Assembly (NCBI GenBank): GCA_016930365.1
Contig: JAFGGY010000043.1
Coordinates: 1 to 40,463 of the forward strand
Reading direction: 5' to 3'
DNA length: 40,463 nucleotides
Source of the DNA: Prolixibacteraceae bacterium
GTDB taxonomy: Bacteria; Bacteroidota; Bacteroidia; Bacteroidales; Prolixibacteraceae
Below, piece after piece: positions 1 through 40,463 of the stretch. Both the position numbers and the translations under genes were made by a program. How positions within the stretch are numbered: position 1 is the first letter of the stretch; each line of letters opens with the position of its first letter. The notes beneath the pieces are model-generated. The model was not told where the DNA came from, ran no database searches, and saw only the letters and a list, made by a program, of their open reading frames with translations.

Positions 1-33
1 CGGGATGCTCTGAACCAGCTGAGCTAATCGCCC
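1..33 (-). tRNA. tRNA gene, 5' part only (probably tRNA-Val)
   Basis: The minus strand begins GGGCGATTAGCTCAGCTGG and contains the acceptor 5' strand and the full D arm. It is identical over its first 28 nt to the complete tRNA-Val at 65-139. The window edge cuts it at the start of the anticodon stem, so the anticodon is not visible. Valine is inferred from the identity with the neighbour and the tandem arrangement (31 nt apart). Confidence 0.8.
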
Positions 34-64
34 TAATGTTAAAAATAAATCAATTGAACGTGTG

Positions 65-139
65 TGGGCGATATAGGATTCGAACCTATGACCCCTTGGG
101 TGTAAACCAAGTGCTCTGAACCAGCTGAGCTAATCGCCC
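65..139 (-). tRNA. tRNA-Val (anticodon TAC)
   Basis: A complete cloverleaf can be folded on the minus strand. The acceptor stem GGGCGAT pairs with ATCGCCC. The D arm is GCTC/GAGC. The anticodon stem CTTGG/CCAAG encloses the loop TTTACAC, giving anticodon TAC (reads GUA, valine). The T arm is ATAGG-TTCGAAT-CCTAT, and the discriminator base is A. The 3' CCA is not encoded. Confidence 0.95.
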
Positions 140-223
140 CTATGCTTTTTTAAAAGCGATGCAAATATAAAGCAATGTTTCATTTCGACAAACAGAAAGT
201 GATTTTTTTATCAGAAAACGAAT

Positions 224-253
224 AAAAAAAGGGAGTCTAAAGCAATGACTCCC
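224..253 (-). terminator. Rho-independent terminator of the 81-aa gene
   Basis: GGGAGTC (231-237) and GACTCCC (247-253) form a perfect 7-bp stem. Read on the minus strand it is followed by seven T residues (complement of 224-230). It lies 29 bp beyond the stop codon of the gene at 283-528. Confidence 0.8.
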
Positions 254-282
254 TATAATTCAATTTTTTATAGCTTGAAAAA

Positions 283-528
283 TTATTGTGCAATCAGTTC
301 TTGTGCTCTATCTAAAATTGAGGTGTCATCAAGTAAAACAATTCCCCCATCAGGGCCGGGTTCGGTATGAATACCAACTGATTTGCCATTTTCATAGTTT
401 GCTCCTCCGAAGTAATTCCTGACGGTTTCAACTTCAACACCAAATTCATCGGCTAGTTTTTTCATTGCACCGTCAGGTAGGCTGTCTTTAATCTTTCGAA
501 GTTCATTGAATGTTATTTTTTTTGTCAT
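283..528 (-). CDS. Small conserved protein with a helix-turn-helix-like N-terminal half
   Basis: This 81-residue protein has no signal peptide or membrane segment, so it is expected in the cytoplasm. Residues about 21-39 (AMKKLADEFGVEVETVRNY) have the spacing and residue pattern of a helix-turn-helix: a short helix with Ala, a Gly turn, then a recognition-like helix with Thr-Val-Arg. This suggests DNA binding. The C-terminal half has a Gly/Pro/Asp-rich linker (EPGPDGG) and ends in a short helix. I do not recognise a named family and assign no target. It is a single-gene unit with its own terminator. A short ORF could in principle be spurious, but the clear terminator and amphipathic helices argue for a real gene. 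The 229 bases upstream, to 757, hold no other gene that I can see. Confidence 0.7.
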   Translation of the reverse strand: MTKKITFNELRKIKDSLPDGAMKKLADEFGVEVETVRNYFGGANYENGKSVGIHTEPGPDGGIVLLDDTSILDRAQELIAQ

Positions 529-757
529 GGCATGAATTTTTATTGGTTAGAAAATAACGTTTACTTTACAATCGTGAACCCTAAATTTAAAAGATTATTT
601 GTAATTCGGAAGTATTTTAAAGCATGAAAAATTCTTTTTTAGCAATTTTTCACGAATAGCATAAGTATTTTTCACAGTAAAGCATTGCCTTGAAGGGATT
701 AGCAATAATTTGACTTTAAAAACCAGCAATCTGTTTTATATGGCTTTTTAACATTAT

Positions 758-3718
758 TTAATAAATTGTGTATCGAAATGAATTTTGACAATTATAAATC
801 GCTTGTTGCATTTCAGGTCTGAAATTTTTAGTGAAAAGTTTGGTGTTGTTTCGGCTTGGATAAACACGATTTGACATAAATATGAAAATTAGCTCATTTT
901 CAGGGTCTGCCCAGGCAAATGTTCCGGTAAAACCACTATGTCCAAAGCTTTTTTCGCTCACTGATATAGCTGGATACGCATCAGTCAATTTTTTTGAAGC
1001 ATTATCAATGTATGGCTTATCAAATCCTAAGCCTCTGCGATTTTCATTTTTAGGGTACTGAATACGCGTAAATTCTTCTACTGTTGTTGGTTTTAAATAA
1101 TTAAAATCGCCAAAACTGCCTTTTTGTAGGTAAAATTGCATAATCTTGGCCAAGTCGTTTGTGTTGCCAAATAAACCTGCATGCCCCGATACACCACCCA
1201 TTAAAGCAGCGCCCTCATCGTGAACAAAACCCTGTACTAATTCTTTTCGAAAAAGTAAATCAAGCTCAGTTGGCACAATATTATTAATATTAAATGTTTG
1301 ATATGGTTTATAACCAACACTTGTTGCTCCCAAAGGTGTTAAAAAGTTATACTTCAAATTGTGTTCATAATTTATTTTTGTTAAATGTTCCAGTAAATCA
1401 GGCATCAAATAAAAGGCAAGCCCCGAATATACGTAATCATTAGTTCGTAACAATTTACTGTCTCTTATCATGCTTAACATTTGATTCCTGTATAAATTGT
1501 TGACGAACAGTGAATTCGACATGCGTACAGAAAAGTCTCTGGTAGGATTAGTCCGAATAATTTTTCGACGATCTGTGGGATCTTTTAGGTTGACATCCAG
1601 ATAAAAAGCTATCCAAGAACGTAAACGTGCTTGGTGGGCAAGCACTTCACGAAAAGTAAAAAAGGCCTTGTCCGTATTTTGAAAATCGGGCCAATACAAG
1701 CTAAAAGGTGCATCAAGATTGATTAGAGAATCTTCAACCGCTTTCATTATTAATGGTAAAGGCCCGGTTATTTTCGTCAGTGAAGCCCAATCGTAAACAT
1801 GCTCTTTTGCTAACGGAACAATACTGTCGTATGTGAAATAGCCATAAGGTTTATGAAAAATTACTTTTCCTTGTTTTGCAATCAGAACCTGGCATCCCGG
1901 GAAAATTGTATCCCGAATCCCATCGTGTGCAAATCGATTAATGGTTTTCATCAGCGAATCTGAATCGAAACCGGCTTCCTCGGGTATCGTATATTTTAAT
2001 CGTCCTGATGCCGATACCTCTAAGCCATGCCCTTGGGCGTACTTGCCGGCAATACTTACAGGAAGTTTACCATCGGCACCTATAGCTCCAAAAATAAGCT
2101 GTGCCGCATATTCCTGGTAATATTCGTGCGAACCGTATCCCAAAACAATGGCTTTGGCGTTATCAATTCCCCGATAATATTGAATGGAATATGGATTGGC
2201 AAAATAAGCCAGGATACTTTGCTTATAAGTCGCAATTTTATTCACTGCTTCAATATGTATATCTCGAACTCCAAAATGATTCCCGGCCGAAAGATTTGTT
2301 CCGAAAACACCCACTACGAGCAGGTTGTATGCTTTCAGTTTACCTAACAGTGTGTTCAGGTCGGCCATCGAAGCATCGTTCCCCAGGTGAAAATTATCAA
2401 TATTGGTGTAATTTGAGAGCATAATCTGAAACGCAGTTTCTTCTTTGCTGCCTACCGAAATCGATGCTATTCGCAATGTATCAAGCCTTTGAAGTGGAAT
2501 GCGCTTGTGTTCGTTTTTAAGAACCGTCAACGATTTTTCATGCAAAAGTCTTGAGGTAAGACGATATGCCCCTTTGTTTATTTCATTACTCAGTTTTTGA
2601 CTTTTAAAAGATTGAGCAGAATAAAGACCAGCCCATTTTTTTGACATTAACACTTTTCGGCATTTGTGGTTTATTTCGTCAACCGACAGGTCTCCATTTT
2701 GAATAGCCAACTTAATGTTTTTCGAAATAGCTGCTGGATTCAATACAAATTCGATTACATCAACACCGGCTTGCAAAGCTTTTACTGCAGCTTTTCCTTC
2801 GTCGAAATAGTTGGTTATACCCTTCATGTTCATCCCGTCGGAAAAAACCAGTCCTTCAAATTTTAATGAATCGCGAAGAAAATCGGTCATTACTCTGGGC
2901 GATAATGTACCCGGTAAACCCGATTTGTCGACTTGGGGCAAACTAATATGAGCACTCATGATTCCATTAATTCCATGCTCAACAGCATGTCGAAAAGGCA
3001 CAAAATCAATTGAGTCGAGTTGAGCATAATTACGGTTTACGGCCGGCATGGTTAAATGCGAATCGTACAAGGTATTGCCATGACCAGGAAAATGCTTCGC
3101 GGTTACAATGAGTCCTTCGTCTTGCATGCCCTGAGCCATTGCCCATACTTTTTGAGCTACTTTTTCTGGGTTTTCGCCAAATGAACGATAGTTGATTATC
3201 GGATTATTCGGATTTGAGTTCACATCGGCAACCGGAGCAAAATTTAGATTAATACCTAAAGCCTTGCATTGTTGGCCTACTTCGCGCCCCATGCGATATA
3301 GTAAACTGTCATTTTTAAGTGCTCCCAATCCCATCGCATATGGATACTGAATCACCGAATCGAGTCGGAACGAAAGCCCGTTTTCGGCATCGAGTGCCAT
3401 AAAAAGAGGAATGGCTGCTTTTGCCTGGTATCGCTGAATACTTTGTGCCAATTGGGTTGGTGTGTTTTTCAAAAAAAGCACTCCCCCGATATGATAATCG
3501 TGTATATATTTCAGAATTACATTTTCGTTTGCTTCGCCCTGCGAAGGGTAGGACGTAACCATTATAAGCTGGCCAATTTTCTCATCAAGACTCATTGTAG
3601 CCATAATCGAATCGGCCCAATGTGTTCCGGCATCAAAAAAAACAGGCCTCTGCGAAAAAACCTGAATTGGAAAAACAACTAAAAAAAATAAAACTATAAA
3701 TAATTGTGCGTTGCGCAT
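758..3718 (-). CDS. Secreted GH3 beta-N-acetylglucosaminidase fused to a beta-lactamase-fold serine hydrolase (NagZ-AmiE-like)
   Basis: About 986 residues from the ATG at 3718. That start gives a clean signal peptide (MRNAQLFIVLFFLVV...FSQ) and leaves a 69-bp divergent gap to the next gene; an upstream extension to 3796 would add an implausible leader. Residues about 35-365 are a GH3 catalytic domain with the NagZ signature KHFPGHGNTLYDSH (208-221; the Asp-His pair is the acid/base) and the nucleophile Asp294 in SDGMNM. Residues about 395-560 resemble the GH3 C-terminal domain. From about 580 a class C beta-lactamase-fold domain follows, with SLTK (646-649, catalytic Ser and Lys), Tyr764 in YSG and HSG (927-929). 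In B. subtilis the separate enzymes NagZ and AmiE (beta-lactamase family) remove GlcNAc and the peptide from muropeptides. The fused domain is therefore inferred to be an N-acetylmuramoyl-L-alanine amidase, though an esterase or peptidase is possible. The adjacent namZ supports this. Confidence 0.88.
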   Translation of the reverse strand: MRNAQLFIVLFFLVVFPIQVFSQRPVFFDAGTHWADSIMATMSLDEKIGQLIMVTSYPSQGEANENVILKYIHDYHIGGVLFLKNTPTQLAQSIQRYQAKAAIPLFMALDAENGLSFRLDSVIQYPYAMGLGALKNDSLLYRMGREVGQQCKALGINLNFAPVADVNSNPNNPIINYRSFGENPEKVAQKVWAMAQGMQDEGLIVTAKHFPGHGNTLYDSHLTMPAVNRNYAQLDSIDFVPFRHAVEHGINGIMSAHISLPQVDKSGLPGTLSPRVMTDFLRDSLKFEGLVFSDGMNMKGITNYFDEGKAAVKALQAGVDVIEFVLNPAAISKNIKLAIQNGDLSVDEINHKCRKVLMSKKWAGLYSAQSFKSQKLSNEINKGAYRLTSRLLHEKSLTVLKNEHKRIPLQRLDTLRIASISVGSKEETAFQIMLSNYTNIDNFHLGNDASMADLNTLLGKLKAYNLLVVGVFGTNLSAGNHFGVRDIHIEAVNKIATYKQSILAYFANPYSIQYYRGIDNAKAIVLGYGSHEYYQEYAAQLIFGAIGADGKLPVSIAGKYAQGHGLEVSASGRLKYTIPEEAGFDSDSLMKTINRFAHDGIRDTIFPGCQVLIAKQGKVIFHKPYGYFTYDSIVPLAKEHVYDWASLTKITGPLPLIMKAVEDSLINLDAPFSLYWPDFQNTDKAFFTFREVLAHQARLRSWIAFYLDVNLKDPTDRRKIIRTNPTRDFSVRMSNSLFVNNLYRNQMLSMIRDSKLLRTNDYVYSGLAFYLMPDLLEHLTKINYEHNLKYNFLTPLGATSVGYKPYQTFNINNIVPTELDLLFRKELVQGFVHDEGAALMGGVSGHAGLFGNTNDLAKIMQFYLQKGSFGDFNYLKPTTVEEFTRIQYPKNENRRGLGFDKPYIDNASKKLTDAYPAISVSEKSFGHSGFTGTFAWADPENELIFIFMSNRVYPSRNNTKLFTKNFRPEMQQAIYNCQNSFRYTIY

Positions 3719-3787
3719 ATATTTTTCGATTTTTGTACGATTCGGGAATTCACGTAAATTTATAAAAAAACCAATATAAACAAGGCA

Positions 3788-4969
3788 ATGAAACAAGTTC
3801 CTGTCATCATTTTAATAAGTTTTGTATTGCTTGCTTTGCTTACAAGTTGCCCAGCCATAAGCAAATCTCAGTCACCAATATGTGCAGCCGAACAATCTGA
3901 TACATACCTCAGCCTGCTAATTGATAAAAATGTAGCACTTATGGCTAACCATACCTCACTGATTGACAGTGTACATCTGCTCGATTTTCTTGTTTCGAAA
4001 CAGGTGCATGTAAAAAAAATATTTGCCATAGAACACGGGTTCAGAGGCGATGCTGCCAATGGCGAAGAAGTAAACAGTTCGGTTGATCTGCAAACCGGAT
4101 TGCCTATTGTATCGCTGTACGGCGAGAAAAAAAAACCTTCGAATTACGATCTTGAAAATATCGATATTGTTGTATTCGATATGCAAGATGTAGGATGCCG
4201 GTTTTACACCTATATCAGTAGTATGCATTTGCTCATGGAGGCTTGTGCTGCAAATAATATTGAACTTTTAATACTTGACCGACCCAACCCGAATGGCGAT
4301 TATATTGCCGGGCCTGTATTGAATCCTAAATTGAAATCGTTTGTGGGTATGCATACCATACCCGTTGTACACGGGTGCACTATTGGCGAACTTGCCTTAA
4401 TGATAAACGGCGAAAGCTGGCTCGAAAACGAACAACAATGTATGCTAACCGTTATACCTGTGAAAAATTATACGCATTCAACAACCTATATTCCTCCTGT
4501 AAAGCCATCACCTAATCTTCCCAATTATCAGTCTATTCGTTTATATCCTTCGCTTTGCTTTTTTGAAGCTACAAATGTAAGCATTGGCCGAGGTACTGAT
4601 TTCCCGTTTCAGGTTATTGGTTTTCCTGGTTTCGATGAAGGAGATATTCGTTTTACTCCTGAAACAATACCTGGCGTAAGTGTTAATCCAATTTATGAAG
4701 GTGAACAATGTGATGGCATCGATTTAAGAAACCAAAATCCGGCACCTGTTTTCACCTTGAAATACTTTCTGCAACTTCATAACCAGATGGGAGATACCCT
4801 TTTTTGGAAAAGCAAAAGGTGGTTTGAAATGCTTTCGGGCAGCGAAACACTTTACCAGCAAATTAACGATGGCTGGACAGAAGAACAACTAATACAAAGC
4901 TGGCAGTCTGACATCGAACACTTTAAATCAATTCGAAAAAAATATTTATTGTACCCTGAATTTGAATAA
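3788..4969 (+). CDS. namZ: Exo-beta-N-acetylmuramidase, NamZ family (DUF1343, GH171)
   Basis: This 393-residue protein matches the DUF1343 family in length and landmarks: ALMANHTS near residue 56, EHGFRGD near 83, FDMQDVGCRFYTY near 132-144, LDRPNPNGD near 165 and the SIGRGTDFPF segment near 260. The N-terminus is a lipoprotein signal with LTSC (Cys21), so it probably sits on a membrane facing the periplasm or outside. Characterised family members (B. subtilis NamZ/YbbC) release terminal MurNAc from the non-reducing end of peptidoglycan fragments. It diverges from the NagZ-hydrolase fusion and is followed at once by a symporter gene. Assignment of the family is secure; substrate is inferred from relatives and context. 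Confidence 0.9.
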   Translation: MKQVPVIILISFVLLALLTSCPAISKSQSPICAAEQSDTYLSLLIDKNVALMANHTSLIDSVHLLDFLVSKQVHVKKIFAIEHGFRGDAANGEEVNSSVDLQTGLPIVSLYGEKKKPSNYDLENIDIVVFDMQDVGCRFYTYISSMHLLMEACAANNIELLILDRPNPNGDYIAGPVLNPKLKSFVGMHTIPVVHGCTIGELALMINGESWLENEQQCMLTVIPVKNYTHSTTYIPPVKPSPNLPNYQSIRLYPSLCFFEATNVSIGRGTDFPFQVIGFPGFDEGDIRFTPETIPGVSVNPIYEGEQCDGIDLRNQNPAPVFTLKYFLQLHNQMGDTLFWKSKRWFEMLSGSETLYQQINDGWTEEQLIQSWQSDIEHFKSIRKKYLLYPEFE

Positions 4970-4970
4970 C

Positions 4971-6422
4971 ATGCAAGCATCAACCCTACTCGTTATTTTC
5001 ATTGCTTACTTTATCGTACTGCTTATAATTTCATTTTTTACAGGTCGTAAAAACAGCAACCAGACATTTTTTACAGGCGATAAGAAATCACCCTGGCTTG
5101 TGGTGGCTTTTGGCATGGTGGGAGCTACCTTATCGGGGGTTACTTTTATATCCGTTCCGGGCGAAGTTGGACAAAGTTCATTTCACTATTTGCAATTTGT
5201 ACTCGGAAATTTTGTGGGCTATCTCATTATTGCCTTGCTTTTACTTCCTTATTACTACAGGCAAAATGTCATTTCAATTTATACGGTTCTTTCTGAAAAG
5301 ATGGGGCAACATGGTTACTTATCCAGCTCGGGCTTTTTTATTCTTTCGAAACTTATTGGCGCTGCATTCCGACTTTACCTTGCTGCACTGGTTATATATA
5401 TGGCTATAGCTCAGCCTTTGGGTATATCATTCGGCATAACGGTACTTGTTTGTTTGCTTTTTATTTGGCTTTACACCGTAAAGTCGGGTATAAAAACAGT
5501 GGTGTGGTCCGATGCGCTGCAAACTGTAGTTTTGCTTGCTGCGGTTGTAGCCACAATAATTTCACTTTCGCGGCAAATGAATATAAAGATGTCCGATTTG
5601 TCCGGAATCTTAACCGACAACAGTTATACTCAAGTTTTTAATTTTGAGTTGCATTCGCCCAACAATTTTTTTAAACAATTTATCTCCGGAATTTTCATAA
5701 CTATTGCACTTAATGGTTTCGATCAAGACATCATCCAGAAAAATCTTACGTGTAAAAACTATCGTAAGGCGCAAAACAACATGCTTGTTTTTAGCTTATT
5801 ATTTGTAGTAACTGTTTTTGTTTTTCTGGTTTTGGGAGCTATGCTTTACCATTTTGCTGAATCGAAAAATATTGCAGTTCCGGCAAATACCGACCAATTT
5901 TTCCCACTTGTTGCTTTAAATTATCTCGAGCCTGTTGTTATTGTATTATTTACGCTGGGTATATCGGCTGCTGCATTTTCGAGTGCCGACTCAGCCACTA
6001 CTGCTATAACGACAGCTTTTTCAATCGACTTTCTAAAAATAGACAAGAAAACACACCATAAACATACCCGCAAAATTGTCCATCTGGGGGTAACTCTTCT
6101 GTTATTTGCCATCATATATCTTTTTCATAAACTAAACAACCAAAGCGTTGTGGTTGCTATTTTTAAGGCTGCCGGTTATACATACGGCCCAATTTTGGGT
6201 GTTTTTATGTTCTCATTTTTCATAAACCGAACGCCCCGGCAAAAATTTATTCTCCCTATTTGCTTGCTTTCGCCAATAATAACTTATGTTATAACGTTAT
6301 TGGCTTGTAAGTATTTGAACAACTACGAGTTTGGTTTTGAATTAATCATCGTAAATAGCCTGTTGACGATTCTTTTTTTAACAATATTTTCAAAAAATGA
6401 GAGAAATGTTAAAAAATATTAA
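4971..6422 (+). CDS. Sodium:solute symporter (SSS family)
   Basis: The protein is about 483 residues from ATG 4971. A TTG at 4962 would overlap namZ by 8 bp but gives no better N-terminus, whereas the ATG start begins directly with the first membrane helix (STLLVIFIAYFIVLLIISF). It is hydrophobic throughout, with roughly 13 membrane helices. It carries SSS landmarks: the TGRKN loop after helix 1, GATLSGVTFISVPG in helix 2, GFDQDIIQKNLTCK near residue 247, and SAAAFSSADSATTAITTAF near 335-353, the Ser/Ala-rich segment associated with sodium binding. It lies 1 bp after the namZ stop, so the two are probably cotranscribed. From that context the substrate may be MurNAc or another muropeptide-derived sugar. 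SSS proteins carry many substrates, and the sequence alone does not decide. Confidence 0.88.
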   Translation: MQASTLLVIFIAYFIVLLIISFFTGRKNSNQTFFTGDKKSPWLVVAFGMVGATLSGVTFISVPGEVGQSSFHYLQFVLGNFVGYLIIALLLLPYYYRQNVISIYTVLSEKMGQHGYLSSSGFFILSKLIGAAFRLYLAALVIYMAIAQPLGISFGITVLVCLLFIWLYTVKSGIKTVVWSDALQTVVLLAAVVATIISLSRQMNIKMSDLSGILTDNSYTQVFNFELHSPNNFFKQFISGIFITIALNGFDQDIIQKNLTCKNYRKAQNNMLVFSLLFVVTVFVFLVLGAMLYHFAESKNIAVPANTDQFFPLVALNYLEPVVIVLFTLGISAAAFSSADSATTAITTAFSIDFLKIDKKTHHKHTRKIVHLGVTLLLFAIIYLFHKLNNQSVVVAIFKAAGYTYGPILGVFMFSFFINRTPRQKFILPICLLSPIITYVITLLACKYLNNYEFGFELIIVNSLLTILFLTIFSKNERNVKKY

Positions 6423-6429
6423 AAGAAGC

Positions 6430-6461
6430 TTTGATGTGTTCGTTTTGATTTATTAAATTTG
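6430..6461 (+). promoter_or_regulatory. Bacteroidota-type promoter for the lipoprotein gene
   Basis: TTTG at 6430-6433, a 20-nt spacer, then TAAATTTG at 6454-6461 matches the TTTG-N19/20-TAnnTTTG consensus exactly. The predicted transcript start lies about 45-50 nt upstream of the TTG start at 6517. Confidence 0.65.
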
Positions 6462-6516
6462 GAATGAATATTGCGAACAAGGAACGAATTAAATCCACAA
6501 CCAAATCTGAAATAAA

Positions 6517-7956
6517 TTGAGAATCAACATCTCTGTCATATTATCATTATTTATTTTGCTAAGTGTACTTTTTGTAGCTTGCGAAGATGACAATTACATC
6601 TCATCAGACGATGCAAAATTGTCGTTCTCAACCGACACCCTGATGTTCGATACAATTTTCACCACTATTGGTTCTACAACCAAATCTATACGGGTTGTCA
6701 ATACACATAATAAGCCAATTCTCATATCGTCGATTCAGCTTGGAGGGCTCGACGAATCGTCGTACCGATTAAACATTGACGGCGAAATGGCTAACGAAGC
6801 CAGTGGAATTGAAATAGCAGCCAACGATAGCATGTACATTTTTGTAGAACTCACTATTGACCCAAACGGATCCAATCAGCCTATGGTTGTTGCCGATTCA
6901 ATTGTTTTTGTTACCAATAGCAACATTCAGGATGTTAAACTGATGGCCTGGGGACAAGATTTTCATCCTATTAATTCCGAAATTATTGAAACAACCACCT
7001 GGACCAACGATAAACCATATCTAATTTTCGATTATGCAGTTGTTGACAGTAGCCAGGTTTTAACCATACAACCCGGAACCCAGATTTACTTTCATAAAGA
7101 TGCCGTATTGGCTGTAATTGGAAACATTCAGGCTCTTGGTACTCCGGATATGCCAATTCGCTTCTCGGGCGACAGGCTCGAAGCTTTATACAACGATATC
7201 CCCGATCAGTGGGGAGGTATTAAGCTATTCCCAAATGAATTACCTCATGTTTTTGATAACGTAGAAATCATCAATGCACGCACAGGCCTTCAGGTTGGAG
7301 AAATTGATGTTGAGGGTGTTACGAGTATTCGGCTGCACAACACGAAAATCGAACATATGGGCTATGCCGGATTGTTTGCAGTAAATGCCAACATCGAAGC
7401 AAGTAATACCGTTATTTCCGATTGTGGCTACTATTGTGTATTACTTGCCGGAGGAAGTTATGACTTTACACATTGTACCATTGCCAATTATTGGGGAAGC
7501 TATTCAAACCGGCAAACTCCATCGGTTATCATGACTAATTTGCTCGCATTTGCACAGGAAAGTGACACCATTTGGTTTAATGGCGATCTTCTAAAAGCCG
7601 ACTGGAACAACTCAATTATATGGGGAAACTCCAAAAGTGAAATTGAATTTGGCAACAACGAAGGATACCAGTTCAACTATCAATTTACTAATAGTTTGGT
7701 GAAAATATCAGACACCCTGTTTAATGCTCAACAAGAGAATTTCAAATCAAGCATTATCAATATTGACCCGAGCTTTGTTGATTTTAGCAAATACGATTAT
7801 CAGCTTGATACCCTTTCGCCTGCAAAAGATGCCGGATTACTTAAATATGCCGAAAAAATCCCGTACGATTTAAACAATATTTCTCGTTTATCCGACGAAC
7901 TCCCCGACCTTGGTGCCTATGAACGAATTGAAAAGAAAGCCAAAGAAAGCGAATAG
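6517..7956 (+). CDS. Outer-surface-type lipoprotein with a right-handed beta-helix domain
   Basis: 479 residues. The start is a TTG: an in-frame stop at 6508 leaves no upstream alternative, no in-frame ATG lies nearby, and the resulting N-terminus (MRINISVILSLF...LFVAC) is a textbook lipoprotein signal with Cys22. Residues about 30-140 look like an Ig-like beta-sandwich with repeated short strands. Residues about 165-340 contain beta-helix-type repeats (DNVEIINARTGLQV, HNTKIEHMGYAGLF, SNTVISDCGYYCVL, DFTHCTIANYW), in which asparagine and small hydrophobic residues recur every 22-25 positions. Such proteins often bind or act on polysaccharides, but no catalytic residues are recognised, so no function is assigned. 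It overlaps the next gene by 38 bp, which implies translational coupling. Confidence 0.8.
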   Translation: MRINISVILSLFILLSVLFVACEDDNYISSDDAKLSFSTDTLMFDTIFTTIGSTTKSIRVVNTHNKPILISSIQLGGLDESSYRLNIDGEMANEASGIEIAANDSMYIFVELTIDPNGSNQPMVVADSIVFVTNSNIQDVKLMAWGQDFHPINSEIIETTTWTNDKPYLIFDYAVVDSSQVLTIQPGTQIYFHKDAVLAVIGNIQALGTPDMPIRFSGDRLEALYNDIPDQWGGIKLFPNELPHVFDNVEIINARTGLQVGEIDVEGVTSIRLHNTKIEHMGYAGLFAVNANIEASNTVISDCGYYCVLLAGGSYDFTHCTIANYWGSYSNRQTPSVIMTNLLAFAQESDTIWFNGDLLKADWNNSIIWGNSKSEIEFGNNEGYQFNYQFTNSLVKISDTLFNAQQENFKSSIINIDPSFVDFSKYDYQLDTLSPAKDAGLLKYAEKIPYDLNNISRLSDELPDLGAYERIEKKAKESE

Positions 7957-8980
7957 CCTCCTGATTCTACTCCTTATTGTTGTAGGCGTTTTAATATTAC
8001 CATTCCAGGTCTTTTCAAGCGATCAAAAGCCTGCACGAATTATTTTTTATAATGTTGAAAATCTTTTTGACACCGAAAACGATAGTCTTACTCTTGATGA
8101 AGAATTCTTGCCCAAAGGTGAACGATTTTGGAATAATCGGAAGCTTCAGGCAAAACTAAAACGAATTTATCAGACTATACTGGCTGCCGGCGAAGGAACG
8201 ATGCCAGCCGCAATTGGGCTTTGCGAAATTGAAAACTTACATGTATTGGAAATGCTTTTATCGGCAACCCCGTTAGGCAAACTGGGCTATAAAATTATCC
8301 ACAAAGAATCGCCCGACCACCGGGGCATTGACGTTGCCCTACTTTACCACTCTGGGCTTTTCGTGCCTCTTAATTATCAAGCTTATGCTGTGAAAAACCC
8401 TGATGACAAAGGGTTTGCAACTCGCGATATTTTGCATGTTGAGGGTGTAATTGAAACCGATACGTTTCATTTATTTGTAAACCACTGGCCATCGAAATTT
8501 GGAGGCGTTGTTGAAACCAAGCCCTTGAGAGCACTTGCTGCTCAAAAGCTTAAGCAAGTTGTCGATAGTCTTTTTACACAAAGCAAGTTCAATGTAATTA
8601 TAATGGGCGACTTCAACGATTCGCCTATTGACGAGAGTCTTACGAAACACCTTATGGCAAGAAAACCAACTGACAACGTCGATACAAAAGCATTGTATAA
8701 TCTGGCGTACCCCAGAACCGAACAAGGCGAAGGCACGAATAAGTATCATGGTAAGTGGGAAATGATTGATCAATTTATTGTCGGAGGCAGGCTTTTGCAT
8801 ACGGGTATTATCTCGGAAGAATCGTTCGAAATATTTAAACCCGATTTTTTACTTGAGAAAGACAAAAATTACCTGGGCGAAAAACCTTTCAGAACATACA
8901 TTGGATATAAATATAACAATGGTTTTAGCGATCATTTGCCCATTCTACTGGATTTGAACTTAACGCCATCCGGAAAATAA
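7919..8980 (+). CDS. Exported endonuclease/exonuclease/phosphatase (EEP) family protein
   Basis: 353 residues from ATG 7919; a TTG nine bases upstream is less likely. After a basic N-terminus (NELKRKPKK) there is a single hydrophobic segment (LLILLLIVVGVLILPF), which acts as signal peptide or anchor. The rest has the EEP fold landmarks: IIFYNVENLFDT (metal-binding Asn), IGLCEIEN (Glu ligand), DHRGIDVALLY, FVNHWPSK (catalytic His), IIMGDFNDSP and the C-terminal SDHLPILLDL (catalytic Asp-His). Members cleave phosphodiesters of nucleic acids, nucleotides or lipids in a metal-dependent way; the substrate here is unknown. The reading frame starts inside the end of the lipoprotein gene, so the two are probably made together and act in the same compartment. 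Confidence 0.85.
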   Translation: MNELKRKPKKANSLLILLLIVVGVLILPFQVFSSDQKPARIIFYNVENLFDTENDSLTLDEEFLPKGERFWNNRKLQAKLKRIYQTILAAGEGTMPAAIGLCEIENLHVLEMLLSATPLGKLGYKIIHKESPDHRGIDVALLYHSGLFVPLNYQAYAVKNPDDKGFATRDILHVEGVIETDTFHLFVNHWPSKFGGVVETKPLRALAAQKLKQVVDSLFTQSKFNVIIMGDFNDSPIDESLTKHLMARKPTDNVDTKALYNLAYPRTEQGEGTNKYHGKWEMIDQFIVGGRLLHTGIISEESFEIFKPDFLLEKDKNYLGEKPFRTYIGYKYNNGFSDHLPILLDLNLTPSGK

Positions 8981-8988
8981 GCCAATGA

Positions 8989-10407
8989 TTATTTAGGCGT
9001 AAGTCCCATCTCGCTTGCTTTGCTAAGTAAAAACTGGTAAGCTTCGTCGTAATTGTTATGTATTTCACCATCAAGTATAGCTTCTTTAATGGCATTTTTC
9101 AATACTCCAACTTCGCGGCAGGGCTTTAATCCAAAAAGCTCCATTATTTCTTCTCCCTTTACCGGTGGCTGAAAATTACGAACCGCATCTTTTTCCTCAA
9201 TCTCTTTCAATTTTTGTCGTACCAGCTTAAAATTCGACAAATATTGCTTCACTTTAACTTCGTTTTTTGAAGTTATATCAGCCTCGCATAACGTCATCAG
9301 TTCGTCAATATCGTCGCCTGCTTCGAACAGCAATCGCCTCACTGCCGAATCGCTTACTTCTTCTTCGCTAAGCACAATCGGGCGCATGTGCAGATTAACC
9401 ATTTTCTGAACAAATTTCATTTTTTCGTTTAAGGGCAACTTCAAGCGCCGAAACAAACGAGGAATTATTTTTGAACCAATATAATTGTGTCCGTGAAAAG
9501 TCCAACCCTGCCCATCGATAAATTTTTTGGTTTGAGGCTTGGCAACATCGTGTAACAAAGCCGCCCAGCGCAACCATAAATTATTGGTGTGAGGTACAAT
9601 GCGGTCGAGCACTTTTAGCGTATGATGAAAGTTGTCTTTGTGTGCAATACCATTTACAACATCAACCCCTTTAAGAGCTGAAACCTCCGGTATTATAAGC
9701 GGTAGAAGCCCTGTGCTGTCAAGTAATTTGAATCCAACCGAAGGTTTTGGGCTCATCATTATTTTATTTAGCTCGTCAACAATTCGTTCGTTCGAAATGA
9801 TACTAATTCGTTCACAGTTTCGGCTGATTGCCTTTAAGGTTTCATCTTCTATTTTAAAACCCAGTTGAGTCGCAAAGCGGATACCTCGCATCATTCGCAG
9901 CGGATCGTCGTCGAAAGTTATGTCGGGGTCGAGTGGAGTACGAATGATTTTGTTTTGCAAGTCGGCTCTGCCGTTAAATGGGTCTATTATATGTCCAAAA
10001 TTTGCTTTATTTAGGCTTAAGGCCATTGCATTTATAGTAAAATCACGTCGGTTCTGATCGTCTTCGAGACTGCCTTTTTCAACTACTGGCTTTCGCGAAT
10101 CACGGTTGTACGATTCTTTTCGGGCTCCTACAAATTCCAAATCAACACCTTTATACTTAAATTGAGCCGTGCCAAAATTTCGAAAATAATTAACTTTCAA
10201 CCGGGGCTTTAAAACATTTGCTACATGTTTTGCCAGTTCTATTCCATCGCCTGTAGTAACAATATCGATATCTTTCGATGCACGATTTAGCAGTAAATCT
10301 CTCACATACCCACCAATAACGTACGACTCGGTATTCAACCTGCTTGTTTGAGTTGTTATGGCTTTGAAAATATCTGAACTTATATATTCTGAATAATTAT
10401 CCTTCAT
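8989..10407 (-). CDS. cca: CCA tRNA nucleotidyltransferase with HD domain
   Basis: 472 residues, cytoplasmic. The N-terminal nucleotidyltransferase domain has YVIGGYVRDLLL (about 26-37) and the two catalytic carboxylates in KDIDIV (about 40-45), followed by RRDFTINAMAL (about 120-130) and DDPLRMMRGIRFATQLGF (about 162-179), all typical of class II CCA-adding enzymes and bacterial poly(A) polymerases. An HD domain follows (LLHDVAKP near 288, HGHNYIGSKI near 304). The length and the HD domain fit the Bacteroidota Cca type, which adds or repairs the CCA end of tRNA. That would be needed here, since the tRNA-Val at 65-139 does not encode CCA. It converges on the EEP gene with 8 bp between stops and diverges from the thioredoxin gene. 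Confidence 0.92.
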   Translation of the reverse strand: MKDNYSEYISSDIFKAITTQTSRLNTESYVIGGYVRDLLLNRASKDIDIVTTGDGIELAKHVANVLKPRLKVNYFRNFGTAQFKYKGVDLEFVGARKESYNRDSRKPVVEKGSLEDDQNRRDFTINAMALSLNKANFGHIIDPFNGRADLQNKIIRTPLDPDITFDDDPLRMMRGIRFATQLGFKIEDETLKAISRNCERISIISNERIVDELNKIMMSPKPSVGFKLLDSTGLLPLIIPEVSALKGVDVVNGIAHKDNFHHTLKVLDRIVPHTNNLWLRWAALLHDVAKPQTKKFIDGQGWTFHGHNYIGSKIIPRLFRRLKLPLNEKMKFVQKMVNLHMRPIVLSEEEVSDSAVRRLLFEAGDDIDELMTLCEADITSKNEVKVKQYLSNFKLVRQKLKEIEEKDAVRNFQPPVKGEEIMELFGLKPCREVGVLKNAIKEAILDGEIHNNYDEAYQFLLSKASEMGLTPK

Positions 10408-10441
10408 TTCTTAATTCCTGTATGCCTAAATGAATGTGTGA

Positions 10442-10449
10442 CAAAAGTA
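10442..10449 (-). promoter_or_regulatory. Candidate -7 box for cca
   Basis: On the minus strand these bases read TACTTTTG, an exact TAnnTTTG match, 35 nt upstream of the cca start codon. No good -33 TTTG is found at the expected distance, so support is moderate. Confidence 0.4.
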
Positions 10450-10473
10450 ACACAAAAAAACAATCGTTCGCAG

Positions 10474-10481
10474 TATGTTTG
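10474..10481 (+). promoter_or_regulatory. Candidate -7 box for the thioredoxin gene
   Basis: TATGTTTG matches TAnnTTTG and lies about 70 nt upstream of the ATG at 10552. The -33 element is weak. It sits only 25 bp from the oppositely directed cca box. Confidence 0.4.
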
Positions 10482-10551
10482 CAGCGTAAAACATTAACAA
10501 GAGTTCATTGTTTAGGTAAAAGAAAATATTAACAACTAAAATTTGATAATT

Positions 10552-10917
10552 ATGTTAGAACATTTGACCCTCGACACATTTAAAGAAAAGGTATTCAATT
10601 TTGAAAAAAATAAAGACTGGAAATTCGAAGGTGAAGCTCCTTGTGTAATTGACTTTTATGCCGACTGGTGTCAGCCATGCAAAATGGTAGCCCCCATTTT
10701 GGAAGAATTGCAATCGGAGTACGGCGAAAAGTTGAATATTTACAAAGTGAATACTGAAGATCAGCGCGAACTGGCCTCTATGTTTGGAATTCAAAGTATT
10801 CCATCGTTGTTGTTTGTTCCGAAAGACGGGAAACCACAAATGGCTATGGGGGCTCTTCCAAAAGAAACCTTTGAGCAGGCCTTCAAAGAAGTTTTAGGCG
10901 TATCGAAAGACAATTAA
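10552..10917 (+). CDS. trxA: Thioredoxin
   Basis: 121 residues from ATG 10552; a TTG at 10543 would add three residues without reason. The thioredoxin fold is clear: VIDFYADWCQPCKMVAP at about 33-49 carries the redox-active cysteines, and the cis-proline loop is SIPSLLFV near 85. The dipeptide between the cysteines is Gln-Pro rather than the usual Gly-Pro, which may shift the redox potential. The N-terminus (LEHLTLDTFKEKVFNFEKN) is slightly longer than in E. coli TrxA, and there is no signal peptide, so a cytoplasmic disulfide reductase is expected. It is transcribed alone and ends in a strong terminator. Confidence 0.9.
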   Translation: MLEHLTLDTFKEKVFNFEKNKDWKFEGEAPCVIDFYADWCQPCKMVAPILEELQSEYGEKLNIYKVNTEDQRELASMFGIQSIPSLLFVPKDGKPQMAMGALPKETFEQAFKEVLGVSKDN

Positions 10918-10938
10918 ACAAACATTTTAGTATAATAG

Positions 10939-10973
10939 AAGCCCGGTTAGATTTTTCAGACCGGGCTTTTTTT
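10939..10973 (+). terminator. Rho-independent terminator after the thioredoxin gene
   Basis: AAGCCCGGT (10939-10947) and ACCGGGCTT (10960-10968) form a 9-bp stem, followed by a T run to 10973. Its last bases overlap the murF stop codon on the other strand, so it may also help to end murF transcripts. Confidence 0.9.
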
Positions 10974-12276
10974 ACAGCTTTTCAAGTATTTTTTCAAGTT
11001 TAATTCCTCTCGATCCCTTTAAAAAAACAAATGCTCCTGACCAGTTGTGTCCACTTAATTTCTGCAACAATGCATCAATCGAAATAAATTTTTGAATAGT
11101 TGAGGGAGCATTGGTTTTGGAAAAAAATTCTCCTACCACATAAATTTCATCAATATCGTTTGATTGTGCTACCATATCGATTATTTTTTGATGTTCAATG
11201 AGCGAACTACCTCCTAATTCGAGCATATCACCTAAAATCATCACCTTATTTTTTTTGGGTAAGGCGATGAAATTTTTCACTGAAGCTTCCATACTGGTAG
11301 GGTTGGCGTTATAACAATCGACCAGCCAATCGGCTCCCGACTTACTCATTAATTGCGACCGGTTATTGTTGGGTTTATAACTTTCAATAGCTTCTGCAAT
11401 CAACAGAGGATCAACGTCGAAAAATAGCCCGATACGGGCAGCTGCCATAATATTTTCAAAATTATACGTCCCGGTCAGGTTCGATTTTAAATACAACCAC
11501 CCTTTTGGAAAAAGAGCCTTGACCGTAACTTTTAATCCATTGCCTACAACCTCGCCTTTAAGCTCTGCAGTTGATGGCGTTTGTCCATATGTGTATTTAA
11601 ACGGGTTGTTTATTGCCATTTCGACAAGATGATGATTGTCAATATTGATGAAGATGCCTTGCCCGTTGGTAGCAATAAACTGATAAAGTTCTGCCTTGGT
11701 TTTTTTTACGCCGTTAAACGATCCAAAACCTTCGAGATGTGCTTTGCCTACATTAGATATCAAACCATAGTTAGGTTCCGCAATACTGCATAAATCGGCT
11801 ATTTCGCCAGGATGATTGGCGCCCATTTCCACAATGGCCATTTCGTGTTCTTTTGTTACCGAAAGCATCGTTAACGGAACACCAATGTGATTGTTATAAT
11901 TTCCTATAGTAGCATATACCCGGTATTTTTTTGATAAAACAGCCTGAACCAGTTCTTTTGTGGTTGTTTTTCCATTAGTTCCGGTTATGGCTATAATTGG
12001 AATATTCAGTTGCCGCCGATGATGATTAGCTAACTTTTGTAATGTATGCAAAGTATTCTCTACAAGCAACAAGCGGTTGTTTTCGGGAAGGTTTTTATCA
12101 TCAACTACGGCATAGGCTGCACCGTCTGCAATTGCTTTAAGTGCAAATTTATTTCCATCGAAATTATCGCCACGTAAAGCAAAGAAGATACCTCCATTAC
12201 CTGCTGCTCTGCTATCGGTAAAAACATGTTTCTCCTGTTGTAATAAACGATACAATTTTTCAATATCACACATCAT
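10972..12276 (-). CDS. murF: UDP-N-acetylmuramoyl-tripeptide--D-alanyl-D-alanine ligase
   Basis: 434 residues. The Mur ligase architecture is visible. A short N-terminal substrate domain holds FTDSR and FFALRGDNFDG. The ATP-binding P-loop is ITGTNGKTTTKELVQAVL (about 97-114), followed by VEMGANHPGEI (about 147-157). A C-terminal domain carries LVDCYNANPTSMEASV and MILGDMLELG, both typical of MurF. The enzyme adds D-Ala-D-Ala to the UDP-MurNAc-tripeptide, the last cytoplasmic step before MraY. Two ATG codons lie in tandem (12276 and 12273). The gene follows gldJ on the same strand, an order also seen in flavobacteria, with a terminator-like hairpin directly before its start codon. Confidence 0.95.
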   Translation of the reverse strand: MMCDIEKLYRLLQQEKHVFTDSRAAGNGGIFFALRGDNFDGNKFALKAIADGAAYAVVDDKNLPENNRLLLVENTLHTLQKLANHHRRQLNIPIIAITGTNGKTTTKELVQAVLSKKYRVYATIGNYNNHIGVPLTMLSVTKEHEMAIVEMGANHPGEIADLCSIAEPNYGLISNVGKAHLEGFGSFNGVKKTKAELYQFIATNGQGIFINIDNHHLVEMAINNPFKYTYGQTPSTAELKGEVVGNGLKVTVKALFPKGWLYLKSNLTGTYNFENIMAAARIGLFFDVDPLLIAEAIESYKPNNNRSQLMSKSGADWLVDCYNANPTSMEASVKNFIALPKKNKVMILGDMLELGGSSLIEHQKIIDMVAQSNDIDEIYVVGEFFSKTNAPSTIQKFISIDALLQKLSGHNWSGAFVFLKGSRGIKLEKILEKL

Positions 12277-12279
12277 GGT

Positions 12280-12306
12280 AAAAAAAATCCCACTTCGCAG
12301 TGGGAT
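12280..12306 (-). terminator. Terminator or attenuator hairpin between gldJ and murF
   Basis: On the minus strand ATCCCACT-GCGA-AGTGGGAT forms a perfect 8-bp stem with a GNRA-type tetraloop, followed by eight T residues. It lies 21 bp beyond the gldJ stop and ends 3 nt before the murF ATG at 12276. Confidence 0.8.
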
Positions 12307-12327
12307 TAAATATTATAGTTTTACTAA

Positions 12328-13779
12328 TTAATTTGTTGCAACATTGGGAGGTCCAAGTCTTGTCATTGCGCAGCGGAAGCCAATATCGGCAGATGCTTCG
12401 CCCTGATCAAGAAAACGACGCGAGCCGGGGTTTAACCAATAAGCTCTATCGCGCCACGAACCGCCTTTAAATACTCTTGCGCGGTCGTCAATTCGTGAGC
12501 TGATTAAACCTGGTTCATCACTTTTAACATACATATTACTGGTTGTAGTTGTGCTTTGAGCTTCGGTTTCGGGTTTTTGACCAGCCCAGTCGTTGCCTAA
12601 TATCTGGTTCGAGCGATAATCACCATCAATATAGTTTCGATAGTCGGCAACAGTATCAACTCTTGGTTGTCCAAATTCATCAAATAGTATTTTGCCATCG
12701 TTGTCTCGTTCGTATTCGGTAATAATATTACCTCTGTAGGGTTGAAACTCTTCGATGTCGATTGGAGATAAGGGCCTATATACATCGGCTACCCATTCGT
12801 TAACGTTACCAGCCATGTTGTATAAACCATAATCGTTTGGCGAGTAGGAAAATATGTCAGCGGTAATGTCGGCAGCATCGTTTAAGGCACCTGCCATACC
12901 CATGTAGTCTCCACGTCCACGAACGTAGTTGGCTTTCATTTGTCCTTTGGCTTCTTTGGTTTCTTTACGAATGTATGGGCCATCCCATGGGTACATTCTG
13001 CGCTCGGTAAGTAATTCACCATCCGATTCGCCAATAAGTCCTAAAGCAGCGTATTCCCACTCCGCTTCGGTTGGAAGTCGGTAATTTGGAAGCAACAATC
13101 CGTTTTCCCAACGAATTTTTTTGCTGTCTTCTCCGGTAATTCCTTCGTATTGTCCCGATAAATAGCCGGTTGTAGTAAATACATTTTCGTTTTGCTGTGC
13201 TGAATCGAGGGTTAGGTATCCATTTTTAATCAACAGGTCTTCGTTTACCCGGTCGGTACGCCATTTGCAATATTCCGTAGCTTGTTCCCAGCTTACACCT
13301 ACTACCGGATAGTTGCTGTACGATGGATGCCTGAAATAGTTATTTACATAGGGTTCGTTGTAGGCCAGTGGGCTTCTCCATACAAGTGTGTCGGGGGTGG
13401 CTAATCTGGCTTTATCCGAATCAGGATAAACATGTGCTAACCATGAAAGATACTGACGATAATCGTAGTTCGATATCTCTGTTTCGTCCATATAAAACGA
13501 AGCTACAGTTACTCTGCGCGGTTGATTGTCCCAATCGCCCATTATATCTTCGTCGATTCGTCCCATGATGAATGTTCCACCCTGAACAAATCGAAGACCA
13601 GGACCGGTTTGTTGTTCGATGTACTCCGGATCTTCAAATCCGAATACTTCCATATCACTAACATTCCAGCCAATGGTGCGCGATGATTGTTTGGCCCGGT
13701 TTCTGCCACTGTTTTCAGTGCTTTTACAGCCTGTAACAATTAGTGTCAGCACTATAATACAGATTGATAATTGTCTCAT
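12328..13779 (-). CDS. gldJ: Gliding motility / type IX secretion lipoprotein GldJ (SUMF1-like)
   Basis: 483 residues. The N-terminus is a lipoprotein signal (MRQLSICIIVLTLIVTGC, Cys18). The body is a formylglycine-generating-enzyme (SUMF1) fold: GPGLRFVQGGTFIMG (about 60-73), DNQPRRVTVASFYMDETEIS (about 84-103), VVGVSWEQATEYCKWR, LPTEAEWEYAALG, YNMAGNVNEWVADVY and the closing FKGGSWRDRAYWL...GFRCAM. The family is shared by GldJ and GldK/PorK. I favour GldJ because the segment DIMGDWDNQPRRVTV resembles it, and because in Flavobacterium gldJ lies beside porU, porV and murF, as here. GldJ is needed for stability of other Gld/Por components. It is transcribed divergently from porU. PorK is the main alternative name. 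Confidence 0.82.
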   Translation of the reverse strand: MRQLSICIIVLTLIVTGCKSTENSGRNRAKQSSRTIGWNVSDMEVFGFEDPEYIEQQTGPGLRFVQGGTFIMGRIDEDIMGDWDNQPRRVTVASFYMDETEISNYDYRQYLSWLAHVYPDSDKARLATPDTLVWRSPLAYNEPYVNNYFRHPSYSNYPVVGVSWEQATEYCKWRTDRVNEDLLIKNGYLTLDSAQQNENVFTTTGYLSGQYEGITGEDSKKIRWENGLLLPNYRLPTEAEWEYAALGLIGESDGELLTERRMYPWDGPYIRKETKEAKGQMKANYVRGRGDYMGMAGALNDAADITADIFSYSPNDYGLYNMAGNVNEWVADVYRPLSPIDIEEFQPYRGNIITEYERDNDGKILFDEFGQPRVDTVADYRNYIDGDYRSNQILGNDWAGQKPETEAQSTTTTSNMYVKSDEPGLISSRIDDRARVFKGGSWRDRAYWLNPGSRRFLDQGEASADIGFRCAMTRLGPPNVATN

Positions 13780-13805
13780 TTTCCAAAAAATTATCAGTTT
13801 TGCAA

Positions 13806-13813
13806 CAAATATA
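13806..13813 (-). promoter_or_regulatory. Candidate -7 box for gldJ
   Basis: The minus strand reads TATATTTG, an exact TAnnTTTG match, placing the transcript start about 20 nt upstream of the gldJ ATG. The -33 region is poor. The rest of the AT-rich divergent region up to 14128 (about 315 bp) shows no further gene or clear porU promoter. Confidence 0.4.
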
Positions 13814-14128
13814 ACTAAAATGATTAAATAGTTATTGCATTAAGAATGTTTCTTTATTATTGCATAAAATTTTAAATCAAAACAGACAACAAACTCTTTT
13901 ATGCCTAGGTTTGTTTCTTTATGTAATGCATTAAACGGAGATTTGCGAAGCTTATTTTATGAAATATAAAAATATTGATTTTATACTATTCTCTTTGCCT
14001 TTCCGTTTTAAAAAGTAATTGTGCAATTATATAAAAAAAGCACGTTATAATCTAAAAAAAAATGGCATATATTAAATCGTTGGCTCTCAGATGGGCAAAT
14101 GCAATTATTTAAAAGAAAAAATTGACGA

Positions 14129-17100
14129 ATGAAGCAATTTTCATTAATTATAGCTCTTATTTTAGGATATACAATTAATATATCAGCTGCAAATCTTTCA
14201 CAAAACTCGGTTCTTGCCACCGGAAAGTGGATAAAAGTGGCAACTACAAAAGAGGGCATTCATAAAGTTACTTATCAAAACCTAAATTCTTGGGGTATTT
14301 CAAATCCATCAAATGTTGCGGTATTTACCAATGGCGGATACCTCTTGCCCGAACATAACAATATCCCTTATCCCGACGATTTAACCAAGATTCAGGTAGT
14401 ACATGGGAAAGATCATAATAACAACGATTGTATATTTTTCTATTCAACCGGCATTGTGAAATGGACATACAATGAAAATACATCTCTTTTTGAACATACC
14501 CGAAATTTGTATTCCGATTATACCTACTTTTTTATCACATCTGATAATCAAAAATCAGATGCTCCATTGGTAAAGGAAATTTATAGTCAACTGGCCGATA
14601 CCACGCTTTTAACCTATAATGGATATAAGCTTTACGAAAAAGAGCTGTCCAATATTTACAAATCAGGAAGAATATGGTTTGGCGACGATGTGCTTAGCCC
14701 TTATGGCCTAAATATTAACTTTTCGTTTGATGACATTGCCGACAACATTGCCACAATGATGCTTTCGGCTACAGCCGCTTCCGATGTAACATCTGAATTT
14801 CAAATTTCATTGAACGATCAAAGACTTCCAGGTACGATGCAATTTCCTGCAAAAAGTCAGGAAAATGCAGTGCCTGTCATATTTTCGAAAACGATAACTG
14901 CTTCTTCTTCGATGGATTTCAGACTGGATTACTTTTCGAATGAGGCCAGCGGAAAAGCATGGATCGACTATTTAACCATAAACCGAAACTTGAAACTGAA
15001 ATTTAACAGCGAACAGCTTTCGTTTCGAAATAGTGATGCCCGTAAGTATGATTGGGTTGAATTTGTGGTGAATTCAGACAACAATAATCTCATACTGCTC
15101 GATGTTACCGACCCCCTTGATGCTTGTGAAATAGAGTATGTTGCAGATTTGAATGCGCTCCGGTTTACCGACGAAGGAGGCGATATCAAAAACTACGTCA
15201 TTTTTGACCCAAAAAGCAATGTATTGCCCGATGTTTCATTTATTGAAAATGTCGAAAATCAGAATATTCACGGCGAGCCAGATTACGATATGATTATTGT
15301 AAGCCATCCCGATTTTGTTAGCGCGTCTGAAAGGCTGGCTGATTTTCATTATCAAAATGACGGCTTAAAGGTTTTGGTACTCGAAACACCGAAAATATTC
15401 AACGAATTTTCGTCGGGAGCCAAAGATGCATCCGGTATTCGAAATATGATTCGTTATTTTTATCGTAAAGCTGAAGCCAACGGGAATGAGCTTAAATATG
15501 TTTTACTAATGGGTGATGGATCTTTCGATAATAAAGGAATCGATCAATCGACCAATTCAAACTACATACCTACTTACCAGTCTGGTGTTTCCAGCGATGG
15601 ATCGTCGATTACTTCCGACGATTTTTATGCTTTACTCGACGAAGAAGAGGGAGCCTTATTGGGTAAAATTGATATCGGAATTGGTCGTATTCCCTGCGAA
15701 AACATCAACGAAGCAAACCTGGTGGTAGATAAAATTATTAAATATGCTTCGCCCGAAACCTTTGGCAACTGGCGTAACATTATTTCATTTTGGAGCGACG
15801 ATGAAGACAATAATATTCACATGAGCCAAACCGAACAATTGGTTTCAATTGTTGAAAACAACTTTACCGGCTTTTATATCGACAAAATTTACTTCGATTC
15901 ATTTAAACAGGTTTCATCATCCGATGGCGATGCATATCCCGAGGTTAACAAGCGAATTAATCAGCAAGTGAACGATGGTGCACTGATACTTAATTACGTA
16001 GGGCATGCAAGTACAATAGCGGCTGCTGCTGAGCGAGTTCTCACTCTTAGTGATATATCTTCGTGGAGTAACCAGGATAAATTGCCAGTATTTGTTACGG
16101 CAACCTGCGAATTCAGCCGATTCGACGATGTCAAAAAATCAGCCGGCGAAGAAATTCTTTTTCATCCCGCAGGAGGTGGGGTGGCTTTATTCTCAACCAC
16201 ACGAATAGTTTATTCACATCGAAACTTTACATTGAGCTCAAACTTTTACGCCAATGCTTTTAAAAAAGACGAAGAAGGAAAAAATCTGCGCATGGGCGAT
16301 ATAATGAAACTGGCCAAAAACGCTACCAATGACAATGGAAACCGACGAAGTTTTGCTTTATTAGGCGACCCGGCATTGCGACTGGCTTTTCCTACGTACA
16401 AAGTAAACACCAAATCGATTAACGGACAGGCTGTTGACGAACCCGTGCAAGTTGGTGCAATGGATAAAGTACGTATCGAAGGCGAAGTAAGCAACCATAA
16501 CAACGAAGTATATACAAACTACAACGGAACGGTTGATGTTACTGTTTACGATAAAAACTTAAAAACAAAAACATTGGCGAATGATGGGGGAAATCCTTAT
16601 GAGTACGAAATTCAGAATAATATCATATACAAAGGCAAAGCAACAGTGAAAAACGGCACATTTGAATTCTCATTCGTTGTACCCAAAGATATTAGTTACA
16701 GTATTGGCAACGGAAATATTTACTATTACACCTATAACGAACAGGTTGACGGACATGGTTCGTGCGATAAGATTGTAATTGGAGGTTCGGGAAGCAACCC
16801 CGTTATCGACAATACACCACCCGATGTGCAGCTGTATATCAATAATGAAAACTTTAAAAACTACGACAAAATTGCATCTAATGCTTTGCTTATTGCTCGT
16901 ATTTACGACGAAAGCGGAATTAACACCGTAGGAACCGGCATTGGACATGACGCGACGGCAGTGCTAAACGATGATTTTACAAGCCAGATTGTGCTGAACG
17001 ATTATTACGAAGCCGACACCAATTCATATCAAAAGGGCACCATTGTTTATCCCTTAAACGGCCTTGAGCCGGGAGAACACAAACTGTCGGTTAAAATTTG

Positions 17101-17464
17101 GGATGTTCAAAACCAATCATCAACAGCCGAAATACATTTTATAGTAGATGATGAATTTAAAATTACTCATGTGTCGAATTATCCCAATCCGGTACAATTC
17201 GACACGAATTTTTACATAGAGCACAATTTGCCGGGGCATGTTTTTGATGCTCAATTGGATATATTCAATCTTGCAGGACAACAAGTCCATCAGAGCATGC
17301 AGAAAATAAGCTCAAACAATACCGTTGAGAACACGATTGAATGGGACATTTCGCAAAGTACAACCCACATACCCCGAAGAGCCATACTGGTTTATCGAAT
17401 TTTATTGCAAAACAGCGAAGGGCAAAAAGCCAACGGAACTGGAAAAATGATAATTAATTATTGA
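14129..17464 (+). CDS. porU: Type IX secretion system sortase PorU (C25 gingipain-like)
   Basis: 1111 residues with a signal peptide (MKQFSLIIALILGYTINISA). The central part is a C25-family cysteine peptidase domain: the catalytic His is His626 in NYVGHAST and the catalytic Cys is Cys660 in FVTATCEFSRFDD. Further domain landmarks are YVLLMGDGSFD near residue 460 and SDDFYALLDEEEG near 495. A beta-rich middle region follows. The C-terminus (about 1010-1111) looks like a type A T9SS sorting domain, with SNYPNPVQF and DIFNLAGQQV. PorU removes the C-terminal signal of T9SS cargo and attaches it to lipopolysaccharide at the outer surface. The usual GHG around the histidine is GHA here. It is followed by porV, its partner. 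Confidence 0.93.
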   Translation: MKQFSLIIALILGYTINISAANLSQNSVLATGKWIKVATTKEGIHKVTYQNLNSWGISNPSNVAVFTNGGYLLPEHNNIPYPDDLTKIQVVHGKDHNNNDCIFFYSTGIVKWTYNENTSLFEHTRNLYSDYTYFFITSDNQKSDAPLVKEIYSQLADTTLLTYNGYKLYEKELSNIYKSGRIWFGDDVLSPYGLNINFSFDDIADNIATMMLSATAASDVTSEFQISLNDQRLPGTMQFPAKSQENAVPVIFSKTITASSSMDFRLDYFSNEASGKAWIDYLTINRNLKLKFNSEQLSFRNSDARKYDWVEFVVNSDNNNLILLDVTDPLDACEIEYVADLNALRFTDEGGDIKNYVIFDPKSNVLPDVSFIENVENQNIHGEPDYDMIIVSHPDFVSASERLADFHYQNDGLKVLVLETPKIFNEFSSGAKDASGIRNMIRYFYRKAEANGNELKYVLLMGDGSFDNKGIDQSTNSNYIPTYQSGVSSDGSSITSDDFYALLDEEEGALLGKIDIGIGRIPCENINEANLVVDKIIKYASPETFGNWRNIISFWSDDEDNNIHMSQTEQLVSIVENNFTGFYIDKIYFDSFKQVSSSDGDAYPEVNKRINQQVNDGALILNYVGHASTIAAAAERVLTLSDISSWSNQDKLPVFVTATCEFSRFDDVKKSAGEEILFHPAGGGVALFSTTRIVYSHRNFTLSSNFYANAFKKDEEGKNLRMGDIMKLAKNATNDNGNRRSFALLGDPALRLAFPTYKVNTKSINGQAVDEPVQVGAMDKVRIEGEVSNHNNEVYTNYNGTVDVTVYDKNLKTKTLANDGGNPYEYEIQNNIIYKGKATVKNGTFEFSFVVPKDISYSIGNGNIYYYTYNEQVDGHGSCDKIVIGGSGSNPVIDNTPPDVQLYINNENFKNYDKIASNALLIARIYDESGINTVGTGIGHDATAVLNDDFTSQIVLNDYYEADTNSYQKGTIVYPLNGLEPGEHKLSVKIWDVQNQSSTAEIHFIVDDEFKITHVSNYPNPVQFDTNFYIEHNLPGHVFDAQLDIFNLAGQQVHQSMQKISSNNTVENTIEWDISQSTTHIPRRAILVYRILLQNSEGQKANGTGKMIINY

Positions 17465-17496
17465 TGCACAATAAGCAAAAATTCGTTCCGTTATTC

Positions 17497-17504
17497 TATT
17501 TTTG
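17497..17504 (+). promoter_or_regulatory. Candidate -7 box before porV
   Basis: TATTTTTG in the 74-bp porU-porV gap fits TAnnTTTG, 35 nt before the porV ATG. No -33 TTTG is found at the right distance, so porV may equally be read from the porU promoter. Confidence 0.3.
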
Positions 17505-17538
17505 AGACCATTTATATTTTTTAACAGCATAAATTAAA

Positions 17539-18729
17539 ATGATGAAGAGGATATTAGCAACTTTAAGCGTACTTTTATTATTTATTTCACACATAAATGC
17601 ACAAGATGAAACCACCGGTAGTGCAGGCGTAGTTCAATCGGCTGTTCCGTTTTTGAATATCACAACCGACTCACGCTCGGGAGCCATGGGCGAAACCGGG
17701 GCAGCAACTGCACCCGACATTGCCTCGCAGGCTAAAAACCCGGCAAAATATGCTTTTACCGAAAGCACTTCGGGCATTGCTCTTTCGTACACTCCGTGGC
17801 TTAAGAATCTGGGAATTAACGATATGAGTATTGTGCATTTGTTCGGATATCATAAGTTGGACGATTTACAAACCCTTTCGGCCAGTTTGCGTTACTTCAA
17901 CCTGGGTGAATTCGATTTTTTCGACCGTTCCGGAGATCCTGCTGGTGGAAGTAATCCAAACGAATTTGCCTTTGATATGGGCTATGCTCTAAAATTAACC
18001 GATAACTGGTCGGGCTCGGTGGTTTTGCGTTATATTATGTCAGATATATACCAAAATGTTGGTTCTACAATTGAAGCAGCAAATTCTGACTTGGATGCAG
18101 GCCATGCTTTTGCTTCCGATGTTTCGTTTTATTACAATAAGGATTATTTTATCAATAGGAAAAATTCGAACATTGCTTTTGGGTTGAACATATCGAATAT
18201 TGGTTCAAAAATTACATACGACGGGGGAATCAGAAAGGATTTTATTCCTACGAACCTAAAAATTGGGGGAGCATACACAACCGAGATCGACCAATACAAC
18301 AAAGTGTCGTTTGCTCTCGATCTGAATAAACTGCTTGTGCCTTCTCTGTTGGAAGAAGGAATGCCAAAATACGACGAAACGGATCCTTATTTACAAAAAG
18401 TAGGTCCTATTGAAGGTATTTTCCGTTCGTTTGGTGATGCTCCTCTTGGTTTTAAAGAGGAAATTCAGGAAATTCATATATGCCTTGGTGTTGAATACTG
18501 GTACAACGAGCAATTTGCACTACGTGCCGGCTATGCCCACGAAGCAAAAGACAAAGGTGATCGGAAATACCTGACCCTGGGAGCCGGACTGAGAATGAAT
18601 GTTTTTGTATTTGATTTTTCATACATTATTCCATCGCTCGGAAATACCAATAACGCACTTGGCAACACACTGCGTTTCACCCTCGGTTACGATATCGATA
18701 ATTTCAGACGCCAGGGACGAAGACGATAA
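17539..18729 (+). CDS. porV: Type IX secretion outer membrane protein PorV (LptO)
   Basis: 396 residues with a signal peptide ending at INAQD. The N-terminal stretch FLNITTDSRSGAMGETGAAT followed by SQAKNPAKYAF is the hallmark of PorV/PorQ-type FadL-like barrels. The rest is rich in alternating beta strands with aromatic ends (LRYFNLGEFDFFD, YALKLTDNWSGSVVLRY, ALRAGYAHEAKDKGD), and the last strand is LRFTLGYDI. PorV carries cargo from the Sov translocon to the PorU attachment complex. It sits between porU and ispF, with only 2 bp to ispF, an order that I recall from Porphyromonas gingivalis as well. Confidence 0.93.
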   Translation: MMKRILATLSVLLLFISHINAQDETTGSAGVVQSAVPFLNITTDSRSGAMGETGAATAPDIASQAKNPAKYAFTESTSGIALSYTPWLKNLGINDMSIVHLFGYHKLDDLQTLSASLRYFNLGEFDFFDRSGDPAGGSNPNEFAFDMGYALKLTDNWSGSVVLRYIMSDIYQNVGSTIEAANSDLDAGHAFASDVSFYYNKDYFINRKNSNIAFGLNISNIGSKITYDGGIRKDFIPTNLKIGGAYTTEIDQYNKVSFALDLNKLLVPSLLEEGMPKYDETDPYLQKVGPIEGIFRSFGDAPLGFKEEIQEIHICLGVEYWYNEQFALRAGYAHEAKDKGDRKYLTLGAGLRMNVFVFDFSYIIPSLGNTNNALGNTLRFTLGYDIDNFRRQGRRR

Positions 18730-18731
18730 GC

Positions 18732-19211
18732 ATGGATATACGAATAGGACATGGTTATGATGTGCATGCCCTGGCCACAGGGGAATCGCTTTGGCTGGGC
18801 GGCATTCAAATAGAACATGAAAAAGGCACAGTTGCCCACTCCGATGGCGACGTGCTTATTCATGCTATTTGCGATGCCATGCTCGGGGCTCTTGCCCTGG
18901 GCGATATTGGCAAACACTTTCCCGACACCGATGCGGCTTATAAAAACATCGACAGCAAAAAGCTACTGGCCGAATGCAATGCGTTGATAAAAAAACACGG
19001 TTTTGAGATAAACAACATCGACTCGACCATTTGTGCTCAACGCCCAAAGTTGAGGCCTTATATCGATACCATGCGAAATACCCTGGCTGAAATACTGCAA
19101 CTAAATGCCGGGCAGGTTTCTGTTAAAGCTACAACTACCGAAAAACTTGGCTTTACCGGTCGAGAAGAAGGCATGGAGGCGCATGCGGTTGTTTTAATTA
19201 TAAAGAAATAG
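18732..19211 (+). CDS. ispF: 2-C-methyl-D-erythritol 2,4-cyclodiphosphate synthase
   Basis: 159 residues, the usual length of IspF. The metal ligands are visible in RIGHGYDVH (Asp10 and His12) and in the AHSDGDVLIHAICDA segment (about 36-50). GDIGKHFPDTD (about 57-67) and the C-terminal KATTTEKLGFTGREEG (about 133-148) complete the signature. The enzyme makes the cyclic diphosphate of the non-mevalonate isoprenoid pathway in the cytoplasm. It starts 2 bp after porV and must share its transcript, although the functions are unrelated. Confidence 0.96.
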   Translation: MDIRIGHGYDVHALATGESLWLGGIQIEHEKGTVAHSDGDVLIHAICDAMLGALALGDIGKHFPDTDAAYKNIDSKKLLAECNALIKKHGFEINNIDSTICAQRPKLRPYIDTMRNTLAEILQLNAGQVSVKATTTEKLGFTGREEGMEAHAVVLIIKK

Positions 19212-19382
19212 TTTCGATTTTATAATAGTACGTTAGATTTTAGTACCCCAGCCGCTTTGCGACATATGAGACATTAGACTTTGTTTGTAATAAATTAAAA
19301 ATCAACAATTTAGGCAGTCGAATTGATACAACACAAACGACTCATTGTCAGCAACTAAAAAAATATTAACGAACTATTGATT

Positions 19383-20486
19383 TTAAAGATCGATATTATT
19401 TCCTCTTAAGCGAAGTGTCGCAGATATTGGCATATGGTCGGAGTATTCTACTTTATGTCGCTGATAATTGAATCCTTCGAAATAGCGCGAGTAAAAAATA
19501 TAGTCGATGCGATACGAAGGTAAATCGCCCCGATAGGTATTTGAAACCCCGTTGCCCGACTCGACAAAAGCATCGACAAGGCCGACACTTACTTCTTTAT
19601 AGGTATATGAAAGCGGAGTATCGTTAAAATCGCCACAAACTATTACCGGGTACGGACACTGGCGAATGTGAGCCGATAACTCGTCAACCTGGCTGGCTCT
19701 TTTTATATACGCATCGCGCATTTTACGGCCAAGCAATTTCATTTCTTCAATTTTATAATCTTCGAAGCCCAGCGAATCGATAACCGAATACTCCTCGGTT
19801 TTAATTCCAAACGACTGCAAATGACAATTATAAACCCGAATGGTGTCCGATTTGATTAGAATGTCGGTAAACATAACCATGTTGCCACTGCCTTCGAAGC
19901 GCATTTCACCCATATTCAGAATAGGATATTTCGAAAAAGTAACCGGGCCGTTCCATTTGCTCTGATGCGCTAACTGGCAGTGGTTTATTCCCGGAAATTG
20001 TTCCTTCAGTTTTATCGGATTCAATTCTCCGGTGCGTTGAAGTTTGGTTTCCTGTAAACAAATGATGTCGGCATTTTGCAAAGCAATAAACTCAATAACA
20101 TTTAGGCTCGAATCGGCATTTTCGAGGTAAGAATAAAAGTGATGAACATTGAATGATAACACCTTAAGGCCCTGCTGGTTCGAAAGTTCAGCAAGCGGTC
20201 TGAACTGCAAATATTTGCCATGCGTGTTAATGCCAACAGCAATAGACAGAATCGGTATGATGGCATATTTCCACCTAAAAAACAACCAAAACCCGATAAA
20301 AGCAACATTAAGCCACAATAAATATGGATAAGCAAGACCTAAAAAAACCGGCAGCCATAAGCGCTCGGGACTAAAAGAGGATACAATATACGATGCCACC
20401 AGCAACAAGGCAGATATTATTGTTAAAAGAAGAAAGCCATATCGTACAATTTTTCTCAAATCAGAAGCATTTAAATTCAACTGCAA
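19383..20486 (-). CDS. Membrane-anchored endonuclease/exonuclease/phosphatase family protein
   Basis: 367 residues. The N-terminus has three hydrophobic helices at about 13-37, 40-63 and 70-86, so the enzyme is anchored in the inner membrane. The EEP catalytic domain follows from about residue 105: VLSFNVHHF, ICLQETKL (Glu ligand), YNCHLQSF (His), VIVCGDFNDTP and YSDHMPISATL (Asp-His). It is a metal-dependent phosphodiesterase of unknown substrate. The start appears to be TTG at 20486: a stop codon lies directly upstream in frame and no ATG occurs before the membrane region. The 171 bases between ispF and this gene hold nothing that I recognise. It resembles the exported EEP protein at 7919-8980 only in fold. 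Confidence 0.85.
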   Translation of the reverse strand: MQLNLNASDLRKIVRYGFLLLTIISALLLVASYIVSSFSPERLWLPVFLGLAYPYLLWLNVAFIGFWLFFRWKYAIIPILSIAVGINTHGKYLQFRPLAELSNQQGLKVLSFNVHHFYSYLENADSSLNVIEFIALQNADIICLQETKLQRTGELNPIKLKEQFPGINHCQLAHQSKWNGPVTFSKYPILNMGEMRFEGSGNMVMFTDILIKSDTIRVYNCHLQSFGIKTEEYSVIDSLGFEDYKIEEMKLLGRKMRDAYIKRASQVDELSAHIRQCPYPVIVCGDFNDTPLSYTYKEVSVGLVDAFVESGNGVSNTYRGDLPSYRIDYIFYSRYFEGFNYQRHKVEYSDHMPISATLRLRGNNIDL

Positions 20487-20560
20487 TCAAATATACAAAC
20501 ACTGGAAAGAAAAATAGGTGTGTTCGGTAAAATTTGCGAAATTTGCAAAAAAATTATTTC

Positions 20561-21433
20561 ATGAGAAGAAAAAATAGCCCGAATAACCAGGGACGACGAA
20601 ACCGGAAACCGTTTTCAAAAAATCAAACCAGCGAAAACAAACCCCAAAACCAGCGTAAAACAACCTCTGGTAAAAGTCAGGCAGGCAGCAAACCTCCCCG
20701 CAAAAAAACAGGGATAAATCCATTTGAGCCTGTAAGATTAAACCGGTATTTGGCTAATGCAGGTGTATGCTCGCGGCGCGAAGCCGATAAATACATCGAA
20801 TCGGGCTGTGTACGTGTGAACGGAAAAGTTGTATCAGAGCTTGGAGTTAAAGTTTCGTTAAGCGACGATGTGCGATTTAACGGACAAAGTCTCAATCCGC
20901 AACGCAAAGTATATTTGTTGCTTAATAAGCCCAAGGGTTTTGTAACCACAACTGATGATCCGCAGGAGCGAAAAACCGTAATGGATTTGGTTGATAAGGC
21001 TTGTTCGGAACGAATTTACCCCGTTGGCCGACTCGACAAAGAAACTTCGGGAGTTCTTTTATTTACCAACGACGGCGATTTATCGAAGAAACTTACCCAT
21101 CCCAGCCACCAAAAGAAAAAAATTTATCATGTATTTCTCGATAAACCATTAAGCAAGAACCATTTGCTCGAAATTGCTCATGGCATTGAACTTGAAGATG
21201 GCCTTATCGCTGCCGACAGCATAAATTTTGCAAACGAAGAAGACAAACGCGAGGTAGGCATTGAAATTCACTCGGGACGAAACCGTATTGTGCGACGAAT
21301 TTTTGCTCACTTTGGCTACGAAGTGAAGAAACTCGACAGGGTTTACTTTGCCGGACTTACTAAAAAGAACCTGCCACGTGGCAGATGGCGATTTTTAACC
21401 CAAACCGAAATTAATCAATTAAAAATGCAGTAA
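20561..21433 (+). CDS. rluB: 23S rRNA pseudouridine synthase of the RsuA/RluB family
   Basis: 290 residues from ATG 20561; a TTG at 20534 would add nine residues of no apparent use. The first 50 residues form a basic, Asn/Lys/Arg-rich disordered tail common in Bacteroidota homologues. An S4 RNA-binding domain follows (VRLNRYLANAGVCSRREADKYI near 58-79). The catalytic domain has LLNKPKGFVTT and the active-site motif VGRLDKETSGVLLFTNDGDL (about 156-175, catalytic Asp in RLD). GRNRIVRRIFAHFGYEV lies near the end. The family is certain; RluB (23S) rather than RsuA (16S) is the likelier role by similarity. Confidence 0.88.
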   Translation: MRRKNSPNNQGRRNRKPFSKNQTSENKPQNQRKTTSGKSQAGSKPPRKKTGINPFEPVRLNRYLANAGVCSRREADKYIESGCVRVNGKVVSELGVKVSLSDDVRFNGQSLNPQRKVYLLLNKPKGFVTTTDDPQERKTVMDLVDKACSERIYPVGRLDKETSGVLLFTNDGDLSKKLTHPSHQKKKIYHVFLDKPLSKNHLLEIAHGIELEDGLIAADSINFANEEDKREVGIEIHSGRNRIVRRIFAHFGYEVKKLDRVYFAGLTKKNLPRGRWRFLTQTEINQLKMQ

Positions 21434-21468
21434 AACTGTAATTAATTTTAAACCCAAAAGTCTCATTA

Positions 21469-21954
21469 ATGGATAAAGATGCCTTCTTAAATATCGTTAC
21501 TGAAAATCAGGGGATTATTCACAAGGTTTGCGGTATTTATTGCGACACACAGGAAGACCGGGAGGATTTATTCCAGGAAATTACAGCCCAATTATGGCGG
21601 GCATTTCCTACATTCAGATCCGAATCGAAAATATCGACCTGGATGTACCGGGTTTCGCTGAACACCGCAATAACTCATTTCAAAAAGGATAAAAGAAGGC
21701 CAGATAGAGAGAAAGTAGAACATTACAGTTTGCAAATACCAGATGTTGGATACGATGCATCGTATGAAGAAAATCTGAAACTATTGCACAAAGCCATCGA
21801 AAAACTAACGGGTATCGAAAGGTCGATTGTTTTGCTTTATCTCGAAGACAAAAAATACGAAGAAATAGCTGATATTGTAGGGATTACGCAAAACTATGTG
21901 CGGGTTAAAATGAACCGCATTAAAGCGAAACTGAAAAAATTGTTGGGGGAATAA
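21469..21954 (+). CDS. ECF-type RNA polymerase sigma factor
   Basis: 161 residues. Region 2 runs over about 7-70: QEDREDLFQEITAQLWRAF followed by SKISTWMYRVSLNTAI, the typical core-binding and -10-melting segments. Region 4 occupies about 105-160: LTGIERSIVLLYLEDKKYEEIADIVGITQNYVRVKMNRIKAKL, a helix-turn-helix for -35-type recognition. There is no region 1.1 or 3, which marks it as ECF (sigma-70 group 4). It is followed 2 bp later by a membrane protein that probably restrains it. The regulon cannot be told from the sequence. Confidence 0.9.
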   Translation: MDKDAFLNIVTENQGIIHKVCGIYCDTQEDREDLFQEITAQLWRAFPTFRSESKISTWMYRVSLNTAITHFKKDKRRPDREKVEHYSLQIPDVGYDASYEENLKLLHKAIEKLTGIERSIVLLYLEDKKYEEIADIVGITQNYVRVKMNRIKAKLKKLLGE

Positions 21955-21956
21955 GA

Positions 21957-22655
21957 ATGGAACTGGATAAATTAAAATCGGCTTGGAATAAAGTTTCGTT
22001 AGAAAGTAACGAACAGAAATATTCATCTGAGCAGCTGAATATGCTGCTTGGCAAACGAACCAAAGATATTACCGGAAAAATTAGACGAAATATTTACATC
22101 GGCCTTGGAATCATTCTTACGTTTATATGCATCGATATCGTTGTGAGCCTTCAAACCAGTACATTGCTCGATAACATGGTTGGTGAACAAAATTCAGAGC
22201 AAGTTTTTTTCTGGGGAGCTATTGTTGACACCATAATCTATTTACTAATACTGGGATCGTTATTTACATTTTGGGCAAAATTTAATAAGTTAGAACATCG
22301 GTATAACCGAAATGCGGATTTAAAACAAACCATTACGCAACAAATAAAGCTCATAAAATGGTATCGAAAAATGTTTTACATGATATTGATTATACTGCTT
22401 GTTGTTGTTGTTGCGAGTTTTACTACCGGTTTTTTTATGGAACTAAACCAGAATGTTGAACAATCGGGCTTCAGTATGGCAAACGCTGGCTTCTTCGGGT
22501 GGGCTGTTATGATACTTTTTTTCCTCATAGGTCTCTCCGTATTGCTGGCTATATACTACCTGCTCTTTAACCTGTTTTTTAAACGTTTATATGGTCGGCA
22601 ACTGATTCGGCTTTCCGAAACACTATCTGAATTACAGGAGCCGGATGAGGAATAG
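21957..22655 (+). CDS. Four-helix membrane protein, putative anti-sigma partner
   Basis: 232 residues. A soluble N-terminal segment of about 42 residues begins MELDKLKSAWNKVSLE, the short helical start often seen in Bacteroidota sigma-partner proteins. Four hydrophobic helices follow at about 43-65, 84-106, 138-160 and 178-205. No zinc-binding anti-sigma motif (HxxxCxxC) is present, so it is not of the ZAS class. The 2-bp spacing from the sigma gene implies tight coupling, and from that I infer an anti-sigma or sensing role. The C-terminal tail (LSETLSELQEPDEE) is acidic. Confidence 0.65.
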   Translation: MELDKLKSAWNKVSLESNEQKYSSEQLNMLLGKRTKDITGKIRRNIYIGLGIILTFICIDIVVSLQTSTLLDNMVGEQNSEQVFFWGAIVDTIIYLLILGSLFTFWAKFNKLEHRYNRNADLKQTITQQIKLIKWYRKMFYMILIILLVVVVASFTTGFFMELNQNVEQSGFSMANAGFFGWAVMILFFLIGLSVLLAIYYLLFNLFFKRLYGRQLIRLSETLSELQEPDEE

Positions 22656-22710
22656 AGTTTTAGATTTATTTGTTTGATAAAAATTATTTCGTTTATTTTG
22701 CTTCCATAAA

Positions 22711-22796
22711 TTATGCAGGGGGTGCCCTAAATTACGGGCTGAGATTACACCCATTGAACCTGATCCGGATAATGCCGGCGAAGGGAGGCAGATAAT
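22711..22796 (+). ncRNA. TPP riboswitch (THI element) aptamer
   Basis: The conserved THI-box elements appear in order: GGGGTGCCC (22719-22727), GGGCTGAGATTACACCC (22736-22752), GAACCTGATCCGG (22756-22768), ATAATGCCGGCGAAGGGA (22769-22786). The closing P1 stem is TTAT/ATAA with a small bulge. It sits 150 nt upstream of thiS and heads the whole thi operon, so thiamine diphosphate is expected to repress it. A likely expression platform lies between the aptamer and thiS (see the hairpin at 22833-22860). Confidence 0.96.
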
Positions 22797-22832
22797 TTTC
22801 TACCTTTTTTAAATCTTTTATTACAACCTCCT

Positions 22833-22860
22833 GCTTTTGTTCAACCTAAAAATCAAAAGC
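22833..22860 (+). promoter_or_regulatory. Hairpin directly before the thiS start codon (candidate riboswitch expression platform)
   Basis: GCTTTTG (22833-22839) and CAAAAGC (22854-22860) form a perfect 7-bp stem with a 14-nt loop, ending 1 nt before the thiS ATG. There is no T run, so it would act on translation initiation rather than as a terminator. The preceding ACCTCCTGC (22826-22834) is complementary (one G-U pair) to GCAGGGGGT (22715-22723) in the aptamer's 5' strand, which suggests alternative folds. Confidence 0.5.
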
Positions 22861-22861
22861 A

Positions 22862-23065
22862 ATGGAAGTTTTTGTTAACGATCAAAAGCAAAACGTTGAG
22901 GACAACTGCAACCTCACTCAATTATTCAATCATCTCGAAGTCGAAACCCGGGGCGGAATAGCTGTGGCATTAAACAACACCGTTGTGCCCCGTACAAGCT
23001 GGGAAAAGCAAGGCCTTAAAAACGGCGATAAAATCCTTATTATCAAAGCCACACAAGGTGGGTAA
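22862..23065 (+). CDS. thiS: Sulfur carrier protein ThiS
   Basis: 67 residues with a ubiquitin-like beta-grasp pattern. It ends in the essential Gly-Gly (KATQGG), which ThiF adenylates and which is then turned into a thiocarboxylate, the sulfur donor for the thiazole ring made by ThiG. VALNNTVVPRTSWEKQGLKNGDKILIIKA is the conserved core, split here over residues about 36-64. First gene of the operon after the TPP riboswitch. Confidence 0.95.
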   Translation: MEVFVNDQKQNVEDNCNLTQLFNHLEVETRGGIAVALNNTVVPRTSWEKQGLKNGDKILIIKATQGG

Positions 23066-23070
23066 ATGCC

Positions 23071-23222
23071 AGTCATTGGGAATTAGTCATTGGTTATTGG
23101 GAGTGTGGTGCAGTATGTGCATCAAGCCATATGTGCTTTGGAAACAACCCAATTCTCCAATATTCCAATTTCCCATCCCATTACCCCATCAACCCAGTTT
23201 TCCATCAATCCATTAATCCAAC
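23071..23222. repeat. Intergenic ATTGG/CCAAT-rich quasi-palindrome between thiS and thiC
   Basis: The left half repeats AGTCATT (23071-23077, 23084-23090) and ATTGG. The right half, from about 23146, repeats the complementary CCAAT/CCATT words (CCCAATTCTCCAATATTCCA and onward). The transcript could fold into a long imperfect hairpin. AGTCATT also recurs in the intergenic regions at 30957 and 31415. Confidence 0.55.
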
Positions 23223-23227
23223 AGTGA

Positions 23228-25024
<1,797 letters not shown>

Positions 25025-25039
25025 TATTAAACATACTAG

Positions 25040-25141
25040 AAAATTGGGCTAAAGCCCCAAATCAAAGAGGTAATTCAATTATCCCGGGCTTAAGCCCGGC
25101 GCAATTTATAGCTCCCTTAACTCGGGCTTTAGCCCAATTTT
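25040..25141. repeat. Nested palindromic intergenic element between thiC and the tenI-like gene
   Basis: A perfect 17-bp inverted repeat (25040-25056 and 25125-25141; AAAATTGGGCTAAAGCC and its complement) encloses a perfect 16-bp palindrome CCGGGCTTAAGCCCGG (25084-25099). Each arm is itself a near-palindrome of the form GGGCTNAAGCCC. The element fills most of the 145-bp gap and has no coding capacity. Confidence 0.85.
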
Positions 25142-25169
25142 AACTGGCTGTCATAAAATAATAATAATT

Positions 25170-25790
25170 ATGCGCAACATGCACCTTATAGCAATAACCC
25201 ATCCCGAAGAATTGAAAAACGAAAGTGAAATCATAAACACGCTTTTTAGTGAAGGCTTGCCATGTTTACACCTGCGCAAACCCGGGGCAAATATCAACAA
25301 AATTGAATTGTTGCTGGAAAAAATTGACAAACGATTTTATAACCGTGTAATGATAAACGATTATTTACAATTAGCTGAACGATACAATATAAGAGGCATT
25401 CATTTTAGTGGGCAAACAAAGCACTTACTGCCGGTACCGCTCAATGGTTTAGCAAAAAGTTGTAGCTGCCATTCGTTTAATGAAATTGGTAAAGTGGCAA
25501 AATATTGCAACTATGTTTTTCTAAGTCCGGTTTTTAACAGTATATCGAAAAAAGGCTATAAGGCTGCTTTTAATTTTGATGATCTGGTGAAAAAACTAAG
25601 CCATGAAAACATGACGAAGATTATCGCATTGGGTGGGATATTACCCGATAAAATCGCGAAAGCTAAACAGTTGGGCTTCGATGGGGTAGCTGTTTTAGGT
25701 GGATTATGGGATGAAACATCAACGTTAGAAAAGGTGGTTTCAAACTTCAAAAGGTATAAAAAACAGATGGAAATATGCGACCTTATGTAA
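25170..25790 (+). CDS. tenI: ThiE/TenI-family protein (TenI-like, thiazole tautomerase candidate)
   Basis: 206 residues of the thiamine phosphate synthase superfamily, a TIM barrel. Seen motifs are LHLRKP (33-38), MINDYLQLAERY (61-72), IHFSGQTK (77-84), YVFLSPVF (115-122) and IALGGI. Compared with the second ThiE in this operon, it has His-Leu-Arg instead of Gln-Leu-Arg, lacks the Asp after the HLG-type loop, and lacks the TxTKK diphosphate-binding loop. These changes favour TenI, which in B. subtilis aromatises the thiazole product of ThiG, over a true ThiE. Two paralogues in one thi operon are known from other Bacteroidota. Its stop overlaps thiD by 16 bp. The name is inferred, not proven. 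Confidence 0.7.
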   Translation: MRNMHLIAITHPEELKNESEIINTLFSEGLPCLHLRKPGANINKIELLLEKIDKRFYNRVMINDYLQLAERYNIRGIHFSGQTKHLLPVPLNGLAKSCSCHSFNEIGKVAKYCNYVFLSPVFNSISKKGYKAAFNFDDLVKKLSHENMTKIIALGGILPDKIAKAKQLGFDGVAVLGGLWDETSTLEKVVSNFKRYKKQMEICDLM

Positions 25791-26515
25791 TGACCATAGC
25801 AGGGCATGACCCAAGTGGCGGGGCCGGCCTCACTGCCGACTGTAAAACGTTTGAACAGCACAAAACGGTGGGGCTTTCGGTATGCACCGCCAATACCGTA
25901 CAAACCGAAAGTGAATTTGTATCGGTCAATTGGTTGCCCCATGATTTAATTATGCAACAGGTTGAAAAACTTTACATAAAATATCAGCCTCAAGTTGTAA
26001 AGGTTGGCTTAATTGAATCGTTTAGCCTTCTGCTTTATATTGCTAAATGGTTCAAACTACAAAACCCTGAAATTATAATTATTTGGGACCCGGTTTTAAA
26101 ATCAACCACCGGCTTTGAATTCCACCAAAAAACAGAAGGGTTAAATGATTTGCTGAAATATGTAACATTAGTAACCCCCAACATGCAAGAAGCCATGCAA
26201 CTCTTTGGCAGCAAAAACCCGAAAGACATCAAAATATTCTGCCACGGAAACCCCACGCTTTCGGTCTTACTAAAAGGCGGACATGCCGGGCAAAAGGGCA
26301 CCGACCTGCTTATTTCTCAAAAAGAAATATTTACAATTCCAGGAGAACCTTTTACCGGATATGAAAAACACGGAACTGGCTGCATCCTTTCCTCGGCCAT
26401 TGCCGCCAATATTGCAAAAGGGAGTGAGCTAAAAGAAGCTTGCATAAAGGGGAAAAAATATGTTGAAAAGGCGATGCTCAGTAACCACGGATTGCTGGCA
26501 TACCATAATATTTAA
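25775..26515 (+). CDS. thiD: Hydroxymethylpyrimidine/phosphomethylpyrimidine kinase
   Basis: 246 residues, ribokinase-like fold. The N-terminal substrate loop is TIAGHDPSGGAGLTADCKTF (7-26). VLKGGHAGQKGTDLL lies near residue 165, and the anion hole with the catalytic base is HGTGCILSSAIAANIAKG near 203-220. The enzyme phosphorylates HMP and HMP-P to HMP-PP, the pyrimidine substrate of ThiE. The ATG at 25775 lies inside the end of the tenI-like gene, implying coupled translation. Confidence 0.95.
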   Translation: MRPYVMTIAGHDPSGGAGLTADCKTFEQHKTVGLSVCTANTVQTESEFVSVNWLPHDLIMQQVEKLYIKYQPQVVKVGLIESFSLLLYIAKWFKLQNPEIIIIWDPVLKSTTGFEFHQKTEGLNDLLKYVTLVTPNMQEAMQLFGSKNPKDIKIFCHGNPTLSVLLKGGHAGQKGTDLLISQKEIFTIPGEPFTGYEKHGTGCILSSAIAANIAKGSELKEACIKGKKYVEKAMLSNHGLLAYHNI

Positions 26516-26520
26516 ACAAC

Positions 26521-27174
26521 ATGCAAAAACAAATAGCACATTTACAATTCATTACGCAAGGCGAAACCACACAAATGCATATTGAGCAGATTGAAAAGGC
26601 AATTGAAGGCGGATGCCACTGGGTTCAACTGAGAATGAAGGATTTTGAAGAGGATACAATTCTCGAAACGGCAGAAAAAGTTCTTAAAATCACTCGCAAT
26701 GCCGGGGCAAAACTTATTATCAACGACCGCGTAAACATTGCAAAGGCCGTGAAAGCCGATGGTGTTCACCTGGGGAAAAACGACCTCTCCCCACTCAAAG
26801 CACGGGCAATGCTGGGCGACAGGTTTATCATTGGAGCAACAGCCAACACATTCGGCGACATTGAAAAACTAAGTAAACAGCCGGTTGATTATCTCGGAGT
26901 AGGCCCTTTCAGGTTCACTGACACCAAAAAAAACCTGAGTCCGGTTATCGGTCTCGAAGGTTATGCCAAACTTGTTAAGCAATGCCGCGAAGCAAAAATC
27001 AACATCCCAAAGGTGGCCATTGGTTCGGTGGGTATTGCTGATGTTAAGGATTTATTAGATACAGGCATGTTTGGCGTTGCTGTATCTTCGGCCATTGCAA
27101 AAGCTGAAAATCCGGTTGAAGCAAGCCGTAAAATCGTCAAAAAAATAACAGCTAACCAATTCGAAAAAGCTTAA
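26521..27174 (+). CDS. thiE: Thiamine phosphate synthase ThiE
   Basis: 217 residues. All main active-site landmarks are present: VQLRMKD (35-41), LIINDRVNIA (65-74), GVHLGKND (81-88), GATANTF (105-111), YLGVGPFRFTDTKK (124-137, diphosphate loop) and AIGSVG near 166. It condenses HMP-PP with thiazole phosphate to thiamine phosphate. This is the catalytically complete one of two ThiE-like proteins in the operon. It begins 5 bp after thiD. Confidence 0.95.
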   Translation: MQKQIAHLQFITQGETTQMHIEQIEKAIEGGCHWVQLRMKDFEEDTILETAEKVLKITRNAGAKLIINDRVNIAKAVKADGVHLGKNDLSPLKARAMLGDRFIIGATANTFGDIEKLSKQPVDYLGVGPFRFTDTKKNLSPVIGLEGYAKLVKQCREAKINIPKVAIGSVGIADVKDLLDTGMFGVAVSSAIAKAENPVEASRKIVKKITANQFEKA

Positions 27175-27186
27175 AAATTCATCAAT

Positions 27187-27957
27187 ATGGAAACTTTAAA
27201 AATAGCAAATAAAAAATTTACATCCCGTTTATTTACCGGCACCGGTAAATTTCAATCGTCGGAACTCATGCAGGAAGCCATCCTGGCATCAGGCTCTGAG
27301 TTGGTAACCGTTGCATTGCGGCGTGTAGAAATGGACAACCCCTACGATGACATGCTCACCCACATCAGGCAGCCCCACATTAACCTTTTGCCCAACACCT
27401 CGGGGGTGCGTACCGCTAAAGAAGCTGTTTTTGCGGCACAACTTGCCCGCGAAGCCCTTGGCACCAACTGGCTAAAGCTCGAAATCCACCCCGACCCGAA
27501 ATACCTGCTCCCCGATGGCGAAGAAACCCTTAAAGCAGCACAAGAACTGGTGAAAGATGGCTTTGTTGTGTTGCCATACATTCAGGCCGACCCCGTATTG
27601 GCCAAAAAACTCGAAGACGCGGGTTGTGCAGCTGTTATGCCACTTGGGGCACCCATTGGCACCAACATGGGACTGCAAACCCGCGATTTTATCCGCATCA
27701 TCATCGAGCAAAGCCGCGTTCCGGTTGTTGTTGATGCCGGCATAGGTGCACCATCGCACGCTGCCGAAGCACTCGAAATGGGTGCCGATGCCGTATTGGT
27801 GAACACTGCAATAGCCGTTGCCGAAAACCCGGTTGCGATGGCCAGGGCATTCAAAATGGCTGTGGAAGCCGGGCGGATGGCTTACGAAGCCAAACTGGGT
27901 GAACAATCGATGCATGCCTCAGCCAGCAGTCCGTTAACCGCATTTCTTGAAGTTTAA
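27187..27957 (+). CDS. thiG: Thiazole synthase ThiG
   Basis: 256 residues, TIM barrel. FTGTGKF (17-23) and [13 protein letters not shown] (34-46) mark the N-terminus. Lys97 in [11 protein letters not shown] is the Schiff-base lysine that binds deoxyxylulose phosphate. The phosphate-binding region is [20 protein letters not shown] near 180 and [11 protein letters not shown] near 200. It builds the thiazole ring from DXP, dehydroglycine (made by ThiH) and ThiS thiocarboxylate. It lies 12 bp after thiE and 10 bp before thiH. Confidence 0.97.
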
Positions 27958-27967
27958 AACAAACGAG

Positions 27968-29083
27968 ATGACCACATTTTACGATACCATACAACAATAC
28001 AACTGGGATGAAACCCGGGAGAAAATATACCGTTGCACAAAAGCTGACGTTGAACGGGCACTATCAAAAAAATCACGCAATTTAAACGATTTTATGGCTC
28101 TGATATCACCGGCAGCAGCCCCATACCTCGAACAAATGGCATCCCTCAGCCGTCAGCTCACACTAAAGCGCTTTGGGAAAACTATGCAACTTTATTTGCC
28201 ACTATACCTTTCAAACGAGTGCGTAAACAGTTGTGTATATTGCGGTTTTAACCATGCCAATAAAATCACCCGCAAAACCCTGACCCTTGAAGAGGTGGAA
28301 AACGAAGCCAACGCCATTTGTGCCATGGGCTACGAGCACCTTTTACTGGTTACGGGCGAGCACCCCAAAAAGTCGGGCGGCGAATACTTGGTGAAAGTAA
28401 TGGATTTGCTAAAAGACAAATTCAGCCAGCTATCGATTGAGGTGCAGCCTCTGCAACAACACGAATACGAAAGGCTTATCAAACATGGCTTAAACGCGGT
28501 TTATGTGTACCAGGAAACCTATAACGAGGCGAACTATAAAAAATATCACCCCCGCGGGCCAAAATCGGATTACCGCTACCGGCTTGAAACCCCCGACCGC
28601 TTAGGACAGGCAGGAATTTACAAAACCGGGCTTGGCTGCTTGCTGGGGCTCGAAGACTGGCGCACCGATTCGTTTTTTACAGCCTTGCACCTCTCTTACC
28701 TCGAACAAAACTATTGGCGCACACGATATTCAATAGCATTTCCGAGGTTACGCCCCCATGCCGGCAATTTTAACCCCGAAAACCCCATTTCGGACAAAGA
28801 ACTGGCTCAGCTTATTTTTGCCTACCGCATTTTTAACGAAGAAGTGGAAATATCACTTTCAACCCGCGAACTGCCAGCATACCGTGACAATATGATGCAC
28901 CTGGGCGTAACATCCATGAGTGCCGGAAGCAAGACCGAACCGGGGGGCTATGCCGTTGAGAACAAAGAACTGGAACAGTTCGAGGTTGGCGATGCACGAA
29001 GCGTGGAAGAAATTCGAAGCAAAATTATTGCAAATGGCTATGAACCGGTTTGGAAAGACTGGGATGCTGTTTTGCAAGGCTAA
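27968..29083 (+). CDS. thiH: 2-iminoacetate synthase ThiH (radical SAM tyrosine lyase)
   Basis: 371 residues from ATG 27968; an in-frame TTG at 27947 would overlap thiG and add seven unconserved residues. The radical SAM motif is Cys85-x3-Cys89-x2-Cys92 (CVNSCVYC). Other ThiH blocks are LLLVTGEHPKKSGGEYL near 119-135, YVYQETYNEANYKKYHPRGPKSDYRYRLETPDR (split over about 180-212) and STRELPAYRDN near 297. It cleaves tyrosine to dehydroglycine for ThiG, the anaerobe-type route as opposed to ThiO. The gene after it in the pathway, thiF, is separated by about 1 kb with a toxin-antitoxin pair. Confidence 0.97.
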   Translation: MTTFYDTIQQYNWDETREKIYRCTKADVERALSKKSRNLNDFMALISPAAAPYLEQMASLSRQLTLKRFGKTMQLYLPLYLSNECVNSCVYCGFNHANKITRKTLTLEEVENEANAICAMGYEHLLLVTGEHPKKSGGEYLVKVMDLLKDKFSQLSIEVQPLQQHEYERLIKHGLNAVYVYQETYNEANYKKYHPRGPKSDYRYRLETPDRLGQAGIYKTGLGCLLGLEDWRTDSFFTALHLSYLEQNYWRTRYSIAFPRLRPHAGNFNPENPISDKELAQLIFAYRIFNEEVEISLSTRELPAYRDNMMHLGVTSMSAGSKTEPGGYAVENKELEQFEVGDARSVEEIRSKIIANGYEPVWKDWDAVLQG

Positions 29084-29417
29084 AGCTGGAAAAATGGAAG
29101 GTTGGGAAAATGGAAAGTTTCAGATTTCAAGTTTCAGGTTTGGTTACGCCGATTTGGTTTCACCGATCTTCGATTCCGCTGCACTCCAATTCAGGTTTCA
29201 GGTTTCAGGTTTACCCCGTGAAATCCCGGAGGGAATTATTTCACAGGGGTTACAGGTTACAGGTTGTGGCTCTGGGAGAGTTTTTTATGAGGGGTAATGA
29301 ATTATTGATATATTGAAATTTCCCCATCATATCATACTAAAGGGCCGAAAAAGGTAAAAACAGCACGTGTGCTTGTAGTTGATGCCGGTAAATATTTAAA
29401 CTTTTTCAATCACATCC
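29084..29417. repeat. Gene-free stretch after thiH with GTTTCAG tandem repeats and a hairpin
   Basis: No gene seen. Words of the form GTTTCAG recur at 29118-29143 and as three tandem copies of TCAGGTT at 29191-29211. Next, CCCCGTGAAAT (29214-29224) and ATTTCACAGGGG (29238-29249) form a hairpin with a single bulge, followed by two copies of GTTACAG. Such low-complexity intergenic repeats are common in Bacteroidota. From about 29330 to the promoter at 29418 nothing is recognisable. Confidence 0.6.
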
Positions 29418-29464
29418 TTTCATAACAACTTCAGAACACATAAATTTGTATCCAAATGAATACA
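29418..29464 (+). promoter_or_regulatory. Promoter and candidate operator of the HigB/HigA-like module
   Basis: TTTC (29418-29421), 19-nt spacer, TAAATTTG (29441-29448) fits the Bacteroidota promoter with one mismatch. An inverted repeat TGTAT-N8-ATACA (29447-29464) overlaps the -7 box and the expected transcript start, ending 4 nt before the toxin ATG. This is a fitting place for autorepression. Confidence 0.55.
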
Positions 29465-29468
29465 TAAA

Positions 29469-29768
29469 ATGTACTTTATTGAGAAAACAGTAGGATTTGA
29501 CAAATGGCTCAGGAAATTGAAAGATTTAAGAGTTAAAGCAAAAATATTGTTCAGAATTCAAAAAATTGAGAGCGACGGGCATTTTGGAGATTGCAAACCA
29601 GTAGGGGATGGAATTCGTGAGCTAAAGATAAATTACGCCAAAGGGTATAGAGTTTATTTTATTGAAACAAATGGAAAAATAATTATTTTGCTGGTTGGTG
29701 GAGATAAATCTAGCCAATATAAGGACATTGAAAAGGCAAAGAATATTTTGAAAACGATAAAAAAATAG
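29469..29768 (+). CDS. RelE/ParE-superfamily toxin, HigB/Gp49-like
   Basis: 99 residues. Typical features of the phage Gp49/HI1419-like branch of RelE/ParE toxins are an N-terminal helix with FDKWLRKLKDLRVKAKILFRI (split, about 10-30), then GDCKPVGDGIRELKI (about 40-54) and the beta strands GYRVYFIETNGKIIILLVGG, and the C-terminal KSSQYKDIEKAKNILKTI. The GIRELKI...GYRVYF segment holds the conserved basic residues. Relatives inhibit translation by cutting mRNA on the ribosome. The gene precedes its antitoxin by 4 bp, the HigBA order, and has its own promoter. Its A+T-rich codons differ from the neighbouring thi genes, consistent with later insertion. Confidence 0.88.
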   Translation: MYFIEKTVGFDKWLRKLKDLRVKAKILFRIQKIESDGHFGDCKPVGDGIRELKINYAKGYRVYFIETNGKIIILLVGGDKSSQYKDIEKAKNILKTIKK

Positions 29769-29772
29769 AGAT

Positions 29773-30057
29773 ATGAAAACTTCAAAATTAGATATAGCAG
29801 AATACCTCGACAGTAAAGAAATGATCGCAGAATATCTTAATGCTATTTTGGAAGAAGGAGATAATTCCGATGTAATTACAGCAATTGGACATATTGCAAA
29901 GTCAATAGGAATGAAAAAAATAGCAGAGGAAACAGGTTTAAGCAGACCAAGTTTATATAAATCTTTATCGGAAGGATCAAAACCTCAGTTTGAAACAATT
30001 ATGAAAGTTTTGCGTGCAATTGGTGGAGAAATTAGAATAGATCCAATCTCGGCATAA
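29773..30057 (+). CDS. HTH antitoxin of the HI1420/HigA-like family
   Basis: 94 residues. The N-terminus DIAEYLDSKEMIAEYLNAIL (about 7-26) is the hallmark of the 'addiction module antidote' family. A Cro/C1-type helix-turn-helix follows: MKKIAEETGLSRPSLYKSLSE at about 47-67. The C-terminus (VLRAIGGEIRIDP) is the usual short beta strand. It should neutralise the upstream toxin and repress the module through the inverted repeat at 29447-29464. It lies 22 bp before thiF, so thiF transcription probably passes through or starts with this module. Confidence 0.9.
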   Translation: MKTSKLDIAEYLDSKEMIAEYLNAILEEGDNSDVITAIGHIAKSIGMKKIAEETGLSRPSLYKSLSEGSKPQFETIMKVLRAIGGEIRIDPISA

Positions 30058-30079
30058 TATATCTCATCTTGGCTGAAAA

Positions 30080-30790
30080 ATGAACAAGAACGAACTCAAC
30101 CGCTATGCCCGGCAGACCATGTTGCCACAAATAGGCACCACAGGGCAGGCAAAAATAAGGCAGGCAAAAGTTCTGGTTGTAGGTGCAGGGGGATTAGGTG
30201 CACCTGTATTGCAATATTTGACGGCTGCCGGAGTTGGCACCATTGGCATTGTTGATAACGATACCGTGAGCGAAACCAATCTTCAGCGACAAGTTCTTTA
30301 TTCAACTGAAGATATCGACCTACCTAAAGCTGAAATCGCCTGCGAAAAACTTCTGAAGCTTAACCCGTATTGCAATATTCAGACTTACAACGAACGGTTG
30401 GATGAGAAAAATGCCTCAGAAATAGTTAGAAAATTCGATCTGGTGGTTGATTGCACCGACAATTTTACTTCACGATATTTGCTCGACGACGTTTGTGAGA
30501 AACTGGAAAAACCGCTGGTTTATGGCTCCATAGAAGAATTTAGCGGACAAATATCGGTGTTTCATTACGATAAAAGTTTTTCATACAAAAAGCTTTTTCC
30601 CGAGAAGCCTGAAGATAAACGAACGAACGGAGAACCACTTGGAGTTTTTAGTGCTATACCGGGGGTAATCGGTTCGCTGCAAGCCACCGAAGTTTTAAAA
30701 ATCATTACCGGTGCGGGAGATGTACTTTCGGGCAGGTTATTGCTGTATGATGCGTTAAAGTCGGGGTTTAAAGCTGTTAGCTTTTCTTAA
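30080..30790 (+). CDS. thiF: ThiF/MoeB-family adenylyltransferase
   Basis: 236 residues. The nucleotide-binding loop is VVGAGGLGAP (33-42). ATP-contact and catalytic residues are in DNDTVSETNLQRQ (59-71) and DCTDN (124-128). The crossover-loop and C-terminal region align in outline (LFPEKPEDK, then GVFSAIPGVIGSLQATEVLK). It should adenylate the ThiS Gly-Gly end. Unusual: the two zinc CxxC pairs and the cysteine of the PSC-type loop, found in E. coli ThiF and MoeB, are missing; only Cys88, Cys98, Cys125 and Cys139 exist. The role is supported by the thi operon; a MoeB role is the alternative. Confidence 0.88.
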   Translation: MNKNELNRYARQTMLPQIGTTGQAKIRQAKVLVVGAGGLGAPVLQYLTAAGVGTIGIVDNDTVSETNLQRQVLYSTEDIDLPKAEIACEKLLKLNPYCNIQTYNERLDEKNASEIVRKFDLVVDCTDNFTSRYLLDDVCEKLEKPLVYGSIEEFSGQISVFHYDKSFSYKKLFPEKPEDKRTNGEPLGVFSAIPGVIGSLQATEVLKIITGAGDVLSGRLLLYDALKSGFKAVSFS

Positions 30791-31039
30791 GTTAACTGAA
30801 AACTTAGCGTAGCAGAGCTAATTGGAGCTATTTGAGGTTTTGTTCCTGTTTTGTTTTTATAGAATAGTATATCATCCTGCAATATGATTTACAAGGAAAG
30901 GGAAGACCATGGTAGATCAAAAACTTCAAATGGTTCGCATACTTGAAGTAGGAATAAGTCATTAGTCATCAGTCATTAGTGTTGATATTTTCACTAAAGA
31001 CTATTTACCAATGACAATATTTACCAATGCCTATTTAAT
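30791..31039. repeat. Intergenic region with tandem AGTCATY repeats and a hairpin
   Basis: No gene seen between thiF and the small membrane protein. Three tandem 7-mers AGTCATT/AGTCATC/AGTCATT lie at 30957-30977. AGTCATTAGTG (30971-30981) pairs with CACTAAAGACT (30992-31002) with one mismatch. Two copies of TTTACCAATG follow (31005-31029). The hairpin could help end thi operon transcripts, though no T run follows. Confidence 0.5.
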
Positions 31040-31222
31040 TTACGCACCAACATATTTTAGCACCTCGTAAATTAAGAATACGGGCCAAACCAGGGCTTTC
31101 AGAAATCCCAACACGCCCATCCAAAAACCGGTTGCTGCCGAAATGAAGTATATGGCGGCACCAATAAAACCTAACCCGTAAACGGCACCTGAAGTGCCCT
31201 GACATTGTGCATTTTTATCCAT
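31040..31222 (-). CDS. Small conserved membrane protein
   Basis: 60 residues: a short polar N-terminus with one cysteine (MDKNAQCQGT), then two hydrophobic helices, about 12-30 (GAVYGLGFIGAAIYFISAA) and 35-56 (GVLGFLKALVWPVFLIYEVL), separated by a Gly-rich turn. The pattern 'QCxGT..AVYGLGFIGA.IYF' looks conserved to me across bacteria, but I cannot attach a function. It is a single-gene unit on the minus strand with the ATG at 31222. Confidence 0.7.
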   Translation of the reverse strand: MDKNAQCQGTSGAVYGLGFIGAAIYFISAATGFWMGVLGFLKALVWPVFLIYEVLKYVGA

Positions 31223-31461
31223 TGTGTTTGTTTTTAAGGTTAATTAATGCACAATTTAGTATTTTTTGTTTAAAATTCAATTGCTTGATTATTAGAAAAA
31301 TGAGAGAAACACGAAGTTTATTCCGGAGATTTGTTTTTGTGTGGATGTTGCAGTTTTTCGGTTGCGAATAACAGGGTGCTTTTTTGCAATTATTCTTGCT
31401 TTATTTTAGTAAATAGTCATTAGTGGTTTATATACGAATGACCAATCCACCAATGACTTTT
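31223..31461. repeat. Intergenic region with an AGTCATT-type hairpin
   Basis: No gene seen. GTCATTAGTGG (31416-31426) and CCACCAATGAC (31447-31457) form an 11-bp stem with one G-U pair; on the plus strand six T residues follow. The hairpin lies just beyond the stop of the LytTR regulator gene and may act as its terminator, although the T run is on the wrong side for that strand. The rest is AT-rich without recognisable signals. Confidence 0.5.
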
Positions 31462-32223
31462 TTATTTCCCAACCCAAACTTTAAATGCCGATGCTTTAAG
31501 CCGGCTTACGGTTATTTTTTGGTTCAGCGGGTTTTTGAGTTTTACCATTAGCTTGCCGCCAAAGTAGTCTTCGAATCGTGAGATGATATCGATGTGGATG
31601 ATGGTTTGACGGTCGGCACGGAAAAATTGTTCGGGGTCGAGTTCTTCTTCCAGCCGGTCGAGCGTGAAATCAACTACATACTGTTCGTTTTTGAAAGTTA
31701 TGGCAGTGGTTACTTTGTTTTCGCTTACAAAACAGGCAATATCGCTGGTGTTGATTTTGAAGTAGCTGTTGCCCCGGTTAATTAAAAATCGTTTGCGGTA
31801 TTCTTTTTTGCCGCTTTTTATGGCTTCAACAAGCTCGGAATAGTTAACCGGCGTTTTGGTTGCTTCCTGGTGATAATGTTCAAATTTTTGGAGTGCTTTT
31901 TCGAGCTCGCTTTCTTTTATGGGCTTCAGCAGGTAATCGATGCTGTTCACTTTAAAAGCTTGTATGGCGTAGTTGTCGTATGCCGTAGTAAATATAATTC
32001 TGCTTTCCACATTTACACGGTCGAAAATAGAAAAGCAACTTCCGTCGCTAAGCTGTATGTCTAAAAGTATGAGGTCGGGCTGCGGGTTGTTTTGCAAAAA
32101 ATCCACACTTTGCTTGATGCTCTCAAAAGTGCCGCATATTTCCCACCCCGGACGCAGGTTGTGCATCATTTCTTCAAGAATTCGGCGGTTGTGGAGTTCA
32201 TCTTCAATAATGGCTACTTGCAT
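31462..32223 (-). CDS. LytTR-family response regulator
   Basis: 253 residues. The receiver domain (1-120) has the acidic pair EDE (7-9), the phosphoacceptor Asp55 in LILLDIQLSDG, Thr in IIFTTAYD and Lys in YLLKPIKESEL. The C-terminal LytTR DNA-binding domain (about 150-250) begins RKRFLINRGNSYFKINTSDIA and contains the usual FFRADRQTIIHID segment. Such regulators bind direct repeats upstream of their targets. It is the last gene of an operon with a histidine kinase and an RND pump, which are the probable partner and target. It lies 11 bp after the kinase gene. Confidence 0.92.
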   Translation of the reverse strand: MQVAIIEDELHNRRILEEMMHNLRPGWEICGTFESIKQSVDFLQNNPQPDLILLDIQLSDGSCFSIFDRVNVESRIIFTTAYDNYAIQAFKVNSIDYLLKPIKESELEKALQKFEHYHQEATKTPVNYSELVEAIKSGKKEYRKRFLINRGNSYFKINTSDIACFVSENKVTTAITFKNEQYVVDFTLDRLEEELDPEQFFRADRQTIIHIDIISRFEDYFGGKLMVKLKNPLNQKITVSRLKASAFKVWVGK

Positions 32224-32234
32224 AATGGTTCATT

Positions 32235-33272
32235 TTAAAGCAATGGCAATTCTACTTTGAAATTTTTTTCATCCTGTTTAATGCTTAACTCACGGTCGGT
32301 CAGGAACCGATAGCGCGATACCAGGTTTTTCAACCCCTTCGATGTTGAATAGGAGTTTTCTTTGGGTTGAATGTTGTTTTTAATTTCAATGTGTTCCTCT
32401 TGTGTTTCGATGCTGATGATGAGTGGTTCATCTTTTGTTGCAATATTGTGCTTGATGGCATTTTCAATGAGCAACTGCAACGAAAGTGGTGGTATTTTAC
32501 GGTGATTGTACTCCGGGTTTATATTCGTTTCAACATCCAAACCTTCGCCCAGCCGTTCTTTGTGCAGGGCAATGTAGGCGCTCAGGAATTCAAGTTCTTC
32601 AGATAAGCTAACGGTTTCTTTTTCGGCGCTTTGCAATACATAGCGGTATGTATCGGTAAAGTTTTGGGTGAAGTCGATAGCCGCATCCGGGGTGTATTTT
32701 ATCATTGATTTCAATACACTCAGGTTGTTGAACAAAAAATGCGGATTGAGCTGGTCCTGCAAGGCATTGTAATCGTTTCGCAGCTGTAATTGCTTCAGGT
32801 CTTTTACTTCCTCCTGCGCCGAAATCCATTTTGAAGTAATGCGCAAACTGATGGACACAATGATTAAAATGAATACGAAAATAAACCCAAAAGCTACCAT
32901 CAGCCAGGTAATGGGTTGCTGCAACACGTTTACTTCGTTAATCAGCTCTTTGAAATACAAAAGGGCAACAATTCCGATACCAATACTTAAAAGAAAGTGT
33001 AAAAGAATACGTGTTTTAATGCGCTGGGGGATGGCAAAATAGCGTTCCGAAAGATTGTCGAGCAGTACGTTGCTTTCAGTGATAATATTGAACAGGATAA
33101 TTACCCGTATGTATTGCGGTATGGGCACAATTAGCCCTTCTTCGGCTGCAATTACATCGGCAAAAAGCATAAACAGAAAAGCAAACAGGCTGACTGTCCC
33201 TAACCTGAACAGGATGGATTTCCATTTGTACGACGACAAATTGCTTACAAATTGTAACTCTTTATTCTGCAT
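32235..33272 (-). CDS. LytS/YehU-type sensor histidine kinase
   Basis: 345 residues from ATG 33272; a TTG at 33299 would extend it into the gap behind tolC without conservation. Four membrane helices lie at about 18-40, 52-70, 88-108 and 122-145. The His_kinase domain has the phosphoacceptor His178 in QLNPHFLFNNLSVLKSM. The N-box is LLIENAIKHN near 270, and the C-terminus has GLKNLVSRYRFL, a reduced G-box. There is no large sensor domain outside the membrane, so it may sense membrane state or a small ligand in the bilayer. It pairs with the downstream LytTR regulator. Confidence 0.9.
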   Translation of the reverse strand: MQNKELQFVSNLSSYKWKSILFRLGTVSLFAFLFMLFADVIAAEEGLIVPIPQYIRVIILFNIITESNVLLDNLSERYFAIPQRIKTRILLHFLLSIGIGIVALLYFKELINEVNVLQQPITWLMVAFGFIFVFILIIVSISLRITSKWISAQEEVKDLKQLQLRNDYNALQDQLNPHFLFNNLSVLKSMIKYTPDAAIDFTQNFTDTYRYVLQSAEKETVSLSEELEFLSAYIALHKERLGEGLDVETNINPEYNHRKIPPLSLQLLIENAIKHNIATKDEPLIISIETQEEHIEIKNNIQPKENSYSTSKGLKNLVSRYRFLTDRELSIKQDEKNFKVELPLL

Positions 33273-33311
33273 TGCTGTGTTGCCGGTGTATATAGACAAA
33301 GGTATAAATTA

Positions 33312-34730
33312 TTATTCGCTTTCGTTTTGCACAGCCAGTTGCCCGGTTGCTTTCAGGTAAGCCGATTCTTTTATTTTGCAATCGGCGCGTGCATCAATCA
33401 ATTCGCTGTAGGTTTCCTGCCATTGGGCTTGTGCTTCGAGCAGCTCAGGCAGTATTTTCATCCCTAATTCGTAGTTGTCGGAGGTTACCCTCAGGTTTTC
33501 ATAGGCTTGTTCAAGGCTTTCTTCGGCCATTTCAACGCGGGTAATGGCATCGTTGAGGTTGAGCCTTGCCTGTGTGATTTCCAGTTCGAGCAGGCGGCTG
33601 TTTTTTTCGAGTTGGGCTTTTTTAATGTCCACCTCGTGCTGCGCCGATTTAATTTTTTTGAAGCCTTCGCCCCAGTGAAAGAGTGGAATTTTGAGCGAAG
33701 CCATAATACTGGTATTTCCATCTTCGAAGCTTTGGTCGGCATATTCAATCCCACCTATATAATTGTATCCCACTTGTAAGCCGGCAGTTGGGAGAAAATC
33801 GGCACGGGCAAGTTTTATTTGTTCGTTGGCCAATTCAATTTGTTTTTCGAGCAGGCTGTATTCAGGTCTGAAACTTATACCCTGTACCTTGCCCGGGGTT
33901 ACCGGCTGGATGACATTTTTAAGGCTGTTGGTGCTTATAATTTCCGTTTCGAATGGCAGGCCGACAGCACGGCATAACGCCATGCGGGTGAGTTTGAGCC
34001 CGCTTTGTGTTTTTTGGTGTTCCAGCTTTGCCTTGTTCAGTTTTACTTTCACTTTAAGCACATCGTTTTGTGTACTCATGCCTGTTTCGTAAGCATCTTG
34101 TGTGGTTTCAAGCAATTCTTCGAGCAGTTTTTTATATTTTTCGGCAAGCTTTACTTTTTCTTGTACGGTAACATACAACCAGTACGACTGGTCGGTGTTA
34201 TGGATGGTCTTTTCGCGTTCAAGCTTCAGGTTCTCACGTGTCATTTCAATACCAATTTTTGCCATGCGGTTTCCGGCTGAAATTTTTCCTCCCGTGTAAA
34301 TGGGTTGTTCAAGCGACACCCCGGCCATATAAGCTCCTTTCAGGCTTATCTCAAGTGGCAGCCATCCATAAACATTGAAAACAGGATTCCCGTCGGGTCC
34401 CATTACGGGTTCCCCGGTTGAGGGGTTGAGCATATAATTGGGCTCAAGCTCGCCCGATAGCGGATTGGGCTTGGCAGTTGGTATGTGCATTTCCATTTCA
34501 ATGTCGTTAAACAGGTATGCACCGGTAGCACTACCCGATAACGACGGGAAATATTGTGTTTTCATGGCCGCCCTGTCTGTCTTGGCTTTTTCAAGTTGAA
34601 GACGCGCAATTTCAATGTTTTCGTTTTGTTCCAAAGCCATTTCGCGGCATTGTTCAAGCGAAAGCGTTTGTTGGGCAAAACCTCCCGTAACAATTGAAAT
34701 TAATAGTATTGTGAAAATATATCTGTTCAT
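33312..34730 (-). CDS. TolC-family outer membrane efflux protein
   Basis: 472 residues with a signal peptide (MNRYIFTILLISIVTGGFAQ). It has the two-fold repeat of the OEP family: long amphipathic helices such as LSLEQCREMALEQNENIEIARLQLEKAKTD (split, about 22-52) and a second set beginning SLLEKQIELANEQIKLARADFLP near 295, with beta strands (AGVSLEQPIYTGGKI, MASLKIPLFHWGEG). It forms the outer membrane channel of the pump encoded upstream. The gene lies 13 bp after the RND gene. An about 45-residue insertion rich in Pro/Asn/Gly near 75-120 (SGELEPNYMLNPSTGEPVMG) is seen often in Bacteroidota homologues. Confidence 0.93.
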   Translation of the reverse strand: MNRYIFTILLISIVTGGFAQQTLSLEQCREMALEQNENIEIARLQLEKAKTDRAAMKTQYFPSLSGSATGAYLFNDIEMEMHIPTAKPNPLSGELEPNYMLNPSTGEPVMGPDGNPVFNVYGWLPLEISLKGAYMAGVSLEQPIYTGGKISAGNRMAKIGIEMTRENLKLEREKTIHNTDQSYWLYVTVQEKVKLAEKYKKLLEELLETTQDAYETGMSTQNDVLKVKVKLNKAKLEHQKTQSGLKLTRMALCRAVGLPFETEIISTNSLKNVIQPVTPGKVQGISFRPEYSLLEKQIELANEQIKLARADFLPTAGLQVGYNYIGGIEYADQSFEDGNTSIMASLKIPLFHWGEGFKKIKSAQHEVDIKKAQLEKNSRLLELEITQARLNLNDAITRVEMAEESLEQAYENLRVTSDNYELGMKILPELLEAQAQWQETYSELIDARADCKIKESAYLKATGQLAVQNESE

Positions 34731-34743
34731 TTTATTTTGTTTT

Positions 34744-37700
34744 TTACTGTTTCTTGTGTGATGTTGATAAGGCTTTTTCGGGGCTTAATTCTTTTTTGGA
34801 AATACGGAATAAGGCTGAGTACAATATGGGCACGAAAATCAGGGTGATGATGGTACCAGCCAGTAACCCGCTGATAATGGCAACGGCCATGCTGCTGTAC
34901 ATGGGGTCGAAAATGAGTGGCAGCATGCCCAAGATAGTGGTGAACGATGCCATAATAACAGGGCGTGTCCTTGATATGGTAGCATTGACCACCGCTGTGT
35001 AGCGAGCCACACCTTCGCTGATTTGTTTTTCAATTTCATCAAGCAAAACAATCGAATTTTTTATAAGCATACCCATTAACCCGAAAGACCCGATAATGGC
35101 CATGAACGTGAACGATTGCCCGGTGAGTATTAATCCGGGTACAATGCCAATGGCAGCCAGCGGTATGCATAATATAACGATGGCCGGTTTACGGTAGTCG
35201 TTAAAAAGGAGTAATAGAATGATGATAATAAGCATGACCGAAATAGGCAGATAACTAAAAATATTGGTCAGTGCATCTTTTTGCAGGTCATATTCACCCA
35301 GCCATTTCATTGAATAGCCTTCGGGCAGTTCAATTGCCTCAATTTCATCTAAAATGGTATTGCGGACCAGTTCCGGACTACTGCCTTCGGCCGGGTCGCA
35401 CTGGGCTTCGATGGCCCGTTGTCCGTCGGCGCGGCGTACAAGGCTCTCGCTCCACTGCATGTTCACACCGCTGGTAACGGCACTAAGTGGCACCGGGCTC
35501 ATAATTTTTTTGGTAACCTCGTCGATACTGCTTGAGCCGTAAAATACATCCATCACATCTTCCTGTTCAACATTGGCAATGTTGGGCAGCATGTTCCACA
35601 CGGGTATGTCCCTGATGTCTTCAATTTTTGAGCCGTCGCTGTTGCGTGTTTTCAGGTTGATGCTGTAAGCCGTTTCGCCCTCGTAGTATTGGGCTACGGG
35701 AACGCCACTGGTAGCGGCCAGTATCGAGTTGCTCACATCGGAGCGCGAGGCTCCGGCACGGCTTGCAGCTTCGCGGTCGTAACGTGCCATCAGCGCTTTC
35801 CCCATGGGGTTCCAGTCGTCGCAAACCGAATATTTATCAACATACGGGTTTTGTAGCATAATGGCCTGTGCTTGTTCGCTCAAATCGCGCAATACGGCCG
35901 GGTCGGGACCTTTAAACTGTACCTCGACCATGTGCGACGATTTAACCGAAAGGGTGTATTTGCGGGTGCGGATGTAAGCATCGGGAAAATTCTGGCGCAG
36001 GTAGTTTTCAAGCACGGGTTTCATTTCAACCATGGTGTCGTAATCGTCGAAATTAACGATGAGCTCGCCATAATTATCACCTGCTTCGCCCATGGCGCGC
36101 ACAAGGCTGTAACGTGTTGGGGTCATGCCCTGGCTCGAAACCACCATTTTCACCTCTTCGTAAGTTTGAAAATGGTCGGATATTGTTTTTAAATCTTCGT
36201 TTACCTTATCGGGCGAAGTGCCATCGGGCATGGTATATTGCACATATACCTGGTTGTAGTTAAAATCGGGGAAGAAGGCTTTCTTTACATTTTTAAAGTT
36301 GTAGGCCGAAATGGCCAGTAATATCACGGCCGTGGCAATGGTAACCGTTTTGTGGTTTATTAAAAATGACAAAATTCTGCGGATGCCGTGGTAAAGTTTT
36401 CCATCGAAGGGGTCTTGTTTCTTCTTCGATTTTTTCAATTTCAAAAACTTTTCGGAGAAAACCGGTACCTGCGTTATAGCGAGAATCCAACTCACGGCCA
36501 GCGAAATACATAAAACAATAAATAAGTCGCGGGCATACGTTCCTGCTGTATCTTTTGATAAAAATACCGGAAGGAAAGCCACAATGGCGATGAGGGTAGC
36601 ACCCAGCAATGGCATGGCTGTACGTTTTGGGGTTTTTACCAGTGCTTTTTTGCGTTTTTCGCCCTGTTGCATGCTCACGGCAATGCCATCCACCACAACA
36701 ATGGAGTTGTCAACCAGCATACCCATGGCTACAATAAAGGCACCCAGCGAAATGCGTTGCAACGAGCCACCTGCAATGAGAAGAAAGGGGAAAGTACCAA
36801 GGATGGTAAGCAACAACCCGGTACCGATAATCATGCCGCCTTTTAGGCCCATGGTAAGCATCAGCGCGATAACCACAATGATGACCGATGCCACGAGGTT
36901 CCAAATAAAACCATGAATGGCATCGCGCACCTTATCGGGCTGGAAAAATACTTTCTGGATTTCGAACCCGGCTGGTAAACTCTTTTTAAGTTCATCCATG
37001 CGAGCATCAACCTTTTCGCCCAGTTTGATGATGTTTTCACCGCTTTCCATCGATGCCGAAATGGCAATGGCTTTTTCGTTGTTCACGAACATGGTGTTTT
37101 TAAGCGGGTCGTTATAGCCTTTTTTAATGGTGGCAATGTCGCCCAGTTTAAACTGTTCGCCGGTGATGCTTTTCACTATGATGTTATGGATATCGTTGGG
37201 GCCGGTAATTTTTTCATTGATATCGACCCTGAGTTGTTGTGTGCCGGTGGTAAGTACCCCGGGGTACACCATCTGGTTTTGCCCGGCAATGGCCGACATA
37301 ATTTGCATGGGCGAAACTCCCATTTCGCTCATTTTATCTTTGGTGAGTATGATATCGACACAAGGTGCTTGTTTACCATAAACCTGCGCACGGCTTACGC
37401 CTTCGGTTTCGAGCAGTTCCTGTTTGATGTAATCGGCGTATTTGCCCATTTCGTGGTACGAGTAACCATTGGCGGTAAGGGCGTAAAACATACCATACAC
37501 ATCGCCCATGTCGTCTATCACCACTGGGGGCTGTGTGCCCTCGGGCAGTTTGGCTTGTGCAGTTTGAACCTTGCGGCGGAGGAATTCCCAACGTTGTTCA
37601 ATTTCTTTTTGCGGAACCGTCATTTTCAGCTCTACCGTTATGAGCGAAATGTTGTCTTCCGATTTCGATGTTATGGAGTTGATGTCGCCCAGCGTACTCA

Positions 37701-37911
37701 GTTCGTTTTCAAGCACATCGGTAACCTGCATTTCTACTTCGTGGGCCGAAGCACCGGGGTAAACCGTTGCCACGCGAGCCTGCATGATGATTATTTCCGG
37801 GTCTTCGAGCTTGCTAATGGCATCGTAGGCCATAACGCCACCAATAACCAGGCAGGCTATCAGAAAGTAGAAAATGCTTTTTCGTTTGAAAACTAACTCT
37901 GAAATATGCAT
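34744..37911 (-). CDS. RND-family efflux pump, inner membrane permease
   Basis: 1055 residues, the full length of an RND pump, with 12 expected membrane helices and two large periplasmic loops. Helix 4 has the proton-relay signature GMLVDNSIVVVDGI near residue 390. Later blocks are FPDFNYNQVYVQYTMPDGTSPDKV and, in the second half, LLLFNDYRKPAIVILCIPLAAIG and GLMGMLIKNSIVLLDEI. The N-terminus is typical (ELVFKRKSIFYFLIACLVIGG). Asp (one rather than the Asp-Asp pair of AcrB) in helix 4 and the Gly-rich helix 11 place it nearer to the metal/unknown-substrate RND groups than to AcrB, but the substrate is not known. The start codon overlaps the adaptor stop by 1 bp (TAATG). Confidence 0.93.
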   Translation of the reverse strand: MHISELVFKRKSIFYFLIACLVIGGVMAYDAISKLEDPEIIIMQARVATVYPGASAHEVEMQVTDVLENELSTLGDINSITSKSEDNISLITVELKMTVPQKEIEQRWEFLRRKVQTAQAKLPEGTQPPVVIDDMGDVYGMFYALTANGYSYHEMGKYADYIKQELLETEGVSRAQVYGKQAPCVDIILTKDKMSEMGVSPMQIMSAIAGQNQMVYPGVLTTGTQQLRVDINEKITGPNDIHNIIVKSITGEQFKLGDIATIKKGYNDPLKNTMFVNNEKAIAISASMESGENIIKLGEKVDARMDELKKSLPAGFEIQKVFFQPDKVRDAIHGFIWNLVASVIIVVIALMLTMGLKGGMIIGTGLLLTILGTFPFLLIAGGSLQRISLGAFIVAMGMLVDNSIVVVDGIAVSMQQGEKRKKALVKTPKRTAMPLLGATLIAIVAFLPVFLSKDTAGTYARDLFIVLCISLAVSWILAITQVPVFSEKFLKLKKSKKKQDPFDGKLYHGIRRILSFLINHKTVTIATAVILLAISAYNFKNVKKAFFPDFNYNQVYVQYTMPDGTSPDKVNEDLKTISDHFQTYEEVKMVVSSQGMTPTRYSLVRAMGEAGDNYGELIVNFDDYDTMVEMKPVLENYLRQNFPDAYIRTRKYTLSVKSSHMVEVQFKGPDPAVLRDLSEQAQAIMLQNPYVDKYSVCDDWNPMGKALMARYDREAASRAGASRSDVSNSILAATSGVPVAQYYEGETAYSINLKTRNSDGSKIEDIRDIPVWNMLPNIANVEQEDVMDVFYGSSSIDEVTKKIMSPVPLSAVTSGVNMQWSESLVRRADGQRAIEAQCDPAEGSSPELVRNTILDEIEAIELPEGYSMKWLGEYDLQKDALTNIFSYLPISVMLIIIILLLLFNDYRKPAIVILCIPLAAIGIVPGLILTGQSFTFMAIIGSFGLMGMLIKNSIVLLDEIEKQISEGVARYTAVVNATISRTRPVIMASFTTILGMLPLIFDPMYSSMAVAIISGLLAGTIITLIFVPILYSALFRISKKELSPEKALSTSHKKQ

Positions 37912-38981
37912 TATAGCAGCCCTCCTATATTCGTTTCAGAAGCGTTTTTTAATAATTCAACTTTTTCGCCTTCGTGCAGGGCATTCACACCCGAAACAAC
38001 AATAAAGTCGTTTGTGCCAATGCCCGAGCTTATGCGTACCCGTCCATCGTTGGCGAGCCCGTCGGGTTGCACTTCTTTTTTGTTGACGGTTGAATTTTCT
38101 TTGTTGAACATCCACACGTATGACTTCCCGTCTTTATTGAAAACAGAAGTAAGTGGTACGTGTACCGGGCATTCGCAATCGCTCTGGTACGAAATGGCAA
38201 CTTCAACATTCATGCCCGGCAAAAAACCGGTATTGCCCTGGTTGGGCAGCCTGAATTTTGTGGTGAAAAGCTGGTTGTTGCCGGCTTTGGCTTTGTGCCC
38301 GATAAGTTGGAGCTGAAAAACTGAGTCGCTCACAACAGTTTGTTGGCAGGTGAAGGAAGTGAAGCTTTCGCGGTGGACGAAAAACGACATGGGCAAATCT
38401 ACCTCGATGGAGAATGAGCCTGTGTCCAGGAGTTTGGCAACCGGCATCCCGGCATCAATCAGTTCGCCTTCGTTGAATTTTACCGATTGTATGTAGCCCG
38501 AATACGGGGCATAAAGCCTGGTATCGTTTAATTGGTTTTTGGCATGTTCAAGCTTCGAACGCAGCATTTTTTCACCGGCCACGGCTTTTTCATAGTCGTT
38601 GGCCGAAACGCTTTCGCGCTTTTTAAGTTCGCTCAGTCGTTCGAATTCCGACTTCACCTGCTCGTATTGCGCTTGTGCCGCATCAACCTGTATTTGGTAG
38701 TCGCGCGGGTCGATTTGGGCTATGAGTTGTCCTTTTTTTACATAATCACCTTCTTTTATGTTAATTTTTTCAATGGGGCCGGCAACACGGAAAGCCAGGT
38801 TGGTCTCAGCTTTTTCCTGAATAATACCGGAGAAGTTGCGGGTTAAAACCGCTGAATCTTTTTGGGGGGTAGCAATTTTTACCTTGCGGGTAATCGCATC
38901 CTGTTCGTTTTGCTTAGGTGCACACGATGAAACCATCAGTGCCAACATGATTGTAAGTATTACGCTGAATTTTTTGTCCAT
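37911..38981 (-). CDS. RND pump periplasmic adaptor (membrane fusion protein), lipoprotein
   Basis: 356 residues from ATG 38981, which gives a lipoprotein signal (MDKKFSVILTIMLALMVSSC, Cys20); an upstream in-frame start at 39041 would bury it. The adaptor domains are in the usual order: a beta-barrel strand (FSGIIQEKAETNLAFRVAGPIEKI), the lipoyl half-motif GDYVKKGQLIAQIDPRDY near 78-95, a helical hairpin (about 98-150, including QAQYEQVKSEFERLSELKK), the second lipoyl half DTRLYAPYSGYIQSVKFNEGELI, then a beta-barrel and membrane-proximal domain. It joins the pump to TolC. It is the first gene of a five-gene minus-strand operon. Confidence 0.93.
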   Translation of the reverse strand: MDKKFSVILTIMLALMVSSCAPKQNEQDAITRKVKIATPQKDSAVLTRNFSGIIQEKAETNLAFRVAGPIEKINIKEGDYVKKGQLIAQIDPRDYQIQVDAAQAQYEQVKSEFERLSELKKRESVSANDYEKAVAGEKMLRSKLEHAKNQLNDTRLYAPYSGYIQSVKFNEGELIDAGMPVAKLLDTGSFSIEVDLPMSFFVHRESFTSFTCQQTVVSDSVFQLQLIGHKAKAGNNQLFTTKFRLPNQGNTGFLPGMNVEVAISYQSDCECPVHVPLTSVFNKDGKSYVWMFNKENSTVNKKEVQPDGLANDGRVRISSGIGTNDFIVVSGVNALHEGEKVELLKNASETNIGGLL

Positions 38982-39091
38982 AGTTGTATCGAATTGAATA
39001 TTTGGGTTGAATAACGGGGACAAATTTCTGTAATTGACCATTCAGATGCCCGAAAAAAATACTGAAATGATAAAAATGGGGGATGAAATGT

Positions 39092-39123
39092 TTTGTGTTG
39101 TACGACAAAATGCCGTACATTTG
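39092..39123 (+). promoter_or_regulatory. Promoter and candidate operator of the DUF1778/GNAT module
   Basis: TTTG (39092-39095), 20-nt spacer, TACATTTG (39116-39123) is an exact consensus match. The inverted repeat TTTTGT-N8-ACAAAA (39091-39110) and two GTAC-centred words (39100-39103, 39115-39118) lie within it, a plausible binding site for the ribbon-helix-helix antitoxin. The expected transcript start is within a few bases of the ATG at 39134, so the mRNA would be almost leaderless. Confidence 0.7.
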
Positions 39124-39133
39124 TAATAAAAAA

Positions 39134-39421
39134 ATGATGAAAGCACAAACCAATAAAAATGAAAGAATTGAAATAAGAGTTTCCCCGTATGACAAACGAA
39201 TATTTCAAAAGGCTCAACGTTTAAGTGGGGATAAATCATTCAGTAGTTTTATCATCAGGGTGGTAAAGGAGCACGCTGAAGAAATTGTTGCTAAAAATGA
39301 GCGAATAATTGCAAGTGAGCGTGACCGTGATATTTTTTTTGATGCCGTATTTGGAGAACGTAAACCAAATGAAAAATTAATAGAGGCCGCTAAAAAATAT
39401 AAATCTCAAACAGTATTATAG
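39134..39421 (+). CDS. DUF1778-family antitoxin (TacA-like)
   Basis: 95 residues. The N-terminal half is a ribbon-helix-helix DNA-binding domain: NERIEIRVSPYDKRIFQKAQ (about 8-27), then GDKSFSSFIIRVVKEHAEEIV. The C-terminal half, with the helical SERDRDIFFDAVFGER, is the toxin-binding region of TacA-type antitoxins. The ATG at 39134 (or the adjacent one at 39137) is chosen because a perfect promoter ends 10 bp upstream, which rules out a start at 39083. It overlaps the toxin gene by 1 base (TAGTG). Confidence 0.9.
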   Translation: MMKAQTNKNERIEIRVSPYDKRIFQKAQRLSGDKSFSSFIIRVVKEHAEEIVAKNERIIASERDRDIFFDAVFGERKPNEKLIEAAKKYKSQTVL

Positions 39422-39912
39422 TGAAGATACAACTACTGGAAAAGACACACCAACGAAAAAACTTTACTTGTGAAGTTGATTCGTTAAATAATTATATTAG
39501 GAACCAGGTTAGTCAGGATATAAGGAAAAGACTTGTCACTTGTTTTGTTGCCATTGATGAAAATCAAAATGTTATTGGTTACTACACCCTGACAAGTGAG
39601 AGTTTAGGCAGGGATTTAATACCCGACCGTTATATAAAACAAGTGCCTGCAAATTATAATGCTCCTGTAATATTGTTAGGCCGGTTAGCCCGTGATATTT
39701 CTGCAAGGGGAACAGGGCTTGGCGAATATCTTCTTTTGGATGCATTGTTCAGAAGCTACCAATTATCGAAAAAAAGCATTGGAGCTATGGCTGTAGTTGT
39801 TGACCCTATTAATGAAAAAGCTTTTGAATTTTATAGCAAATATGGTTTTGAACAATTACCCGATAGTGGAAGAATGTTTCTACCAATGAAGGTTATTGGG
39901 CAGTTGATTTGA
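39421..39912 (+). CDS. GNAT-family toxin (TacT/AtaT-like tRNA acetyltransferase)
   Basis: 163 residues starting at GTG 39421. The GNAT fold is clear: FTCEVDSLNNYIRNQVSQDIRK (split, about 15-36), VIGYYTLTSESL (about 51-62), the acetyl-CoA-binding loop RLARDISARGTGLGEYLLLDAL (about 88-109) and the C-terminal NEKAFEFYSKYGFEQLP (about 135-151) with its catalytic-type Tyr. In known modules of this kind (TacT, AtaT) the enzyme acetylates the amino group of aminoacyl-tRNA and stops translation, and the DUF1778 protein neutralises it. Specificity cannot be read from the sequence. Confidence 0.9.
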   Translation: MKIQLLEKTHQRKNFTCEVDSLNNYIRNQVSQDIRKRLVTCFVAIDENQNVIGYYTLTSESLGRDLIPDRYIKQVPANYNAPVILLGRLARDISARGTGLGEYLLLDALFRSYQLSKKSIGAMAVVVDPINEKAFEFYSKYGFEQLPDSGRMFLPMKVIGQLI

Positions 39913-40102
39913 GAAACAATCTTCTATCCAAATGAATATCGTTTTTATATGAAGAATCATTGATGTTGGTATAAAATATATTGTAAATTTTATTGTAACC
40001 CTTGTGCGATGCGGTTGTCTCTGCTCCTTCGAAACTGTCATGCAATCCAAAGCTAAACATACGTGTGCCGATAAGCAATGCTAAAAACAAGAAAAATATT
40101 CT

Positions 40103-40110
40103 TAACTTTG
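40103..40110 (+). promoter_or_regulatory. Candidate -7 box of the DUF433 module
   Basis: TAACTTTG matches TAnnTTTG and ends 16 bp before the ATG at 40127, so the leader would be only about 10 nt. The -33 site is weak. The 190 bp between the GNAT gene and this box contain no gene that I can support. Confidence 0.4.
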
Positions 40111-40126
40111 AGTAAAATTTGAAATC

Positions 40127-40357
40127 ATGGATAAGTTGATAAAAAGAATAACGATTGATCCTGAAATTTGTCATGGAAAGCCTTGTATTAGAGGCATGAG
40201 ATGGCCAGTTGAAGTGATAATTGATATGTTAGGTTCTGGAATGGCTATTGACGAAATCTTAGATGATCACAAGGAATTAGAAAAAGAGGATATATTGGCA
40301 AGTTTAAATTTTGCTAAGTTATATTTATCAGGTCATACAATTAAGGATGTTGCTTGA
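40127..40357 (+). CDS. DUF433-family antitoxin
   Basis: 76 residues. It fits the DUF433 pattern: an N-terminal strand ITIDPEICHGKPCIRGMRWPV (split, about 8-28), a helix-turn-helix-like region with VIIDMLGSGMAIDEILDDH (about 30-48), and the closing KEDILASLNFAKLYL. Proteins of this family bind DNA and act as antitoxins for PIN-like DUF5615 proteins, whose gene begins at once downstream, with TGA and ATG sharing an A (TGATG). Confidence 0.88.
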   Translation: MDKLIKRITIDPEICHGKPCIRGMRWPVEVIIDMLGSGMAIDEILDDHKELEKEDILASLNFAKLYLSGHTIKDVA

Positions 40358-40463
40358 TGAGATTTCTGTGTGATGTCCATATCTCCTATAAATTGACTAA
40401 GTATTTAATTGCTTTAGGATTCGACACAATACATGTTAACGAGATATTGGACAAATCTGAAAC
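40357..40463 (+). CDS. DUF5615 PIN-like toxin, 5' part (cut by the window end)
   Basis: The 35 codons present begin MRFLCDVHISYKL and continue KYLIALGFDTIHVNEILDK. This is the start of the DUF5615 (PIN-like, Mut7-C-related) fold, where the Asp after the first strand (Asp6) is the expected first metal ligand and GFDTIHV the second strand. Relatives are toxin RNases partnered with DUF433 proteins. The gene overlaps the antitoxin by 1 base. Confidence 0.85.
   Translation, partial: MRFLCDVHISYKLTKYLIALGFDTIHVNEILDKSE

Follow-up and report, generated by a model that had tools for sequence, protein, structure and literature searches.

The window, by which we mean the whole 40,463-nt stretch analysed here (contig JAFGGY010000043.1 of a Prolixibacteraceae bacterium), carries a gene for an exported two-part protein that diverges from a namZ gene, which is followed in turn by the gene for an SSS-family symporter. 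A first-pass annotation made from the letters alone had described an exported fusion of a GH3 domain to a beta-lactamase-fold domain, divergent from the gene of a NamZ lipoprotein and then an SSS transporter. The three open reading frames lie where that annotation had placed them, and coordinates, Pfam matches and motifs all agree with its description. The features, with the evidence for each, are as follows.

758–3718, minus strand: predicted nagZ-amiE fusion gene, product of 986 aa including a signal peptide (open reading frame, Pfam, motifs, AlphaFold2 model)
848–1906, minus strand: AmiE/PBP4B-type serine hydrolase domain (Pfam, profile scores, tree, signature)
1994–2593, minus strand: GH3 domain 2, approximate limits (structural alignment to the second domain of BsNagZ; no Pfam match)
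2648–3589, minus strand: GH3 catalytic domain 1, PF00933 (Pfam, BsNagZ alignment, 40 homologues)
3719–3787, no strand: divergent intergenic region, in which 69 bp separate the start codon of the fusion gene from that of namZ
3788–4969, plus strand: namZ, GH171 exo-N-acetylmuramidase family, probable lipoprotein (Pfam; 4jja, E 5e-108; 35% identity to Bacillus NamZ)
4962–6422, plus strand: SSS-family sodium:solute symporter, probable amino-sugar (MurNAc-type) importer (Pfam, neighbours in relatives)

The open reading frame of the fusion opens at a TTG (3796), in which the ATG at 3718 is residue 27. The gene most likely runs from 758 to 3718 on the minus strand with the ATG as its start, because a protein begun there carries a normal signal peptide (MRNAQLFIVLFFLVVFPIQVFS) and the gene then no longer overlaps namZ; residue numbers below count from this ATG. 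The symporter gene overlaps namZ by 8 bp. Elsewhere in the window, a tRNA-Val (64–139) follows a partial second copy resembling the end of a tRNA-Val (1–33) that is cut by the contig end, and an 81-aa open reading frame (286–528, minus strand; MTKKITFNELRKIKDSLPDGAMKKLADEFGVEVETVRNYFGG...) that appears HTH-like by eye lies downstream of the fusion gene. The T9SS/gliding genes gldJ, porU and porV are found close by (12328–18729), and a three-gene RND efflux system consisting of an outer-membrane factor, an AcrB-type pump and an HlyD-type adaptor occupies 33312–39041.

Both halves of the fusion are recognized by Pfam in a single frame (Glyco_hydro_3, E 3e-80; Beta-lactamase, E 3e-32), and the AlphaFold2 model of the protein has a pLDDT of 92.9 and a pTM of 0.91. 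For the first half, the first-pass reading of a NagZ-type GH3 domain in an exported protein is upheld by sequence and structure comparison alike. BsNagZ is the best PDB match of the fusion by sequence (E 1e-63) and, as 3bmx, the top solved structure against the model (Z 54.1, 533 aligned residues, rmsd 3.3), aligning to model residues 28–570, so that the two-domain GH3 fold is present. The KHFPGHG..DSH motif is in place, and alignment to BsNagZ locates the nucleophile at Asp294 and the accompanying Asp219-Ser-His221; across 40 homologues D294, D219 and S220 are invariant and H221 nearly so. These observations support a complete NagZ-type two-domain GH3 unit, predicted to act as an N-acetylglucosaminidase. 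A second NagZ-like GH3 protein, a single-domain probable lipoprotein, is encoded elsewhere in the window genome (L194; G000:C64, 4741–5856).

The second half bears the motifs SLTK (Ser646/Lys649), YSG (Tyr764) and HSG (His927-Ser-Gly929), whose catalytic positions, like those of the GH3 motif, are conserved in 40–41 homologues. To place this domain, a profile HMM built from 41 Bacteroidota homologues was compared with AmiE-type proteins from the nagZ loci of 80 Bacillota records, with E. coli YfeW, AmpC and AmpH, and with the remaining PF00144 proteins encoded in the window genome and in one Bacillus. AmiE and a longer AmiE form scored about 211–254 bits (AmiE 216) and YfeW 213, whereas none of ten other PF00144-type proteins, taken from the window genome, Bacillus and E. 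coli, exceeded 72. In a tree that came from a quick search with long outgroup branches, includes one very divergent Bacillus protein among the AmiE-like rows and leaves deep placement unsure, the domain forms its own long-stemmed clade beside AmiE plus YfeW and the long AmiE form, separated from most other PF00144 proteins. A signature, TE..GxVHD..GGxxGxAGxF..GH(S/T)GxTG, is common to the AmiE-like sequences including the fusion domain; every one of these sequences has D643, F850 and T931, which are missing from all ten other family members compared. Class C beta-lactamases were set aside on motifs (YSG and HSG stand where Y-x-N and K-T-G would be) and score (AmpC 40 bits versus 216 for AmiE), and on profile score, tree and motif a place for this domain among AmpH and the remaining PF00144 paralogues was likewise rejected. 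Profile, tree and signature thus bear out the AmiE-type assignment proposed earlier and support grouping this half with B. subtilis-group AmiE and E. coli YfeW/PBP4B. Since identity to AmiE is only about 26–28%, the type is supported whereas amidase activity is a prediction drawn from it.

A structure search with the model does not discriminate the function of this domain: its best solved structures are esterases and acyltransferases (EstG, Z 37.7; macrolactin acyltransferase), and no AmiE structure is among the matches. Grouping with esterases had been named beforehand as an outcome that would count against the amidase reading; checked by sequence, it did not overturn that reading. The structural matches do lend something to another proposal, in which the domain would be a PBP4B-like DD-carboxypeptidase or other peptidoglycan peptidase or esterase and the fusion would trim GlcNAc and stem peptides separately, as does the fact that YfeW, as close to the domain as AmiE is, is described as a penicillin-binding protein. 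YfeW, however, groups with AmiE (SH-aLRT 100), its gene sits in the E. coli murQ operon, and it may itself be AmiE-like; moreover, the repeated pairing with NamZ and one NamZ fusion, both described below, fit an amidase freeing MurNAc from peptide. We regard the carboxypeptidase or esterase proposal as improbable.

The identity of NamZ was confirmed by NamZ_N (5e-78) and NamZ_C (7e-32) matches that together cover the full length of the product, by its match to 4jja and by its 35% identity to the NamZ encoded beside nagZ in Bacillus. NamZ enzymes are exo-N-acetylmuramidases that free MurNAc, and the same activity is predicted for this family member. The symporter matches SSF (PF00474, E 8e-24). 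As for location, the fusion protein has no lipobox and no evident T9SS C-terminal domain, and the NamZ product, whose lipobox-like motif is LTSC, has no acidic surface-export signal after the lipobox Cys. With no recognizable surface-export feature in either, the simplest reading of these signals is that both proteins would be periplasmic. None of the adjacent genes that received an assignment is SusC/D-like, which would fit the reuse of material from the cell's own turnover at least as well as scavenging.

We then considered how the genes are linked in relatives, using the 37 genomes of the window's family and 24 order-level relatives. A fusion-type gene is divergent from namZ in 29 of the 37 family genomes and the SSS gene follows namZ in 28. 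Loss of this order in relatives had been set as a possible refutation, and its retention in most family members leaves the proposal standing. Among the 24 order-level relatives the fusion is adjacent to namZ in none, which makes the gene order a family trait, and in many family members the conserved block runs on through ORF6517, an exo-endo-phosphatase-family gene and genes for CCA, Trx, MurF and GldJ. Adjacency alone is therefore weak evidence, as synteny extends into unrelated housekeeping genes and no order-level relative keeps it, and conserved gene order was set aside as sole evidence.

Stronger evidence than adjacency comes from rearrangements. In several relatives the copy on the NamZ side lacks the GH3 catalytic domain while keeping the AmiE motifs and usually domain 2, and the tree needs several changes to account for these copies, so the catalytic domain was lost several times. 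The short fusion forms that lack this catalytic domain, mostly found beside namZ, are catalogued as L169–L175; among them L173 still has a domain 1, but a degenerate one without the KHFPGHG motif. One relative (L168; G020:C29, 986–4279) joins GH3 domain 2, AmiE and NamZ in a single chain of 1097 residues with full NamZ_N and NamZ_C matches. The symporter, for its part, has left namZ in four genomes in four different arrangements: its orthologue neighbours murQ in G020 and G021, both a kinase and murQ in G027, and a MurK-like kinase alone in G025. In G024 no more than about 5 kb separates it from the kinase, and in G026 it is beside the fusion gene. The chance of four or more such placements among 37 genomes is about 1e-6 to 1e-7, a rough figure that ignores relatedness. 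The MurK/MurQ linkage is seen in the orthologues of G020, G021, G025 and G027 and not at the window locus itself.

These rearrangements weigh on two further explanations. If the cluster were inherited synteny only, three functionally unlinked genes kept together in a conserved chromosomal block, the continuation of the block into housekeeping genes and the missing adjacency outside the family would be expected; a natural AmiE-NamZ fusion, symporter relocations that land beside murQ or the kinase, and the encoding together of the same three enzyme types in Bacillus would not, and we judge this explanation very unlikely. The GH3 half might instead serve mainly in the use of chitin oligosaccharides, with the second domain as an accessory: RmNag3, a related enzyme of Rhodothermus marinus, yields monosaccharide when given chitobiose or chitopentaose (PMC6987092). 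Against this, the associations are with NamZ and MurQ/MurK, no chitinase is found among the assigned neighbouring genes, and the AmiE domain is the part kept beside NamZ once the GH3 catalytic domain is lost; we accord a chitin role only a very slight probability.

The first-pass annotation had also supposed that the later steps of salvage are encoded elsewhere in the genome, which holds in part. The window genome encodes an AmpG-like MFS protein, with a score below the curated cut-off, and a MurK/NagK-like kinase that is 38% identical to the murQ-adjacent kinase. In this 89% complete genome, however, we found no murQ beyond a GlmS-like partial match and no anmK. Across the window genus murQ was undetected in 8 of 8 genomes (56–91% complete), while it is clearly present in 27 of 61 relatives. 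The MurK/NagK-like kinase gene of the window genome (L207; G000:C87, 5877–6893) lies beside an Asp/Glu-racemase-family gene, probably murI (6898–7725), and in the window genus the two are convergent. Two candidates for AmgK were rejected: an APH-family protein with a RapZ C-terminal domain (L191; G000:C167, 5259–6692), which has no recognized nucleotidyltransferase neighbour, and a protein beside a nucleotidyltransferase in G024, which Pfam shows to be an MFS transporter.

With murQ undetected throughout the genus and no anmK found in the window genome, a symporter that carries GlcNAc is a real alternative. In this alternative the symporter of the window genus would mainly import GlcNAc released by NagZ, the kinase would be a GlcNAc kinase and MurNAc would not be catabolised. 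That SSS and kinase persist nonetheless in these genomes accords with such a role, as does the pairing of SSS gene and kinase in G025, another genome in which murQ is undetected. Three relatives, though, have the same SSS beside murQ, the incompleteness of the genus genomes tempers the absence of murQ, and the precedent is a MurNAc carrier: TfMurT of T. forsythia is a MurNAc importer of the sodium symporter superfamily that works with MurK (PMC5790795). We consider a mainly GlcNAc-directed system unlikely, if far from negligible.

Taken together, the locus probably encodes a periplasmic, exo-acting peptidoglycan salvage set made up of a fused NagZ-AmiE enzyme, NamZ and an amino-sugar symporter. 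Working at the non-reducing end of glycan fragments, the GH3/NagZ half would release GlcNAc, and the AmiE half would then cut the lactyl-L-Ala amide of the exposed MurNAc-peptide. NamZ would take off the peptide-free MurNAc and expose the next GlcNAc, so that the three activities could cycle along a strand. The symporter would bring a freed amino sugar into the cell, most likely MurNAc, on the model of TfMurT, and a MurK-like kinase whose gene lies elsewhere would phosphorylate it. What is observed are the identities of the domains, the AmiE-type grouping, the conservation of catalytic residues and the links that connect NamZ, AmiE, SSS, MurK and MurQ in the genomes of relatives; from these we infer each activity, the order of cycling, what the symporter carries and where MurNAc goes in a genus without detectable murQ. 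A broader picture can be offered tentatively, and we would put it somewhat below an even chance: a three-activity Bacteroidota cycle may take GlcNAc, peptide and MurNAc in turn off the non-reducing end, with modules repeatedly split and re-joined (NagZ-AmiE, AmiE-NamZ), and supply an amino-sugar importer driven by sodium, one genus without MurQ either using an unrecognized MurNAc route or discarding MurNAc.

The architecture of the fusion is not new, because RmNag3 has the same domains and the type occurs across the Bacteroidota phylum. RmNag3 likewise comprises a GH3 domain 1, domain 2, a C-terminal beta-lactamase domain and a signal peptide (PMC6987092), and the window fusion, too, has three domains in one exported chain. 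Altogether, 202 of 247 Bacteroidota genomes match it at E 1e-60 or better, many near full length and in several classes, some of these matches being GH3-only or AmiE-only proteins. RmNag3 shows hydrolytic activity on pNP-GlcNAc as well as on chitobiose, and its authors propose a role in peptidoglycan turnover, citing the B. subtilis NagZ/AmiE parallel (PMC6987092); they neither modelled the third domain nor gave it an activity, and the neighbours they report differ, with no mention of namZ or SSS (PMC6987092). What the comparisons made here add, and support well, is the AmiE assignment of the second half together with independent genomic links among NamZ, AmiE, SSS, MurK and MurQ. For a protein type common to most sampled Bacteroidota genomes, whose "beta-lactamase" domain had no assigned function in the literature we reached, the assignment predicts a bifunctional muropeptide hydrolase, would speak against annotating such genes as beta-lactamases or resistance genes, and connects the SSS transporter with amino-sugar salvage, while a genus without detectable murQ poses a testable question about the use of MurNAc.

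Other known systems share parts of this arrangement. In E. coli, NagZ is cytoplasmic (PMC5061867), and YfeW/PBP4B, which resembles the fusion domain in its AmiE-type signature and in its murQ-operon setting, is a stand-alone protein. The murTKQ genes of Tannerella forsythia combine a sodium-symporter-superfamily MurNAc transporter with a kinase (PMC5790795, PMC5388701). Relatives of the window symporter are likewise encoded next to a kinase and/or murQ, whereas the window symporter gene is downstream of namZ in a genus without detectable murQ; its likeness to TfMurT is one of superfamily and, in relatives, of neighbours. A further parallel is B. subtilis, where amiE-nagZ-ybbC lies within the murQ cluster (PMC5061867): in murQ-murR-murP-amiE-nagZ-namZ(ybbC), as in the window, homologues of NagZ, AmiE and NamZ are encoded together and exported, but there they are separate proteins served by the PTS importer MurP and by MurQ, while in the window no murQ was found, the importer is of the SSS family and NagZ and AmiE are joined in one chain.
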